The notes beneath the pieces were generated by a model. That model searched no databases. It was not told where the DNA came from and saw only the letters and a program-made list of their open reading frames with translations. Made by a program: the position numbers and the translations under genes. DNA of 64,000 nt from Qipengyuania vulgaris (GTDB lineage Bacteria; Pseudomonadota; Alphaproteobacteria; Sphingomonadales; Sphingomonadaceae): assembly GCF_009827325.1 (NCBI RefSeq), contig NZ_WTYC01000009.1:1-64000 (forward strand), read 5' to 3'. Of this stretch, positions 1-64,000 are shown one piece after another (within the stretch, counting starts at the first letter, position 1; each line of letters starts with the position of its first letter).

Positions 1-798
1 CCAGCTTACGTAAAGCCGTTCGTGAAGCGCCAGAAGAACGATGCTGCGGATGCCGAGGCCATCTGCGAGGCGGCGCAGCGCCCGAGCATGCGGTTCGTGC
101 CAGTAAAGACCGAAGCACAGCAAGCAGCCGCGCTGGTGTTCCGGGCCCGCGACCTGCTGGTCAAGCAACGCACGCAGATCAGCAACGCCGTTCGCGGTCA
201 CATGACCGAGCATGGCTGGATCGCGCCGCAAGGCCTGGCGCACATGAAGAAGCTGGCCGCACTGCTTGAGGATCCCGACGCGGTTCCCGAGAGCGCACGG
301 CCGGTACTGGAGATAATGCTCGATCAGATGGCAGTGCTCAGCGAGCGCATTGCCGAACTTGACCGGGAGATCGCCCGGCGTGCCCGCGAAGACGAGACCG
401 CGCGGCGGCTGATGACGATCCCGGGCATCGGACCGATCACGGCAACCGCGATCACCGCACTTGCACCTCCGCCCGGCACCTTTGCCAAGGGCCGCGACTT
501 TGCCGCATGGGTCGGGCTTACACCGCGCCAGCACTCGACCGGCGGCAAGCAGAGGCTCGGCGCGATCTCGAAGATGGGCGAGCGAACGCTGCGGCGGCTG
601 CTGATCATCGGCAGCAGCGCGGTCGTGCTCCAGGCAAGCAGGCGCGGCGCACCCGCGGGATCGTGGCTGGAACAGATGATGGCGCGCAAGCCGCGCATGC
701 TGGTGACGGTGGCGCTCGCGAACAAGACCGCGCGCATCGTCTGGGCAGTGCTGACGAAGAACGAGGATTACAGGGCTCCGGTCTCGGTCGCGGCGTAA
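1..798 (+). CDS. IS110-family transposase, N-terminus cut by window edge
   Basis: DNA-mediated transposase of the IS110/IS1111 family, which excises and inserts its element through a RuvC-like DEDD catalytic domain. The frame is open from base 1; the first visible residues (PAYVKPFVKRQKNDAADAEA) are the end of the DEDD domain, with the Asp-rich KNDAADAEAI stretch. A helical middle part follows, then the C-terminal Transposase_20 domain from about residue 138, with TIPGIGPITA (helix-hairpin-helix) and the WVGLTPRQHSTGGK stretch holding the conserved Ser/Thr. Roughly the first 80-90 residues of a normal 340-residue protein are missing only because of the window edge. The visible part has no frameshift, so the element could be active. 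Confidence 0.9.
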   Translation, partial: PAYVKPFVKRQKNDAADAEAICEAAQRPSMRFVPVKTEAQQAAALVFRARDLLVKQRTQISNAVRGHMTEHGWIAPQGLAHMKKLAALLEDPDAVPESARPVLEIMLDQMAVLSERIAELDREIARRAREDETARRLMTIPGIGPITATAITALAPPPGTFAKGRDFAAWVGLTPRQHSTGGKQRLGAISKMGERTLRRLLIIGSSAVVLQASRRGAPAGSWLEQMMARKPRMLVTVALANKTARIVWAVLTKNEDYRAPVSVAA

Positions 799-1060
799 GC
801 CGGGCCGGACCAGAGGTCGCCGGAAGGACGTAGGCGGACGAAGGAGAGTATGGCAAAACAGTCGGCGAGACGGGACCGGAAGAACCAGGGCTTTCCACCG
901 TGCTTCATCAGTACGCTGAGGGTGATGTGGTTCCGGTCCGCGAACTCCCATACGGGCCCGCAGCACGAAAAGCTGCACCAGGAGGCCGGACAGATGGCAG
1001 CATCCGACTACGTGCCAAACCTCTCAAAATACCGCTTGCATCCTGCGGGGCGTCCACAGA
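1..1060 (+). mobile_element. IS110-family insertion sequence, right-hand part
   Basis: The window opens inside an insertion sequence. A transposase frame open to the left edge ends at 798 and is followed by about 250 bases without a convincing gene, which fits the non-coding 3' flank of IS110/IS1111 elements. The right boundary near 1060 is a guess: the sequence after it carries fragments of a short repeat seen again at 3.7-4.9 kb. No terminal inverted repeat could be confirmed, and many IS110 members have none. The left end lies outside the window. Confidence 0.55.
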
Positions 1061-1064
1061 TGGA

Positions 1065-1095
1065 AAGCGGACATCCTTGGCTATCTTCGGGTCGT
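1065..1095. repeat. Possible degenerate copy of the 3.7-4.9 kb repeat
   Basis: The bases just right of the presumed IS end contain AAGCGGACA (1065-1073) and TCGGGTCGT (1087-1095). Both are core words of the repeat family at 3733, 4207, 4668 and 4902, but here they are in swapped order. The stretch from 1061 to the gene end at 1253 shows no convincing coding frame. The match is short and could be chance. Confidence 0.25.
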
Positions 1096-1252
1096 CACTA
1101 GAATGGCCGCCTTTCTCTGCAAATTCTGAAAGCAGACGCCCTCGGTTTAATAAAGCTTCACGCACACGAGTATTCGTCCCGAAAGCATTCACTACCGCAC
1201 CCCTCGTTTAGATACGCACTCGCGAAAAGACCCGACCGCGCGAAGGCTCTTT

Positions 1253-3490
1253 TCAAATGCCAATTATATGCGCCCATCGAATCAGAGGCAGTATCGAAGC
1301 GTAGTTATCGCTCCAAGGTTTTTCCAATGGCGGCTCCAGCTCGCCCCATTCTCCTATACCAGTGGCACTGAGTATGCGGTCTTGCGTAGGTTGATCCCGC
1401 GTTATCAGCACCCAATCCGATGCGACCTGGCCATTTGCCCGCCCGACCATGTCCTCGCGGATCGCCGCTGCGCACCCACACTCCAGCGCCGCAGCGGAAA
1501 GGACCGGCTGTAGCTCCAGAAAACGGTTTGAAATGTGTACGAGCAACGCACCATCGAATTTTAATGTGTTCAGGTAAACGCCGATCGCCTCGACCGTCAA
1601 AAGATGCAGTGGGATCGCATCGGAAGAAAATGCATCGACGACGAGAACATCGTATTGGTTCGCCGGTTCCTCCTCCAGCGCGATACGTGCATCGCCGATC
1701 ACAATTTCGCTTTCCGGCGCACAACGCGACAGGAAGGAAAATCTCCCCGTAGAGGAGTAGTTTAGTACTTCAGGATCAATCTCGTAGAACCGATAAGTTT
1801 GCTCCGGCCTGCGGTAACAAGCGACAGTCCCTACCCCTAGGCCGACTACGCCGACGCTGGAACGTTCACCGTAGAGATCAACCGTTCTATCAAGTACCAT
1901 GCCAACACCCGAACTGCGGCCGTAATAGGCAGTTGGCTCAAGTCGTTTTTTAGGATCGAGAAACTGTCGCCCATGCATGGTTGTTCCATGAATGAGTACC
2001 CTCTGTCCGACGGTCTCGTCATCTCGAACGTTGTAGATGCCAAAATAGCTGCGAGTGCGATCCCCCTTGGAATATGCATCTAAATGGCCGACAATGCCGA
2101 GCGCCGTCATGAGCAATACTAAGAACATAAGGAACTCAAAGCGGCTGAGTTTCACAAACATCGCAATTGCCGCCATCGCCAGAACTCCGGCGAGTGCGAG
2201 CATGGAGTTGTCGTAGAGATTGGCCCAAAATGCCAGAAGGCTAAGCGCGCTAAGGATTACAGCGGTACCGAAGACGACAAAAAGCCGTAGTTTCTTGCTC
2301 TGGACCAACCTCTCCTTCCAAGGGGGCGATTGACCTAACGGTAGTAGCAGCGCTGCGGCGAAGACCAGGATCGGGTGCTCCCACACCCAATCGAACAGAG
2401 CCGGAGCAATAAGAGCGGAAAACAGGCCGCCAACCACTCCACCAACTGACATTGCGAGATAAAAAAGAGTCAATTGTCCGGGCGGAGGGCGCAGGTCGAA
2501 CAGTTTAGCATGCAGGGCCACAGAGACTACAAAAAGCATTCCGACCGAAGCCAGCGCGACAACCAGCCCGTCACCCGATTGCGGAATCATCGCCATCCCG
2601 CCGACCACCAGCAAAATTGCAGGTGCAATCGTGGTAAAAAACCGGGCGAGTTGCCGATTTTCCGCGAACCCGGGCACATAGCTAAGAAGGTAGAGGCCAA
2701 GGGGGATAACCCATAGCAACGGCATTGCAAAAATATCAGTAGTGAGGTGGGTCGTGGTGGAAAGCATCATGCCCGAAGGCACAGCAGCTAAAGCGACCCA
2801 AATCAGTAATTTGCCCGGCGGCACAGGCGCAAGATTCTCGCCAAGTTGTGTTGATGCCGGCAAGTCTTGCGCATGCCACCGTGCCCAAGCCAAAAGTGAT
2901 ACAAGAACCAGCAACACTGCATAGCCGACTGACCAAACCATCGCTTGGGTTTCAAGGGTCAATAATGGTTCGATAATAAGGGGGTAGCTAAGCAAGCCAC
3001 TAAAACTTCCAAGGTTTGATGCCGCATACAACGGATAGGGGTCTCCGGCGTCAGGGTCAGCGCCATACCAACGCTGAACCAGAGGGGCCTGCGCGGAAAC
3101 GAGAAAAAACACCGGGCCAATACTTGCTAAAATAAATGCAGGCACCCAAAACACTTCTAGCCCCGCGCCAAAACTGGGTATGTCCACAAGAGTTATCGGC
3201 AACGTCAACCCAGCCATGACCAAAAGAGCTAGTTGCAAGCCTATTTGAAGGCGCACCGGCAATCGCCTGATCGCATGAGCATAGGCATAGCCGCCGAGCA
3301 GCAGCGCTTGATAGACGAGCATGGCACTGTTCCAAACGTTTGGCGCGCCGCCAAGCCTCGGGAGAACCAATCGAGCCACCATCGGCTGTACTAGAAACAG
3401 CAAGAAGCTTCCCGCAAAAATTGCGGATACAAATAGAGCGCGGCGTGAGGAATTCAAATACGATGCTCCTGTTGATCGCAGTGTAGCCAT
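1253..3490 (-). CDS. Fused MFS-like membrane / spermidine synthase-like protein
   Basis: 745 aa in two parts. The N-terminal two thirds (about residues 15-470) is a chain of hydrophobic helices, beginning at the LFVSAIFAGSFLLFLVQPMV segment. The C-terminal part (about 515-745) has the Rossmann fold of spermidine-synthase-like enzymes: a glycine-rich nucleotide-binding loop (GVVGLGVGTVACY), an acidic residue in FYEIDPEVL, and VVDAFSSDAIPLHLL. Proteins of this fused type are widespread, but their substrate is not established and true polyamine synthesis should not be assumed. The gene stands alone between an IS110 element and an accessory stretch, and its base composition is less GC-rich than the neighbouring aroC-ruvB block, which suggests transfer. 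Confidence 0.8.
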   Translation of the reverse strand: MATLRSTGASYLNSSRRALFVSAIFAGSFLLFLVQPMVARLVLPRLGGAPNVWNSAMLVYQALLLGGYAYAHAIRRLPVRLQIGLQLALLVMAGLTLPITLVDIPSFGAGLEVFWVPAFILASIGPVFFLVSAQAPLVQRWYGADPDAGDPYPLYAASNLGSFSGLLSYPLIIEPLLTLETQAMVWSVGYAVLLVLVSLLAWARWHAQDLPASTQLGENLAPVPPGKLLIWVALAAVPSGMMLSTTTHLTTDIFAMPLLWVIPLGLYLLSYVPGFAENRQLARFFTTIAPAILLVVGGMAMIPQSGDGLVVALASVGMLFVVSVALHAKLFDLRPPPGQLTLFYLAMSVGGVVGGLFSALIAPALFDWVWEHPILVFAAALLLPLGQSPPWKERLVQSKKLRLFVVFGTAVILSALSLLAFWANLYDNSMLALAGVLAMAAIAMFVKLSRFEFLMFLVLLMTALGIVGHLDAYSKGDRTRSYFGIYNVRDDETVGQRVLIHGTTMHGRQFLDPKKRLEPTAYYGRSSGVGMVLDRTVDLYGERSSVGVVGLGVGTVACYRRPEQTYRFYEIDPEVLNYSSTGRFSFLSRCAPESEIVIGDARIALEEEPANQYDVLVVDAFSSDAIPLHLLTVEAIGVYLNTLKFDGALLVHISNRFLELQPVLSAAALECGCAAAIREDMVGRANGQVASDWVLITRDQPTQDRILSATGIGEWGELEPPLEKPWSDNYASILPLIRWAHIIGI

Positions 3491-3590
3491 ACCTAGACCA
3501 TAGGTCTTCCTGCAGCGTTGCTATGGTAAAACTCAATACTTTCGGGTTAATGCATGCTTGGCTATATAATTCGGCGCATTGAACCAAGCG

Positions 3591-3728
3591 ATGCATCAAT
3601 ATCCGGGATGCCTGTCTTGGGAGGATGCGATCGATCTTATCCGTCCTGCGAACGATTTGTTGGCGGACGAACTTGCGGAATTTTACGACAGGTGCTTGGT
3701 TCACAATCGGTCTCGCCCACAATGTTAG
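3591..3728 (+). CDS. Possible small protein of 45 aa
   Basis: A short frame encodes a plausible amphipathic protein with the core WEDAIDLIRPANDLLADELA and no long hydrophobic stretch. A TTG at 3579 in the same frame is an alternative start. No good Shine-Dalgarno sequence was seen. The frame ends five bases before a 33-bp repeat element (3733-3765). I do not recognise the family. Protein-like composition is the only support, and the rest of the 3491-3844 gap shows nothing else coding. Confidence 0.3.
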   Translation: MHQYPGCLSWEDAIDLIRPANDLLADELAEFYDRCLVHNRSRPQC

Positions 3729-3732
3729 CGGA

Positions 3733-3765
3733 GTCCGCAATCGGGTCGTAAGCGGAATGTCCGGT
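3733..3765 (+). repeat. Short intergenic repeat, copy 1
   Basis: A 33-base element that starts GTCCGCAATCGGGTCGT and ends with an imperfect inverted repeat around AAGCGGAATGTCCGGT. It matches the copy at 4668-4700 at 27 of 33 positions by eye, and shares its first 17 bases exactly with 4207-4223. It lies directly after the small frame ending at 3728. Confidence 0.65.
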
Positions 3766-3844
3766 TTCAGCGCAGAATATCAGATAGCGGCTGGTCTGTT
3801 TTTGGCGTGATCTTCGAGAACCGCGAACGACCGGTTAGGGGTGG

Positions 3845-4180
3845 TTAGCTGACCTCAGACCTGTAGCCTTCTGCCCATTCTCTGAAGACCCCCATAACTG
3901 CCGAAACGTCGGTCGGACCACACGCCGCTTTGAAGCGCACGCCATCTGCCGAGGCAATCCACCAGCTTCCCCGCTCACGCCATTCGTCCAAGTCGCTAGC
4001 TACTTCACCGTGCATGGACTCGAACCATCGTCCTTCTAAAACCGTCTCGCGCAGATCGATTTCTACAGTCCACCCCGGATTGTCCAAGGTTTCGATCTTG
4101 ATCCCGTAGGAATGCTCCCAGTCGTTATTGCATTCACGAACATACCAGTTCGTCAGCCATTCAAGATTATCTTCAGTCAT
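3845..4180 (-). CDS. Imm53-family immunity protein
   Basis: Small cytoplasmic protein of 111 aa that looks like the Imm53 immunity family of polymorphic toxin systems; such proteins protect the producer from a cognate toxin. Visible signatures are WLTNWYVRECNNDWEHSYGI at the N-terminus and TLDNPGWTVEIDLRET after it, with Trp-rich segments later (RGSWWIAS). The frame extends upstream to 4303, but that extension runs through a repeat copy (4207-4223) and reads like random sequence, so the ATG at 4180 (MTEDNLEW) is chosen. No toxin gene is seen in the flanking 5 kb, so it appears to be an orphan immunity gene. The family call is from memory of the motif pattern. Confidence 0.7.
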   Translation of the reverse strand: MTEDNLEWLTNWYVRECNNDWEHSYGIKIETLDNPGWTVEIDLRETVLEGRWFESMHGEVASDLDEWRERGSWWIASADGVRFKAACGPTDVSAVMGVFREWAEGYRSEVS

Positions 4181-4206
4181 GACTGTTTGTCGCCCAACTT
4201 GCGAGC

Positions 4207-4223
4207 GTCCGCAATCGGGTCGT
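4207..4223 (+). repeat. Short intergenic repeat, copy 2 (left half)
   Basis: GTCCGCAATCGGGTCGT is identical to the first 17 bases of the element at 3733. The right half is diverged (CGCTCTCCGCC follows in place of AAGCGGA). It sits 27 bases upstream of the Imm53 start codon, between that gene and the secreted protein gene at 4248-4640. Confidence 0.6.
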
Positions 4224-4247
4224 TCGCTCTCCGCCTGCGACTCCAGT

Positions 4248-4640
4248 TCACCGATTTGGGGCGTCAGCGGGATATGGGTAACCCACCGCAAACATCGTTC
4301 CACCTTCCGATGCTGGCCAGAACGAGATCAGAAACTTCACCTCGGTGTCACACATGGTGGTTGACCATGTCTCGTAGGTAACTTGTTCTTTTCCCACTCT
4401 ATAGGCTTCGCCTGGCAGAAAGTCCTCCGGGTGGACAGCCGCCTCGACTGCGGAGATTACACCACAATCGTTTCGCGCTTGGCCTATAAGCTGGATCTGG
4501 CGAAGTGTGTCCTTGATAAGATCAAGGTTAGCCGTAGTCCGACCAGTAAATCGGAGTTGCTCAGCCATTGCTGGAGTGGAGCAAACCGTCAAAGTGGCTG
4601 CAATCGCGAAGGTGGCGCGAGCGATACATGCTAGTCCCAT
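4248..4640 (-). CDS. Small secreted protein of unknown function
   Basis: 130 aa with a clear signal peptide: a hydrophobic stretch (ATFAIAATLTVCS) followed by an AMA cleavage motif near residue 26. The mature part, about 104 aa, has two Cys residues (in NDCGVIS and TTMCDTE) that could form a disulfide in the periplasm. I do not recognise the family. It reads in the same direction as the Imm53 gene 68 bases downstream, so the two may be co-transcribed. The presumed upstream region contains the repeat copy at 4668-4700. Confidence 0.65.
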   Translation of the reverse strand: MGLACIARATFAIAATLTVCSTPAMAEQLRFTGRTTANLDLIKDTLRQIQLIGQARNDCGVISAVEAAVHPEDFLPGEAYRVGKEQVTYETWSTTMCDTEVKFLISFWPASEGGTMFAVGYPYPADAPNR

Positions 4641-4667
4641 AGCTGCGGTATGCCCTTGTAATTCAAC

Positions 4668-4700
4668 GACCGCAATGGCGTCGCAAGCGGACAGTCCGCT
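4668..4700 (+). repeat. Short intergenic repeat, copy 3, with perfect palindrome
   Basis: A 33-base element of the same family as 3733-3765. Its right end AGCGGACAGTCCGCT (4686-4700) is a perfect inverted repeat with 7-base arms around a single base, able to form a cruciform or serve as a dimeric protein site. It lies 28 bases upstream of the start of the secreted protein gene, on that gene's 5' side. Confidence 0.65.
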
Positions 4701-4755
4701 CTAGGCACCCCTCATGCCGAGAAATTCATTCACCAGTGGGGTGGGAAGCGGCCAT

Positions 4756-4875
4756 TCAACCGAAATAAACAATCGCGGCAATGGATGCGACAAGCACTAG
4801 GGCGATTCCGAGGAGTGCCCATTGCACTTTCAACGGCAAAGTCTCGAAGATCCAGTCAAAGAGGCTATCCAGCAT
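4756..4875 (-). CDS. Small single-helix membrane protein, 39 aa
   Basis: A complete short frame (ATG at 4875, TGA at 4756-4758). It has an amphipathic start (MLDSLFDWIFETLPLKVQ) and one strongly hydrophobic helix (ALLGIALVLVASIAAIVYFG) reaching the C-terminus. This is a typical small inner-membrane protein pattern. It lies between two repeat copies (4668-4700 and 4902-4934) just downstream of aroC on the same strand. No strong ribosome binding site was seen, and I do not recognise a family. Confidence 0.45.
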   Translation of the reverse strand: MLDSLFDWIFETLPLKVQWALLGIALVLVASIAAIVYFG

Positions 4876-4901
4876 TTACTTAAGGTACATAACGAGCATT
4901 T

Positions 4902-4934
4902 TTCCGCAATGTCGTCGTTAGCAGACAGTCCGCT
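4902..4934 (+). repeat. Short intergenic repeat, copy 4
   Basis: Diverged copy of the 33-base family: CCGCAATGTCGTCGTTAGCA followed by GACAGTCCGCT. Most positions match copy 3 (4668-4700), and its palindrome has one mismatch. Its right end touches the stop codon of aroC (4933-4935, minus strand), so it lies exactly where a terminator of aroC would be expected. Confidence 0.55.
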
Positions 4935-6000
4935 AGCCGCACTGTGCCCTATGCAGCAGCTTGTGATCCGCCAGCACCAGCGCCATCATCGCCTCGACTA
5001 CCGGCGTTCCGCGGATGCCGACGCAGGGGTCGTGGCGGCCCTTGGTGCGGACTTCGGTCGCCTCGCCCTGCCGGTCGATACTGGCAACCGGGGTCAGGAT
5101 CGAACTGGTCGGCTTGAAGGCCACGCGGCAGACCACCGGCTGGCCGGTCGAGATGCCGCCCGCGATGCCGCCCGCGTGATTGGCCGCGAATTCGGGGCCG
5201 TCCGCTCCCGGTGACATGGCATCGGCATTCTGCTCGCCGCTCAGGCGCGCGGCGTCGAAACCGTCGCCGATCTCCACGCCCTTGACCGCGTTGATGCTCA
5301 TCATGCCGGCCGCAAGATCGCTGTCGAGCTTGGCGTAGATCGGCGCGCCCCAGCCTGCGGGGACACCTTCCGCCACGCATTCGACCACCGCGCCGAGCGA
5401 TGATCCCGCCAGCCTCGCATCGTCGACCAGCGCTTCCCACCGCTTCGCCGCCTCCGCATCGGGACACCAGAAGGGATTGCGCGCAATCTCCTCGCGGTCG
5501 AAATTGGCCGGGTCGATCCGGTGGCCGCCGATCTCCGCGACATAGGCGAGGATGCTTACCTCCGGAATGACCAGCCTGCCGATCGCGCCTGCCGCAACCC
5601 GCATCGCGGTCTCCCTCGCGCTCGATCTCCCGCCGCCGCGATAGTCGCGGAAGCCGTATTTCGCGTCATAGGCATAGTCGGCATGGCCGGGGCGATAGGT
5701 GTTCGCGATCTCCGAATAATCCTTCGACCGCTGATCGGTGTTCTCGATCAGCAGGCTGATGGGAGTGCCCGTCGTCTTTCCTTCGAACACGCCTGACAGG
5801 ATGCGGACCTCGTCCGGCTCCTTGCGCTGGGTGGTGAACTTGTTCTGCCCCGGCTTGCGCGCATCGAGGAAGGGCTGGATGTCGGATTCCGCCAGCGCAA
5901 TTCCGGGCGGGCACCCGTCGACCACCGCGCCGATGGCCGGGCCGTGGCTCTCGCCCCAGGTGGTAAACCGCAAAGCCCTTCCGAATGTATTCCAGCTCAT
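4933..6000 (-). CDS. aroC: Chorismate synthase
   Basis: Last enzyme of the shikimate pathway: converts 5-enolpyruvylshikimate-3-phosphate to chorismate using reduced FMN. 355 aa, full length for the family. The N-terminal FxTxGESHG signature is present ([14 protein letters not shown], residues 12-25), as are [13 protein letters not shown] near residue 120-135 and the C-terminal [21 protein letters not shown], which holds conserved Arg and His residues of the active site. The neighbours are unrelated: a repeat-rich accessory stretch follows, and ruvA is divergent. The long divergent gap (6001-6411) probably carries promoters for both. Confidence 0.97.
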
Positions 6001-6226
6001 GGGCTGCGGTTTGGCTCAACTTGCGGGCGCTGTCCAATGTGGAGGGCGTAGGATTTTTTGGTTCACGCAAAGGCGCTCCGGATGCCGGGCGGAAAGCAGA
6101 CGATACTTTCCTACATCCGCGCTGTTGTGTCACGGACAGGCGCCGCGTAGCACCGGCCGCGTGGCCGCCTCGCATACACATTCCCCAGCCCGAATGCGTA
6201 CGGCACTGGCGATGCGTTTTTCGGGT

Positions 6227-6241
6227 GAACTTTGAGTGAAC
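6227..6241 (+). promoter_or_regulatory. LexA (SOS) box upstream of ruvA
   Basis: GAAC, seven bases (TTTGAGT), GAAC. This is the reverse complement of the alphaproteobacterial LexA operator GTTC-N7-GTTC. It lies 170 bases before the ruvA start in the aroC-ruvA divergent gap, as expected for SOS control of ruvAB. The rest of 6001-6304 shows no convincing gene on either strand. Confidence 0.75.
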
Positions 6242-6304
6242 TTTGGGGGATGGCGCGGGTGCCCCCCTTTCCAAGTGCGGTCCTGATAGGCAAGAACAAA
6301 ACGC

Positions 6305-6409
6305 GCTCAAGCAGCGGAGCGGTAGCGCAGAAAGAAACCCGCTCAACCAGCGGAGCGGTAGCGCAGAAAAAAACCCGCTCAGGCAGCAGAGCGTAGCGCA
6401 GGAAGAGAC
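6305..6409 (+). repeat. Three tandem 36-bp repeats in the ruvA leader
   Basis: Units start at 6305, 6341 and 6377, each beginning GCTCA and containing CAGCGGAGCGGTAGCGCAG; the third is diverged and slightly shortened. The first two differ at only a few positions. The last unit runs into the ruvA ribosome binding site (AGGAAGAG at about 6400-6407). Similar words occur at 25554-25616, so the unit is dispersed in the genome. Confidence 0.85.
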
Positions 6410-6411
6410 TT

Positions 6412-7014
6412 ATGATTGCCAAGCTCAAGGGCCTGCTCGACGAAACCGGCGCCGACTGGGCGGTGATCGACGTCTCGGGCGTCGGCTATCTCGTCCATTG
6501 TTCGTCGAAGACGCTCGCCGCGCTGGGCGAGAAGGGTGAGGCCTGCACCGTCTATACCGACCTGCAGGTATCCGAGAACGACATGCGGCTGCTCGGTTTT
6601 GCCGAGGCGGCGGAGCGTGACTGGTTCCGCCTCCTCACGCAGGTGCAGGGCGTGGGCAGCAAGGTCGCGCTGGCGATCCTATCGGCGCTGTCGACCGGCG
6701 AGGTGCAGCAGGCCTGCGCCCGGGGCGATGCCGCCACGGTAGCGCGCGCGCAGGGGGTAGGCCCGAAGCTGGCCGGGCGGATCGTCAACGAATTGAAGGA
6801 CAAGGCCGGCGCATTGCCCGCATCGGGCCCGGGAATGGCGGCTGCCGCGCTTCCGGCGGGCGGTGCAAGCGCCGATGCGGTGAGCGCGCTCGAAAACCTC
6901 GGCTTCAAGCCCGCCGTGGCCGCGCGCGCTGTGGCGGCAGCGCAAGGCGAACTGGGTGAAGGCGCGAGTGAGGGCGAGCTTATCCGGGTGGCGCTGAAGA
7001 AGGCCGCGGGATGA
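6412..7014 (+). CDS. ruvA: Holliday junction branch migration protein RuvA
   Basis: Tetrameric DNA-binding subunit of the RuvAB complex; it holds Holliday junctions while RuvB drives branch migration. 200 aa, normal length. The N-terminal OB domain starts [11 protein letters not shown]. The helix-hairpin-helix region holds [13 protein letters not shown] (about residues 79-91) and [19 protein letters not shown] (about 114-132). The C-terminal domain III ([17 protein letters not shown]) contacts RuvB. A LexA box lies upstream. The stop codon overlaps the start of the next gene by four bases, indicating one transcript with GFA and ruvB. Confidence 0.97.
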
Positions 7015-7409
7015 CGACACGCACCGCCACCTGCATGTGCGGCCAACTCAGCGCGACTTGCGCGGGCGAGCCGGTGCTTATTTCGGTATGCCACTGCCTC
7101 GATTGCCAGAAGCGTAGCGGCTCGTCCTTCGCCGCGCAGGCACGCTTTCGTGCGGAGGAAGTGGAGCTGTCGGGCGAAAGCAGGACCTGGAGCCGCGCAG
7201 GCGACGAGGGCGGGGTGGCGACCTTCCATTTCTGCCCGACCTGCGGCTCGAACGTCTATTATGTCGCGCAGGCCGAACCGCAGCTGGTGGCCGTCGCCAT
7301 CGGCGGTTTTGCCGATCCATCCTTTCCGCAACCCGACTATGTGGTTTACGAAGAGCGCAGGCATGGCTGGGTGAAGATCGTGGGCGAGGGGATCGAACGT
7401 TTTGACTGA
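7011..7409 (+). CDS. GFA family (CENP-V/GFA domain) protein
   Basis: 132 aa, the size of single-domain GFA proteins, which bind zinc through paired cysteines. Cysteine motifs are visible: CMCGQLS near residue 8, CHCLDCQKR near 28-36 and CPTCGS near 74. The family is named after a glutathione-dependent formaldehyde-activating enzyme, but most members have no proven activity. It starts inside the ruvA stop (ATGA overlap) and ends 30 bases before ruvB, so it is embedded in the ruvAB operon and should share its SOS control. Confidence 0.9.
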
Positions 7410-7439
7410 CCAAGTTCGGCATAACGGTAAGGTGGCAGC

Positions 7440-8465
7440 GTGACCGAACCCGTCCCTCTCCATTCACCTGACCGGCAGCCGGAAGACCCGGATGCGGCGC
7501 TGCGGCCGAAGTCGCTCGCCGAGTTCGTCGGGCAGAAGGCAGCGCGCGAGAACCTTCGCGTGTTTATCGAGGCCGCCAAGGGGCGCGGCGAGGCGATGGA
7601 CCACGTGTTGTTTTTTGGCCCGCCCGGCCTCGGCAAGACCACGCTGGCGCAGATCGTGTCCAAGGAACTGGGCGTCGGCTTCCGCGCCACCAGCGGGCCG
7701 GTTATCGCCAAAGCAGGCGACCTTGCCGCGCTGCTGACCAATCTCGAACCCAACGACGTGCTCTTCATCGACGAGATCCACCGGCTCAATCCGGTGGTCG
7801 AGGAGGTGCTCTATCCGGCGATGGAGGACCGCGCGCTCGACATCATCATCGGCGAGGGGCCATCGGCGCGCAGCGTGCGGATCGACCTGCCGCCCTTCAC
7901 TCTGGTCGGCGCCACCACGCGGCAGGGTCTTCTCACCACGCCCTTGCGCGACCGGTTCGGCATCCCGGTGCGGCTCAATTTCTACACCGAGGACGAACTG
8001 CTCAGGGTCGTCACCCGCGGGGCGGGTCTGCTGGGCATGGGGATCGACGAGGGCGGCGCGCGCGAGATCGCCCGCCGCTCGCGCGGAACCCCGCGTGTCG
8101 CGGGCCGCCTGATGCGGCGCGTGCGCGACTTCGCCAGCGTTCTGGGCGAGCCGACCGTTACCACGCGGGTCGCCGACGAGGCGCTGACCCGGCTCGAGGT
8201 CGATCGGCTGGGCCTCGATGCGATGGACCGGCGCTATCTCACCATGATCGCCACCACCTACAAGGGTGGACCCGTGGGCGTGGAGACGCTCGCCGCGGGC
8301 CTCTCGGAACCCCGCGATACGGTGGAAGAGGTGATCGAGCCTTACCTGATCCAGCTCGGCCTGATCGCCCGCACGGCGCGCGGCCGCATGCTCAACGACG
8401 GCGGGTGGGAGCACCTGGGGATCGCGCCGCCAAGCAAGCCGCAGACGGACATGTTCGACAAATAG
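7440..8465 (+). CDS. ruvB: Holliday junction branch migration ATPase RuvB
   Basis: AAA+ motor of the RuvABC resolvasome. 341 aa. Walker [12 protein letters not shown] (about residues 60-70), Walker B FIDEIHRL (about 110-117), sensor ATTRQGLL (about 160) and the C-terminal winged-helix with [15 protein letters not shown] are all present. The start is GTG at 7440; the conserved N-terminal [15 protein letters not shown] follows at once. Third gene of the ruvA-GFA-ruvB operon. Its TAG stop abuts the stop of the convergent rhodanese gene (TAGCTA), leaving no room for a separate terminator. Confidence 0.97.
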
Positions 8466-8881
8466 CTATTGCCGGGTGGGCAGTTCGGCGGCTTTCCAGG
8501 CGAGAATGCCGCCTTCCATGTGCACGGCCGTGGAACCGGTCGCCTCGGCCAGGCGCTCTGCGGCGATGCCGGAACGGCGGTCGGAGCGGCAATAAAGGAT
8601 GCGGTCCCGCCCTTCCGCGTCGGGAAGAGCGGCCGGATCGAACTCGTCGACCGGGATGTTGATCGCGCCCGCGATGTGGCCTTCGGCAAACTCCTCGCGG
8701 GTGCGGACATCGATCAACTGGATCGCTTCACCGGCTTCCAGCCGGGTCGCGAGGGCCTGTGGTTCGATGGTGAGCACCCCGGCCGCACGCGGGCCGGGGG
8801 TCTCGGTATCAGGATAGGGAGCCGCGTTCCCGCAGGCGGCGAGGCATGCCGCCGAAAGCAGGAGCAGTGCCCCTCGCAGCA

Positions 8882-8882
<1 letters not shown>
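8466..8882 (-). CDS. Rhodanese-domain lipoprotein
   Basis: 138 aa. The N-terminus is a lipoprotein signal (LLLLSAACLAACGN, lipobox Cys near residue 17), so the protein is probably membrane-anchored on the periplasmic side. The rest is one rhodanese domain: IQLIDVRTREEFAEGHIAGA, then the loop YCRSDRRSG, which carries the catalytic Cys, then GGILAWKAA. Rhodaneses move sulfane sulfur or act as thiol-binding modules; the substrate is unknown. The start overlaps the aconitase stop (ATGA), so the two are co-transcribed. Confidence 0.9.
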
Positions 8883-11557
<2,675 letters not shown>

Positions 11558-11786
11558 GCGGGAGAAATCCTTTCTGTCTGGAGCCGTCACACCACCAATG
11601 GGCAGGGCGGCCAAATGTGCCGCGCCTGTGCGCTGTGATGGCCAAAAAATCAAGGGTCGCCGCCCGCCGGACACGCTTGATCGGGAACCGGAACGGTTGC
11701 TTATTGCTTATTAGGGCAAAATTCGGGCAAACGCAGCGCACGGTCGATAATGGCGATAGCGCGCGGCCCAATGAGGAGTTGAAACC

Positions 11787-11957
11787 ATGAGTGTCCTGCT
11801 GGACGCGACGGACAAGTCGCGCCGAACCCTTCGTCTCGCCGTAGTTACTGCTGCCCTTGGTGTGGCCGGTATGTTTACCGCAGCCTTCACCTTTGCCGGC
11901 CAAGAAGCTCAAGCCAGTGAAGCTGGGCCCGCCGCGGTAGCAAGCGCCGAACGTTAA
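11787..11957 (+). CDS. Small single-helix membrane protein, 56 aa
   Basis: Short frame with a good ribosome binding site (GAGGAG about nine bases before the ATG). It has a basic N-terminus (DATDKSRRTLR), one hydrophobic helix (LAVVTAALGVAGMFTAAFTF), and an Ala/Glu-rich tail that would sit in the periplasm. It resembles an uncleaved signal anchor. The family is not recognised. Its TAA stop overlaps the stop of the convergent EamA transporter, and it is divergent from acnA. Confidence 0.6.
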   Translation: MSVLLDATDKSRRTLRLAVVTAALGVAGMFTAAFTFAGQEAQASEAGPAAVASAER

Positions 11958-12853
11958 AGCGCGGTCTGCTCGGGTCGCCGCCTGCGGGTGGCGATCCAGC
12001 ACCCTGCGACGATCAGCAGCGCACCGATGATGGTCGCGCCGCCAACCCCTTCCCCGAAATAGAGCCAGCCGAAGAGCGAGGCCCAGAGAAAGCCGGTATA
12101 TTCTATCGGAACGAGTTGTTGCGCCTGCGCGCGGGCATAGGCCCATGCAAAGAACAGCGCAGCGCCCACCGCCAGCAACGCTCCTGCGCCTATTTCCAGC
12201 CATGCGCGGGTGTCGGGCCACTTGAGGAGGAAAGGCGCGCCAGCCAGCAAAACCAGCGTCACCACCCCGTTCTGGAAGGTGCTGACCTCTGTCGGACCGG
12301 CGACCAGCGCCTGCTGCCGCTGAAGCACGAGGTTCCAGGCATAGAGAATGGCCGAAACTCCAATCAGCGCGAGCCCCGTGGCGGCATCGTCGGTCATGGT
12401 CTGGCGTCCGAGGCGGTCGCCAACGATCACGATTACGCCAGCAAGTCCCAGCAGCGCCGCCATGACCGCCCTCCGTTCGATCTGCTCGCCGAGCAGGATG
12501 GCGGAGAGATAGAGCGCGATCAGGGGCGCGACGAAGCTGATCGCAATCGCCTCTGCGAGTGGCAGATGTACGAGTGAGGCGAAAAAGGTCCAGCCCATGA
12601 AGGCGACCACCACCCCGCGAATCAGATGAACCCGCCACACTGCCCGCACCGGCAGCTTGCCGCCCCGCCACCACCAGATGGGGGCGATGATGGCAAAGCC
12701 GATGGCGCAGCGCAGGAGATAGGCGCTGTAGGCGCCAATCGCGATGCTGGCGCTTTTCATCACCGCATCCATCGCAGAATAGAGCGCGATCCCCGCAAGG
12801 GCCGCCAGGATCGGCTTGATCGGTGGGTCGCTGGCGCTCATTACCCTTGCCAT
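11954..12853 (-). CDS. EamA/DMT-family transporter
   Basis: About 299 aa with ten predicted transmembrane helices in two EamA repeats, the pattern of drug/metabolite transporters. The first repeat begins ILAALAGIALYSAMDAVMKS; the second ends with the helix pair around VPIEYTGFLWASLFGWLYFGE and GALLIVAGCWIA, followed by a basic tail. The ATG at 12853 is chosen because GGAG lies six bases before it; the frame is open to 12910. The substrate cannot be told from sequence. It is a single gene, convergent with the 56-aa ORF. Confidence 0.85.
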   Translation of the reverse strand: MARVMSASDPPIKPILAALAGIALYSAMDAVMKSASIAIGAYSAYLLRCAIGFAIIAPIWWWRGGKLPVRAVWRVHLIRGVVVAFMGWTFFASLVHLPLAEAIAISFVAPLIALYLSAILLGEQIERRAVMAALLGLAGVIVIVGDRLGRQTMTDDAATGLALIGVSAILYAWNLVLQRQQALVAGPTEVSTFQNGVVTLVLLAGAPFLLKWPDTRAWLEIGAGALLAVGAALFFAWAYARAQAQQLVPIEYTGFLWASLFGWLYFGEGVGGATIIGALLIVAGCWIATRRRRPEQTAL

Positions 12854-12987
12854 AGGATGCTCCGGCGAATGCGTCACCCGGTTCAGCAGTGGGTAAGCCG
12901 GGATCGCCAATTGTGTTGGAAAGTTTATAGTAGATAGCGCCGAACAAACGGGGCTTTACCCGTTCCCGGCAACTCTGGTGGGCCAAT

Positions 12988-14394
12988 ATGAAGCATTTGA
13001 AGATCATCACCGGTACCGCGATTACTGCGGCCATCCTTGCCACTTCGGCAGGCGCGCAGGACGCCGCGCCCGAAAGCATCCTCCCGCAGGTCGGTGCTCA
13101 GCAGGCCGCGCCCGCTGCCCAGCCGAAAGCAGCCCAGTCGGTTGACGAAGCGTTCGGCGATATCCGCATGCAAAGCGGCGAAGTGGTGCAGGAAGTGCCC
13201 TCGCTCGAAGGCGTTTGGACCATTTCTCAAGCCGAAGACCTGCTTGCTTACATCCCCGGCATGAAGGCGGAAGGCCTCAATCCGTCGGATTATCGCGCGT
13301 CCGAGTTGAAGGCGGCCATTGCCGCAGGCGAGGGCGAAGAACTCAACAGGCTGGCCAGCGAAATATTCGTCTGGATGGTCGAGGACTTGCGCGACGGGCG
13401 TACGCCGATGGATTCGCGCCGCCAGTGGTTCGTCGTCGATCCGGACGCCGACCGCATGCCGACCTGGAAGCTGCTTGAAGATGCGCTGGCGAGCGGCGAT
13501 ATCACCGGGACGTTCGCTTCTCTCAACCCGGTTCATCCTGATTATTCGGCCATGCGCAAAGAACTCGCGACCGCGACCGATCCGGCGCGCATCAAGCTGA
13601 TCCGCGCGAACATGGACCGCTGGCGCTGGCTGCCGCAGGACCTCGGCAAGCAGTATCTCGTCACCAACGTGCCGGAATACATGCTGCGGCTGACGGTCAA
13701 CGGCAAGATCATCAAGAGCTATCGCACCGTCGTCGGCAAGCCCGGACGAACCGCGACCCCGCAGCTGGCCGAAATGGTCGAGGCCGTCATCTACAACCCG
13801 ACATGGACAGTGCCGCAGTCGATCGTGAAGGGCGAAGGTCTGGGCGCGAAAGTCCTCAATAATCCCAGCTGGGCCCGCAGTGCCGGGTACAAGGCGACCA
13901 AGGGCGCCAATGGCTGGGTCACCGTGGTCCAGCAGCCCGGCCCGAACAATTCGCTCGGCCTGATGAAGCTCGACATGCCGAACGAGCATGCGATCTTCCT
14001 GCACGACACGCCCAGCCGCCACCTGTTCAACCAAGACAACCGCGCGCTGAGCCACGGCTGCATCCGTGTGCAGGGCGCGCGCGAACTGGCGATGACCATG
14101 TCGATGCTGGGCAATGCCTCCAGCCGCGAGGATATCCCGGCGATCCAGCAGGAAGTGTCGGAGATCACCACGAGCGGCGAATATACCCGCTACGAGATGA
14201 AGAAGCAGTGGCCGGTCTACATCACCTATTTCACGATGGGGACCGACGTGAATGGCGAGATGAGGACCTTCAAGGACCTCTACGACCGCGATGCGCCGGT
14301 GCTCGCGGCGCTCGACGCTCCCCGCGTTTCCGACCGTGCCCGCGAAACGAGCGAGGAAGCCGTCGAGATCATCGACGACATGCAGATCAGTTGA
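12988..14394 (+). CDS. Periplasmic L,D-transpeptidase (YcbB/LdtD type)
   Basis: Cross-links or remodels peptidoglycan by forming 3-3 bonds. 468 aa with a signal peptide (ITAAILATSAGAQ). An N-terminal scaffold resembling the YcbB type (about 50-200) precedes the YkuD catalytic domain, which starts near residue 228 (QYLVTNVPEYMLRL). The active site HGCIRV has Cys358 by position, preceded by the conserved HDTPSRHLF. YcbB proteins normally also carry a peptidoglycan-binding helix bundle, which is less clear here. Single gene, overlapping the convergent membrane protein gene at its 3' end by eight bases. Confidence 0.9.
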   Translation: MKHLKIITGTAITAAILATSAGAQDAAPESILPQVGAQQAAPAAQPKAAQSVDEAFGDIRMQSGEVVQEVPSLEGVWTISQAEDLLAYIPGMKAEGLNPSDYRASELKAAIAAGEGEELNRLASEIFVWMVEDLRDGRTPMDSRRQWFVVDPDADRMPTWKLLEDALASGDITGTFASLNPVHPDYSAMRKELATATDPARIKLIRANMDRWRWLPQDLGKQYLVTNVPEYMLRLTVNGKIIKSYRTVVGKPGRTATPQLAEMVEAVIYNPTWTVPQSIVKGEGLGAKVLNNPSWARSAGYKATKGANGWVTVVQQPGPNNSLGLMKLDMPNEHAIFLHDTPSRHLFNQDNRALSHGCIRVQGARELAMTMSMLGNASSREDIPAIQQEVSEITTSGEYTRYEMKKQWPVYITYFTMGTDVNGEMRTFKDLYDRDAPVLAALDAPRVSDRARETSEEAVEIIDDMQIS

Positions 14395-14731
14395 TGTCTG
14401 GTGAGGAAGCGTCCTCGTGGCGCTTCTTCATAAGGCCGCGCCAAAGGGATATCGCGCTCGGCAAGGCAAAGCTTCCGCAAATATATAGCCATGTCGCGAG
14501 ACCGGACCATTCAAAGTCGTCCAAACCACCAGCTGACCAGAAAAGCAGCAGGATCGGCAGGGCGGCGAAGGCCAGTATGATTGCATGCGATTGCCAGCGA
14601 CCCAAGCGATAGCGGTTCACCATGACTGCAGCAGGCGTTCCGAACAGGGCGGTGGCTAGAAGCACGACAGGTCCGGCTACTGCTGCGGACATGATGAAGA
14701 CGCTTACCAATCCGACCAGGTAATCGGGCAT
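14387..14731 (-). CDS. Small membrane protein of unknown function
   Basis: About 114 aa with three to four hydrophobic helices (YLVGLVSVFIMSAAVAGPVVL; AIILAFAALPILLLFW; WLYICGSFALPSAISLW) and a charged C-terminus (LMKKRHEDASS). The frame is open to a TTG at 14797; the ATG at 14731 is taken as start without a strong ribosome binding site. No family recognised. Convergent with the L,D-transpeptidase gene. Confidence 0.6.
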   Translation of the reverse strand: MPDYLVGLVSVFIMSAAVAGPVVLLATALFGTPAAVMVNRYRLGRWQSHAIILAFAALPILLLFWSAGGLDDFEWSGLATWLYICGSFALPSAISLWRGLMKKRHEDASSPDIN

Positions 14732-14883
14732 TGTTGGAGATCCGCCCTCCAAATTTCCCAGAGCCGTAATGCCAGAGAAGCACAGGGCGCCAACCAAAAG
14801 CCCGTGTAACGTCGCCGATCATAAAAGGTCGCCGACTTCACGAAGCCTGTTCCTGCGCTCCATCAGTGCGCTCCATCAGATAG

Positions 14884-15591
14884 TCAGAAAACGCCCGGAT
14901 TGGTCCGTTCGAAGGTCCCGCCATATTCGTTGCGCAGCAGTTCAGTCTGCGCGATGGGCGGGGTCAGACGGCTGCCGTCTGCGGCCAGGCCGATACTGTC
15001 GGCGAACAGCAGGCGGCCGCCGCTCAGCTTCAGCAGGACATTGTCGAACTGCTCCGGTCCAAGCGCAAAACAGCCGTTGGACCGACCAAGCCGGCCCCAT
15101 TCCTGCACATGCTCTGGCTTAGCGTAATCGGCTTGATGCATTACGATGGCCCGCGGCAGGGCATTGGAGTTCGTCGGATCGAGGCCGTCGAGGCGGATCG
15201 AAGTGCCGTAGCGGCCCGTGTACCAGCTGCGCGTCATATAGGCGCCGCGGCTGGTCGCCTCGCTGCCTTCGATGTTGGAATAGCGTTTGAGCCAGCCGTC
15301 ATGCTCGCTGTCCGAGCCCGTGCCGTGGCTGACGTGGTAGCTTTCGATCCGTTCGTTCACCAGATCGACGAAATGGAAGCGGCGCTGCGAGGAATGCAGC
15401 GCGAAATCGGCGATGCCGACGATGTCCTTCTTCCAGATCCCGTCGCCCACACGGGCCAGTTGCTCGCGGGCGAGAGCGAAAAGCTGGGTGTCACGGCTGG
15501 CGGTAGGGTTTGGCTGGGCGAAAGCGCGGCCCGCCAGACTGGTGGCGGCTCCCGCGGCAAGTGTGCCCTTGAGAAGATCGCGGCGGTTCAT
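14884..15591 (-). CDS. Murein L,D-transpeptidase catalytic domain protein (YkuD_2 type)
   Basis: 235 aa. It starts with a twin-arginine-like signal (MNRRDLLKGTLAAGAATSLAG then AFA), suggesting Tat export. The mature part matches the YkuD_2 family: FHFVDLVNERIESYHVSHGTG, RGAYMTRSWYTGRYG and the candidate active site GRLGRSNGCFALG with Cys. These proteins are predicted to act on peptidoglycan; few have been tested. It sits five bases downstream of the histone-deacetylase-like gene on the same strand. It is the second L,D-transpeptidase-type gene within 3 kb, from a different subfamily. Confidence 0.85.
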   Translation of the reverse strand: MNRRDLLKGTLAAGAATSLAGRAFAQPNPTASRDTQLFALAREQLARVGDGIWKKDIVGIADFALHSSQRRFHFVDLVNERIESYHVSHGTGSDSEHDGWLKRYSNIEGSEATSRGAYMTRSWYTGRYGTSIRLDGLDPTNSNALPRAIVMHQADYAKPEHVQEWGRLGRSNGCFALGPEQFDNVLLKLSGGRLLFADSIGLAADGSRLTPPIAQTELLRNEYGGTFERTNPGVF

Positions 15592-15595
15592 GCTG

Positions 15596-16507
15596 TCACT
15601 CTATAGCAAGGTGAAGACTATCGGAAGCTGAACGATCAAATTCCGCATTGGTTCGCGCGCAGGTGAGCATGGAAAACGCGTGCCGGTCCGCCACTTCGCG
15701 CGGATCTTCGCCATACCCGCCGCCCAGGGCGCTGGCCACGGGCAACCCCCGCTCCCGGATTGCGCCAATGACGTAGGCATCCCGCCGCGCGATTCCTGCA
15801 TCGGTCAGCGCCAATCGTCCGAGCCTGTCTTTCCCATGCACGTCCACTCCTGCCTGGAAGAGCACGAGATCGGGAGAAAACTCGTCGACGACGCCGGGAA
15901 GGTGCCGGTCCAGCGTTTCGAGATAGCCGTCATCGTCCACGCCGTCGGGCAGCGGCACGTCGAGGCTGGAGCGCGCCTTGCGAACGGGGAAGTTCTTTTC
16001 GGCGTGGAGCGAGAGGGTGAAGATGTCGTCACGCCCCGCAGTCAGGCTGGCCGTGCCGTCGCCCTGATGCACGTCGAGGTCGACGATCAGCACCCGGCGC
16101 GCGTCATCTTCCGCGATCAGGCGATTGGCGCAGACGGCAAGGTCGTTGAACACGCAATAGCCCGCGCCGGTATCATAGAGCGCGTGATGGCTCCCGGCGG
16201 CGGAATTGGCCGCATAGCCATGCCGCATGGCCAGCTGCGCGGCGAGCCAGGTCCCGCCATTGGTATGTGCCACGCGCTGCGCGATATGCGGCGTTACCGG
16301 AAAACCGATCCGCCGTTCCTTCTCTCTCGGGACGCTGGCGGTGAAGACCGCCTCGACATAGTCGGGACAATGCACCCCCTCCAGCCAGCGGCGCGGCATG
16401 GGCGGCGGGGCGTGTTCGGTGATCGGATAGCCGCTTTCGCGAAGGGCCACCATCACCGCCATGTAATTGTCGAACCGGAAGGTCCCGCGCGTCGGGGCGG
16501 GGGCCAT
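15596..16507 (-). CDS. Histone deacetylase family protein
   Basis: Zinc-dependent amidohydrolase of the HDAC/AcuC/acetylpolyamine hydrolase superfamily; bacterial members deacetylate small amines or acetyl-lysine. Motifs: GSHHALYDTGAGYCVFNDLA (active-site His pair and Asp), IVDLDVHQGDGT (zinc ligands), VLFQAGVDVHGKDRLG, and the Tyr motif SALGGGYG. The first ATG is at 16507, but reading continues in frame upstream with LLHVVHHADY, the usual family start. The true start is therefore probably the non-AUG CTG at 16537, three bases after the ispG stop. Co-directional with ispG upstream and the YkuD_2 gene downstream. Confidence 0.88.
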   Translation of the reverse strand: MAPAPTRGTFRFDNYMAVMVALRESGYPITEHAPPPMPRRWLEGVHCPDYVEAVFTASVPREKERRIGFPVTPHIAQRVAHTNGGTWLAAQLAMRHGYAANSAAGSHHALYDTGAGYCVFNDLAVCANRLIAEDDARRVLIVDLDVHQGDGTASLTAGRDDIFTLSLHAEKNFPVRKARSSLDVPLPDGVDDDGYLETLDRHLPGVVDEFSPDLVLFQAGVDVHGKDRLGRLALTDAGIARRDAYVIGAIRERGLPVASALGGGYGEDPREVADRHAFSMLTCARTNAEFDRSASDSLHLAIE

Positions 16508-16540
16508 GTAATCGGCGTGATGGACGACGTGGAGCAGGGC

Positions 16541-17683
16541 TTATTCCGCGGCTTCCCGCGCATGCGGATCGAATGCGATTGCCTCTCCCGCCTCGATGGC
16601 GGCAGCCTTTTCCTCGACCAGTTTCACGATATGGTCGAGCATGTCGTCGCTCTCGATATGGTGGTTCTTCACGCCGGAGAGATAGACCATGTGCTTGCCT
16701 GAACCGCCACCGGTCAGCCCGATGTCGGTTTCGCGCGCTTCGCCGGGGCCGTTGACCACGCAGCCGAGGACCGAAAGGCTCATCGGCGTCTTGATGTGTT
16801 CGAGCCGCTTTTCGAGCGCTTCGACCGTGCGGATCACGTCGAAGCCCTGACGTGAGCAGCTGGGACAGGACACCACGCGGACTCCGCGTGTGCGCAAGCC
16901 CAGCGCCTTCAGCATTTCGAAGCCGACTTTCACTTCCTGTTCGGGCTCTGCAGAAAGGCTGACGCGGATCGTGTCGCCGATGCCGGCCCACAGCAGGCTG
17001 CCGATGCCGACCGAACTCTTGACCGTGCCGCCGATGAGACCGCCGGCCTCGGTAATGCCGAGATGCAGCGGGCAATCGACCGCGTCCGCGAGCCCGTGAT
17101 AGGCGGCGACCGCAAGGAACACGTCGCTGGCCTTCACCGCCACCTTGTATTCGTGGAAGTCGTGATCCTGCAGCAGCTTGATATGGTCGAGCGCGCTTTC
17201 GATCAGCGCCTCGGGGCAGGGCTCGCCATATTTTTCCAGCAGGTCCTTCTCGAGGCTGCCTGCATTGACGCCGATACGGATCGCGCAGCCATTGGCCTTC
17301 GCCGCGCGCACCACTTCGGCGACGCGCTCGGACGAGCCGATATTGCCCGGGTTGATCCGCAGGCAGGCCGCGCCCTTGTCGGCCGCTTCGAGAGCCCGCT
17401 TGTAGTGGAAATGGATGTCCGCAACGATCGGGACATTGGCGGCCTTGGTGATTTCGTCGAAATGCGCCGTCGATTCCTCGGTCGGGCAGGATACGCGGAT
17501 GATGTCCGCGCCCACGTCCTCACACCGGCGGATCTGGTCGATGGTCGCGCCCACGTCCTCGGTCGGCGTGTTGGTCATGGTCTGCACGCTGATTGGCGCA
17601 TCGCCCCCCACGGGGACATCGCCGACCATGATCTGGCGGGACTGACGGCGCTCTATGGTGCGCCAGGGACGTATCGAGGACAT
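16541..17683 (-). CDS. ispG: 4-hydroxy-3-methylbut-2-enyl diphosphate synthase
   Basis: [4Fe-4S] enzyme of the MEP isoprenoid pathway that turns methylerythritol cyclodiphosphate into HMBPP. 380 aa from the ATG at 17683 ([20 protein letters not shown]); the upstream extension to 17734 lacks family similarity. Visible features are the TIM-barrel start [29 protein letters not shown], and the cluster Cys residues in [12 protein letters not shown] and [12 protein letters not shown]. It heads a minus-strand run with the HDAC-like and YkuD_2 genes and is divergent from the MFS transporter. Confidence 0.97.
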
Positions 17684-17831
17684 GTCCTGCGATATAGAGG
17701 CCCAATGATGAAGGGGCAATGACAGGTCTGCCAATTGACAGGACGGGCCAATTGTCGAACAATCGCGTCAGGGTCCACTCTACGCTTTGCGTTTCAAGAG
17801 AGGGGCCTGCGCTTTGCTCCAAGATCCCTGC

Positions 17832-19121
17832 ATGACCGACAGTCGCGCCTGCCGCCTGCTGACCATCCTTTTGCTATATGTCGCGCAGGGCATTCCCATA
17901 GGCCTGCTCGAATTCGCGATTCCCGCATGGATGGCCGCCAATGGGGCGACCGGGGCGGAGATTGGATATGTCATCGGCATGGCGGGCATCCCCTGGAGCC
18001 TGAAGTTCGTCAACGGGGCGCTGATGGATCGTTATGCCTTCCTCCCCATGGGGCGCAGGCGCGCCTGGCTGATTGGAGCGCAGGTTACGATGGTCGGCGC
18101 GCTTCTGGCCTGCGCGCTGATCGAACCGGGACCGCGAGACCACATTCTGCTGGGGCTGATCGCCGCGATTGTCAGTACCGCCGTGGTGTTCCAGGATGTC
18201 GCCGCAGATGCACTCGCGGTCGATATTGCCGAACATAGCGAGCGAGGTTTCACCGGAGGGCTGATGTCCGGCGGCCAGGCGCTGGGCATCGCGATTTCCG
18301 CGGCCCTGACGGGGACGATCATCTATTTCTACGGCGTAGGTACGGCATATGTGGCCTGCGCGGCAACGATGGCGCTGGTCACCGCCTATCTGATCTGGAT
18401 GCGCGAACGCACGGGCGAGCGGCGACTGCCCTGGACGCCGGGGGAGGCCCATCCCCTCAGCATCGCCAATCAGCCGGGGGGCTGGTGGCCGATGATCAGG
18501 GAAGCTTTCGCGCATATGTTCCGTAAGGATTCCGTGCTGTGGCTGGTGCCGCTGTTCTTGAAGGGAATGGCTTATGGCACGATGACCGTGGCGACACCGT
18601 TGATCGCCGCCAATTATGTCGGTTGGAACGAGGCTGAACTCGGCGCGGCCAATGGCGTCGCGCAACTCCTGGCAGCCGTGTCGGCAATCGTTCTGGGCGG
18701 ATATTTGACCATGAAGATGGGGGCAAAGCGCTGCCAGATCGTCACCATCGGCCTGTTTTCCGCCGCGCTGTTCGCATTCCTGTTGCTGGAATCCTATTGG
18801 ACGCGGAACGCCGTGATCATGGCGCTCGTGGTCGGTTGGACGGTAATCTACTATGTCGCCAGCGCTCCGCAGGCTGCGATCACCATGATGTTTTGCGATC
18901 CCCGGACCGGGGCAACGCAGTTTTCTATCTATATGGCGGTTACCAATCAGGGAATCAGCTTCGCGGGTTTCTCCTACGCGTTCTGGGAGGGGCTCGGCGG
19001 TTCTACCGGTCCGCTTATCGCCCTCTTGGTGGCGTTCCTGATCGCAATGGGCTTCGTCGCCATGCTCAACCTGCCGCGAAACGCGCGCGAGACGGCGGAA
19101 CCGCTAGCGGCTGCAGCTTAG
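17832..19121 (+). CDS. MFS transporter, AmpG-like
   Basis: About 429 aa with twelve hydrophobic helices. It starts MTDSRACRLLTILLLYVAQG with GIPIGLLEFAIP, the pattern of AmpG/RhtX-type MFS permeases (muropeptide or siderophore uptake). MDRYAFLPMGRRRAWLIGAQ is the characteristic loop after helix 2, and the DVAADALAVDI segment is typical of AmpG-like proteins. The ATG at 17832 is preferred to 17787 because homology begins there. The substrate is not settled. With two L,D-transpeptidases nearby, muropeptide recycling is possible but unproven. Confidence 0.8.
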   Translation: MTDSRACRLLTILLLYVAQGIPIGLLEFAIPAWMAANGATGAEIGYVIGMAGIPWSLKFVNGALMDRYAFLPMGRRRAWLIGAQVTMVGALLACALIEPGPRDHILLGLIAAIVSTAVVFQDVAADALAVDIAEHSERGFTGGLMSGGQALGIAISAALTGTIIYFYGVGTAYVACAATMALVTAYLIWMRERTGERRLPWTPGEAHPLSIANQPGGWWPMIREAFAHMFRKDSVLWLVPLFLKGMAYGTMTVATPLIAANYVGWNEAELGAANGVAQLLAAVSAIVLGGYLTMKMGAKRCQIVTIGLFSAALFAFLLLESYWTRNAVIMALVVGWTVIYYVASAPQAAITMMFCDPRTGATQFSIYMAVTNQGISFAGFSYAFWEGLGGSTGPLIALLVAFLIAMGFVAMLNLPRNARETAEPLAAAA

Positions 19122-19238
19122 CTCAGCCCCGAACCGAGTGATTGCGGGCGGTGCCGCCTTTCCCCTCTTCCCCGTGCCACGCGGATGCGCCATCGTGTCA
19201 CGATGAAGGTATCTCCAAACGAAGCGACTGACGATATC

Positions 19239-20216
19239 ATGACCGACAGCGCCCTGCTATTCGGGCGCGTGCTCGACGGGCAGGGCGGGGCCCGGCCCAT
19301 CGAGTGGGAAGAGGCGATGAGCTGGCAGCCGGCCGCGCCGGCGGAAGTGCTGTGGCTGCACCTGTGCCGCAATCGGCCCGGTGTGCAGGAATGGCTCGAG
19401 GGCGAAATCGGTGTGCCCGAGCCTACCGCCGAATTGCTCACCAGTGACCAGACACGGCCGCGCGCCTTTGCGGAGGGCGAGACACTGGTCGGCACGCTGC
19501 GGGGGATCAACTTCAACCCAGGGGCCGAACCCGAAGACATGATCTCGATGCAGCTGTGGTGCGACGGACGGCGCCTGATCACGCTGCGGCGTCATCCGCT
19601 GCAGACGCCGCGCGAGGTGGTGGCGATGCTCGACCGCGGAGCCGGGCCGCCCGATGCCGGCGCCACGATCACCTTGCTCGCCGAACTGATGATCGCCCGC
19701 ATGAGCCAGTCGATCATCGACATGAATTCCGTGCTCGACGAACTCGAGGATACCGACCCCGACAAACACGCCGAAGCGATGCTGCGCCGGATTTCCACCA
19801 TTCGGCGCAATTGTCTCAGCCTCAAGCGTCACATGGCTCCGCAGCACGAAGCGCTGGAGCAGATCAGCCGCGATGCGCCCTACTGGTTCGAGGAACACGA
19901 CCGGCGCGAGATCGCCGAAAGCATCGCCCGCCTGCGCCGCTATCTCGACGATATCGACATCAGCAAGGAAAGCGCGGTGGTGCTGCAGGATGAACTGCGT
20001 GCTCGCAGCCTCGCCAGCAGCGAGCATGCGACCTATATGCTCACCATCGTGGCGGGGATATTCCTGCCGCTGAGTTTCCTCACCGGGCTGCTCGGCATCA
20101 ATGTCGGCGGGATGCCGGGGATGGATGATCCCGATGCCTTCTGGACGGTGGCTTCGCTCTGCGCGTTCCTGTTCGTGGCGCTGATCGTGGTGTTCAGGCG
20201 CTTGAGGTGGCTCTAG
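19239..20216 (+). CDS. zntB: ZntB/CorA-family metal transporter
   Basis: Cation transporter of the CorA/ZntB family, a pentameric inner-membrane channel-like protein. The long N-terminal cytoplasmic domain starts SALLFGRVLDGQGG and includes a helical stretch (MSQSIIDMNSVLDELEDTDP). Two C-terminal helices (MLTIVAGIFLPLSFLTGLLG and FWTVASLCAFLFVALIVVF) flank the signature GINVGG, where CorA has GMN. GINVGG is the form seen in ZntB-like members, hence zinc rather than magnesium is favoured. The start is uncertain: ATG at 19203 or 19239, neither with a clear Shine-Dalgarno. Its end is three bases from the convergent DUF885 gene. Confidence 0.85.
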   Translation: MTDSALLFGRVLDGQGGARPIEWEEAMSWQPAAPAEVLWLHLCRNRPGVQEWLEGEIGVPEPTAELLTSDQTRPRAFAEGETLVGTLRGINFNPGAEPEDMISMQLWCDGRRLITLRRHPLQTPREVVAMLDRGAGPPDAGATITLLAELMIARMSQSIIDMNSVLDELEDTDPDKHAEAMLRRISTIRRNCLSLKRHMAPQHEALEQISRDAPYWFEEHDRREIAESIARLRRYLDDIDISKESAVVLQDELRARSLASSEHATYMLTIVAGIFLPLSFLTGLLGINVGGMPGMDDPDAFWTVASLCAFLFVALIVVFRRLRWL

Positions 20217-20219
20217 CTA

Positions 20220-21998
20220 TCAGCCGCCGCTGCGCTGCGCGGGAATGAATTCTTCGCGCACCGCCTTGGCGATCAGTTCGAGCGGGATGATCCCCTGGCT
20301 CAGCAGGAAGTCGTTGAAGGCCTTCTCTTCGAAGTCCTCGCCCAGCGCAAGTTCGGTTTCCACGCGCAGGTCGATCAGCTTGCGATAGCCATAATAATAC
20401 GACCCCGCCTGTCCGGGCATGCGGAACTGGTAACGGTCCAACTCCTGCTTGGTCATGCCGGGTGAGAACAGGGCGTCCTCGCGCAATACGCGCTCGGCCT
20501 CTTCGCGGGTCATCAGCCCGAGGTTGAGCGCCGGGTCGAGGAAGGCGCGGGCGGCACGCAGCAGGCGGAACTGCTGGGCGATGAACTGCCCTTCGATCGG
20601 CTCGTGCGGAAGCATCTCGGCTTCGGCATAAAGCGCCCAGCCTTCGACGTTCACGCTGTTGAAGGCGTAGAGCATCCGCGCGAGCGACACACCCTGTTCG
20701 ACCAGCGCGGCGAACTGCATTTCGTGGCCCGGGCGCGCTTCGTGGGCGCTCAGCGTCCAGCTGGCTGCAGGGTGGTTGAAATCGTCATAGACGTCGTCCG
20801 CGCTGGCGGTGGGATTGCCCACGGTCAGGACGAAGGTGCCCTGTTCGCCAGTGTTCCCGATCAGGCGCGGCGGGCGCATGTGCGGGGCGGGCTGGGCAGC
20901 GCTTTCGGCCTGCGAGGCGACGCGCATCTGCAGCTCGGTATCGGGCAGCGAGACGATGTCGTTTGCGCGAATCTTCGCTTCCAGCTCGCGGTTCACGCCG
21001 CGGTAGAATTCCTCGATTTCGTCGTTCGGGATGGTCTGCTGCTTGAGGCGCGCCATGACCGAGGCCATGTCGGTTTCCTCCCAGCCGTTCTTCTCCGCGA
21101 TCTGCGGGGCGAGCGCTTCCATCTGCGCGCGGATTTCATAGAAGCCGCGGCGGGCCCGGCTCATGGCCTCGCGCGGATCCATGTCGATGCCGACATTGCG
21201 CAGGTTGAGCGCATAGAGTTCTTCGGGCAGCCGGGCCTCGTCGCGCGCGGCAGGCAGCACGACCTCCTGCGTCCATTCGCCATAGTCGGCGAACTGCGCG
21301 TCCATCGCGTCCAGCGCTTCCTCCGCGCCGTCGATGTCGTACTTCTCGAACAGTTCGCGGATACCGGCGGCAAAGGTCGGGATCTTGCCGATCGATTCCT
21401 CCACTTCGACGCGGTAGGGGCCGATCTTGTCGTCGCCCCGGCTTTCCTCGAACCGCGCCTTGGCGAGCTCGGTATAGGGCTCGAACCCGTCGGGAACCCC
21501 GGTGTAGCGGCGCAGCAGCTGGACGGCCGATGCACGGCGGTTCTCCGCCGTCTGGTCCGACAGCATCGCCCCGATCGAATAGAAGATGCTCTGCGGCAGT
21601 TCCGCCCATTCGAGCATCATGCGCTCGTTCAGCTCGGAGGAGAGTATCGACCGGTCGATACTGTCGATCAGGATCGCGAGGTCCTGCTTTACATAGGGGT
21701 TCGTCTCGGTCGCCATTGCTGCGGCGAATTCTGCGCGCAATTCGCGGGCGCCGGCCACATAACGCTCGGTGCTGTCGGCGGAGAGGTCGAAGGTCAGTCC
21801 GTCATATTGTTCATATCCCGCTTGGCTGGCGCCTTCGGGATAGAAGCCCGCTTCGAAGTCGATCAGCTTCTGGGTGTAGGCATTGCTCGTCTCGATCCAG
21901 TCCGGCGTGGCCGGAGCTTCGGCCTCCTGCGCGTACAAGGGGGCCGCGGGCCATGCGGCGGCAGTGGCGAGCGCGATGGCGGCTGCGAAAGTCTTCAT
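20220..21998 (-). CDS. DUF885 family protein, secreted
   Basis: 592 aa with a signal peptide (AAAIALATAAAWPAAPLYAQ) directing it to the periplasm. It matches the DUF885 family, which is predicted to be a zinc-dependent peptidase-like group: HEARPGHEMQFA gives the HExxPGHE pattern, and LYAEAEMLPHE supplies a further Glu. The length is normal for the family and no damage is seen. The substrate is unknown. Single minus-strand gene, divergent-free, with the SDR gene 106 bases upstream on the same strand. Confidence 0.88.
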   Translation of the reverse strand: MKTFAAAIALATAAAWPAAPLYAQEAEAPATPDWIETSNAYTQKLIDFEAGFYPEGASQAGYEQYDGLTFDLSADSTERYVAGARELRAEFAAAMATETNPYVKQDLAILIDSIDRSILSSELNERMMLEWAELPQSIFYSIGAMLSDQTAENRRASAVQLLRRYTGVPDGFEPYTELAKARFEESRGDDKIGPYRVEVEESIGKIPTFAAGIRELFEKYDIDGAEEALDAMDAQFADYGEWTQEVVLPAARDEARLPEELYALNLRNVGIDMDPREAMSRARRGFYEIRAQMEALAPQIAEKNGWEETDMASVMARLKQQTIPNDEIEEFYRGVNRELEAKIRANDIVSLPDTELQMRVASQAESAAQPAPHMRPPRLIGNTGEQGTFVLTVGNPTASADDVYDDFNHPAASWTLSAHEARPGHEMQFAALVEQGVSLARMLYAFNSVNVEGWALYAEAEMLPHEPIEGQFIAQQFRLLRAARAFLDPALNLGLMTREEAERVLREDALFSPGMTKQELDRYQFRMPGQAGSYYYGYRKLIDLRVETELALGEDFEEKAFNDFLLSQGIIPLELIAKAVREEFIPAQRSGG

Positions 21999-22104
21999 GG
22001 GTATTTCCCCTCCGTTCGAATATGAAAGCAGGCCTGCGGCAGCCCGCGCCGGATATCAATACGCGGCCCGACGAAGCGCAGCCGCGACTGGACGAGCGTC
22101 CGGC

Positions 22105-23067
22105 TCAATAGGCGAATTCCTGGCCCACCATTTCCTCGCTCAACGCCCATAGGCGCTCCGCGTTTGCCCGGTCGACGGCGTAGCTGCGCACACCGCCCGA
22201 AGCGCTTTCGTTATCCTCGCTGGCGACATGGCAATCTTCGCAATAGAGGCCGCCCGTGCCTTCGAGTTCTTCGGCTGTGGCGACCCAGCAGGTCGTGGCA
22301 GCGCCTTGCGGGATGGTCTTGAATGGCTGCGGCTCCTCGCCCCGCTCCTCCGCCGTCTTTCGAATGCGCTCGATGAGGTTCTGCATGTCCTCTTCGCTCA
22401 TGTGGCGGCCGAGATTGGTATGGATGCCGCCCGGATGCAGCGCATAGGCATGGATGCCCCGGTCGGCGAGGCGCTGCTCCAGCCCCACGGCAAACAGCAC
22501 ATTTGCCGTCTTGGACTGGCCGTAACTCACCCACTTTTCATAGGCGCGGTTTTCAAAATTCGGATCGTCGAAGTCGACGGGCGCGATGTGGTGACCCCGG
22601 CTCGACAGGTTGACGATGCGCGGGCTCTCGCCCTTCTCGACGAGCGGCATCAGCAGGTTCGTCAGCAGGAAATGGCCCAGGTGGTTGGTGCCGAACTGCA
22701 TCTCGAAACCGTCGGCGGTCTTCGCCTCGTCACAGGCCATGACGCCCGCGTTGTTGATCAAGAGATCGATCTTGTCGAAGCGCGTCAATGCGCGTTCGGC
22801 TGCCTCCCGGATGCTCTTCAGCGAAGCGAGGTCACAAACCAGCGTATCGACCGAAGCGCCGGTTTCCTCGGCGATGGAATCGGCGGCGGCGGCCAGCTTG
22901 GTCGCATCGCGGCCCGACAGGATGACATGCGCACCCTTCGCCGCCATCGCCCGCGCGGTTTCGCGTCCCAGGCCGGAATAGCCGCCTGTGATCAGGGCGG
23001 TGCGTCCGGCCAGTTCTTTGTCCGCCAGGACTTCGTCCGCAGTGCTCGAAAAACCGAATTCACTCAT
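22105..23067 (-). CDS. Short-chain dehydrogenase/reductase
   Basis: 320 aa NAD(P)-dependent oxidoreductase of the SDR superfamily. Cofactor loop TGGYSGLGRETARAM (about residues 27-41); LLINNAGVMA (about 105-114); catalytic Ser in NLSSRGHH and YxxxK as YGQSKTANVL (about 182-191). After the active site come AYALHPGGIHTNLGRHM and a C-terminal extension typical of the retinol-dehydrogenase/WWOX-like subgroup. The substrate cannot be assigned. It may share a transcript with the DUF885 gene downstream. Confidence 0.92.
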   Translation of the reverse strand: MSEFGFSSTADEVLADKELAGRTALITGGYSGLGRETARAMAAKGAHVILSGRDATKLAAAADSIAEETGASVDTLVCDLASLKSIREAAERALTRFDKIDLLINNAGVMACDEAKTADGFEMQFGTNHLGHFLLTNLLMPLVEKGESPRIVNLSSRGHHIAPVDFDDPNFENRAYEKWVSYGQSKTANVLFAVGLEQRLADRGIHAYALHPGGIHTNLGRHMSEEDMQNLIERIRKTAEERGEEPQPFKTIPQGAATTCWVATAEELEGTGGLYCEDCHVASEDNESASGGVRSYAVDRANAERLWALSEEMVGQEFAY

Positions 23068-23180
23068 TGATGAAACTCTCCCGGTTACGGGGAGGGGCGT
23101 AGCACAAAGAAAGTGAGGCGCGAGAACTTAATCCCGCGCCCCAGTCAGCCCCTCTCTCCTGGGGTTCTGCTAATCTGCGA

Positions 23181-24431
23181 TCACGCGCCGGGAGGCAGCG
23201 GATCGTTGCTCGTCGGTGCGGCGGCCTTGCGGCGCTTAGGCTTCGGCGCCGCCGGAGCGGAGCTTCCGCCAAGGTCGCTGTCCATTTCCTCCAGCTTGCG
23301 CGCCGCCCATTCACGTCCGCCAAGTCCGAAGGCGAGAGCGCCTGCCACCGCCACGCCGGCGATCAGGATCGTCAGCGCATTGGCCGGGATCATGCCTCCG
23401 ATTCCGGTGAACTGCAGGCCCATAAAGACGAACAGGATGATCGTTGCCCAGCGTACGATGGTCGCCGCCGTGGCGTTCTCCCCGTCACCCGCGATCAGGC
23501 GAGCTAGCAAATTGCCAAGGAAGAAGCCGAAGGCAATCACCACTGCGCCGAAGACGACCCTGCCGCCAAGCTCGAGCACCTGGTCGAGGATGCGGGTCAG
23601 TTCCGGAAAGCCCAGCAGTCGCGTTGCCGCAATGGCGAAGAACAGGATGATCGCCACCTGCACCACGCGTGCGATGATGCTGGAGGCGCGAGTGCCATCG
23701 GCCATCATCCCGCTTTCCGCCAGTGCCTGATCGACGCCGAGGCCGGGCAGCACTTCCTTGAGGATCTGAACGACAAAGCGGCTGATCAGATAGCCGATGC
23801 CTAGCAGGATCGCCGCCCCGATAATGTTCGGGATCGCCGCAAAGATCATTCGCAGCATTTCCGATGCCGGGCCCGAGATGCTTTCGATGTCCAGGACGTC
23901 GAGCGCCATGATCGCGACGAAGATGACGATGATCGCATAGACGATCGTGGCGATGGTCCGGCTGATCGCGGTGTTACCCGTAACGCTGTCGACACCGCCG
24001 CGATTCGCCCATTTGTCGAAATCGACGGTTTGCAAAACGGTCTGCACGATGTCGCGGACGATCCGTGCCACCATCATTCCGATGAAGAAGATCAGTCCCG
24101 CGGCGACGATGCGCGGAATGTATTCGACGATATTTTCGAGCAGGCTGTCCACCGGTCCGGCGACCGAGCCGAGGCCGAGTACGGTCAGTATCACCAGCAG
24201 GCCGAAAAGCCATATTAGCAGGCTGACGATCTTGCCCAGCGATTCACCCAGCGAAGTGCCGGCGCCGGTCCCTCGCTGGAAGAAGGAAATATTGTCGACG
24301 AGCTTGGCGAAGGCCCATTTCGCGGCCTTTGCCGCCGCCCATGTGATGAGTAGTACGACGAGTGCGAGACCGATCTTCTCGATCACCTGCATCGCGACGT
24401 ATTCGTCGAAGCGATAATTACCGATACGCAT
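23181..24431 (-). CDS. Mechanosensitive channel-like protein with TM-helix repeats
   Basis: About 416 aa with many hydrophobic segments arranged as repeats (GRVVFGAVVIAFGFFLGNLLARLI; PNIIGAAILLGIGYLISRFVVQIL; PRIVAAGLIFFIGMMVARIVRDIV). Each has the form of the conserved TM helix module found in small-conductance mechanosensitive channel relatives. There is no clear cytoplasmic MscS beta domain, so gating activity is an inference from the family. The C-terminus is charged and disordered (APAAPKPKRRKAAAPTS). The ATG at 24431 follows GGAGAG, which favours it over 24479. Divergent from the isoaspartyl peptidase gene. Confidence 0.8.
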   Translation of the reverse strand: MRIGNYRFDEYVAMQVIEKIGLALVVLLITWAAAKAAKWAFAKLVDNISFFQRGTGAGTSLGESLGKIVSLLIWLFGLLVILTVLGLGSVAGPVDSLLENIVEYIPRIVAAGLIFFIGMMVARIVRDIVQTVLQTVDFDKWANRGGVDSVTGNTAISRTIATIVYAIIVIFVAIMALDVLDIESISGPASEMLRMIFAAIPNIIGAAILLGIGYLISRFVVQILKEVLPGLGVDQALAESGMMADGTRASSIIARVVQVAIILFFAIAATRLLGFPELTRILDQVLELGGRVVFGAVVIAFGFFLGNLLARLIAGDGENATAATIVRWATIILFVFMGLQFTGIGGMIPANALTILIAGVAVAGALAFGLGGREWAARKLEEMDSDLGGSSAPAAPKPKRRKAAAPTSNDPLPPGA

Positions 24432-24543
24432 GAAACCTCTCTCCCCTTTGGGTTTCCATGTGGCCGGAGCTAACATCAATGGCGGATTTTTCCAAAACCC
24501 TTTAATGTGTTGAGTGGATAAGTGGCCGTGCTATCCCGGCGGA

Positions 24544-25548
24544 ATGAGAGGATTTTTCACCCAAATCGCCGCCGGTATCGCCCTTGCGCTTACCGGTATT
24601 GCCTCCACCGTTTCGGCGCAGGATGCTGAAGGGGGATGGTCGCTCGCTATCCATGGCGGGGCTGGAACCATCGCACGCGAGAACATGAGCGCGGAAGACG
24701 ATGCCGCCTATCGCACTTCCCTGCAGGCGGCGCTCGATGCCGGGGCGAAGGTGCTGGCAGAAGGCGGCGAAGCGCTGGATGCAGTCGAAGCGGTGATCCT
24801 GCTGCTGGAAGACGATCCCCGGTTCAACGCCGGGCGCGGCGCGGTGTTCACCTGGGAAGGCGGACACGAACTCGACGCATCGATCATGGACGGGCGCGAT
24901 CGCGATGCGGGCGCGGTGGCGGGCGTCACCAACATCCGCCATCCGATCCTGCTCGCCCGCAAGGTGATGACTGACAGCCCGCATGTCATGCTGGCGGGGA
25001 AGGGCGCGGAAACCTTCGCCAAGGAACAGGGCCTTGAGACCGTCCCGGCCGAGTGGTTCGGCACCGATTTCCGCCGCGAAGCGCTCGAACGGATGAAGGC
25101 GAAGGAGCTTTCTGCGCTCGATGTCGATGCCAAGTTCGGGACGGTGGGGGCAGTGGCGCTGGACCGGAACGGCAACCTCGCCGCGGGCACGTCGACCGGC
25201 GGTATGACCGGCAAGCGCTGGAACCGCATCGGGGACGCGCCGGTGATCGGGGCGGGCACCTATGCCGACAACCGCAGCTGCGCCGTCTCGGCGACCGGCT
25301 GGGGCGAATATTTCATCCGTGTCGGTGTGGCCAAGGCCATCTGTGCGCGCATGGAACTGGCCGGGGATAGCGCACAGGCGGCCAGCGATGCGGTGATGGC
25401 CGATGTAAAGGCGCTCGGCGGCGATGGCGGCGTGATCGTCGTCTCGAACAGCGGCGATGCGATCTACAGCTTCAACACATCCGGCATGTATCGCGGCCGC
25501 GCGACCAGCGAGGGCATGAACGAAGTCGCGATCTACGGGGATGAGTAG
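24544..25548 (+). CDS. Isoaspartyl peptidase / plant-type L-asparaginase, exported
   Basis: 334 aa Ntn-hydrolase that cleaves itself into two subunits; the new N-terminal Thr hydrolyses isoaspartyl dipeptides or asparagine. The alpha part begins WSLAIHGGAGTIAREN, contains GEALDAVEAVILLLEDDPRFNAGRGAVF, and ends before the cleavage site in DAKFGTVGAVALD (Thr of GTVGAV). Downstream are STGGMTGKRWNRIGD and GAGTYADN. A signal peptide (AAGIALALTGIASTVSAQ) shows export. The start is taken at 24544 after GGCGGA; the frame is open to 24514. Single gene. Confidence 0.93.
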   Translation: MRGFFTQIAAGIALALTGIASTVSAQDAEGGWSLAIHGGAGTIARENMSAEDDAAYRTSLQAALDAGAKVLAEGGEALDAVEAVILLLEDDPRFNAGRGAVFTWEGGHELDASIMDGRDRDAGAVAGVTNIRHPILLARKVMTDSPHVMLAGKGAETFAKEQGLETVPAEWFGTDFRREALERMKAKELSALDVDAKFGTVGAVALDRNGNLAAGTSTGGMTGKRWNRIGDAPVIGAGTYADNRSCAVSATGWGEYFIRVGVAKAICARMELAGDSAQAASDAVMADVKALGGDGGVIVVSNSGDAIYSFNTSGMYRGRATSEGMNEVAIYGDE

Positions 25549-25553
25549 CCTCC

Positions 25554-25616
25554 GCTCTAAAGCAGCGAAGCGTTAGGGCGGACAATCACCTTCAAACAGC
25601 GCAGCGGTAGGGCAGA
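25554..25616 (+). repeat. Two diverged copies of the ruvA-leader repeat unit
   Basis: Directly after the peptidase stop codon the sequence shows CAGCGAAGCGTTAGGGCGGA (about 25563-25582) and CAGCGCAGCGGTAGGGCAGA (about 25597-25616), 34 bases apart. Both resemble the CAGCGGAGCGGTAGCGCAG core of the three tandem units at 6305-6409. They lie between the peptidase gene and the convergent OmpA gene. Confidence 0.55.
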
Positions 25617-25631
25617 CAGACAGCTTGCACG

Positions 25632-25661
25632 AAAAAAGGGACCGGATCGCTCCGGCCCCTT
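25632..25661 (-). terminator. Rho-independent terminator of the first OmpA gene
   Basis: Read on the minus strand: GGGGCCGGA, short loop, TCCGGTCCC, then a run of Ts. It is the classic stem plus U-tract, 32 bases behind the OmpA stop. A nearly identical terminator follows the second OmpA gene at 27022-27051. Confidence 0.85.
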
Positions 25662-25692
25662 CTCGGTGTTCCAGTCCGCAGACTGAACCTGA

Positions 25693-26796
25693 TTACATGC
25701 CCGAACCCGGACCGTAGGTGACTTCCACCCGGCGGTTCTGGAGTTCGCGGACGCCGTCGGCGGTCGGAACGCGAAGCTGCGTTTCGCCGAAGGCTTCGCT
25801 GCTGATGCGTCCACCGGGGACACCGCGACCGGTAAGGTAGTCACGAACCGACGAGTTACGACGCTCGGCGAGGCCGATGTTGTACTGCGCCGAACCCGAG
25901 GTGTCGGTGTGGCCAGCGAGCATGACCGAAGCCGTGCCGCAATTGGCGTAAGCCGAAACCGCGTTGTCGAGGATGGTCGCCGCTTCCGGCGTGATAGCCG
26001 ATTCGTCCCAGTTGAAGAAAACGATGTACGGGCCCTGCTGGCAGACCGGAGCCGGCGGAGGCGGCGGCGGGGTCGTCGGGGGCGGCGGAGGCGGCGGCGG
26101 GGGCGGGGGCGGAGGTGCGGCGACCGGTGCCGGCGAACCGCCGAAGTTAAAGGTCAGCGTGCCGAGGATCGAGTGCGACGACCAGTCGGTGCGGATTGCG
26201 CCGACGTCGAAATTGCCATCGTCCGCGCTGATCTGATATTCCGGCGCATTGAAGTAGCGATAGCGCAGGCCGACATCGATCGTGTCGGTCAGCGGGGCGC
26301 GAACACCTGCGAGTGCCTGCCAGGCGAACTCCCAGTCGCTGCCGCTGAATACTTCGTTGTTGCCGAGAGCCAGGTCATGGTGGACGCGGGCCGGACCGGC
26401 GCCGGCGCCGACAAAACCCTGGATTCCGTCGTCCGGACCGAAGTCGAGCAGGGCATTACCCATGATGCTGAGCACGCTTGATTTGCCCAATGGGCCTTCA
26501 AAGGTGCGATCGCTGGACGCCAGTGTCAGCGTATCGTGACCGAATTCACGGTAGCTGCCTTCGACTTCGATGCGGAATGCACCCCAGTCGTGACCTGCAA
26601 CGATCTGGCCGTCGAACCCATAGTCCGGGTCGATCACGGCAATGTCGCTTTCAGCGTCATTGGCGGTGCGGATGTCGAAATCGTTTGCGATGGCCGGGCC
26701 AAAGCCCAGTTCGACATAGGTCTGATTGTCGCGCGCAAGCGCGGCTGATGAGAGTGCGGTCGAGCAGAGTGCCAGACCGATAGCTATCTTATGCAT
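25693..26796 (-). CDS. OmpA family outer-membrane protein, copy 1
   Basis: 367 aa. Signal peptide MHKIAIGLALCSTALSSAALA; then an eight-stranded-barrel-like domain (about 22-210, beginning YVELGFGPA, with WSSHSILGTLTFNFGG at its end). A long Pro-rich linker (over 20 Pro, about 220-245) leads to the C-terminal OmpA domain that binds peptidoglycan: FFNWDESAITPEAATILDNA, GHTDTSGSAQYNIGLAERR. The start at 26796 is chosen for its signal peptide; the frame is open to 27009. It tethers the outer membrane to the cell wall. It lies downstream of a paralogue with the same orientation and has its own terminator. Confidence 0.95.
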   Translation of the reverse strand: MHKIAIGLALCSTALSSAALARDNQTYVELGFGPAIANDFDIRTANDAESDIAVIDPDYGFDGQIVAGHDWGAFRIEVEGSYREFGHDTLTLASSDRTFEGPLGKSSVLSIMGNALLDFGPDDGIQGFVGAGAGPARVHHDLALGNNEVFSGSDWEFAWQALAGVRAPLTDTIDVGLRYRYFNAPEYQISADDGNFDVGAIRTDWSSHSILGTLTFNFGGSPAPVAAPPPPPPPPPPPPPTTPPPPPPAPVCQQGPYIVFFNWDESAITPEAATILDNAVSAYANCGTASVMLAGHTDTSGSAQYNIGLAERRNSSVRDYLTGRGVPGGRISSEAFGETQLRVPTADGVRELQNRRVEVTYGPGSGM

Positions 26797-27021
26797 GAGC
26801 GTCCCCAATTCTTTGGCGTGGGCGGCTTCGATTTTTCGAATGCGGCTTCGCGTCATCGAAGCTGCTGCAAGGACGACTCCCCAAATGTAGAAAGGTTCGC
26901 GGCGAGTGCTGAATTTGTTCAAGCAATTGGAAGTAGTTGCAAATAGAGCACACTGCCCGAGTGGGTAAGACCATCTGTGCGCATGGAATGATTCGCAGGC
27001 CAGCTGCAATTAGCCCCAACG

Positions 27022-27051
27022 AAAAAAGGGACCGAATTTCTCCGGCCCCTT
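27022..27051 (-). terminator. Rho-independent terminator of the second OmpA gene
   Basis: Minus strand GGGGCCGGAGAAATTCGGTC, closing the stem, followed by CCTTTTTT. The distal arm differs from the 25632-25661 copy at two or three bases, but the position relative to the stop codon is the same, so the duplication unit included the terminator. Confidence 0.8.
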
Positions 27052-27082
27052 CTCGGTGTTCCAGCCCGCAGGCCGAACCTGG

Positions 27083-28186
27083 TTACATGCCCGAACCCGG
27101 ACCGTAGGTGACTTCCACCCGGCGGTTTTGGAGTTCGCGGACGCCGTCGGCGGTCGGAACGCGAAGCTGCGTTTCGCCGAAAGCTTCGCTGCTGATGCTT
27201 CCACCCGGGACACCGCGACCGGTGAGGTAGGCACGGACCGAGGCGTTACGACGCTCGGCGAGGCCGATGTTGTACTGCGCCGAACCCGAGGTGTCGGTGT
27301 GACCGGCGAGCATGACCGAAGCCGTGCCGCAGTCGGTGTACGCCGAGACCGCGTTGTCGAGGATGGTCGCTGCTTCCGGCGTGATGTCCGATTCGTCCCA
27401 GTTGAAGAAGACGATGTATGGTCCCTGCTGGCAAACCGGAGCCGGCGGAGGCGGAGGAGGTGGCGCGGGCGGCGGAGGCGCTGGTGGTGGAGGAGGAGGA
27501 GGCGGCGGAGGGAGGACCTCTTCCCTTTCCCCGAAGTTCAGGGTCACCGTTCCCAGGATGGAATGCGAGGACCAGTCCGTGTCGATGTAAGGCGTGCCGA
27601 AGGATCCGCCGATCCGGTAATCCGGCACGTTGAAGAACCGGTAGCGCAAGCCGACGTCGAGATTGTCGGTCAACGGGGCGCGGACGCCCGCAAGTGCCTG
27701 CCACGCGAATTCCCATTCGTCGCCATTGAAAAGGTTCTGCTCCAGGCCGTCCGGAGTCACCGCGACTGCCTGGTCGACGTAAACCGACCCCGCACCCGCG
27801 CCGACGAAGAATTGCAGGCCGTCGTCATCGCCGAGGTCAAGCAAGGCGTTGCCCATGACGCTGGCGGTCGTCGATTTTCCCAGCGGCCCTTCGAAGACGG
27901 GGCCGGAGGCGAAGGAAAGCCGGTCGTGATCGAATTCGCGGTAGCTCCCCTCGATCTCGATGCGGAAGCTGCCGTAGTCGTATCCGATGGCAACGCCGCC
28001 ATCGAAACCGTGATCTTCTTCGAGCTCGGCACCGCCGAGCCTCGCGGGATCGACAGGCTCGATCTCGAAATCCTGGACGAGCGAGGGGCCAAAGCCCGCT
28101 TCAACGTAAACTGCGTTATCGCGCGCTAGTGCGGGCGATGCGAGAGCGGTCGAGCAAAGCGCCAGACCAATCGCAATCTTCCTCAT
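27083..28186 (-). CDS. OmpA family outer-membrane protein, copy 2
   Basis: 367 aa paralogue of the gene at 25693. Signal peptide MRKIAIGLALCSTALASPALA; barrel domain beginning YVEAGFGPS and ending SSHSILGTVTLNFGE; Pro-rich linker; C-terminal OmpA domain with the same TDTSGSAQYNIGLAERRN motif. By eye the last 119 residues differ from copy 1 at only six positions, whereas the barrel domains have diverged widely. This suggests gene conversion of the 3' half, or strong constraint on it. About 285 bases separate the two genes. Confidence 0.95.
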   Translation of the reverse strand: MRKIAIGLALCSTALASPALARDNAVYVEAGFGPSLVQDFEIEPVDPARLGGAELEEDHGFDGGVAIGYDYGSFRIEIEGSYREFDHDRLSFASGPVFEGPLGKSTTASVMGNALLDLGDDDGLQFFVGAGAGSVYVDQAVAVTPDGLEQNLFNGDEWEFAWQALAGVRAPLTDNLDVGLRYRFFNVPDYRIGGSFGTPYIDTDWSSHSILGTVTLNFGEREEVLPPPPPPPPPPAPPPPAPPPPPPPAPVCQQGPYIVFFNWDESDITPEAATILDNAVSAYTDCGTASVMLAGHTDTSGSAQYNIGLAERRNASVRAYLTGRGVPGGSISSEAFGETQLRVPTADGVRELQNRRVEVTYGPGSGM

Positions 28187-28304
28187 GGTGATCCCCTGTT
28201 ATGTAGTTCGGGAAAACCATTGATTGCAGAGACATATGACAATTGTCCGCTGCTTCGACGCCGATTGTCACAAGACTGCAAGGAAAGGGTGGCGGCTTAT
28301 TCCT

Positions 28305-29198
28305 TCACCCGCGCTTCCTCGCCTGCGCATAGCTGCCCAACAGGCGCACGCCGTTGGTCTGGAATTCCAGTTCCTCCAGCGCGGTATCGACACGCGGTTC
28401 GCCGGGCGCACCCTCGATGTCGGCATAGAAGCGCGTGGCGGCGAAGCTCGCCCCCTTCTGGTAGCTTTCCAGCTTGGTCATGTTGACGCCATTGGTCGCA
28501 AAACAGCCGAGCGCCTTGTAGAGGGCGGCCGGGATGTTCTTCACCTCGAAAATGAGCGTCGTCATCGCCTGAACAGTATCGAAAGCAGCATGATGAAGCG
28601 CTTCATTGGCAAGTACCACGAAACGCGTCGTGTTGTCGTGCGCGTCCTCGACCGCCTCCTCGATGATGTCGAGCCCGTAGAGTTCTGCGGCCATCGGCGG
28701 GGCGAGGGCGCAGTATTTCGGGTCCTGCATTTCCGCCACATAGGCGGCTGCACCCGCCGTATCGGCATGCGCCAGGGCCACGATTCCGCGCTTCTGGAGG
28801 TATTCGCGCGACTGGCCGAGCGCCTGCGGATGGCTGTACGCCGCCTCGAAAGGACCCGGCCCGGTGGCCATCAGCGCATGGGTGATGCGCATGAAATGTT
28901 CGGCCACGATGGACAGCCCGCTGTCGGGAAGAAGGAAGTGGATATCCGAAACGCGCCCGTGCTGGCTGTTCTCGATCGGGATCATCGCGCATCCGGCCCG
29001 GCCCCGTTTCACCGCATCGAGCGCATCCTCGAAGCCGAGATAGGGCAGCGGCAGGCACTCCGGATCGAACTGCATCGCCGCCTGATGCGAGTTCGAACCA
29101 GGCGCGCCGCCGAAGGCGATGGCGCGCTCGGGATCGGTCGCAGCGGTCTGCCGCATGGTATCGACCATCTCGATGGCGGGCTTGGCAAAGGTGCGCAT
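28305..29198 (-). CDS. pheA: Prephenate dehydratase
   Basis: Converts prephenate to phenylpyruvate in phenylalanine synthesis. The catalytic domain begins IAFGGAPGSNSHQAA and contains AIPIENS-type MIPIENSQHGRVSD, plus NTTRFVVLA with the conserved TRF. The C-terminal ACT domain (MTTLIFEVKNIPAALYKALG; ESYQKGASFAATRFYADIEG) gives feedback control by phenylalanine. No chorismate mutase domain is present, so it is a monofunctional enzyme. Candidate starts are 29198, 29168 and 29156; 29198 is used. It is divergent from the cytochrome c gene across about 145 bases. Confidence 0.93.
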   Translation of the reverse strand: MRTFAKPAIEMVDTMRQTAATDPERAIAFGGAPGSNSHQAAMQFDPECLPLPYLGFEDALDAVKRGRAGCAMIPIENSQHGRVSDIHFLLPDSGLSIVAEHFMRITHALMATGPGPFEAAYSHPQALGQSREYLQKRGIVALAHADTAGAAAYVAEMQDPKYCALAPPMAAELYGLDIIEEAVEDAHDNTTRFVVLANEALHHAAFDTVQAMTTLIFEVKNIPAALYKALGCFATNGVNMTKLESYQKGASFAATRFYADIEGAPGEPRVDTALEELEFQTNGVRLLGSYAQARKRG

Positions 29199-29344
29199 GC
29201 AAAGGGCTGCTATCGGTGCATTTCCCCAGCCGCAAGCGCTATTGCCGCCAGCCGGCCTGCCGAGGCACTTGCGCGACGGCGCGCTCGGCACTAGAGCGGC
29301 GCGCAACCACCAGACCACCACGGATTCTCGCAGGCTTTCACGCA

Positions 29345-30049
29345 ATGGACGATCGTTTTAACACCGCTTCCGGCTGGGTTCTCTTCTCCGGCATCGTCGC
29401 GCTCGGCGCATCGATCGCTTCGGGCATGTATTTCCATGCCGACAGCCAGGAAGAATTCGAAGACGGCGAATGGGGCTATTTCGTCGAGGGCGAAGAGGAA
29501 GAGGGCGGCGAAGATGCTGGCCCGGACCTCGGCACGCTCCTCGCGTCGGCCGATGCGGCTGCTGGCGAACAGGTCTTCGCCAAGTGCAGCGCCTGTCACA
29601 CCATTGAGCAGGGTGGCGCCAACGGTATCGGCCCGAACCTCTACGGCACGATGGGCAAGGCTATCGCAGGCCATGCAGGCTTTGCCTACTCTTCCGCGCT
29701 GTCCGAAAAGGGCGGCGAATGGACTTGGGAAAACATGGATGCCTGGCTGGAAAGCCCGCGCGGCTTCGCCAGCGGCACCAAGATGAGCTTCGCCGGCCTT
29801 TCGAAGCCGGAAGACCGCGCTAACGTCATGGAATATCTCGCCTCGATGGGCGGCGCTCCGGCCAAGCCGGAACCGGCAGCAGCCGAGCCCGAAGAAACCA
29901 TTGCTGGCGATGCTCCTGGCGCGGGTCCTGGCGCCGTCGAAGGCGTGGCAGCTGATCCCGCTGAAGCCGCTGCTGGCATGGGTGCCGACCAGCCGGTGCC
30001 TGCCGACAATGCAGCGACCGACAATGAGGGCGCTACCAAGGTCGACTAA
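29345..30049 (+). CDS. Membrane-anchored class I cytochrome c
   Basis: 234 aa. The N-terminal helix (GWVLFSGIVALGASIASGMYF) is an uncleaved anchor, followed by an acidic stretch (about 50-65) and one cytochrome c domain with the haem motif CSACHT (about residues 81-86). The distal Met ligand is likely in KMSFAGL, ahead of MEYLASMGG. The C-terminal 65 residues are an Ala/Pro/Glu-rich tail. The layout resembles CycM-type cytochromes that pass electrons from the bc1 complex to aa3 oxidase. A weak hairpin (about 30074-30094) lies between this gene and the convergent rlmE. Confidence 0.9.
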   Translation: MDDRFNTASGWVLFSGIVALGASIASGMYFHADSQEEFEDGEWGYFVEGEEEEGGEDAGPDLGTLLASADAAAGEQVFAKCSACHTIEQGGANGIGPNLYGTMGKAIAGHAGFAYSSALSEKGGEWTWENMDAWLESPRGFASGTKMSFAGLSKPEDRANVMEYLASMGGAPAKPEPAAAEPEETIAGDAPGAGPGAVEGVAADPAEAAAGMGADQPVPADNAATDNEGATKVD

Positions 30050-30095
30050 GCCCGACCTGACAATTCAATGAGAAGCCCCGCCTCGTGCGGCGCTG

Positions 30096-30758
30096 TCAGC
30101 CGCCCTTGAAACCTTGCGCGATGACATACCATTCGCTCGATCCCTTGCGGCTGGCGGGCGGCTTGGCATGTTTGACCGTTTTGAAGTGCTTTTTTAGCAG
30201 GTCGAGCAGGTCCTTGTCGGTCCCTCCCGCCAGCACCTTGGCGAGAAAGGTGCCGCCCTTGTCCAGGTTCTCGATCGCGAACCATGCGGCGGCCTCGACC
30301 AGTCCCATCGTCCGCAAATGGTCGGTCTGCTTGTGGCCGACGGTATTGGCGGCCATGTCGCTCATCACCAGGTCAGACTTCCCGCCCAGCGCTTCCTCAA
30401 GCGCGCGCGGTGCCTCGTCGTCCATGAAATCCATCTGGAAGATCGTGACGCCTTCGATTGGTTCGGTCTCCAGCAGGTCGATGCCGACGACCTGCGCCTT
30501 GGGCACAAGCTTGCGCGCCACCTGCGACCAGCCGCCCGGCGCAATGCCCAGATCGACGATGCGGCTGGCGCCCTTCAGCAGGCCGAACTTTTCGTTCATC
30601 TCGATAAGCTTGTAGGCGGCGCGGCTGCGATAGCCGTCGGCCTTGGCCTGTTTGACATAAGGGTCGTTCAGCTGACGCTGGAGCCAGCGGGTCGAAGATT
30701 CCGAGCGCTTCTTGGCTGTACGAACGCGTGTATCCTTGTCCTTGCCCGATCTAGACAT
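30096..30758 (-). CDS. rlmE: 23S rRNA 2'-O-ribose uridine-2552 methyltransferase
   Basis: RlmE/FtsJ methylates the ribose of U2552 in the ribosomal A-site helix. 220 aa. N-terminal STRWLQRQLNDPYVKQAK and RSRAAYKLIEMNEKF, SAM-binding IVDLGIAPGGWSQVA, and DLVMSDMAANTVGH are the family's landmarks; the catalytic Lys-Asp-Lys-Glu residues lie in these segments and in GGTFLAKVLAG. The start follows the stop of the Ppx/GppA gene by one base, so the two form an operon. Confidence 0.96.
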   Translation of the reverse strand: MSRSGKDKDTRVRTAKKRSESSTRWLQRQLNDPYVKQAKADGYRSRAAYKLIEMNEKFGLLKGASRIVDLGIAPGGWSQVARKLVPKAQVVGIDLLETEPIEGVTIFQMDFMDDEAPRALEEALGGKSDLVMSDMAANTVGHKQTDHLRTMGLVEAAAWFAIENLDKGGTFLAKVLAGGTDKDLLDLLKKHFKTVKHAKPPASRKGSSEWYVIAQGFKGG

Positions 30759-30759
30759 T

Positions 30760-31989
30760 CTACTCTTTCATTCGTTGGAGGGCCGCGCGGCTCTGCTCCC
30801 CTGTCGCATCGGCCGCCATCAGGCTGCGCAGGATGCCCTCCCGAATGCCGCGGTCGGCCACGCCCAAAGTCGCTGATGGCCAGATGTCGAGAATGCTTTC
30901 GAGGATCGCGCAGCCCGCCACCACGAGGTTGGCCCGGTCGTCGCCAATGCAGGGCAGCTGCCGCCGGTCATGCCCGCTCATGTGCGAAAGCTTGAGCGAA
31001 ATGTCGCGCATGGCCTGCGAAGGCAGGATCAGCCCATCGACCGCCTGCCGATCGTATTGCGGCAATTCCAGGTGCAGGCTGGCCAGTGTCGTCACCGTCC
31101 CGCTGGTGCCGAGGAGGCGGATCGGGTGCGGGCCCTTGGTAAATTCGTGGATGCGTTCGGCGAAGGGCTTGAAACTGTCGTGCACGGTCCGGCGCATCCG
31201 GCGGTAGCGATCGACGCGCAGGTCTTCGCTCTCGTCCGATCCCGTTACGGTGTCGGTCAGCGAAACGACCCCCCAGGGCACGCTCATCCAGTCGATGATG
31301 CGCGGCACGGCGCCGCTCGGCTCGACCAGTACCAATTCGGTCGATCCGCCACCGATATCGAAGATGACGGCCGGGCCATCGCCATCCTCGAGCAGGATAT
31401 GGCAGCCGAGCACCGCCAGCCGTGCCTCTTCCTGCGCCGAAATGATATCGAGCACAATGCCCGTTTCCTCGCGCACACGCTCGATGAATTCCGCACCATT
31501 GGACGCGCGGCGGCATGCTTCGGTGGCGACGGAGCGGGCCAGATGGACGTGGCGGCGGCGCAGCTTTTCGGCACAGACATGAAGTGCGGCGAGCGTTCGC
31601 TCCATCGCATCGTCTGACAGGCGCCCGCTAGCCGCCAGACCTTCGCCGAGCCGGACCACGCGGCTGAACGCATCGATTACGGTGAAATTCTCGCCCGAAG
31701 GCCGCGCAATCAGCAGCCGGCAGTTGTTGGTGCCCAGATCGAGCGCGGCATAGGCCTGCCTGCGACCGCGCAGAAATTGCGCGGAGGCATCTGCGGGGGC
31801 TTCTGCGCCGTTTTCATCGCGTGGCGTCGCATCGCGAGCTTTCGCTCCGTTGTGCTTGGAGCGTTTTTCGGGCCGGGAGGGGCGCTTGTAGCGGAAATCG
31901 GCTACCTTGCCGGACGTGCCGCCCCTTGTCTTACCGTGGCCCCTGTTCATGTCCGGCGGAGAGTGTTCCGCCATGGGGGTATCTTTCAT
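30760..31989 (-). CDS. Ppx/GppA phosphatase family protein
   Basis: 409 aa of the ASKHA fold; members hydrolyse polyphosphate or pppGpp. A basic, probably disordered N-terminus (1-70) precedes AALDLGTNNCRLLIA (phosphate-1 loop, about 78-92). FDIGGGSTELVLVE (about 203-216) and LLGTSGTVTTLA (about 285-296) are the other nucleotide-binding motifs, and the C-terminus has VADRGIREGILRSLMA. It is shorter than E. coli Ppx and lacks the HD-like C-terminal domain. The ATG at 31974 is an alternative start. Operon with rlmE. Confidence 0.92.
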   Translation of the reverse strand: MKDTPMAEHSPPDMNRGHGKTRGGTSGKVADFRYKRPSRPEKRSKHNGAKARDATPRDENGAEAPADASAQFLRGRRQAYAALDLGTNNCRLLIARPSGENFTVIDAFSRVVRLGEGLAASGRLSDDAMERTLAALHVCAEKLRRRHVHLARSVATEACRRASNGAEFIERVREETGIVLDIISAQEEARLAVLGCHILLEDGDGPAVIFDIGGGSTELVLVEPSGAVPRIIDWMSVPWGVVSLTDTVTGSDESEDLRVDRYRRMRRTVHDSFKPFAERIHEFTKGPHPIRLLGTSGTVTTLASLHLELPQYDRQAVDGLILPSQAMRDISLKLSHMSGHDRRQLPCIGDDRANLVVAGCAILESILDIWPSATLGVADRGIREGILRSLMAADATGEQSRAALQRMKE

Positions 31990-32152
31990 TATTCCTCCCG
32001 CACGAAACTGCTTCGCGCGGGGACCTGACAGCGATGCTAGCGGGAGGAACCCTTTGGGGCAAGCGGAAGGGTTGACCTCGCGCCCCCGCGAAACTAGATG
32101 CGCGGCCTCTCCTGCGGAGGCGAGACGATTCTCGTACCTGCCGTATGGCTGA

Positions 32153-32226
32153 TGCCCCGTCGTCTAATGGTAAGACTACGGACTCTGACTCCGTCAATTG
32201 AGGTTCGAATCCTCACGGGGCATCCA
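32153..32226 (+). tRNA. tRNA-Gln (anticodon CTG)
   Basis: Cloverleaf read directly: acceptor TGCCCCG pairs with CGGGGCA; the D-arm has GTCT...AGAC around AATGGTA. The anticodon stem ACGGA/TCCGT holds loop CTCTGAC, giving anticodon CTG (reads CAG). The T-arm TGAGG-TTCGAAT-CCTCA is complete, and CCA is encoded. 74 nt including CCA. Confidence 0.97.
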
Positions 32227-32571
32227 CTGATTTTCCTCAGAAAATCAGGAATTTGTCGCTTAACACACCACGGGTTTTAAGTCCCAACAGGCTCTGCGGA
32301 ATTTTTCCGAAGCCTGGCACGTAGGCTTCGAGCGGGTTCGCAGCTTCGCGCGTGCCCATTTTGCGCAGAGCTTTGCAGTCATCCTGATTGCGCACATCCC
32401 CGGTACGACCGGCCTCGCGGGGCAAGGGAACCACGTTCACTGTGCGATCCTGTCGAGGAAGCTCAACATCAACGGATTTGGCGGGGCGTGCACGACCCTT
32501 TGCAGCGATCGGGGCTATGAAGCCGCCGTCGCTGTGTGGCAGGTTCACAAGAAGAACTGGAAAGCTGCAGC
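32227..32571 (+). other. Post-tRNA stretch with open but start-less reading frame
   Basis: No intact gene is identified. One plus frame is open from 32264 to a TGA at 32573-32575 and reads protein-like near its end (GYEAAVAVWQVHKKNWKAAA), but it has no clear start codon or ribosome binding site. Its TGA overlaps the ATG of the next frame (ATGA). The opposite strand is also open through the segment. This may be the decayed 3' part of an older gene coupled to the interrupted gene that follows. Confidence 0.35.
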
Positions 32572-33075
32572 ATGAGCGAAGAAGAGAACGCCAAGCCCTC
32601 TGAATTCCTGGCGAGCTATTTGGCCCGCAAAGGACCGAACGAAGTCGAAAAGGTGTAAGCCTCCGTGGACCTCGCGCGCCAGATGCTGGAAAGCGGGGAG
32701 GTCGAGCTATACGGGGAGGGGGAGAACCCCTTCGAGCTGCCTCCCTACCCATGGGAGGTCAGCGAGGTTCGATCAAACGCTCCGAGGCGTATTTACCTTG
32801 GGCAAGTGAGCGACCTCGCGACGGGGCAGGGCCACACGGTCTATTTCGCGGCCGGTCTTGCCCGGGACGAAGACGAGTTTCGCCGGCAGCTGGTGCCTCA
32901 CATTGGGCACACGCTCGCCAACGGCGCCAAGGTGAACCCCGGGCTAGGAGACTTCCAGTTCTCGAAGACCTTCATTTCGCCGTCGTTGCGGCAAACCTTG
33001 GAGAAGTTCGACGAAGGTAAAGGCGCGCCAGCCGGATTCTTCTTTCTAAGCCGATGGCACGAAAACCGGTCGTGA
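32572..33075 (+). pseudogene. Unknown gene interrupted by an in-frame TAA
   Basis: An ATG at 32572 opens 28 codons (ending NEVEKV), then TAA at 32656-32658, after which the same frame continues without interruption for 138 more codons to 33075. The second part has a possible GTG start at 32665 and reads as a soluble protein (YLGQVSDLATGQGHTVYFAA; GFFFLSRWHENRS). Because frame and protein-like composition continue on both sides, a nonsense mutation in one 167-codon gene is the simplest view. Alternatively translation now restarts at GTG 32665 and gives 136 aa. The family is not recognised. A long hairpin follows at 33085. Confidence 0.55.
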
Positions 33076-33084
33076 ACCGTCACC

Positions 33085-33130
33085 AGATCGGCACCCACAC
33101 CCCGCTGAGCGTGGATGGGGGTGCCGATCT
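33085..33130. terminator. Long hairpin, probable bidirectional terminator
   Basis: AGATCGGCACCC (33085-33096) pairs perfectly with GGGTGCCGATCT (33119-33130), giving a 12-bp stem with a 22-base loop that can itself pair further. It sits between the interrupted gene (plus) and the end of the five-gene surface operon (minus, 33208), a natural place for termination from both sides. There is no long T-tract. Confidence 0.6.
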
Positions 33131-33207
33131 ATTTGGACGATAGTCCGACGGCGACCGCTGCACCAAAATGTTAGCGTCAATCTTCTCGAAAGTTCGAAAA
33201 GCGGTTC

Positions 33208-34947
33208 TTATTCTATGAGATACCGAGCCTTCACCGTAAAAGTTGAGGAGGGCGCGAATGCACCTGAAGGTTTCAAGCGGAAGTTTGTGATTCCACTGTC
33301 GCAGCCCGCCGCGTCAAGCGTTGGCACGTAGTCCCAGGTCACGCCTCCATCGGAGGAGAACTCAAGGTCATCAGTAGCTGACGACAGACCTGTATAGGAG
33401 AATGCTAGTCCGGAGGTCGGTGAACCGTCCACGAAGGCGATCGGACCCGTCGATCCCATTTCGACCAAGCAAAGTGCAGCTTGTGGCGGACCACTATCTG
33501 ACACAATCACAGAGTTCGCATCCAGAGCGACTGCGTTCGGGTTGGAAACTCCAATCGTGTACTCAACGATGGCGCCAGGTATTGGGAATGGGCGTGTGGT
33601 TCCATTCTTGGGGTCGCTAAATACGGAACTAACCTTTGTGGCGGTTATCGGCTGGACCGGACTTTGCGAGTATGTCGCTTGTGCAATCGGTGTGGATGCT
33701 AATCCGAACACACCACGAGCAGAATTTGTGAAGCTTCCAGCATTTGGAGGTCGTGAAACAGTATATCGGAGTGTGACTGATCCGCCGGCTCGGACGAAGT
33801 ATGAGCTCCCCTTTTTACCGATGAATTCTAACGTGCCGGTGCTTCCGGCAACAGGGATTTGACTGGAATTTGAAGTTTGGACTTCGCTGGAGCTGGTTAT
33901 GGCAACAAAGCTCATCCCTGAGGGAAGGGTGTCGACTATCCGATCCACTATTGCGTCGTGGACTGACGGGTTGGAGATTGTGACCGTGTAGGTAAGATTT
34001 CCTATCGCCCCGACGATCCCTATCTCCTGATCGATAGTTTTTGATATTTGGAAGGGATTTGTCGCACCTGGAAAGCTGATCGAAACAACGCTTGCATCAT
34101 TGGTGCCGGTGTATTTCAGCTGAGTTCCGCTAGTTTGAACCGCATATGGTTTCGCCGTCGTAGATCTGCCTGCGCACTGATACGTGAAGTAATATCGTAC
34201 GGTGATATGGTAGCCATTTCCGGGCTGCTTGGCTGTCTGAATAACGTAGATCCTGTTGGACATACCGGCAGGCGCGCCAGCGACGTTGGATGATCTCACT
34301 TCCGATCCAACCATTTGAAAGCACTCTGCGTCAAAAGATTGGAGCGCACTGGGTTGAAGAAGGAACTCGTCCCCGCGATCGGAACCGCCAAAATCGTATT
34401 TGGCGTCAAAGTATACAGTCTGCCCAACCACAGCGCCCGACCCCAAGGACGACCCGATCAATTGCCCGCCAGCATTGGCACTGATCGAGTTGGCGATAAC
34501 GAGGCTAAAATTCGAGAGCTGAGTTCCGGCGCTAGAGCTCATTGTAACTGTTGCGTTGGCACCCGCACCAAAGCTGCAGCCGTAACCAGTAAACCAATAA
34601 ACTGCGATACTCTCGCCCGGATCCAATGCTCCGATATACTGGGTCGCTGGCTGCCCGCCAGCCAAGTACACATTCGAGTTCAAACCCCCGAGCGTGACGG
34701 TGGCATTCGTTGTTCTGCTTGTAGAAGTGTTGCGAACGATCCCGCCAACGTAAGCAGCTGTAGGCCCTTCTGCAGGACAATTGTTGGAATCCGCAGTCAG
34801 CTTCTGGAGGTTGGTGCTGCTGTTGCCTGAGCGCAATTCGAACGAAAGGCTGGCTGACGCAGCTGTCGCAAAAAGCCCCATCACGAGCAGGGCCAAAAAT
34901 CCGCGGAGAGCCGACAGAAAGAAGATGGGCAAGTTCAACACGTTCAC
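33208..34947 (-). CDS. DUF11-repeat exported protein (operon gene 5)
   Basis: 579 aa with a signal peptide (about 1-33: GFLALLVMGLFATAASAS). The N-terminal half is Ser/Thr/Asn-rich with several Cys. Two DUF11-type modules follow: about 300-420 (LTYTVTISNPSVHDAIVDRI, then TLPSGMSFVA) and about 440-545 (KVSSVFSDPKNG, PIPGAIVEYTIGVSNP). DUF11 modules are Ig-like building blocks of surface proteins. The start is GTG, overlapping the TGA of the barrel gene (GTGA) after a GGAAGG ribosome binding site, so translation is coupled to it. Base use is markedly less GC-rich than in the flanking housekeeping genes. Confidence 0.85.
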   Translation of the reverse strand: MNVLNLPIFFLSALRGFLALLVMGLFATAASASLSFELRSGNSSTNLQKLTADSNNCPAEGPTAAYVGGIVRNTSTSRTTNATVTLGGLNSNVYLAGGQPATQYIGALDPGESIAVYWFTGYGCSFGAGANATVTMSSSAGTQLSNFSLVIANSISANAGGQLIGSSLGSGAVVGQTVYFDAKYDFGGSDRGDEFLLQPSALQSFDAECFQMVGSEVRSSNVAGAPAGMSNRIYVIQTAKQPGNGYHITVRYYFTYQCAGRSTTAKPYAVQTSGTQLKYTGTNDASVVSISFPGATNPFQISKTIDQEIGIVGAIGNLTYTVTISNPSVHDAIVDRIVDTLPSGMSFVAITSSSEVQTSNSSQIPVAGSTGTLEFIGKKGSSYFVRAGGSVTLRYTVSRPPNAGSFTNSARGVFGLASTPIAQATYSQSPVQPITATKVSSVFSDPKNGTTRPFPIPGAIVEYTIGVSNPNAVALDANSVIVSDSGPPQAALCLVEMGSTGPIAFVDGSPTSGLAFSYTGLSSATDDLEFSSDGGVTWDYVPTLDAAGCDSGITNFRLKPSGAFAPSSTFTVKARYLIE

Positions 34948-37900
34948 CTTCCAATACCAAGAAAGGAAAAGGTGTCAGCATCGAACTTCATGCGGATGCT
35001 GGTGTAGAGTCCTTCGTCGGTATTTCGGGCGGCAGAAAAGTCCTCATCACGAAAGCCCCGCAAGTTATATCCTACAGTGAGGAGGACATCATTTTTGGGA
35101 GAGAAACCCAACTCCGGTCCGAACGAGAAGCTGGTGTAGCCGTCGGTAAGGTTACTGCGGACTGTTGCAAGACCACCGATCTCGAATCTCTCGCCAATTC
35201 CAATCCGTGCGTCGACCCCAGCAAGGAGAGAGAAACCTTCAATCGAAAGACTCTCAATCGCATCAAAATTGTAGCGCCCACCAACAAAGAGACCAAACTC
35301 GCTGCGGTTCATCGAACGACCTTCTTCAATATCGTTGCGACTAGGAGACCAATTGGTAGAAACACTCCCGATCAGACGACGCGACTTGGCCTCTCCATTG
35401 ACGATGAGCGCGCTACGACCTGAGGGTCCTGTTTCCCCATCAATCGCCCCAGTCACGCTATCGCTGCGATATTCGAGTTTCGCGAGAAAGCCGAAATCAG
35501 AACTCTCAGGGCGATATGCTGCAGCGATGCTTCCGTCAAAGATCTCCGATTCCGACCCCGTATTGCTCTCCGCCCGGGTCCAGGTGAATCCCGAACCTAG
35601 AACGCTGCCTTCGCCCAGCTGGCGAATAGCGCCGAACGTCAGGCCAGTGCGGTCCGATTGTTCACCGTCCCGGTGTTCGCCCCGAGCGTTCGCAGCCCAG
35701 CGGTCTTTGCGCCAGCTAGCTCCAAGCGTGATTGCGGCAAAGTCCTCAAAGAGCTGCCCATCCTGACCCAGATGCCCCCCACTGGAAACAGGGTGCTGCG
35801 GGTTGATGACCTTGCTCTGGTCGACACCGCCGAGCTGACGATTTACGTCGATTGTTCCGTCGAGTGTCAGGTGGCTCGACAAGGTAAAGCTTTGAGCGAG
35901 GCCAAAGGCCGCATAGCTTCGCGCTCCCAATTCCGAAATCGATTGCTGGCCGAGCATGCCTGTTGCACGAGCTCCGGCCCAAGGGCTCACTTCAACGCCG
36001 CCCTGCAGCGTCTCGGCGTCGATGGCTTTCCCTTCGGCAACCTCGTAGGTGCCGATGAGGCGGACGTCTTTCGCCACAGAGTACCTGGCACCAACCCGGT
36101 GCCGGGTAGGCAGGTCAATTGATTCCGTCGCTGAAAGTGCGATGCTGGTGCTAGCATTGATCTCCAGGCGATTGTCTAGGAGCCGATGACTGGCACCACC
36201 TTCGAGAACCGTGGAGGACCCACTCGTTCCATCGCGATAACGATCGTCAAAATGTGCCAGACCCAGGCGCAGGCTCGTCGACTGCTCGCGATAGCCCGCC
36301 TGAATCTGAATGGCGTTACGGCGAGCATCATCGGTCAGGCTGCTATCGTGCCATGCACTGCCAGTGACTCCGAGAGTCTCGGAAATCGAATACCGTGCAT
36401 CGACTCCCATCTTTCGGCGTCCCTGCTCGGCGCCGTTTTGTTGCCCCACACCGAAGTCAGGTTCGACCGTACGCGCAAAGGCGATGACGTCCAGATCACC
36501 GGTGTGATGTTCTGCTTCGACCTGCCACGCCGCAGAAACTACGCCGTTCTTAACACTGGCAGCCGCCTCGGAACGTAGTTCGGTCGAACTACCGAGCCGC
36601 GCCTTCACATCCACTGCGAGCATTTCGGTCCGCGCGCCATCGCCTTCGTCAGTGACGAAAGTGCTGCCCAGACGTAGATCACCGTCCGCAACCAGAACAT
36701 CACTCCGGACACCAGCATTCAGTTGGCCGGTGCTACGCGGATCCTGTGTCTCGTAATCGATGACGATGAATTGCGGATTCAGATCGAAATCTCGACTCAG
36801 GACGGGCTCTTTGAAGCGGATTGTGCCGGACAGGAGGTCCAAATCGTAATCGATAAAGCGCGTCAATTCCCGGCGTTCAACGATGATTTCCGAGCGGAAA
36901 CGGTCTCGTATTTCGAGAGCCACGGTCTCGGAGTTCGGTACGATTGCGCGGCTTGAAAGGCGATAGGGACCAGTGAGACCATTTCCCTGGATTTCGTCGC
37001 GCCGAAAACGGGTTTCGATATCCGCAGCAAAGCCCTGTACGTGTAAGGCACCAAAACGTCCTTCGGCTTTCACACCAGTCGCAGCCCGGTCGTAACGCGC
37101 AAGGTTTGTCTGGTTGAACCCGGTGCGAAAATCCCCGTAGATCGCATAGAAAGTGCTTGTTTCTACGCGAAGGTAGAGCTTCTCACGACTGGCTGCGTCG
37201 AAGCGACGCGCCGATCCGTCCGCGAAAACAGTGTAATAAGCATCGGGATCAATGCTTCCTTGGAAACGCTGCTCGTCCTTCTGTTTCGCGCTATCATATG
37301 CGGCGGTGAGCAGGAATTTTCCGAGAACCTTGCCCTTAGCATAGAATGCAACCCGTCCTTCTTGACCGAGATCGCTGTCAAAGGACCCGTTCACCTCCAT
37401 GTTGTCAGCGATGGTGCGCGCGCCAAGCGACGCTTCCGCGAGGCCGACCAAGGTCCAATCCGTGTCACCAGGTACAACCCAAGCTTCGATTTTTTCGCGG
37501 CGGGTGATCTTGCCGTCGGTGAAAGTGAAATCCAAATCGAGCTGGCCGCTCACAAGAGTGGGGGAAAGTTCTATCAAGGCAACGCCGTCATCCCCTCGGA
37601 TCGTCCAAGTAGGCTTTGCTCCGGAAAGACCGCCAAGCTGGCGCAATTGCATTGCCTCAAGAGCCTCAGCACTCTCGTAGGGGGCATTGATCTCAACCGC
37701 GCCGGATACGCCGCTGCGCACTGGCTGTCCCTTCCGGTCCGTAATCCGAACGGCAACAACGGACTTTGTGGTTCCGTCGGCCACTAGGCGCGACTGGTCG
37801 GCAACAAGGCTCACGTTCGATGGAGCACCTGAAAAGTGGACGATCCGCTCAAATTGGTTTGAAGAGGAACCGTTCGCGTTCGACACGTCGGCAATGAGCC

Positions 37901-39983
37901 GCGTTCGCTCTGATTTTAGCGGAATGCCGCGCCACACGCTTATCGCATAGGAACCATCGGAAGCTTTCGTAACGCCATCGAAGCTCAGTGGATCGACAAG
38001 CTCATTGTTCGCGCGAAGTTCTACCTGCTCGCCGATTTCGTGTCGCACGGCAACCCGAACTGCGGGAGCTCTAGGATTATGATCCACGGCGGGAAAAATG
38101 AAACCGGCTGGACCGTCGCCAACCGTTGCCCAAGCGATCTCGGCACCTGAAGCTTCGGCATCACCGAGTACTTCGTCGTCCTGATCATCGGCTCTATCAT
38201 TCCAACCATACGGCAGTTCTGCATGGAAGTCTGCGACGACAAGGCTGCCACCTTGGCCTCTTACGAAGCGGGAATTTGCCGAGCCGCCGTTCGCAGTCGA
38301 ACGAGCGCAGAGCACGAACTGACCTGATATTGGAAGGGTCTGGTCCTGCGCCTGCACCACGTGCGTTCCGGGAGCAATCCCTTCGAAATGGTATCGACCT
38401 TCCGCATCGGTTACCGCAAAACTTCCGTCCTCCAGCATGACCCGGACACCCGCTATGCCACGGCGTCCTTCTCTGTTGCAGGAGCCGGAAGTGATCCGGC
38501 CCATTACTACCATCTTGTTGCCGATAGTTTCCTTGCTGATACGAAGGTTGGCACTGGCAACGACCGCCGCGCCGCGACCGTCGCTTGCACTTGCGCGATT
38601 GACAGCAAAGCCTTCGGGAGCATCTGCGCGAACTGCCATTGCATAGGTAATGCGGTGGCCTGCGCCAGCTGCAATTTCGTCGAAACGTACTTTGAGCGTC
38701 TTTCCATCTTCGGCAATGCTGACGCGCTCTTCGGCGCGCTCGCCGTCGACCCTGATGCTATCCGGTCGGAGGCGGAGCCATTCGGATGGAGTGTCAGTTA
38801 TGACCACATTCCGCTTGGACCCCATTACATCGGGATTGCTGACCGTGATGCTGTAGAAGACGACGTCTCCAGGTAACGCGATCTGGCGCGACACGCTCTT
38901 ATCGAGACTTACGTTCACAAGCGGCCGGTCAAGCGGTATATCGAACTGGGGTATAGCCGATGAAGTGACTGAGAATTGGCTCTGATACGAGGCTTCGGTA
39001 ATAACAAAAACGCCGCCTGTGGGGCGGGTAAAAGCCACCAGCTCTTTTTCTGAAACGGTCGATGGACCGGAATATGGTGAGGGCGGACTGACTTCGACCA
39101 GAAAAGACCCGCTAGCGACTATGGGGAAGCGATACTCTCCGGGCAGCATCTCATAAGTGCGCCCGGCACCATCCGTGACGGGCTGCCCACTCGTGACACT
39201 TGAGGGCCAGTAGGTCACGCCATCTTCGGCAAAAACTTCTGCAGGAAGTCCTGATGCGGCATTAACCAAGGTTAGGCGCGCGCCGTCGATGATCTGCCCA
39301 TTCTGGCTGTCGAAAACGAAACCGGAAGTTTTGTTTAAAACGTTGACGATGGCGGTGACGACGAGGGCGGCCCGTGAATCGTGATAGGTTACACTGATGT
39401 TCTCCCCCGAGTGCAGACTGAGAATGCAGTCGCCCGCAATTGGCTGCGGAGGGATTGACGCGGTTTGAATACTTCCGGCAAATTCACCAGAATTTTCAGA
39501 AGTTTCGAAAACGGTCAGTCTTTCCTCATCTCCCGAGGGAGTAGTCAGGACGACTTCGATGGAGTCGCGGGAGGAAGGAGACAGGTTCGCCGCAGGAGCA
39601 GAGACATCGAAGAAAAGTGTCTGTCCGATGCGTATCGAGGTCGCCGGCGAAACCGAATAGCTCGAAGGTGCTGCAGCACCTACAGAGGTGGATGGTGTCA
39701 AAGTACTTGAGCCGCACAGTGACGGCGAGAATTGGAGCGTCGTGCTGCCGGCTATATCTGGCAGATAAGTTCCGATGGCGGCCTGAGCCGAGGCAACCGC
39801 AATGCGGACCTCATTCGAACGGGCGGTCTCGATTACACCGCTGGCTCGCCACTGCGCTTCAGCAATGTTTGTAATAGTCTGAGATACAGGCGCATCTTGG
39901 GCATAGGCCGGAATCGCGACGAAAAGCAGTAGCACCCCGAGGAATGCTGCTGATAAATCGCTGAGATTCCGGCCCAATACCAT
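34944..39983 (-). CDS. Giant DUF11 / SdrD-B-like / Big_1-like protein with predicted outer-membrane barrel (operon gene 4)
   Basis: 1679 aa. Signal peptide 1-29 (ending AIPAYAQ). In order: a short N-terminal module (30-65) shared with genes 1 and 3; an Ig-like region (about 100-210); an SdrD-B-like segment (about 215-330). Next come a DUF11 module (about 355-480: VVFYSITVSNPDVMGSKRNV) and a second SdrD-B/carboxypeptidase-regulatory-like module (about 490-550: MLEDGSFAVTDAEGRYHFEG). A Big_1-like domain (about 720-840: LVADGTTKSVVAVRITDRKG) precedes the last part. From about 845 to the end, many alternating amphipathic strands with aromatic girdles suggest a beta-barrel of TonB-receptor or autotransporter size. 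The last residues are SFLGIGR, without the usual terminal Phe. Probably a surface anchor or export pore; no known function. Confidence 0.8.
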   Translation of the reverse strand: MVLGRNLSDLSAAFLGVLLLFVAIPAYAQDAPVSQTITNIAEAQWRASGVIETARSNEVRIAVASAQAAIGTYLPDIAGSTTLQFSPSLCGSSTLTPSTSVGAAAPSSYSVSPATSIRIGQTLFFDVSAPAANLSPSSRDSIEVVLTTPSGDEERLTVFETSENSGEFAGSIQTASIPPQPIAGDCILSLHSGENISVTYHDSRAALVVTAIVNVLNKTSGFVFDSQNGQIIDGARLTLVNAASGLPAEVFAEDGVTYWPSSVTSGQPVTDGAGRTYEMLPGEYRFPIVASGSFLVEVSPPSPYSGPSTVSEKELVAFTRPTGGVFVITEASYQSQFSVTSSAIPQFDIPLDRPLVNVSLDKSVSRQIALPGDVVFYSITVSNPDVMGSKRNVVITDTPSEWLRLRPDSIRVDGERAEERVSIAEDGKTLKVRFDEIAAGAGHRITYAMAVRADAPEGFAVNRASASDGRGAAVVASANLRISKETIGNKMVVMGRITSGSCNREGRRGIAGVRVMLEDGSFAVTDAEGRYHFEGIAPGTHVVQAQDQTLPISGQFVLCARSTANGGSANSRFVRGQGGSLVVADFHAELPYGWNDRADDQDDEVLGDAEASGAEIAWATVGDGPAGFIFPAVDHNPRAPAVRVAVRHEIGEQVELRANNELVDPLSFDGVTKASDGSYAISVWRGIPLKSERTRLIADVSNANGSSSNQFERIVHFSGAPSNVSLVADQSRLVADGTTKSVVAVRITDRKGQPVRSGVSGAVEINAPYESAEALEAMQLRQLGGLSGAKPTWTIRGDDGVALIELSPTLVSGQLDLDFTFTDGKITRREKIEAWVVPGDTDWTLVGLAEASLGARTIADNMEVNGSFDSDLGQEGRVAFYAKGKVLGKFLLTAAYDSAKQKDEQRFQGSIDPDAYYTVFADGSARRFDAASREKLYLRVETSTFYAIYGDFRTGFNQTNLARYDRAATGVKAEGRFGALHVQGFAADIETRFRRDEIQGNGLTGPYRLSSRAIVPNSETVALEIRDRFRSEIIVERRELTRFIDYDLDLLSGTIRFKEPVLSRDFDLNPQFIVIDYETQDPRSTGQLNAGVRSDVLVADGDLRLGSTFVTDEGDGARTEMLAVDVKARLGSSTELRSEAAASVKNGVVSAAWQVEAEHHTGDLDVIAFARTVEPDFGVGQQNGAEQGRRKMGVDARYSISETLGVTGSAWHDSSLTDDARRNAIQIQAGYREQSTSLRLGLAHFDDRYRDGTSGSSTVLEGGASHRLLDNRLEINASTSIALSATESIDLPTRHRVGARYSVAKDVRLIGTYEVAEGKAIDAETLQGGVEVSPWAGARATGMLGQQSISELGARSYAAFGLAQSFTLSSHLTLDGTIDVNRQLGGVDQSKVINPQHPVSSGGHLGQDGQLFEDFAAITLGASWRKDRWAANARGEHRDGEQSDRTGLTFGAIRQLGEGSVLGSGFTWTRAESNTGSESEIFDGSIAAAYRPESSDFGFLAKLEYRSDSVTGAIDGETGPSGRSALIVNGEAKSRRLIGSVSTNWSPSRNDIEEGRSMNRSEFGLFVGGRYNFDAIESLSIEGFSLLAGVDARIGIGERFEIGGLATVRSNLTDGYTSFSFGPELGFSPKNDVLLTVGYNLRGFRDEDFSAARNTDEGLYTSIRMKFDADTFSFLGIGR

Positions 39984-39997
39984 GGCGCATTCAGCGA

Positions 39998-41035
39998 CTA
40001 GTCGATCGTCGCCTGGAAAATCACAGTACGCGTAGTGCCCGCTGCAATGTCCTCGAGCGAGCCCGTTATCGTTCCTGCGTTATATAAACCGTCCGTGGTC
40101 GCATCATCGAGGTCGCAGGTCGGACCATTCATGCGAACTACTGTGGCGGTATCGAAATAGGAGATGCCTGTCGGCAGACTGTCCGTGACGGTAACACCGC
40201 TCGCTGTCGCACTACCCGCTGCGTTCGAAACAGCGATGCAGTATTCGATTACGGCGCCCGGAATGGCCTTGGGATTAGCAGTGCCGCTTACCGGATCGCT
40301 AAGGACAGTACTTGTTTTTGCGACGCTTAACGCTGCCGCCGAAACGACGTAGTCGTCTGCAGCAGAGAAGGCGCCATCATACTCTCCGTCAGTGAGGCCC
40401 TCCGCATCTGCAAGTACGGTGTCGACAGCATTGACAGTGTTGGTATCCGAATTTTCTAGAAGTGCTCCCTGGGAGCCTGAGGAACCGCCAGCATGAGCCT
40501 GGGCCGTGAGTACTACGGTCGCCACGTCGCCGGTTGCCCTACCGAGTGGGATATCTGACCTAATTTGGACGCTTACTGAGGCGTCAGCGGCCAGTTCGTC
40601 TATGAAAGTTGCCTCGACAAAGGTGCCGTCCCCGTTCCGATCTATGAGGATCGTGACGTTGCTTGTGTCGAAATTATCGGTTCCCGTGATGCCACCAGCG
40701 CCGCCAGCCTGCTGTGCAGCGGTAAGTGCGAAGTCTAGTGTATCATTCGAGAGGTTGGTCACGGAAAAGGTCGTGATCCGCGAAACCGCGCCAGGTGAGA
40801 CAATTGTCTGCTCCCCGCCGGATTCGGCCACAGTGACGTTGACCTTGCGGTCGACAACGAATTCATCCGTTGCCGTTTCGTCGTTTTGACTGACCCCGCC
40901 GACCGAATAGCTCACCGATACGCTATTCTGAATTGTCTGGCCGGCGTTCGTGCCTTCCGCAAAGGCTGGACTAGCGCCGAGAGCAATGAGCGGTAAGGCG
41001 CTCACCGCACCCAGCAGCTTGCTGGTGCGTTTCAT
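39998..41035 (-). CDS. DUF11-type exported protein (operon gene 3)
   Basis: 345 aa; signal peptide MKRTSKLLGAVSALPLIALG ending SPAFA. The mature N-terminus (NAGQTIQNSVSVSYSVGG) matches the shared module of genes 1 and 4. A middle Ig-like domain is rich in Asp, Gly and Thr (IDRNGDGTFVEATFID resembles a calcium-binding loop). The C-terminal DUF11 module starts SVAKTSTVLSDPVSG and PGAVIEYCIAVSN and ends RTVIFQATID. Very acidic, no membrane segment: a secreted or surface subunit. It lies 14 bases before the barrel gene, so it is certainly in the same operon. Confidence 0.85.
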   Translation of the reverse strand: MKRTSKLLGAVSALPLIALGASPAFAEGTNAGQTIQNSVSVSYSVGGVSQNDETATDEFVVDRKVNVTVAESGGEQTIVSPGAVSRITTFSVTNLSNDTLDFALTAAQQAGGAGGITGTDNFDTSNVTILIDRNGDGTFVEATFIDELAADASVSVQIRSDIPLGRATGDVATVVLTAQAHAGGSSGSQGALLENSDTNTVNAVDTVLADAEGLTDGEYDGAFSAADDYVVSAAALSVAKTSTVLSDPVSGTANPKAIPGAVIEYCIAVSNAAGSATASGVTVTDSLPTGISYFDTATVVRMNGPTCDLDDATTDGLYNAGTITGSLEDIAAGTTRTVIFQATID

Positions 41036-41106
41036 GGTATTGAATCCCCTGCTATTGCAGCTGCGCGTTACCCCGCCCGCAGCCTTAGGCGGCTACGTTC
41101 AGCTCT

Positions 41107-41577
41107 TCAGCGAACGATCCCGTAATAATTGAGAGTGCCTTTCGCCCCTGGATCAAGGCGTTCTAGCGTCCAGCGAATGTGAGTGACATCGCGCGCTTCA
41201 GCTGCGCGGGCTCCTGCTTCAGCATCCTCAATCTTAATGGCGCCAAGGTCGCCGAAGGTGGCGCCTCCATCGACAGAAACTTGAAAAGCTGCATCAGCCT
41301 CAGCGAGTCGAATTGCCGTAGGCAGCGGATTGGTGACCACGAAGTTTTCTACGGGTTCGCCGCCCGAATTCTCGTAGCTCGTGGTGAACAGCAGTCTATC
41401 ACCTGGCACAACGCCTTCGGGGGCGGCGAGAACCTTTTGCGCTTTGCCATCCTCGGTCACAACCCGTTCGAGTTGCACTATCCCGCTCAGGACGACGGTG
41501 TCCTTTGCCGTTGCCGGAACGCTTGCGACGAGGGCGGCAACGGAGAGCACGGATGTTTTTATGAGGTTAGAGAACAT
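41107..41577 (-). CDS. Small exported Ig-like protein (operon gene 2)
   Basis: 156 aa from the ATG at 41577, preceded by GAGGAAAA. Signal peptide MFSNLIKTSVLSVAALVASV, cleaved after ATA. The mature part is a single module: DRLLFTTSYENSGGEPVENF, VVTNPLPTAIRLAEADAAFQ and a C-terminus GTLNYYGIVR. The N-P-L-P-x-x-I pattern is that of a single DUF11 unit, so it may be a monomeric version of the domain found repeated in its neighbours. The in-frame extension to 41721 overlaps gene 1 and is rejected. Spacing is 31 bases from gene 1 and 71 bases to gene 3. Confidence 0.8.
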   Translation of the reverse strand: MFSNLIKTSVLSVAALVASVPATAKDTVVLSGIVQLERVVTEDGKAQKVLAAPEGVVPGDRLLFTTSYENSGGEPVENFVVTNPLPTAIRLAEADAAFQVSVDGGATFGDLGAIKIEDAEAGARAAEARDVTHIRWTLERLDPGAKGTLNYYGIVR

Positions 41578-41608
41578 GTGATTTTCCTCGAGGTTCAGTC
41601 GTGCGATC

Positions 41609-42586
41609 TCAGTCGATCGTGACGTCGAAAGTAACGGTGTAGCTGGCACCGGCCGCGGCCGAGCCGACATCAACCGTGATACCAGAATTATTCGCCTCCC
41701 CCGCGTCCGCGTCAGATGCATCTGTTAGAGGCGCTCCATCGAGCGTGAGCGTGGCAGGTTTGTACGTCGTGCCCGCGGGGATGGCGTCCGTCACGTTAAG
41801 ATCAGTGATTGAGCCGCTACCGCCGACATTGGCCACGATAGTGAAGGTAATCGTTGCATCGGGAACGGCTTCGGATCCTCCGAACGGATCGATAACGCTT
41901 GCTGTCTTGATCAGACTCAGAGCCGCGAGGCGTGCGATTAGTGAGCCATCGACGTCTGCATCAGCGCTTGTTGTGCCAACGACTGCGTTGCTTCCGTTGA
42001 CCCCTTGGCCCGCAAAGCTTGTACCGGGCGCGCCTGCGCCGGTCACGGCCTGAGCGACAAGCTTGACTGCGCTGCTATCGCCATCGGTGACACCTGCGGG
42101 CGAGTTGACCAATACAAACACCGTGAGTGCGGCATCTGCGTCGAGAGAAGGAGTAGGCGCGCCCGCACCCAGAACCACGTCAACACCGTCATCATAGATG
42201 CCGTTGCCGTTGGTATCGTAGGCAAGCCCATCAACCGTTACGTCGAAATCATTTCCCGTCACTGCAGCGTCAGCGGTTAAGTTAAAGGCTTCGGGACCAT
42301 TGCCGGTATTAGTAATCTCGAAGGTGAGCACAGCAGAGGCGTTGCCGATCGCAACCGCGCTGCCGTCCTGCCAGGCTGCAGTAACATCAAGAAGCTCGTC
42401 GACCTGCACGGTGACAGTATTTGAATCTACCGTCTGCGGCGTGCCGTCCGCATCAGAGAATTCAGCGGTAGCGGTATTCTCGATAAGCGTGCCTGCAGGC
42501 ACGCCGTCGGCCATCGCTGGCGATGCCACGAGAAAGGTTGCGAGGACCAGCGGACTGGCGGCGAACTTGAGACCCATGTGTTCCAT
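41609..42586 (-). CDS. DUF11-type exported protein (operon gene 1)
   Basis: 325 aa; signal peptide to ASPAMA, then the shared N-terminal module (AGTLIENTATAEFSDADG). The middle domain carries YDTNGNGIYDDGVDVV, a DxDxG-type calcium-loop-like stretch. The C-terminal DUF11 module has SLIKTASVIDPFGGSE, VTDAIPAGTTYKPATLTLDG and ends YTVTFDVTID. Strongly acidic and Lys/Arg-poor, as expected for a surface protein. ATGs at 42586 and 42577 are both possible. First gene of the operon; the presumed promoter lies in the 0.7 kb gap upstream. Confidence 0.85.
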   Translation of the reverse strand: MEHMGLKFAASPLVLATFLVASPAMADGVPAGTLIENTATAEFSDADGTPQTVDSNTVTVQVDELLDVTAAWQDGSAVAIGNASAVLTFEITNTGNGPEAFNLTADAAVTGNDFDVTVDGLAYDTNGNGIYDDGVDVVLGAGAPTPSLDADAALTVFVLVNSPAGVTDGDSSAVKLVAQAVTGAGAPGTSFAGQGVNGSNAVVGTTSADADVDGSLIARLAALSLIKTASVIDPFGGSEAVPDATITFTIVANVGGSGSITDLNVTDAIPAGTTYKPATLTLDGAPLTDASDADAGEANNSGITVDVGSAAAGASYTVTFDVTID

Positions 42587-43304
42587 GGGGGCCTTAGTGG
42601 ACGAAAAAGGTTATCAAACGATTAGCAAATACGTAAATTTCCGTGGGTTGAAATTAACGGATCGTTCACTCTTCCGGCCGGTTTCCGCCTAATGCATAAG
42701 GCATCTTTGACACGAAGGGACCAAGTTACCGTTAGTTTGATTGGTTAACTTTTACTTTAGTTGAGGCGGAGCGCCGTATCTGATGCCTGAGCCAGAAGTT
42801 CGAGAAAAGCAGGGCACCTCTTGGTGGTAGAGACCTAAAGCTTATGTAGAAGAAATAGTCCCTCCTACTTGCAGACTCCAACGAGACTGATCTGTCTGGC
42901 AGCAAGTTAGCAGATGAGGCTGACGTTTCAAACTTGCCAAGGCATCACGGGAACCTCTCGCCTTTTCTTGCTACTCAGAGACAAACACACGAGCACGCAT
43001 GTTCCTGCCACTAGCCTTCTTCTAGCTCGCGAAGCCTGCCTACATTGGTGAACAATCTGGGGAGGCGTCACATTTAGAGCGGCAACAATTGGCCCACGCG
43101 CATTTCAACCATACCTTAGACTCCGTGGACCAAGTCCCCACGCTTACTGCAAATGTCTATTCGACCCATTCTGACCTTGGCGCAGCCGAAGAAGAGCTGC
43201 GGCCATTCAATTTCCAATCCCTGACCCAGAAGACTAGACAGGCCATTGCAAATTAGAACCACATTCTAGAGTGATTTCAGTCGCACTACGTGTATTCGGC
43301 ACCG
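42587..43304. other. Long AT-richer intergenic region upstream of the surface operon
   Basis: About 700 bases between the operon (minus) and the TetR gene (plus). No convincing gene was found on either strand, though the sequence is less GC-rich than the flanks. TTAA-CTTTTAC-TTTA at 42745-42759 resembles the alphaproteobacterial CtrA site TTAA-N7-TTAA with one mismatch, 159 bases before the operon start. It could be a control point, but the motif is short. Confidence 0.4.
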
Positions 43305-43922
43305 ATGGCACAGGAACGAAGCCGCAGGACACGCGAGAAAGTCCTTGAGGCGGCAAGGGACTTAATTGTCGAACATGGCCACGAGCAAGTCTCGCTGAAG
43401 GAGATTTGTGAGCGTTCCGGCGTATCAAATGGTAGTATCTTTCATCATTTTGGTTCGAAGGAAGGTATTGTTCGCGAACTCTTCGCTGCAGAGCGCGCCG
43501 CTTATCTGGGCGTTATCCGAAATGCGATCATGCAATATGATGGCGACCCCTGCGATGCATTCGCCGCCGGTACGCGGGCGGCGTTGCATTACCAGGCGAA
43601 AAATCCCGGTTCGTTCGGCCGGCTTATCGCTGAATTCTCAGACAGCGAGTGGTTGCGCCGCAATGTCGATCTGTGGCTGACGGTGGCATCGGAAGAGGAG
43701 TCTCCTGTGATTGCTTGGGCCGCCGAGTATTTCCGTAGCGGGGCCCTGCCGCGCCTCCCCCCTGCATTCTATCAGGCGGCCATGCTTGGACCAACCGATC
43801 TGCTTTCCCGCGCTCACCGCCAAGGGAGACTCGCGGGAGACATTGAGGAACTGGGAGATGATTTGGCAGAATTCGTAAGCGCCGGCCTCAAGAGCCTGCG
43901 GGACCGCCAGCGAGAGGCTTAG
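43305..43922 (+). CDS. TetR/AcrR-family transcriptional regulator
   Basis: 205 aa. N-terminal TetR helix-turn-helix: RTREKVLEAARDLIVEHG, then VSLKEICERSGVSNGSIFHH and FGSKEGIVRELF. The C-terminal ligand-binding domain is all-helical and unassigned. The ATG at 43305 (MAQERSRR) is preferred to the upstream alternative at 43290. It is divergent from the surface operon across 0.7 kb and could regulate it, but TetR proteins often act elsewhere. Its stop lies about 85 bases before the TPP riboswitch. Confidence 0.92.
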   Translation: MAQERSRRTREKVLEAARDLIVEHGHEQVSLKEICERSGVSNGSIFHHFGSKEGIVRELFAAERAAYLGVIRNAIMQYDGDPCDAFAAGTRAALHYQAKNPGSFGRLIAEFSDSEWLRRNVDLWLTVASEEESPVIAWAAEYFRSGALPRLPPAFYQAAMLGPTDLLSRAHRQGRLAGDIEELGDDLAEFVSAGLKSLRDRQREA

Positions 43923-44005
43923 GTTCTCCATCGAGGCTCGGTGCCATTGCGACCTTGGTCCTTACCGACCCGCTGGACGCGTCTCCTCCAAACGCCTACA
44001 CGCTT

Positions 44006-44095
44006 GTCATCCCCGGGGAGCCATGAGGCTGAGAGGGCGGTTGAAGTCCGCCGACCCGTCGAACCTGAACCGATTAGCATCGGCGGAGGGAGTGG
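44006..44095 (+). promoter_or_regulatory. TPP riboswitch (THI element)
   Basis: All core blocks of the thiamine-pyrophosphate aptamer are present in order: CCCCGGGGAGCC, GGCTGAGAGGGCGG, GACCCGTCGAACCTGAACCG, then GCATCGGCGGAGGGAG. The CUGAGA and ACCUGA blocks are the pyrimidine- and pyrophosphate-binding parts. It lies about 50 bases before the membrane-protein gene at 44144 and controls the operon that includes thiC. High TPP should turn expression off. Confidence 0.92.
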
Positions 44096-44143
44096 GCGGC
44101 CACCGCGTGAAGTCCGCTCTCCCGCCTCGTGGAGAGATTACAT

Positions 44144-44542
44144 ATGGCCGAAGGTATCGACATTCCTGCATGGATCGCCCTTTTCATGGGCCTCTACGCC
44201 CTTGCGGCCGGAATCGGGGAGTTGCGCCACCCGGGCGGGTGGACCGCAATGCTTGAGGATTACGAACGTAACACCGCGTTGCGCTTTCTAACCGGCATCG
44301 TCTGCATCGGGCTGGGCGGTGCGATCTATCTCGTATCGCCGTGGCAGCCGGATGACTGGCTCGCAATCCTTATCACCATCCTCGGCGGCTGGATGGCGAT
44401 CGAGGGCGCGCTGATCCTTGCATTCGGCGATGGCATCATGCGCTTCGCCCGCCGCTTGATGGGCAAGGCCAACCAGCTATGGGCCTGGTTCTCGCTGATC
44501 CTCGGCGCGTTCCTTATCGCCACCGCCCTGTTCCGTCTCTAG
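44144..44542 (+). CDS. Four-helix membrane protein of the TPP-riboswitch operon
   Basis: 132 aa, four hydrophobic helices: IPAWIALFMGLYALAAGIGE, LRFLTGIVCIGLGGAIYLVS, WLAILITILGGWMAIEGALIL and WAWFSLILGAFLIATALFRL. No known domain is recognised. As the first gene behind the TPP riboswitch and 30 bases before thiC, it is expected to be co-regulated with thiamine synthesis, so a role in thiamine or precursor handling at the membrane is possible but not shown. Start at 44144 (MAEGIDIPAW) rather than 44129, because the extension would reach back toward the riboswitch. Confidence 0.8.
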   Translation: MAEGIDIPAWIALFMGLYALAAGIGELRHPGGWTAMLEDYERNTALRFLTGIVCIGLGGAIYLVSPWQPDDWLAILITILGGWMAIEGALILAFGDGIMRFARRLMGKANQLWAWFSLILGAFLIATALFRL

Positions 44543-46691
<2,149 letters not shown>

Positions 46692-46717
46692 GCGACGGAG
46701 AAAGCTCGCGGGAGGAT

Positions 46718-47110
46718 ATGGACACGGCGATCAAGACAATCGTCGTGCCCCACCTGCGCGCGATGGGCTTCAAGGGCTCCATGCCCCACTTCCACCGCCC
46801 GCGCGGAGAGGCGGTGGACCTGCTCTCCTTCCAGTTTCGCTCTGACGGAGGGGCCTTCGTGGTGGAACTGGGCCGCGTGGCTGCGGGCGGGTTCGATTTC
46901 CACGGCAAACACATCCCCGCCGCGAAGGCACAAAACCGCTACCTGAAAGAACGCCACCGCCTCGGCAGCGAACTGCGCGTGAATTATGGCGACCACTGGT
47001 TTGTGTTTTCAGGGCACGATGCGGACGAGGTTGCGCGGGAGGTTTGTGGGGCGCTTGACCAGGCGGAGGTGTGGGCGTTTGTGGATACGGTGGCGGTGCT
47101 TGGAGGGTGA
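46718..47110 (+). CDS. DUF4304-like protein
   Basis: 130 aa; an ATG at 46718 preceded by GGAGG. Features: IVVPHLRAMGFKGSMPHFHR, then LLSFQFRSDGGAFVVELG and YLKERHRLGSELRV. This fits the DUF4304 family of small soluble proteins of unknown function that often occur near mobile or toxin-immunity genes. Located 26 bases behind DUF4287, perhaps a late gene of the same transcript. The opposite-strand frame continues into an LRR-like fragment. Confidence 0.75.
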   Translation: MDTAIKTIVVPHLRAMGFKGSMPHFHRPRGEAVDLLSFQFRSDGGAFVVELGRVAAGGFDFHGKHIPAAKAQNRYLKERHRLGSELRVNYGDHWFVFSGHDADEVAREVCGALDQAEVWAFVDTVAVLGG

Positions 47111-47386
47111 GCGCTTGACGCGAACGAGCGCAGCGGTCACCGGCCAGCCGAGATCGAGATATTCAAGCTTTTCGAGCGAGCCGATTTCCTCGAGATAATC
47201 CTGGTTCGGCGCGCCCGCTGCCAATTCTCGCAGTCCGGTTCGCAATCCGATCCCGCGATGCGATGCCTTGTCGCGCCCGACATGCGCGAACTGCACATCC
47301 ATCGGCAGGTCCGCTGCACTCATGAACGCGGGAACATCGGGCCGGCGCAAATGCATCCAGTGGCGGTAATGTTCGTTGAGATCCAT
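47111..47386 (-). pseudogene. Truncated leucine-rich-repeat-like protein fragment
   Basis: From an ATG at 47386 the frame reads HYRHWMHLRRPDVPAFMSAA and GLRELAAGAPNQDYLEEIGS, with LEKLEYLDLGWPVTA, the look of the start of a leucine-rich-repeat protein. Beyond about 47120 the frame runs antisense through the DUF4304 gene to a stop at 47009, and this part is basic and repeat-free, so the gene seems to have lost its 3' end when the DUF4304 end joined. Only about 90 residues of real-looking sequence remain. Confidence 0.5.
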
Positions 47387-47465
47387 CGTCGGATCCTGTC
47401 CTGATCTGATTGGCAAAGCGTAAATCAACCTTGCGGCAGCTTCACCACCGTTCCACATAGCCCCC

Positions 47466-48089
47466 ATGTCCGCAGACTGCTGTTCCTCCAAGTCCACCGA
47501 ACTGGAAAAGCTCGCGCGCCAGGCCGATCAGCGGCGCGTGCTCGTGCTCGTGCTGGCGATCAATGCGGTGATGTTCGTGCTCGAATTCGGGGCGGGGATC
47601 ATTGCCGGGTCCGCCGCGCTGATGGCGGATGCGTCAGACATGCTGGGCGATGCCATCGTCTATGCGGTCAGCCTTTACGCGCTGGCGCGCAGCGACCGGT
47701 GGAAGGCCGGGGCGGCGATGCTCAAGGGCGTGGTCATCCTTGGCCTCGGCATCGGGATCGCGGTCAATGTCGTGCTCAAGATCCAGAGCGGGGTGCCGCC
47801 GTCCGCCACGCTGATGCTGGTGTTCGGTGCGCTTGCGCTGGCGGCGAACCTCGTCTGCCTGCGGCTGCTTACCCGCTTCCGCCATCAGGACGTGAACATG
47901 GCGAGCACTTTCGAATGTTCGCGCAACGATGTGATCAACAATTGCGGTGTGCTGGTGGCCGCGGGGCTGGTGTGGTGGCTCGCCTCGCCATGGCCCGACA
48001 TCGTGATCGGCGTACTGATGGCGCTCATCTTCCTGCGCAGCGCCCTGCGCGTGATCGCCGACGCCGCACCGCAGCTTCGCGCCGCGTGA
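47466..48089 (+). CDS. Cation diffusion facilitator-like transporter
   Basis: 207 aa with six transmembrane helices and no C-terminal cytoplasmic domain. The DASDMLGD motif in helix 2 gives the Asp pair, and FECSRNDVINN replaces the HxxxD site of helix 5, as in CzcD-like short members. The N-terminus has a CC pair (MSADCCSSKS) that could bind metal. Expected to export divalent metal by proton antiport. Single gene, overlapping at its 5' end the antisense reading of the LRR fragment. Confidence 0.88.
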   Translation: MSADCCSSKSTELEKLARQADQRRVLVLVLAINAVMFVLEFGAGIIAGSAALMADASDMLGDAIVYAVSLYALARSDRWKAGAAMLKGVVILGLGIGIAVNVVLKIQSGVPPSATLMLVFGALALAANLVCLRLLTRFRHQDVNMASTFECSRNDVINNCGVLVAAGLVWWLASPWPDIVIGVLMALIFLRSALRVIADAAPQLRAA

Positions 48090-48122
48090 GGGCAGGTGAA
48101 CGGTCCTTGTCCCGACAAAGTA

Positions 48123-48154
48123 AGGCCCGCCGCGGCAATAACCGGGGCGGGCCT
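48123..48154. terminator. Stem-loop between convergent genes
   Basis: AGGCCCGCC (48123-48131) and GGCGGGCCT (48146-48154) form a perfect 9-bp stem with a 14-base loop, between the ends of the cation transporter (plus) and the PRC-barrel gene (minus). A short T-rich stretch follows. Likely a bidirectional terminator. Confidence 0.7.
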
Positions 48155-48173
48155 GCTTGTGCTCTGGTGACGA

Positions 48174-48617
48174 TCAGACCGGGGCGTTCATCGCGCCCAT
48201 TTCCGCGTCGGGCAGGGCGGACAATTCCTCTGCACTCATGCCTGTCTGCACGTCCATGTCGTCGCTATCGGCGCGGGCGATGAGCCCTTCCGTCGGCACT
48301 TCGACCCAGCGATCGGGATCGGTGTCTTCCAGTTCGATGACCAGCCCGGTCACCATGCCAGCCGCATTGCGGCGGACCGCCTCGATATCGCCCAGGTCGG
48401 TCCCGTCGGCGGTGACCAGATCCGCGTCGAGCAGCTTCGCCTCGGTCATGCCCAGCGCGGCCACTTCGTTGCTGGCGGCATAGGCGCTCTGATCGGCTTC
48501 CCTTTCCACCTGTGCCTCCGCGCGGTCGGCTTCCTGCTCGGCCGGGGTTTCGCCGCAGGCGGCGATCAGGGCGCAGGCGGCAGCAAGGCTGGCAAAGGCG
48601 GTCTTGGGATGGTGCAT
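48174..48617 (-). CDS. PRC-barrel domain lipoprotein
   Basis: 147 aa; signal with lipobox LIAACG (Cys near residue 21), followed by an acidic coiled stretch (about 25-48, many Glu and Ala). The PRC-barrel core begins AKLLDADLVTADGTDLGDIE. PRC-barrels are small beta-barrels used in RNA and photosynthetic proteins and in many envelope proteins; the lipid anchor here points to the periplasm. Convergent with the cation transporter. Confidence 0.82.
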   Translation of the reverse strand: MHHPKTAFASLAAACALIAACGETPAEQEADRAEAQVEREADQSAYAASNEVAALGMTEAKLLDADLVTADGTDLGDIEAVRRNAAGMVTGLVIELEDTDPDRWVEVPTEGLIARADSDDMDVQTGMSAEELSALPDAEMGAMNAPV

Positions 48618-48726
48618 GAAGGGTCCTTTTCGTGTTCGTTCATCCGTTCAATGCGTGCGGCAGGCCGCCGTTCCGAAATGAACGGATGGACGGGAACGCG
48701 GTGGTGCCCGGCAGAGTTTACCTGCC

Positions 48727-49149
48727 ATGAAACTAATTGCCCCGCTCGCCGCCACGCTGGCCTTCGCCCTGACCGCCTGTGCCACCACCCCTGCCGCTCA
48801 GGACATGGTCACCGTCACTGGGGAAGCGACCTACCGCGAACGCATTGCGCTGCCGCCCGAAGCGGTGATGACCGTCCGGATCGAGGACGTGTCGCGCGCT
48901 GGTGCCCCGGCCCCGGTCCTGGCGGAGGAAAGCTATCCCGCCGAGGGGAGTCAGGTACCGCTGCCCTTTGCCGTGGAGGTTCCCCGCGCGGCGCTGAAAG
49001 GCGCGGTCAGCACCTCCGCACGTGTGCGGATAGAGGATGCAGATGGCCGCCTGATGTGGATCACCGACACCCATACCCCCGTGACGCCGGTAGCAGGGGA
49101 AGCCGGCATCGATCTGGGCACGCTGGTGATGGTCCTCACGCCGGGCTGA
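48727..49149 (+). CDS. YbaY-type lipoprotein
   Basis: 140 aa: signal peptide with lipobox-like LTACAT, then one YbaY domain (VTVTGEATYRERIALPPEAV, SRAGAPAPVLAEESY, then FAVEVPRAALKGA). The family is small periplasmic beta-sandwich lipoproteins of unknown function. The start follows a 109-base gap from the divergent PRC-barrel gene. Single gene. Confidence 0.85.
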   Translation: MKLIAPLAATLAFALTACATTPAAQDMVTVTGEATYRERIALPPEAVMTVRIEDVSRAGAPAPVLAEESYPAEGSQVPLPFAVEVPRAALKGAVSTSARVRIEDADGRLMWITDTHTPVTPVAGEAGIDLGTLVMVLTPG

Positions 49150-49197
49150 GGCGAAAACGCTTTCCTACAGGCGTGCAGCCGTGGCTCATCCTGCCGG

Positions 49198-49890
49198 ATG
49201 ACCGACGAACACGACCAGCCTTCCGCCCCTTCCGCTCCCACCAGCCCGCGCAGGCGAGCGCGTCAGGGCAATGCCGATTATCGCTGGACCGTGCCCAAGG
49301 TGCAGACCTTCCTGCGCGCGCTCGAACAATACGGGCGGGTGGCGGAAGCGGCGAGGGCAGTGGGGATGAGCCGGCAGGCGGCCTATTCCCTGCGCGCCCG
49401 GCTGGACGGGCCCGCCTTTCGCGAAGCGTTTGAGGGTGCACGCCGTACCGGCCTGCGCGCCCGAGCGGCGGCGAGCAGGGCGCGGCTGGAAGCGCAGCGT
49501 TCGCCGTGGGAAGGGCCGGGGCTGGAGACGCTCGACTACCTGCGCGCCGGGGCGTCTCAAGCTGACACTTCTGGCGGGCAAACAGGCACTGGCGGGGCGC
49601 GAGCTGACACCGACATGCGCCATACCGACCCGCGCCGCCCGCAAGCCGACGCCGATCGCCACAAGCCGACAACTTTTGCGCCTGGACGGTGTAACACCCG
49701 GTCCATGTCTTCGCCGCCTCTGCGACGGGAAGGAGCTGATCGGAGGCTCCGGCGGAACATTGGCCCGCGCCGGAGCTTGGTTGGACAGGCACACCCCAAC
49801 CCATGGAGAGCATCATGTCCGTTGCCAAAGTCACCGAAGTCATTTCCTCCTCGACCGAAAGCATCGAGGACGCCGTCCGCCAGGGCGTGA
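49198..49890 (+). CDS. Helix-turn-helix protein with doubtful C-terminus
   Basis: The frame is 230 aa, but only the first about 115 residues look real: a basic N-terminus, then WTVPKVQTFLRALEQYGRVA and AEAARAVGMSRQAAYSLRAR, a helix-turn-helix. The segment GASQADTSGGQTGTGG begins a low-complexity part. The frame's end overlaps the dodecin gene by 76 bases and is Arg/Pro-rich noise, so a frameshift in 49560-49700 or a different true end is likely. Probably a DNA-binding protein of unknown target. Confidence 0.5.
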   Translation: MTDEHDQPSAPSAPTSPRRRARQGNADYRWTVPKVQTFLRALEQYGRVAEAARAVGMSRQAAYSLRARLDGPAFREAFEGARRTGLRARAAASRARLEAQRSPWEGPGLETLDYLRAGASQADTSGGQTGTGGARADTDMRHTDPRRPQADADRHKPTTFAPGRCNTRSMSSPPLRREGADRRLRRNIGPRRSLVGQAHPNPWRASCPLPKSPKSFPPRPKASRTPSARA

Positions 49891-50018
49891 AGCGCGCCTC
49901 CAAGACCATCAGCGGGATCGAAGGCGTGTGGGTCAAGGATACCAAGGCGCAGGTCTCGAACGGCGAGATCACCGAATGGCGCTGCACGCTCAAGATCACC
50001 TTCGTGGTCAACGACTGA
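49815..50018 (+). CDS. Dodecin
   Basis: 67 aa flavin-binding dodecamer protein: SVAKVTEVISSSTESIEDAV, then GVKRASKTISGIEGVWVKDT and EITEWRCTLKITFVVND. The conserved Trp (GVWVKD) stacks on flavin. Dodecins store or buffer flavin or coenzyme A. The ATG at 49815 follows GGAG at a good spacing. Followed after 23 bases by a small coiled-coil ORF. Confidence 0.93.
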   Translation: MSVAKVTEVISSSTESIEDAVRQGVKRASKTISGIEGVWVKDTKAQVSNGEITEWRCTLKITFVVND

Positions 50019-50041
50019 GCGAAGCGGAAGGAACACGGGCC

Positions 50042-50197
50042 GTGGCCGATCTCTACTTGAAGAACCTCGAATCCGAACGGCGCCAGCTCTGGGCGACAGC
50101 GCGCCTTAAGGGCCTGCCCAAGGATACGCCCGAACGCCGCCGGATCGCCGAGATCGACGAGGCGATTGCCGCGCACAAGGCAAAAAAAGTGGGATGA
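50042..50197 (+). CDS. Small helical protein, 51 aa
   Basis: GTG start; reads ADLYLKNLESERRQLWATAR, then LPKDTPERRRIAEIDEAIAA, a charged, probably two-helix protein. It ends eight bases before the convergent YaiI gene and starts 23 bases after dodecin, so it may share that transcript. Family not recognised, but composition and spacing support a real gene. Confidence 0.6.
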   Translation: MADLYLKNLESERRQLWATARLKGLPKDTPERRRIAEIDEAIAAHKAKKVG

Positions 50198-50204
50198 CCT
50201 GCGC

Positions 50205-50693
50205 TCAGCGCAAGGCAGTCAGCACCCGGTCGAGCGCTTGCAGGAAGCGGGACCTGTCGGTCTTGGAGAAGGGCAGCGGGCCGCCCCCGCTTGCTCCCAG
50301 CGGGCCGTCCATCCCGGCGCGCAGGTCTTCCATGATGGCGCGCGTTGCGACGGCGCTCCCGATGCTCGCCGCGTCGAACGGCTTGCCGTTGTGGGCCAGC
50401 ACCCGCGCGCCCGCTTTCAGGCACCGTTCGGCCAGCAGTATGTCCGCGGTCACGACCACGGTGCGCGGCCCAGCGGCCGCGGCGATCCAGTCATCCGCAG
50501 CGTCGAAACCGTCGGACACGACCACCCGCTGCACCTGCTCGTTCACCGGCACGCGGAAGAGGGAGTTGCTGACCACGCGCACCTGCGCCCCGAAGCGTGC
50601 GGCGACGCGGTAGATCTCTTCCTTCACCGGGCAGGCGTCGGCATCGACCAGTATCGTGGCGGGGCCGGCGGCAGAGCTGTGGGCATCGGTCAT
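50205..50693 (-). CDS. YaiI/YqxD family protein
   Basis: About 162 aa of the UPF0178/DUF188 family, a PIN-like fold of unknown function. Signature TILVDADACPVKEEIYRVAA and DSLFRVPVN-like VVSNSLFRVPVNEQVQRVVV, then DILLAERCLKAGARVLA. The ATG at 50693 is chosen over the GTG at 50702. Convergent with the 51-aa ORF and divergent-free. Confidence 0.92.
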   Translation of the reverse strand: MTDAHSSAAGPATILVDADACPVKEEIYRVAARFGAQVRVVSNSLFRVPVNEQVQRVVVSDGFDAADDWIAAAAGPRTVVVTADILLAERCLKAGARVLAHNGKPFDAASIGSAVATRAIMEDLRAGMDGPLGASGGGPLPFSKTDRSRFLQALDRVLTALR

Positions 50694-50737
50694 GGCCCAC
50701 ACCTAGCGCGCCTTCGCGGCGCGCTCCAGCTTTGGAC

Positions 50738-50872
50738 TTAGCTGTTCTTCATGTTCTCCAGACCGCGGATCGCGCCGGGCTTGAGGCTGGGGTTGGAGGC
50801 GTTCTGCTTGGGCCCCTTGTCGGCCTTCGGCTTGCGTGCTTCGCGGCTCTTGCGTTGTTGACCCTTGGCCAT
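50738..50872 (-). CDS. Small basic protein, 44 aa
   Basis: From the ATG at 50872: MAKGQQRKSREARKPKADKG then ASNPSLKPGAIRGLENMKNS. Lys/Arg-rich and probably disordered; very similar small ORFs are common in the order Sphingomonadales, though no function is known. It may bind nucleic acid. The frame is open upstream to 50941 but reads noise there. Confidence 0.65.
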   Translation of the reverse strand: MAKGQQRKSREARKPKADKGPKQNASNPSLKPGAIRGLENMKNS

Positions 50873-50958
50873 GTTAGGTTCCAGTAAGGGCGGAATGCCC
50901 CGCGCGGTCCATACGCCCTTTCGGGCGAACGCCTGCATCAATTCGCGGAAGAAACACC

Positions 50959-51345
50959 ATGACCCAACCGTTCAAGTTCCTCGCCCCCGCCGCCGCACTG
51001 GCCTGCATGTCCTGCGTCCAGGCCGATGGCGAACCTGCCGAACCCGCGCCGGTCCTCTCCAGTGAGCGTGCGTGCTTCTCTTCGAGCCAGATCAACGGCT
51101 ATTCCAAGGCGCCGGACGGGCCGGACGGCGACCGGCTCTACGTCAGGACCGGTGCCAGCGAACGCTTCCTGCTCGAAACATGGGGTCCGTGCCCGGATCT
51201 CGACTGGACTTTCCGCATCGCCATCGATTCCCGCTTCACCGGCAATCTGTGCACGGGCGACACTGCAACCGTGTTCGTCCCCAGCAGTGCCAGCGGAGTG
51301 ACGACGCGATGCACCGCCCGGGTCCTGGGCAAGGTGGCCGACTGA
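50959..51345 (+). CDS. DUF6491 family exported protein
   Basis: 128 aa. Hydrophobic N-terminus with LAACMSC-like LACMSCVQADG, a possible lipobox; a mature domain with ACFSSSQINGYSKAPDG then GASERFLLETWGPC and SGVTTRCTARV, four Cys that can pair in the periplasm. This fits DUF6491, of unknown function. AAGAA precedes the start. Confidence 0.8.
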   Translation: MTQPFKFLAPAAALACMSCVQADGEPAEPAPVLSSERACFSSSQINGYSKAPDGPDGDRLYVRTGASERFLLETWGPCPDLDWTFRIAIDSRFTGNLCTGDTATVFVPSSASGVTTRCTARVLGKVAD

Positions 51346-51467
51346 TCCGCCGGCCGATGCTCCTCCGGTTGGAAATGTCGGCGACGCGATTTCCGAGCCG
51401 GAAAGGGGAAACCTAATTCTCAGCGCCCCGTTGATAGGGAAAGGCGTAAAACAAGGAGAAGCCCGCC

Positions 51468-51812
51468 ATGCAGGTCCAGTTCAATTCCGACAGCAGCGTC
51501 ATGGGTACGGAAAATGTTGCCGAGCGTATCGAAGCGAACGTGCGCAGCAAGCTTGCGCGCTTCGAGGATCGACTGACACGGGTCGAGATCCATGTGCGCG
51601 ACGAAAACGGCGCCAAGGGTGGAGGCGACGACAAGGCTTGCACCATCGAAGCGCGCCCACGTTCAGGCAAACCCATCAGCGTGACCGAACACGACTCGAA
51701 AGTGGACGACGCAGCGAGGAAGGCGGTCAATACATTGGCGCAGCGCCTGGAGCGTACTTTCGGCAAGGAGCAGCGCCACGCGCACGATCCTCGCCCCGAA
51801 AAGATTCTCTAG
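51468..51812 (+). CDS. HPF/RaiA family ribosome-associated protein
   Basis: 114 aa, S30EA-type fold. MQVQFNSDSSVMGTENVAER, then KLARFEDRLTRVEIHVRDEN, RPRSGKPISVTEHDS and KVDDAARKAVNTLAQRLERT. Such proteins bind the 30S subunit and stabilise or hibernate ribosomes in stationary phase. A short form without the C-terminal dimerisation domain. GGAG lies before the ATG. Confidence 0.88.
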   Translation: MQVQFNSDSSVMGTENVAERIEANVRSKLARFEDRLTRVEIHVRDENGAKGGGDDKACTIEARPRSGKPISVTEHDSKVDDAARKAVNTLAQRLERTFGKEQRHAHDPRPEKIL

Positions 51813-52118
51813 GGGATTGGGATCCGGCCCGGCGGTTCAGCGGAAGTGTTGGGCAGCGCGAAGACATCCTGCTGATCGTAGTCGCGGACCCCGTTTTTTC
51901 GGTCGAAGAGCAACCCCACTACCATGGCGGTCATTCCTGGGATCGCCCAAGATGCTGTGGCAAGATAAAGCACCGGCGCGCGCGTCGGGCAATATCAATG
52001 CGCAAAAGCCGTGTCTGCCCCAACCGCCACATTCTCGCCTTTATCGGAACATTGCCGAGAGCGTCACTCTCGCGATATCGCCTATTCCGGCTTATCCATT
52101 CCCAAGGAACGATACGAT
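51813..52118. other. Gap with no gene seen
   Basis: About 306 bases between the ribosome-associated protein and the fasciclin gene. Frames across it are Arg/Pro/His-rich and have no convincing start. It should hold the promoter of the fasciclin gene. No hairpin or repeat stood out. Confidence 0.4.
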
Positions 52119-52700
52119 ATGAACAAGTTGAGCATTGTACTCGCCTCTGCCGCCTCGCTGGCGATCGCCGCCTGCGCAGAAGAAACCGCAGAGCCGACCA
52201 CAGAAGATACTGCCGCCATGAACGACCAAATGGCGAATGAGACTGCCGAAGCCGGCACCATCGTCGAAGTGGCTCAGGACAACCCCGATTTCTCGACGCT
52301 GGTGAGCGCCGTGACTACTGCCGAGCTGGGCGAAACGCTCTCGGGTGAAGGCCCCTACACCGTCTTCGCGCCGACGAACGCCGCCTTCGAAGCGGTTGAC
52401 CAGGCGAGGCTCGAGCAGCTGATGAGTGAAGAAGGTCGCGAAGATTTGACCAACATCCTGACCTACCACGTGGTGGAAGGTGAAACGATGGCGCAGGCCC
52501 TGACTGAGGCCATCGAAGGTGCTGGTGAGGAAGGCTACGAGCTGACCACTGTCAACGGTGCTACACTTACCGCAACCATGGAAGGTGGCAATGTCGTCCT
52601 GACCGATGCTGCAGGCAATACCGCGACCGTAACCGCGACCGATGTCGACGCTTCGAATGGCGTGATTCACGTAATCGACACAGTCCTGATGCCGTCCTGA
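52119..52700 (+). CDS. Fasciclin domain lipoprotein
   Basis: 193 aa; signal with lipobox LAIAACAE, then an acidic linker (about 25-50) and one FAS1 domain with the H1 motif (GPYTVFAPTNAAFEAV, about 88-103) and H2-like NGVIHVIDTVLMPS at the end. FAS1 domains mediate adhesion or protein contact on the surface. AAGGAA lies before the start. A strong terminator follows. Confidence 0.92.
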   Translation: MNKLSIVLASAASLAIAACAEETAEPTTEDTAAMNDQMANETAEAGTIVEVAQDNPDFSTLVSAVTTAELGETLSGEGPYTVFAPTNAAFEAVDQARLEQLMSEEGREDLTNILTYHVVEGETMAQALTEAIEGAGEEGYELTTVNGATLTATMEGGNVVLTDAAGNTATVTATDVDASNGVIHVIDTVLMPS

Positions 52701-52721
52701 ATTAATACGGAAAAAACAGGA

Positions 52722-52752
52722 AAAGGCGGCCCTTTGCGGGGCCGCCTTTTTC
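52722..52752 (+). terminator. Rho-independent terminator of the fasciclin gene
   Basis: AAAGGCGGCCC, loop TTTGC, GGGGCCGCCTTTTT, a strong GC stem followed by a T run, 22 bases after the stop codon. The A-rich left flank makes it work on the minus strand too, for the convergent gene at 52811-53398. Confidence 0.9.
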
Positions 52753-52810
52753 GTTTTCGTCGGCATTGAGGTCAGTAGCTCCAAACTAGGGCAAGAGGGC
52801 GGATTAGGCT

Positions 52811-53398
52811 TCAGTTACGTCGGGCAAGTGCGGCTGCTACATTGACCGTCTTGGAATTGCCGATCCTCGGTTCTGCGGCAGTTCGATCGGAGCTTTCTGC
52901 GACTTCGAGTTCGGCTGGCTCGGCCAAGACCATGGGAGCTTCAGCGCGGGTAACGCGCTGCAAGACCGGATCGTGGATCTCTTCGACTGGGCGAGAGTGC
53001 CCATCCGCGCGCCCTCCGGTGTAAGCCAGCAAAGCCTCTTCGCGCGCAATCCTTTCGGGGCTGGCTGTCTCGTAAAAATCATAGCCTGCGTTCATATCCA
53101 CGGATTGGTCGCTGCGATCGTCCCACCACATATTGCCGCCACGATCGTGCAGCCGGCCGTGCAAAGCGAGTTCCGCCACTTCGATAGTGCCTTCCGGTGT
53201 TTTCAGTGGGTAATGGTCTGGGGGGCGAGTGGTATGGCGCAAGGCATCGTTGGACGCGTTAATGATCGGTGCCTCAGGCAGGGTATCACCGTGTCCCTCT
53301 TTGAGGACCGGACTGTCGCCGATGGTCGCGCCGCTTACTGCTCCTGCGATTGCCACAACTGCCACTGCGCTCAGGATTTGGGGAGCGAACTTCATCAT
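52811..53398 (-). CDS. Exported protein of unknown function
   Basis: 195 aa from the ATG at 53398 (MMKFAPQILSAVAVVAIAGA, signal peptide, possibly cleaved after VSGA). The mature part is acidic, low in Cys, and contains EVAELALHGRLHDRGGNMWW and MNAGYDFYETASPERIAREE. I do not recognise a domain. The frame is open to 53602, but the upstream part is Arg/Pro-rich and lacks the signal. Single gene, convergent with the fasciclin gene. Confidence 0.65.
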   Translation of the reverse strand: MMKFAPQILSAVAVVAIAGAVSGATIGDSPVLKEGHGDTLPEAPIINASNDALRHTTRPPDHYPLKTPEGTIEVAELALHGRLHDRGGNMWWDDRSDQSVDMNAGYDFYETASPERIAREEALLAYTGGRADGHSRPVEEIHDPVLQRVTRAEAPMVLAEPAELEVAESSDRTAAEPRIGNSKTVNVAAALARRN

Positions 53399-53596
53399 CT
53401 GTCTCCGCAAGGATCGTTTTGAAAAGGCAACGCACATTTCGGCTGCCCAGTTCCCTCGGGGGCGTGCCGCCATCGCCTCCGGGCAGATCCGTCGCCGATC
53501 GCCACAACAAAAGTGAGGGAGGGAACAGTTAATGGGATGGTGAGGAATGCGCGCCATAATTCCCGGCCAGACCGGGACTAACGCACCAGGGGCAAG

Positions 53597-54499
53597 ATGC
53601 ACGAATTACAAAGCCAGTTCGCCGCGCAAGAAGGCGAGGCAGCATGGACTGCCGTGATGCATGAACACTTTAATGCCGGACAACTGGATGAAGCACAGGA
53701 ATACCTCGCGGCGCAGCTTGCCGCGCTCGATACCGAACTGGCTACGAGATGCCTGATCGACGAGCCCGACCGCGTAAAAATCACTGGATGGGACGAGCTG
53801 TGCGAAGCGATCGAACTCCACGAGGGAGACCGGATCACCGGTGTCACGCTGGCCATCGCGAACGAAACGGATCGCGCCTTCGAGAAGGGTCAGGTGCATC
53901 ACCCCTATATGATGCTGGGCCTCTACACTGACGAACCATTCGCCTTCAGCCACGCCACCAGGGGTGCCTTGGTGGAACAGACCGCCGCGGAGGAAGGCCC
54001 TGCATGGGCAGGCTATGACGAGGATATCGAAGTGTTCCTCGAATGCGAGGGACTCGATGCGATCAACACTGCGCTCGTCCATCATAAGGAAAGGCACTTC
54101 TTCAGGGACGATGCGCCCGATCACGCGCCCCGGCGGTACGTGGAATATGTCCTCGCCTGCTGGTGGCGCGCGCTTCTATTCCACCGCGCTGTGGAGCGCA
54201 TCTGCAAGGATAAACCGTTGCCTAACCATGTGCCGGTTATTGCTGGCATGGTCGACATGAGACCTGACGCAGTGGCTGTGCATGGACTGGTGGACGGCGA
54301 CCGTACGGCAGCTCCGAAGCAGGTCGAAGGGCCGCAGATGGCGGAAATGCTTCCGGAGAGCATGATCACCCGCCGCGAAGTCGAGGAAGTCAAGGAGCCT
54401 CCCACCGGCACCAATCTTCGCCGCCGGATTTCGGAGACGGTGCAGGAGGAAGAGCCCAAGAAGAAAGGGCTGCTGGCACGGATTTTCGGGCGCGGCTGA
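53597..54499 (+). CDS. Conserved hypothetical protein
   Basis: 300 aa, soluble, no signal peptide. The N-terminal third resembles a helical region (HEHFNAGQLDEAQEYLAAQL); then LCEAIELHEGDRITGVTLAI, MMLGLYTDEPFAFSHATR and RRYVEYVLACWWRALLFHRA. The basic C-terminus (EEPKKKGLLARIFGRG) looks like a membrane- or nucleic-acid-binding tail. I do not recognise the family. ATG at 53597 follows AGGGGCAAG. Confidence 0.65.
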   Translation: MHELQSQFAAQEGEAAWTAVMHEHFNAGQLDEAQEYLAAQLAALDTELATRCLIDEPDRVKITGWDELCEAIELHEGDRITGVTLAIANETDRAFEKGQVHHPYMMLGLYTDEPFAFSHATRGALVEQTAAEEGPAWAGYDEDIEVFLECEGLDAINTALVHHKERHFFRDDAPDHAPRRYVEYVLACWWRALLFHRAVERICKDKPLPNHVPVIAGMVDMRPDAVAVHGLVDGDRTAAPKQVEGPQMAEMLPESMITRREVEEVKEPPTGTNLRRRISETVQEEEPKKKGLLARIFGRG

Positions 54500-54731
54500 C
54501 GCGAGGTGGCGATCGGGGCGCTTCGGGGCTCCATCAGCTTGGCAGGAACGCCAGAAACCGTTGTTCATTTCCTGCCGATCGGCAAAAGATAGACAGTAGG
54601 GCGCGGAACGGATTATTCTTTCTGCGATATACTAACATGCGCGGCAAGAGACGAACCGTCTATCAATCCGTGAAGCCGGGAACTGCCCGGCACTAACTGT
54701 CTTTTCGCGGCGATCACTTGGGAAGCAAACG

Positions 54732-55160
54732 ATGAAACGCTCCATTATCCGACTGGCGCCCGCGCTCCTGCTGGGCGCCTGCCAACCGGGCGAGGATACT
54801 GCCACCGGCGCGCCTGCACAGGCATTTGACGGCATCGCCTCGGAAGAGACCATCTATCTGACCGGAACGGAGCCGTTCTGGGGCGGCGAGATCACGGGCT
54901 CGAAAGCGCAGTACTCGACTCCGGAAAATCAGGATGGGACAATGTTCGAGGTCGAGCGGTTCGCAGGAAACAACGGACTGGCCTTTACCGGGCAGATTGA
55001 CGGCGGAAATTTTGACCTCATGGTTACGCCAGGAGACTGTTCCGACGGGATGAGCGACCGGAGCTATCCGTTCACGGCCACGCTCAAGATCGGCGAAGAG
55101 CAACGCAATGGTTGCGCCTGGACCGACCGCCAACCTTTCACCGGTCCGGAAAGCCCATGA
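54732..55160 (+). CDS. COG3650-like lipoprotein
   Basis: 142 aa. Lipobox LLLGACQPG; the mature domain contains GTEPFWGGEITGSKAQYST and CSDGMSDRSYPFTATLKI, with two Cys (CSDG and NGCAWTD) able to pair. This pattern fits the COG3650 family of small periplasmic proteins with no assigned function. The 54500-54731 stretch upstream shows no gene. Confidence 0.75.
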   Translation: MKRSIIRLAPALLLGACQPGEDTATGAPAQAFDGIASEETIYLTGTEPFWGGEITGSKAQYSTPENQDGTMFEVERFAGNNGLAFTGQIDGGNFDLMVTPGDCSDGMSDRSYPFTATLKIGEEQRNGCAWTDRQPFTGPESP

Positions 55161-55269
55161 TGGCGGGTGCGGCCGTGGCGTTCCCGAACCGGCAAAGTGG
55201 CACTATATTTCCGTGCGATCCATTTCCCGGTCGCCATAAGAGTCTCACCTGATGGCTGGTGCGCGGTAA

Positions 55270-55722
55270 ATGAGTCACATTCCCTACTGGCCCCGCTGGT
55301 TAGGATTTGTAGGCCTGTTGCCGCAGTTCGCCTGTTTGGCGGCGGTTATGTTCGGACCGGATGAATGGAAGAGCACCGCATCCGCCATTGCCGCCATCTA
55401 TGCCGGATTGATCTTTACCTTTCTGGGAGGAGCATGGTGGGGGATCGCTGCGGGCGCACCGGCGGCTGAACGGCGCGGCGGACTGGCGTGGCTCTGGATC
55501 GCAGCAGTTGTTCCAAGTCTGGTCGCATTTGGCTGTCTCGGCGCATGGGCTGGCGACGTGCTGCCACTAGAACCTGTCCTCATAATGCTCGGTTCGGGGC
55601 TCCTGATCGCGCTGGGCGTCGATTCTCGGATCGGATCGCTCGGTCCGCGCTGGTGGATGAAATTGCGCGCGCCTCTCTCGATAGCGCTGGGCGTGACGAC
55701 TATGCTTATCGCACTGGTCTAG
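55270..55722 (+). CDS. DUF3429 membrane protein
   Basis: 150 aa with five hydrophobic helices: WPRWLGFVGLLPQFACLAAV, AAIYAGLIFTFLGGAWWGIA, AWLWIAAVVPSLVAFGCLGA, PLEPVLIMLGSGLLIALG and LRAPLSIALGVTTMLIALV. FLGGAWWG is the family mark. Function unknown. It ends four bases into the convergent Mpo1-like gene. Confidence 0.87.
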   Translation: MSHIPYWPRWLGFVGLLPQFACLAAVMFGPDEWKSTASAIAAIYAGLIFTFLGGAWWGIAAGAPAAERRGGLAWLWIAAVVPSLVAFGCLGAWAGDVLPLEPVLIMLGSGLLIALGVDSRIGSLGPRWWMKLRAPLSIALGVTTMLIALV

Positions 55723-56051
55723 GCTTCGACACCGGCCCTCGTCAGCTCGGGCTTCAGTCGTCCGGTCAGCCAGAGCCACCACATCTTGAAATCCGCGCCA
55801 AGGCTCCACAGCGGATAGGTGAAGGTTGCAGGGCGGTTCTTCTCGACCTTGAAATGGGCGATCCAGGCAAAGAAGTATCCCGCCACCGGCAGGATGGCCA
55901 AGAGCCAAGAGGTCCCGCTCAGGAGCGCGCATATCCCCAGCAGGACGACCAGCGTGGTCCCGATATAGTGGAGTACCCGCGTGCGCGGCTTGGAGTGTTC
56001 ACGCAGGTAAAAGGGCCAGAACTCTGCAAATGTCGTATAGGTCTTCGCCAT
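55719..56051 (-). CDS. Mpo1-like (DUF962) membrane protein
   Basis: 110 aa from the ATG at 56051 (MAKTYTTFAEFWPFYLREHS). Conserved His motifs: REHSKPRTRVLHYIGTTLVV and FFAWIAHFKVEKNRPATFTY, metal ligands in the yeast dioxygenase Mpo1, which degrades 2-hydroxy fatty acids. Two to three transmembrane helices. The enzyme role is an inference from yeast. Convergent with DUF3429. Confidence 0.88.
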   Translation of the reverse strand: MAKTYTTFAEFWPFYLREHSKPRTRVLHYIGTTLVVLLGICALLSGTSWLLAILPVAGYFFAWIAHFKVEKNRPATFTYPLWSLGADFKMWWLWLTGRLKPELTRAGVEA

Positions 56052-56108
56052 CGGCCGATTGTGGTGGCTGACCTGCTTGGCGGTCAAGTGGTTTGCGAGC
56101 AGCCCGGC

Positions 56109-57524
56109 TCAATAGAGACCGGGGTTCTCGCGCTGCGCTGCATTCGACATGGCGGGTTGCAACAATTCGTGCTGCGCACTTTCCGCCCGTAGGGTTCCGT
56201 CCTTGGCCGCCACTCCGATCGGATTGCAGGTTCGGCCAGCGATGAAATCCAGCGCGACCGACACCGATTGTTCGTTCGGATCGCCTAGTTGATCGAAGAT
56301 GTCGTCATTCGCGCGGCAGGTGTTGGGCATCACGCTGGCAAGGCCATCGAAATAGTCGCCTTGGCCATTCGCGTTGACGGTCTTGAAGGTGACAGCGCGC
56401 AAGCGATCATCGCATGCAGATCGGTCGAATGCGAATTGGCCCACCGGTTTGCCAAAGGTATCGGTGCCCACCAGCGCGATATTGTCGCCAAGATAGGGAA
56501 TCATGGAGTTGGTTACCAATTCGCTAGCCGACGCAGTGCCCCCACGTCCGATAACGGCGAGTTTCATTGTGCGTATTTGCTGCGGCTGGTTCTGGAAAAG
56601 TGTTGTGCTTTCCTCTGCCGATTTGGAAGAACGCAGCTTGGTTTCTGAGAAAGTCTGGCCTTCGAAACCTTCGCCCATAAGGTCGCCAAGCAATTCCGCT
56701 ACCGAGACAAGCCCGCCACCATTGTAGCGCAAATCGAGAATTACATTGGTAATGTTTTGGCTTCGGAAGCTCTCAAAAGCCTCACGAAGCTGAGGCCCGG
56801 CGTCCTGCACGATGAAAGTCCGCAGGTTTACATAACCGACCCTTCCGCCTGCACCATCGTCAAGTATCTTTACGCCATAGCGGTCAGAGATTGGATCCAG
56901 CGAAAATTCAGCTTTCGTCACGCTAACCGTTTGCTCAACTCCCGAAGTGTCCCGGATGACAAAGCTGCGCGTCACGCCGGGATTGTTGGGGCCGAGAGCA
57001 TCGCTCACTGCCTGAGGTCCGCCCGTCGCCATCAGAGTTGATACCGATTGGCCACCGATCTGAAGAATCTCGGTTCCCCGATCAAAGCCCTGCGGAAACG
57101 CAGGAGCATTTTCGAACACTTCTGCCACGTAAACCCGGTTGTTGCCTACATCGTAGATCAGTCGTATCCCGAAACCGGCGTTCGATCCGCTGTTGATCAG
57201 TTCGTTCTCTTCCTCGATCGAAGTTATATACGTGAAGCCGCGATCTTTGTTTTCTGCGCGTGCTTCCGCAACAAGAGCATCAATGTAGCTTTGCAAATTG
57301 TTAAAGTTGGCTTTGTTGACCGAGGTGGAGAGCAGGTCCGGGAACAGATACCATTCCTGCAAGACGCCCAGGGCCCAGTCCTGCCGTGCTGAAAGAGAGC
57401 AGTCGGGCGCATTACCGACACCGCTCCCTCCGCCGTTGCCGGCATTGCCTCCCGACCCTCCGCCGCCACATGCAGCGAGCGAGAATGCGAGCGTTGCGGA
57501 TAAAGCGGTGCGACCCAATTTCAC
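56109..57524 (-). CDS. S41 family C-terminal processing peptidase, lipoprotein
   Basis: 471 aa from GTG at 57524, preceded by GGAGGAACTGCC. Lipobox FSLAACGGGG and a Gly-rich linker; N-terminal helical part (about 35-95); PDZ-like region around ENAPAFPQGFDRGTEILQIG; catalytic core LRYNGGGLVSVAELLGDLMG with the Ser in GRGGTASASELVTNS and Lys in TFGKPVGQF. Tail-specific proteases of this type degrade periplasmic proteins. The 57525-57790 stretch upstream shows no gene. Confidence 0.9.
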   Translation of the reverse strand: MKLGRTALSATLAFSLAACGGGGSGGNAGNGGGSGVGNAPDCSLSARQDWALGVLQEWYLFPDLLSTSVNKANFNNLQSYIDALVAEARAENKDRGFTYITSIEEENELINSGSNAGFGIRLIYDVGNNRVYVAEVFENAPAFPQGFDRGTEILQIGGQSVSTLMATGGPQAVSDALGPNNPGVTRSFVIRDTSGVEQTVSVTKAEFSLDPISDRYGVKILDDGAGGRVGYVNLRTFIVQDAGPQLREAFESFRSQNITNVILDLRYNGGGLVSVAELLGDLMGEGFEGQTFSETKLRSSKSAEESTTLFQNQPQQIRTMKLAVIGRGGTASASELVTNSMIPYLGDNIALVGTDTFGKPVGQFAFDRSACDDRLRAVTFKTVNANGQGDYFDGLASVMPNTCRANDDIFDQLGDPNEQSVSVALDFIAGRTCNPIGVAAKDGTLRAESAQHELLQPAMSNAAQRENPGLY

Positions 57525-57790
57525 GGCAGTTCCTCCCCAGGATGGACGCAAGTGTGTTTGCATCTAGCGTATACGCTAGGAATGACCAATTAATCGCGCG
57601 TGAGCAAGGGACTTTTCCCTCCCGGGCCCACCGTGCGGCTGCCGTAACGGAATTTGGTGGAAAACCACGATGAAACGAACGAAAAACGGTGCAAATTCAT
57701 CGGTAAGGCATGGTCTTTGTCCTGAGGCTATGCCTAGGCTGCGCTCTTGTCAGGCGTAAATCGCCCAAAGTCTTGGATGGAGCAGCTTAG

Positions 57791-58372
57791 TTGAGTACCG
57801 GAATGCCAGAGTGGATGCAGCAAGCAATCGGCGGGGAGGCGAAGGGTTCGCTGACCTTCGCGGCCGTTGCAGAAGAAAAGGATCTCCGCAAATCCGGCTT
57901 CGCGCTCTCCAGCCCGGCTTTCCGGGATGGGGGTGAACTCGATCCAAGCTTTACTGCGGTCGAAGACGATGCAGTCGCCCCTCCGCTCGAATGGACCGCG
58001 CCGCCTCCCGGCACGCAGGAACTGGCACTCGTGGTCGAGGATGCCGAAGACGGCAAGGTACATTGGCTGGTCTGGGGGCTTAAACCTCAAAAGGGCGCAT
58101 TGTTCGAAGGCGAAGCGCCTCCGCGCACCGGGAAAAACGCGGTCGGCAATTCGGAATGGCTCCTTCCCGATCCGCCTCTGGGCGTACAGCATCGCTATAT
58201 TTTTCAGCTTTATGCACTCGACCTCCCGCTCACCCTAATGCCGGGCGCGGGTTACGAAGAATTGCTGAAGCAGATCAAGGGACACGTCACAGCCGCCGCG
58301 ATCCTCACTGCCCGTTTCGAAGGGCACGAGGTCGTGGAGCTGGACGCGGAAGACTTCGATATCGAAGACTAA
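57791..58372 (+). CDS. YbhB/YbcL (PEBP) family protein
   Basis: 193 aa soluble phosphatidylethanolamine-binding-like protein. Motifs: RKSGFALSSPAFRDGGELDP, PPLEWTAPPPGTQELALVVE (with DAED pocket) and HYIFQLYALD-like HRYIFQLYALDLPL. The TTG at 57791 is taken as start because GGAG lies eight bases upstream; the ATG at 57803 is the alternative but has no well-placed site. Function of bacterial members is unclear. Confidence 0.88.
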   Translation: MSTGMPEWMQQAIGGEAKGSLTFAAVAEEKDLRKSGFALSSPAFRDGGELDPSFTAVEDDAVAPPLEWTAPPPGTQELALVVEDAEDGKVHWLVWGLKPQKGALFEGEAPPRTGKNAVGNSEWLLPDPPLGVQHRYIFQLYALDLPLTLMPGAGYEELLKQIKGHVTAAAILTARFEGHEVVELDAEDFDIED

Positions 58373-58404
58373 TTATAAGCATAGCCAACTGAAAGGAACC
58401 TGAA

Positions 58405-58656
58405 ATGGCTGGCAAGAACAACGCACTGCAGAAGCCGGTGAATCTCTCGCCGGAACTCGAGAATGTGGTCGGCAAGGGTCCCATGACCCGCGCGCAGGTC
58501 ACCTCGAAGGTCTGGGATCACATCAAGGCGAACAACCTTCAGGACTCGAAGGACAAGCGCATGATCAATCCCGACGACAAACTGAGCGCAGTGATCGGCA
58601 AGGAGCAGATCTCGATGTTCAAGATGACCGGTGCCGTTTCGAAGCACATGTCGTAA
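58405..58656 (+). CDS. SWIB/MDM2 domain protein
   Basis: 83 aa, one SWIB domain: LQKPVNLSPELENVVGKGPM, TSKVWDHIKANNLQDSKDKR and INPDDKLSAVIGKEQISMF. In eukaryotes the fold is part of chromatin remodelling; in bacteria (Chlamydia, Sphingomonadales) it is a stand-alone protein with a suspected DNA-topology role. AAGGAA precedes the ATG; 32 bases behind the YbhB gene, perhaps one transcript. Confidence 0.93.
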   Translation: MAGKNNALQKPVNLSPELENVVGKGPMTRAQVTSKVWDHIKANNLQDSKDKRMINPDDKLSAVIGKEQISMFKMTGAVSKHMS

Positions 58657-58659
58657 ACT

Positions 58660-59061
58660 TCAGGTGCGGCGGCGCCATGGCCAGTCCGTGACGCCGCCGA
58701 CCCACAGCGCCAGCCAGACAAGCACTGGTTGTGCGACCATACGCGGCAGGTGATAGACTAGCCCCAAGCCCCCATCGTTGCGCGCCATGTCGAGCGCGAA
58801 ATGGTTGATGTTGGCGGGGAACACGCAAGCCGCATAAAGCGCCAGGCCGATCGCGCCGGCTTTCCTTAAATTGACGCTCCAGGGCTGGAGCAGCGCTGCC
58901 GCGCCGATTAGTTCGGCTATTCCCGTCCAGAAAACCACGCTCTCCGCGGCCGGCACCCACCCCGGCATGATCTCCATAAATGGTCGTGGGGAAGCGAGAT
59001 GGATATACCCGGCGACAGCGTAGAATATCGCCAGCAGCCACCGGAAGATCGCACGGGTCAC
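58660..59061 (-). CDS. DoxX family membrane protein
   Basis: 133 aa from a GTG at 59061 that overlaps the DUF427 stop (GTGA). Four hydrophobic helices: IFRWLLAIFYAVAGYIHLAS, VFWTGIAELIGAAALLQPWS, GAIGLALYAACVFPANINHF and AQPVLVWLALWVGG. The ANINHF pattern after helix 3 is typical of DoxX-like proteins. The longer frame to 59145 reads antisense-like upstream. Coupled to DUF427. Confidence 0.85.
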   Translation of the reverse strand: MTRAIFRWLLAIFYAVAGYIHLASPRPFMEIMPGWVPAAESVVFWTGIAELIGAAALLQPWSVNLRKAGAIGLALYAACVFPANINHFALDMARNDGGLGLVYHLPRMVAQPVLVWLALWVGGVTDWPWRRRT

Positions 59062-59348
59062 TCCTGTGACACTTCGACGCCGTTCCAAAACGCGATGTGA
59101 TTCTTGATATGTGCGGCGTCCGGCTTGGGATCCGGATAATACCACGCGGCGTCCGCATTGATGGCGCCGCCTGCATTGACCGAGTGATACTGCGCGGTGC
59201 CCTTCCAGGGACAGACGCTGGTCCTCTCGCTAGGTACGAGGGAACTCCGCGCAACGTCGGAAGGCGGGAAATAATGATTTCCCTCGACCACCACCGTATC
59301 GTCGCTCCGGGCGATCTCTTCTCCATTCCAGCGCGCCACAACGGTCAT
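59058..59348 (-). CDS. DUF427 domain protein
   Basis: 96 aa, one DUF427 domain: VVEGNHYFPPSDVARSSLVP then TSVCPWKGTAQYHSV and AAWYYPDPKPDAAHIKNHIA with FWNGVEV. The Cys-Pro-Trp-Lys-Gly motif is the family mark. Function unknown. It precedes DoxX on one transcript and is divergent from the dipeptidase gene. Confidence 0.92.
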   Translation of the reverse strand: MTVVARWNGEEIARSDDTVVVEGNHYFPPSDVARSSLVPSERTSVCPWKGTAQYHSVNAGGAINADAAWYYPDPKPDAAHIKNHIAFWNGVEVSQE

Positions 59349-59426
59349 GTGCAGTCCCTTTCTTTCGATGAATCATTCGCTAGAACAGCCATCGAAGACT
59401 GTTCCAGTTCCAGCGAGGAGAAATTC

Positions 59427-60704
59427 GTGCCTGCCATTCGTCCCTACATCGGTGTTGCCGCCCTGGCCCTGCTTTCTTCCCCGGCCCTTTCGCAGCAATC
59501 GCCCGAAGCGACGGCAGAGGCCGCGCTGGAGGCTGCCCCCGTGTGGGACGGGCATAACGACGTTCCGATCCAGCTGCGCGCACGTTTCGGGAATGTCATC
59601 AATGACTTCGATTTCGCCGATACGCTCGACACTGCAGAGGGAGAGCGCAACGCCATGCACAGCGATCTTGCCCGCCTCGACAGGGGACAGGTCGGAGCCC
59701 AGTTCTGGTCGGTCTACGTCAGCCCCGCTGGAGAAGAGCCGCTGGCAGTGCAGCAGACCATCGAACAGATCGATGTGACGAAGCGCCTGATCGCGCGCTA
59801 TCCATCCGACCTGCAACTGGCTCTGACGGCAGACGATGTCGAGGAAGCCATCGCGAATGGCCGGATCGCCTCGCTGCTCGGAATGGAGGGCGGTCACTCG
59901 ATCGGCAACAGCCTCGCCGTGCTGCGCCAGATGTACGATCTGGGCGCACGCTACATGACCCTGACCCATGGCCGCACGCTGGACTGGGCCGACAGTGCGA
60001 CCGATGCCCCGAAGCACGACGGGCTCAATGCATTTGGTATGGATGTAGTCCGCGAAATGAACCGCATCGGCATGCTGGTCGATCTCAGCCATGTGAGCGA
60101 GGCAGCGATGCACGACGCGCTGGATGCGGCCCGCGCGCCCGTGATCTTCAGCCACTCCGGCGCCCGCAGTGTTACGGGCCACCTTCGCAACGTACCCGAC
60201 GGTGTTCTCGAGCGCCTGCCCGAAAATGGCGGGGTGGTGATGGTGGTCGCGCTTCCGTGGTTCATCAATGAGGACCTGCGAAGTCATTCGGCTAATCGCA
60301 CGGCGGAGCGTGCGCGATTGGAAGCGCTTTATCCGGGACTTCCTGACGAGGTGGAGGCGCAATTGGCGAAATGGGATGCGGAAAACCGTGAGCCGGTTTC
60401 CACCATCTCCGACATGGCCGATCATATCGATCACGTACGGGACGTCGCAGGGATCGACCATATCGGGATCGGCGGCGACTATGACGGGATGCCGCATGGA
60501 CCTTCTGGAATGGAGGATGTCAGCGGTTATCCGGCGCTGTTCACCGAACTCGCGCGGCGCGGCTATTCGCAGGAAGATCTCGAGAAGGTCTCCATGCGCA
60601 ATGTGATGCGAGCCATGCGAGAGGCGGAGGCTTATGCGCAGAGCCAGCGGGGTGCAATGCCAATCGAATATCCGGCGGGGGAGCCGCGCAGCGAAGCTGG
60701 CTAG
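59427..60704 (+). CDS. Secreted M19 family dipeptidase
   Basis: 425 aa from a GTG at 59427 with GAGGAG eight bases before it. Signal peptide RPYIGVAALALLSSPALSQQ. Zinc ligands of renal-dipeptidase-like enzymes: WDGHNDVP (HxD), MEGGHSIG (bridging Glu), LSHVSEAAMHDA and IFSHSGARSV (His), and IGIGGDYDGM (Asp). Cleaves dipeptides in the periplasm. The longer frame to 59097 overlaps DUF427 and is rejected. Confidence 0.92.
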   Translation: MPAIRPYIGVAALALLSSPALSQQSPEATAEAALEAAPVWDGHNDVPIQLRARFGNVINDFDFADTLDTAEGERNAMHSDLARLDRGQVGAQFWSVYVSPAGEEPLAVQQTIEQIDVTKRLIARYPSDLQLALTADDVEEAIANGRIASLLGMEGGHSIGNSLAVLRQMYDLGARYMTLTHGRTLDWADSATDAPKHDGLNAFGMDVVREMNRIGMLVDLSHVSEAAMHDALDAARAPVIFSHSGARSVTGHLRNVPDGVLERLPENGGVVMVVALPWFINEDLRSHSANRTAERARLEALYPGLPDEVEAQLAKWDAENREPVSTISDMADHIDHVRDVAGIDHIGIGGDYDGMPHGPSGMEDVSGYPALFTELARRGYSQEDLEKVSMRNVMRAMREAEAYAQSQRGAMPIEYPAGEPRSEAG

Positions 60705-61186
60705 CGGGGCTCGGCGTCGTCGCCTTCAAGTTTGCCCAGGACGCGAACGAAGAAAGCCGTGGACCAGCCTAGCAGGATCACCCCCATAACGCCTTCGAGC
60801 GCCGCGACCATGCGCCATTGGTCATGGATGGAAGCATCCGAATAGCCGATCGTCGCATAGCTGATGGTCGAGAAATAGAGGGCTTCGCTGAATGAATGGA
60901 GCGCGCCTAGATAATCGTAGAGGAAGGCAAACAGCCATATCTCGATGAAATGGATGAAGATGATCGCGAACACCGCCAAGAGGGTGAAGAGAGAGCCGGT
61001 GAAGGATAAAGGCCTCAGGTGGCTTACCCGTTCGCTCATCCTGTCCCGGGTTACTACTCGCTGGATTGTGAACAGTCCGAGGCCGTGAATAATCACGCAG
61101 ATCGCGATCATCGCCGCTCCGATCAGAAGCTGATCGTTGAATGTTGCATTGAATACCTGGGTATTGTCCGGCAGGCTGTTGGTCAC
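60701..61186 (-). CDS. Small potassium channel-like protein
   Basis: 161 aa with four hydrophobic helices, the last pair framing a pore loop with the filter YATIGYSDASI, where most K+ channels have T-V-G-Y-G. Start is GTG at 61186, overlapping the TGA of DUF1810 (GTGA). No regulatory cytoplasmic domain is seen, so it is a two-pore-helix-like short channel. Activity not proven. Confidence 0.82.
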   Translation of the reverse strand: MTNSLPDNTQVFNATFNDQLLIGAAMIAICVIIHGLGLFTIQRVVTRDRMSERVSHLRPLSFTGSLFTLLAVFAIIFIHFIEIWLFAFLYDYLGALHSFSEALYFSTISYATIGYSDASIHDQWRMVAALEGVMGVILLGWSTAFFVRVLGKLEGDDAEPR

Positions 61187-61614
61187 ATCCGCTCCTGCGT
61201 CAGCGGACAGCGTTCCCCTTCGTAGAAGGCCTCGAGGGCATCGGCGAAGACCTGTGAATCCTCATCGTCGCATGCGCGCTCGAACAGGGTCATCGAACTC
61301 CGGAATTTCATCGCGTCGACATCGCCCAGGATATCCTCCGCGCTCATCGTGCCGGCCCATTCCAGCATCGCTTCTGTTGCCTCGAACAGGCGCGGACCTA
61401 GCTCTTCGTGCTGGCAATAGGCGCGGGCCTCATCGAGATCCGCGAGCGCGTATTTTTTCGCCTTTGCGCTTGTCCCGAGACCATCGATCTGTGGGAAGAT
61501 GAACCACATCCAGTGGCCCTTCTTCTCGCCCTCGGCGATCTCCTCGAGCGCCTGCTCGTAGGTTCCGCCGTCCTGCGCCTTGACGAAGTGGCCGAAAGTG
61601 TCGTCGCTAGACAT
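61183..61614 (-). CDS. DUF1810 domain protein
   Basis: 143 aa. Conserved core EEIAEGEKKGHWMWFIFPQI, DGLGTSAKAKKYALADLDEA and LGPRLFEATEAMLEWAG match the DUF1810 family (calpastatin-like), of unknown function, soluble. It is coupled to the channel gene downstream by a four-base overlap. About 27 bases separate it from the DUF3008 gene. Confidence 0.92.
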   Translation of the reverse strand: MSSDDTFGHFVKAQDGGTYEQALEEIAEGEKKGHWMWFIFPQIDGLGTSAKAKKYALADLDEARAYCQHEELGPRLFEATEAMLEWAGTMSAEDILGDVDAMKFRSSMTLFERACDDEDSQVFADALEAFYEGERCPLTQERM

Positions 61615-61640
61615 GGGTTTAAACCGTGATTGGCAGTTCT

Positions 61641-61832
61641 TCAGCTATCGCCATCGACGTGATCGGGAAGGCCCTCGCGATCGGTGGAGGCGAAATCTTC
61701 CAGCTCGTCTTCGGACATGCTCTCATACATCTGCTTGGATGCGCCCTGCAGCTCCGATACTTTCGTGTCGCCGCGCTTGGCGGAAAGAGCCGCTCCGGCG
61801 GCTTTCTGTTGCGCTTTCGATTTTGCTGGCAT
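61641..61832 (-). CDS. DUF3008 family small protein
   Basis: 63 aa: MPAKSKAQQKAAGAALSAKR, then GDTKVSELQGASKQMYESMS and ELEDFASTDREGLPDHV. This is the DUF3008 pattern of small stress-type proteins. The start overlaps the DUF2945 stop (ATGA), so the two are translated together. Confidence 0.92.
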   Translation of the reverse strand: MPAKSKAQQKAAGAALSAKRGDTKVSELQGASKQMYESMSEDELEDFASTDREGLPDHVDGDS

Positions 61833-62059
61833 CAGCTTTGCTCCTTCAACTCGCTTCCGCGCTTGAGCACCTCCTCACCGTCTTCCTGCTTGATGAGGTA
61901 AGCCGGGTTGTCGGCGTCACCGTTCTTGGTGACTTCACTGCCTTGGAGGGTGCGCGTCACTTCACGCTCGAAACGCTCCTTGATCTGGCCCTTGCCCGTG
62001 CCATTCCCCCAATTCCATTCGACATACTGGCTTGTCTGGAAACTGTTCGAATTGCTCAT
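61832..62059 (-). CDS. DUF2945 (HVA1/Tudor-like) protein
   Basis: 75 aa with TSQYVEWNWGNGTGKGQIKE, then GDADNPAYLIKQEDGEEVLK and RGSELKEQ. DUF2945 is a small SH3/Tudor-like domain with unknown partners, often found with DUF3008 in soil bacteria. A good candidate for desiccation or osmotic stress, by association only. Confidence 0.9.
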   Translation of the reverse strand: MSNSNSFQTSQYVEWNWGNGTGKGQIKERFEREVTRTLQGSEVTKNGDADNPAYLIKQEDGEEVLKRGSELKEQS

Positions 62060-62074
62060 GCGGCCTCTCCGGTA

Positions 62075-62404
62075 TCAGTTCTCGACGACTTCGAGGCCAT
62101 CTTCGGTAGTGGTCTGATCTTGTGGGGCTGCGACGGTGTCGTCACCCAAATCGGTCTGAGGGGTGTCGGTACCGACGATGCTGTCAGTGGTGTCGCCGTC
62201 CGATTCCATCGACTGGATTTCGCCTGAGACGGTCGCTTCCTCTTCGACATCGCCTTGCATCATCGCTGGGATAATCCAGGTGATCGACAGGAGTAGTATT
62301 GCGAGCACTAGGCCGCCGAGCAGCACCCAGCGTACGACACCTTCCTTGGAGCCGCCACTTGCCTCTTCTTCGTCCAAGTGGACGTGGCCATTTTCAGTGT
62401 GCAT
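62075..62404 (-). CDS. Single-helix membrane protein with acidic tail
   Basis: 109 aa from the ATG at 62404. An acidic start (ENGHVHLDEEEASGG) leads to one helix (WVLLGGLVLAILLLSITWII) and a long acidic, Thr-rich tail. No family recognised. It lies 15 bases upstream of DUF2945 and may be the first gene of that set. Confidence 0.65.
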   Translation of the reverse strand: MHTENGHVHLDEEEASGGSKEGVVRWVLLGGLVLAILLLSITWIIPAMMQGDVEEEATVSGEIQSMESDGDTTDSIVGTDTPQTDLGDDTVAAPQDQTTTEDGLEVVEN

Positions 62405-62472
62405 CACAAACCTCCCTGCGAAAAATCAAGTTCGCAGGGTTTACGCGCGTTTGTGTGGAATGTTCCTACGCG

Positions 62473-63297
62473 TCAGTCGCGCAGCAGGTCGTTGATGCCG
62501 GTTTTCTCGCGAGTTTGCGCGTCTACGGTCTTCACGATGACCGCGCAGGCAAGGCCGGGCCCGCCGTCCTTGCCCGGCATGAATCCCGGCACCACAACCG
62601 AAAAGGGCGGGATATGGCCGCGGATGACCTCGCCACTATCGCGAAACACGATCTTGGTCGATTGGGTGATGAAGACGCCCATGGCGACAACGCTGCCTTC
62701 GCCGACGATCACGCCCTCGACGATCTCGCTGCGGGCACCGATAAAGCAATTGTCGCCGATGATCGTCGGGTTGGCCTGCATCGGTTCGAGCACGCCGCCA
62801 ATGCCGGCGCCAGCAGAGATATGGCAGTTTTCGCCGATCTGCGCGCAACTGCCGATGCTGGCCCATGTATCGACCATCGTGCCCTTGCCGACATAGGCAC
62901 CGATGTTGACGAAACTGGGCATCAGCACGCAGCCTGGGGCGATATAGGCACCTTCGCGGGCCACGGCGCCGGGAACTACGCGGAAGCCGGCTTCGCGGAA
63001 ACGTGCATCGTTCCAGCCAGCGAATTTGCTCGGCACCTTGTCGAACGCAGGATTGCCCGCGCTGCCACCGTCCATCACGCGGTTGTCGTTGAGTCGAAAG
63101 GAAAGCAGCACCGCTTTCTTGAGCCACTGGTTCACTGTCCAACCGCCCTTGCTGTCGGGTTCCGCCACGCGGCCTTCGCCGCTATCGAGCAGCTTGAGTG
63201 CTGCCTCCACCGCCTCGCGCACATCCGCGCTTTGCGGCGTGACATTGGCGCGGTCTTCCCACGCGGCTTCGATGCGGTTTTCGAGATCGGCGCTCAT
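62473..63297 (-). CDS. dapD: Tetrahydrodipicolinate N-succinyltransferase
   Basis: Succinylase of the lysine/diaminopimelate pathway. 274 aa. An N-terminal helical domain precedes a left-handed beta-helix of hexapeptide repeats ([20 protein letters not shown], then [20 protein letters not shown] and [20 protein letters not shown]). The C-terminus [11 protein letters not shown]-like [18 protein letters not shown] is conserved. Full length. Supplies DAP for the cell wall that the L,D-transpeptidases in the window use. Confidence 0.97.
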
Positions 63298-63345
63298 GTT
63301 GGTCTCCGTCGGAATTTCGGAGAGGTCGTTAGCATCGTCGGCGCG

Positions 63346-64000
63346 CTAGTCCATCCCCGCAGCCACGGCGAATTCATGGGCGCGATCCACCAGCGGGCCC
63401 ACCCGCTCGCTCATGGCCTTGGCGTGGGACGACGAAGCCGTCCCGTCGATGACACGCTTCTTGATGCCCTGCATGATGCCTGCGAGCCGGAATAGGTTGT
63501 AGGCAAAATACCAGTCCATCGGCGGTACCGGATAGCCGGTCCGTGCGACATAGCGGTCGACGGCCTCCTGCTGTGAAGGTATACCCAGTTCCTCGAGATC
63601 GAGACCGAGCAGTCCGGCCCGCCCATCGTGCGGATTATGCCAGTTGAGCATGAGATAGCTGAAATCGGCAATCGGATCGCCCAGCGTCGATAATTCCCAA
63701 TCGAGTACGGCAAGAACCTTGTTCTCCTCCTTCTCGAAAATGAGGTTGTCGAGCCGGTAGTCGCCATGGACCACGCTGCTCTCGTGCTGCGGCGGGATGG
63801 TCTGGGGCAGCCATTCGATCAGCTGCTCCATCTTCTCCATGTGCTCGGTTTCGGAGAGCTTGTACTGTTTGGACCAGCGGGCGATCTGGCGCGCGCAATA
63901 GTCGGTCGGCTTGCCGTATTCGCCGAGCCCGATCTCGGTGGGTTTGCGCAGATGAAGTTCGGCCATGGTGTCGATCATGGCATTGTAGATTTCCCGGCGG
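63346..64000 (-). CDS. APH-type phosphotransferase family protein, cut by window edge
   Basis: The visible 218 residues form the C-terminal part of an aminoglycoside-phosphotransferase/ACAD10-like kinase fold. SSVVHGDYRLDNLIFEKEEN is the catalytic loop (Asp and Asn), VLAVLDWELSTLGDPIADFS holds the metal-binding Asp. The frame stays open past the ATG at 63978 to the window edge, so the N-terminus is missing only because of the cut. In this group the protein is usually linked to acyl-CoA dehydrogenases, not antibiotics. Confidence 0.88.
   Translation of the reverse strand, partial: RREIYNAMIDTMAELHLRKPTEIGLGEYGKPTDYCARQIARWSKQYKLSETEHMEKMEQLIEWLPQTIPPQHESSVVHGDYRLDNLIFEKEENKVLAVLDWELSTLGDPIADFSYLMLNWHNPHDGRAGLLGLDLEELGIPSQQEAVDRYVARTGYPVPPMDWYFAYNLFRLAGIMQGIKKRVIDGTASSSHAKAMSERVGPLVDRAHEFAVAAGMD

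What the first reader, a model, noticed from the sequence alone, without database searches (positions are those of the whole stretch)
33208..42586. Five-gene operon of exported DUF11-type proteins with a giant barrel protein: candidate undescribed surface system
Seen: five minus-strand genes with spacings of 31, 71, 14 and -4 bases, all with signal peptides; four with repeated Ig-like/DUF11 modules; the 1679-aa member adds SdrD-B-like and Big_1-like domains and an 830-residue region of alternating amphipathic strands. Known: DUF11 and SdrD-B domains are building blocks of surface proteins, mostly in Gram-positives and archaea. Inference: in this Gram-negative the giant protein anchors or exports the small DUF11 subunits, forming a surface layer or fibre. 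Base composition differs from the housekeeping flanks, which fits acquisition.
Basis: partly seen in the sequence, partly recalled or inferred. Interest (0 to 1): 0.8.

Follow-up and report, generated by a model that had tools for sequence, protein, structure and literature searches.

The report
Predicted self-linking bacterial surface fibre operon
Five neighbouring genes of a marine-type bacterium appear to encode the base, shaft and tip of an undescribed surface fibre whose pieces each carry the missing strand of another piece, so that they could click together and perhaps weld themselves.

Summary
In detail: five minus-strand genes (a 325 aa, b 156, c 345, giant B 1679, e 579), spaced 31/71/14/-4 nt, with DUF11 modules and a C-terminal barrel-like region. 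It is a conserved system: a-b-c-B stand in that order on one strand in 65 of 65 named loci with enough flank (of 80 kept), and relatives of the set occur elsewhere in the phylum. New is how the pieces fit. The C-terminal DUF11 domains of a, b, c and e stop short of the last strand (median model position 97-98), and a stretch like the missing Asn-bearing strand opens the mature a, c and B. Joining completes the domain: a+a beats all 20 decoys in 75 of 77, c+c in 71 of 79; the donor of B does so only in about a third. The isopeptide residues of DUF11 are kept although split: Lys/Asp in acceptors, Asn in donors, 98-100%. Hence e (swappable head) would be the tip, a/c the shaft, B the outer-membrane base, b a non-linking cap or chaperone. 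Assembly order, covalent bonds and surface location are inferred; barrel closure could not be checked. Seven literature searches found no description.

The parts
41609..42586 (-). gene a (325 aa): signal peptide, N-terminal donor strand, middle Ig-like domain, C-terminal incomplete DUF11 (acceptor)
42401..42505 (-). donor segment of a (residues 28-62; Asn37)
   Evidence: N37 in 77 of 77; I35, A39, A41 in 100%; completes DUF11 when joined
41612..41932 (-). acceptor domain of a (residues 219-325; Lys227, Asp267), last strand missing
   Evidence: Pfam DUF11 positions 12-84 of 114; conservation
41107..41577 (-). gene b (156 aa): acceptor-type DUF11 domain only, Asn83 where the catalytic Asp is expected; no donor found
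41060..41092 (-). conserved H-type RNA pseudoknot in the b-c gap, upstream of the ribosome-binding site of c
   Evidence: 32 of 41 intergenic stretches of 58-80 nt
39998..41035 (-). gene c (345 aa): donor strand, middle Ig-like domain, acceptor DUF11 with C266 and C307
40850..40954 (-). donor segment of c (residues 28-62; Asn37)
   Evidence: N37 in 79 of 79; modelled strand 34-41, mean pLDDT of residues 31-50 is 95
40001..40345 (-). acceptor domain of c (residues 231-345; Lys240, Asp285)
   Evidence: Pfam DUF11 10-84 of 114; K240 and D285 in 79 of 79
34944..39983 (-). gene B (1679 aa): donor strand, N-terminal domains, one complete DUF11, CarboxypepD_reg/SdrD_B, Ig-like domains, C-terminal barrel
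39795..39896 (-). donor segment of B (residues 30-63; Asn39)
   Evidence: N39 in 82 of 84; the donor profile of a and c finds the N-terminus of 68 of 84 B proteins; weaker completion of DUF11 than donors a and c
38529..38918 (-). complete internal DUF11 of B (residues 356-485; Lys362, Asp397, Asn462)
   Evidence: all three in 84 of 84; Pfam 2-97 of 114
34947..37478 (-). C-terminal barrel region of B (residues 836-1679); an insert after the first strands may be a plug (my reading)
33208..34947 (-). gene e (579 aa): swappable head plus C-terminal acceptor
33676..34851 (-). head of e (residues 33-424, holding a DUF11 at 300-410)
   Evidence: this head type in 5 of 78 e proteins; Pfam
33211..33675 (-). 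acceptor domain of e (residues 425-579; Lys438, Asp484)
   Evidence: K438 and D484 in 77 of 78 each

Best explanation
The operon encodes an outer-membrane-anchored adhesive fibre that assembles by donor-strand complementation of a split DUF11 (CLIPPER) domain. Each acceptor domain lacks its last strand; the strand is supplied by the mature N-terminus of another protein. e has a head and an acceptor but no donor, so it can only be a tip; a and c have donor and acceptor, so they can chain; B has only a donor, so it is the base, held in the outer membrane by its C-terminal barrel. b has an acceptor whose catalytic Asp is Asn, so it could shield donor strands before assembly or end chains without being welded in. 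Because Lys and Asp (acceptor) and Asn (donor) of the DUF11 isopeptide triad are all kept, each joint is probably sealed by a Lys-Asn bond between subunits. Shown here, by sequence: conserved gene set, split domain, triad conservation, head swapping. Inferred: fibre, order, covalent bond, cell-surface location, role of b.
For: Gene set: a-b-c-B in 65 of 65 named loci with enough flank; 15 of the 80 kept were too short, and the 80 are the best of 211. Split domain: with a profile of 57 complete inner DUF11 domains from distant loci, acceptors alone end at median position 97-98 and joined ones at 130-135; against 20 real windows of the same proteins the donor is best of 21 in a+a 75/77, c+c 71/79, e+a 66/69, e+c 63/71, b+a 74/76, b+c 74/78; against 20 shuffled donors in a+a 66/77, c+c 65/79, e+a 58/69, e+c 60/71. 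Pfam: DUF11 score of c rises from 34.8 (to profile position 84) to 39.3-41.0 (97-108) with donors of B, c or a; a from 25.8 to 29.2, reversed donor 25.5. A profile made only of the N-termini of a and c finds the N-terminus of 68 of 84 B proteins, and in e its 8 hits with i-E up to 1 all lie on the Asn strand that ends the complete inner DUF11 (Pfam bounds checked for 4 of the 8). Triad: a N37 77/77, K227 and D267 99%; c N37, K240, D285 79/79; B N39 82/84; e K438 and D484 77/78. The best-kept donor residues fall mainly on every second position, as for a strand with one buried face. b: Asn for Asp in 78 of 79. Heads of e differ while the joint stays. No other DUF11 gene in the genome up to E 1.
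Against: A narrower profile (22 e-inner domains) gave weaker support: own donor in the top 2 of 21 in 53 of 77 for a, 22 of 79 for c, and for e with the donor of B 1 of 73. The donor of B is the weakest in the join test: best of 21 in 25/77, 26/78, 27/73 and 27/79; its Asn is missing in 3 of 9 distant barrels, and the donor Asn in 1 of 16 distant subunits. In the Pfam test e joined to the donor of a gave no DUF11 match up to E 0.1, only DUF7507 (22.2 bits), and the reversed-donor control also stretched the match to position 102, though without gain. The reverse search put a and c N-termini on the top 9 places among 7780 ORFs, but at E 1 to 9. a and c carry both halves and could close on themselves. 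e is missing on that strand in 6 of 65 loci and upstream of a in 5; the joint of e is hardly recognisable in L069 and L103 (24 and 31 bits). Barrel TM-scores are low. In 6 of 20 distant loci no b was seen. No experiment exists.
Confidence: 0.66

Rival explanations
1. The same split domains assemble by donor-strand complementation, but without covalent bonds between subunits: the triad is kept for packing.
For: [quoted passage not shown] b, if it is an acceptor, works without the Asp.
Against: Lys, Asp and Asn are each conserved at 98-100% in the separate proteins, as in the complete DUF11 of B (84 of 84).
Confidence: 0.3
2. a and c are in effect circularly permuted monomers: each N-terminal strand closes its own C-terminal domain, and the proteins do not form a fibre.
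For: The model of c alone places the donor as a strand with high confidence (34-41); which domain it pairs with could not be read from the output.
Against: B has a donor without an acceptor, and b and e acceptors without a donor, so at least these need partners; the four core genes stay together in 65 of 65 loci.
Confidence: 0.15
3. B is a giant porin or S-layer-like barrel, and a, b, c and e decorate it as a surface layer without chain assembly.
For: Foldseek's best match of the barrel is the Deinococcus S-layer protein SlpA, E 1.2e-8.
Against: Overall superposition is poor (TM 0.23 and 0.21); complementary ends predict linear joints; some e heads resemble adhesins.
Confidence: 0.12
4. B is an usher-like assembly and secretion pore for the subunits, not only their anchor.
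For: VIA-align ranks four FimD entries first (Z 16.4, 15.9, 14.9, 14.9; best 335 residues aligned, rmsd 8.9), spanning the pore with its plug.
Against: Unrelated barrels follow at Z 13-14 and other usher entries score only 12.2-13.7; no Pfam usher match at E up to 1; many more strands than the 24 of an usher (that number recalled).
Confidence: 0.25

Closest known systems
CLIPPER (DUF11, PF01345) isopeptide domains of fibrillar adhesins (PMC12617251, passages)
   Same: Same domain family; Lys, Asp and Asn triad at similar spacing in the complete DUF11 of B.
   Different: There the bond is within one domain of one chain; here the Asn strand lies at the N-terminus of a, c and B, apart from the acceptor domains.
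Chaperone-usher pili (type 1, P, archaic type; recalled)
   Same: Logic: N-terminal donor strand, incomplete Ig-like acceptor, tip with acceptor only, shaft with both, outer-membrane barrel in the same operon.
   Different: No PapD-like chaperone or usher family match among the five genes; subunits are DUF11-type; the barrel protein itself carries a donor strand; isopeptide residues present.
Archaeal threads of Sulfolobus (Saci_0406; PMC9715654, passages)
   Same: Donor-strand complementation plus a proposed isopeptide bond between subunits.
   Different: There Asn57 joins the N-terminal amino group two subunits on, in an archaeon, which has no outer-membrane barrel.
Grappling-hook-like filaments with many DUF11 domains (Litorilinea GhlA; PMC13319060, passages)
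   Same: Filament built of DUF11 domains.
   Different: One giant chain with 49 DUF11 domains, not split domains in separate small subunits.
Deinococcus SlpA / SDBC barrel and T9SS SprA
   Same: Very large outer-membrane barrels; Foldseek E 1.2e-8 and 6.8e-6.
   Different: No split DUF11 partners known to me; overall superposition weak.

Membership tests
DUF11 / CLIPPER (PF01345) | Match to the Pfam model over its cut-off | tested here: met
   c and e over the cut-off as full proteins, a in the genome search and as an isolated domain; b and B below it
DUF11 / CLIPPER (PF01345) | Lys-Asp-Asn triad within one domain | tested here: inconclusive
   Complete in B (84 of 84); divided between acceptors (a, c, e) and donors (a, c, B); b lacks the Asp
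Chaperone-usher pili | Usher family sequence (Pfam usher) in the barrel gene | tested here: not met
   No usher family among Pfam matches of B up to E 1
Chaperone-usher pili | PapD-like periplasmic chaperone in the operon | tested here: not met
   None among the five proteins up to E 1; the rest of the genome was not searched for one
Chaperone-usher pili | Usher pore fold with plug | tested here: inconclusive
   FimD ranked first, Z 16.4 with rmsd 8.9; other barrels at 13-14, other usher entries at 12.2-13.7
Chaperone-usher pili | N-terminal donor strand and incomplete acceptor domain | tested here: met
   By sequence only, with a weaker result; no structure of a complex
Sortase-assembled pili | LPXTG-type sorting motif at the C-terminus | tested here: not met
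   C-termini read directly: no such motif in the five proteins
Autotransporters / inverse autotransporters | Autotransporter or intimin barrel family match | tested here: not met
   No such barrel in Pfam or NCBIfam up to E 1; Invasin_D3, a passenger domain, matches below its cut-off
S-layer proteins of the SlpA type | SlpA-like barrel | tested here: inconclusive
   Best Foldseek E 1.2e-8, TM 0.23 and 0.21

The most novel reading that the evidence does not exclude
A self-welding Gram-negative fibre: subunits, tip and outer-membrane base join by inserting a donor strand that carries the isopeptide Asn into a DUF11 acceptor that carries Lys and Asp, so that each joint is sealed by a spontaneous bond between proteins, without sortase or PapD-type chaperone; b, with its Asp replaced, holds or ends chains reversibly. 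It would be a natural counterpart of engineered tag/catcher pairs, with relatives across the phylum.
Probability: 0.42. Interest if true: 0.92.

Novelty: new variant of a known kind. Interest (0 to 1): 0.78.

Why it matters
DUF11 is widespread in surface proteins of Gram-negatives, and its isopeptide bond was solved only recently, within a single chain (PMC12617251, passages). If the split is real, many environmental bacteria build fibres by a chemistry so far not described for them; the prediction can be tested in a test tube with two short constructs, and the donor and acceptor pairs could become protein-ligation tools. It would also give a function to a giant outer-membrane protein family of unknown role.

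Tried and rejected
Integration at the tRNA-Gln (32153-32226): no second copy of its 3' end in the window at up to 3 mismatches, so no tRNA-targeted island was shown. T11SS cargo (PMC12282271): the matches to my term are mainly DUF1194; DUF11 appears as a domain that DUF1194 is found with (passages). F-ENA appendages (PMC11952670): DUF11 only in an anchor protein of Clostridia (passages). Relatives by sequence among solved structures: none convincing for B (best E 0.24), for c as a profile (one match, E 0.95) or for its acceptor domain (none up to E 1). The fold search of c gave integrin, adaptor and antigen I/II Ig domains, Z up to 9.2; which domain the donor strand pairs with could not be read, since coordinates are not given. 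Absence of a family from the fold lists is not taken as evidence.

The first join test, with a narrow profile, was weak for c and negative for e with the donor of B; I then used a broader profile and real-window decoys. All three are reported. The training set came from ORFs of at least 440 aa in the 20 distant loci, leaving out domains within 30 residues of a C-terminus; it may hold inner domains of distant members of the same system. Rows left out: the protein sets were filtered by length and freed of duplicates (a 77, b 79, c 79, B 84, e 78) and mix unnamed and named genomes; pairs were unscored in a+c 1, c+a 3, c+B 1, e+a 9, e+c 7, e+B 5, b+a 3, b+c 1, because the locus lacks that donor in the set or gave no score. 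In one search a filter of mine missed c in six loci where the longest reading of B overlaps it; one search replaces those counts. The pseudoknot search used stem and loop limits chosen after seeing the alignment.

Literature searches that showed no description of this gene set or of a split DUF11: (7 searches; the library lacks most subscription journals and all bioRxiv preprints; only listings were seen except for five papers). Passages only were read of PMC12282271, PMC12617251, PMC11952670, PMC9715654 and PMC13319060.
Full report
What is there. Five minus-strand genes lie at 33208-42586 in the order a, b, c, B, e (as transcribed), with gaps of 31, 71, 14 and -4 nt. They are flanked by an FtsJ-like methyltransferase gene, a Ppx/GppA gene and tRNA-Gln on the left and by a TetR-type regulator and a TPP riboswitch on the right. 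DUF11 matches up to E 1 in the genome are 5, one in each of these genes.

It is a conserved system. With the 1679-aa protein as query, 23 of 99 genomes including the own one match, all in the same genus. With a profile of its C-terminal half, 81 of 297 genomes of the order match (28 of 77 genera; all 81 in the own family; a few by weak partial matches only), and 42 of 397 of the phylum, 11 of them in the own family. The scan of named genomes gave 211 relatives, of which the best 80 were kept. In 15 of these 80 the contig is too short; in the other 65, a-b-c-B lie in this order on one strand in 65 of 65 (two with split reading frames, L082 and L126); e is found after B in 54, before a in 5 and not on that strand in 6. 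The first 20 relatives share none of the genes of the window flanks that I compared (20-33 and 43-56 kb) within the 18 kb fetched, apart from one weak hit, so the operon sits at different sites. Of 20 distant loci, 12 have a b-like gene with one to three DUF11 subunits beside the barrel, 2 are cut by contig ends, and in 6 (L199-L201, L203-L205) no b was seen; of these, at least L199 and L203 start at a contig end, so genes before the barrel could be missed.

The split domain. Pfam DUF11 stops at position 84 of 114 at the C-terminus of a and of c. The mature N-termini of a, c and B begin with a stretch that reads like the end of a DUF11 domain: in a GTLIENTATAEF, in c GQTIQNSVSVSY, in B SQTITNIAEAQW. 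Five tests: (i) Pfam: joining raises c from 34.8 to 39.3 (donor of B), 40.1 (c) and 41.0 bits (a), and a from 25.8 to 29.2, with the match extended to 97-108; the reversed donor gives 25.5, though the match also stretches to 102; a repeated piece of a instead leaves the first match at 85; e with the donor of a gave no DUF11 match up to E 0.1, only DUF7507 at 22.2 bits. (ii) A profile made only of the N-termini of a and c finds the N-terminus of 68 of 84 B proteins (i-E below 1), none in b, and in e 8 hits with i-E up to 1, all on the Asn strand that ends the complete inner DUF11 (Pfam domain bounds checked for 4 of these 8). (iii) With a profile of 57 complete inner DUF11 domains of distant loci, joining gains 7-9 bits for donors of a and c and 3-4 for that of B, against -1.2 to 0.7 with shuffled donors; best of 21 in 66/77 (a+a), 63/76 (a+c), 68/76 (c+a), 65/79 (c+c), 58/69 (e+a), 60/71 (e+c), and for the donor of B 25/77, 29/79 and 31/73. 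(iv) Against 20 real windows of the same proteins: 75/77 (a+a), 71/76 (a+c), 68/76 (c+a), 71/79 (c+c), 66/69 (e+a), 63/71 (e+c), 74/76 (b+a), 74/78 (b+c); donor of B 25/77, 26/78, 27/73, 27/79. Acceptors alone end at median model position 97-98 (range 97-99 in a, 83-147 in c, 45-131 in e, 49-98 in b), joined ones at medians of 130-135. (v) Against: a narrow profile supported a (53 of 77 in the top 2 of 21), hardly c (22 of 79; about 8 by chance) and not e with B (1 of 73); and the reverse search, with 22 inner e strands, has N-termini of a and c on its first 9 places among the domain hits in 7780 ORFs, but at E 1 to 9, the tenth place being elsewhere in a.

The chemistry. A recent survey solved a DUF11 domain and found a Lys-Asn bond with a catalytic Asp (Lys715, Asp748, Asn806; PMC12617251, passages). 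In B the inner DUF11 keeps Lys362, Asp397 and Asn462 in 84 of 84. In the split domains the residues are kept apart: Lys227 and Asp267 of a (99% of 77), Lys240 and Asp285 of c (79 of 79), Lys438 and Asp484 of e (77 of 78), and donor Asn37 of a (77 of 77), Asn37 of c (79 of 79), Asn39 of B (82 of 84). b has Asn in the place of Asp in 78 of 79; at the place that I take for Lys, 48 of 79 have Lys and the window has Arg. In nine of the twelve distant loci with b, read by eye, the donor Asn is present in 15 of 16 subunits and 6 of 9 barrels. Whether a bond forms between subunits is an inference.

The tip. e proteins share the C-terminal acceptor but not the head: of 78, 59 are linked in one head group, 8 in a second, 5 in that of the window (with L038, L054, L079, L085), 2 in a fourth, and 4 stand alone. 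Among nine e proteins scanned, Pfam finds P_proprotein with DUF11, CshA_NR2 with SpaA_3, DUF6923 with Big_9, and GEVED; five show only DUF11-type matches or nothing. In two of the lone ones (L069, L103) the acceptor itself scores only 24 and 31 bits. Constant joint and swappable head fit an adhesive tip.

The base. The C-terminal 844 residues of B were modelled with 64 sequences: pLDDT 75.6, pTM 0.73, 37 strands of eight or more residues. Foldseek's best matches are mostly large outer-membrane barrels (SlpA, LptD, SprA, BtuB, PapC, FimD), with TM-scores of 0.03-0.33. VIA-align puts FimD first at Z 16.4 (335 residues, rmsd 8.9) over the usher pore with plug; unrelated barrels follow at 13-14, and other usher entries at 12.2-13.7. 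I read this as a large barrel with a possible plug; closure, strand number and family are open. Conserved Cys pairs in B (C90 and C186 in 84 of 84; C502 and C559 in 20 of 20) suggest disulfides. Whether the N-terminal half faces the periplasm or the outside is unknown.

Model of c. pLDDT 91.6, pTM 0.79; donor strand 34-41 in blocks of mean pLDDT 95. The model is of one chain, so it does not tell self-closure from exchange.

Conclusion. The most economical reading is a donor-strand-complemented fibre e-(a/c)n-B anchored in the outer membrane, with b as a non-linking acceptor, and probably with isopeptide-sealed joints. The design works like chaperone-usher pili but is not filed as a member (no usher match, no PapD-like gene among the five). 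Seven literature searches showed no description of it.

Noticed in passing
No Rfam match up to E 1. It may set the dose of c against a and b.
   Followed up: partly
L085: A MAG contig labelled Woeseia carries an operon whose barrel is 59% identical to that of the window and has the same rare head type of e: transfer, or a misbinned contig.
   Followed up: no
L199-L201, L203-L205: A second branch of the barrel family shows no b in the stretches fetched; four of these loci (L200, L201, L204, L205) have very large ORFs (1834-2791 aa) beside the barrel and yielded DUF11 domains. Probably a related but different system.
   Followed up: no
window 44004-44108: TPP riboswitch (56.6 bits, gathering 54.3) upstream of the 638-aa ORF at 44573-46489, which I take from memory to be thiC.
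   Followed up: no
window 1001-5000: A second stretch of low GC (about 53-54%) with a 745-aa ORF (1253-3490, minus) without a Pfam match up to E 0.001.
   Followed up: no
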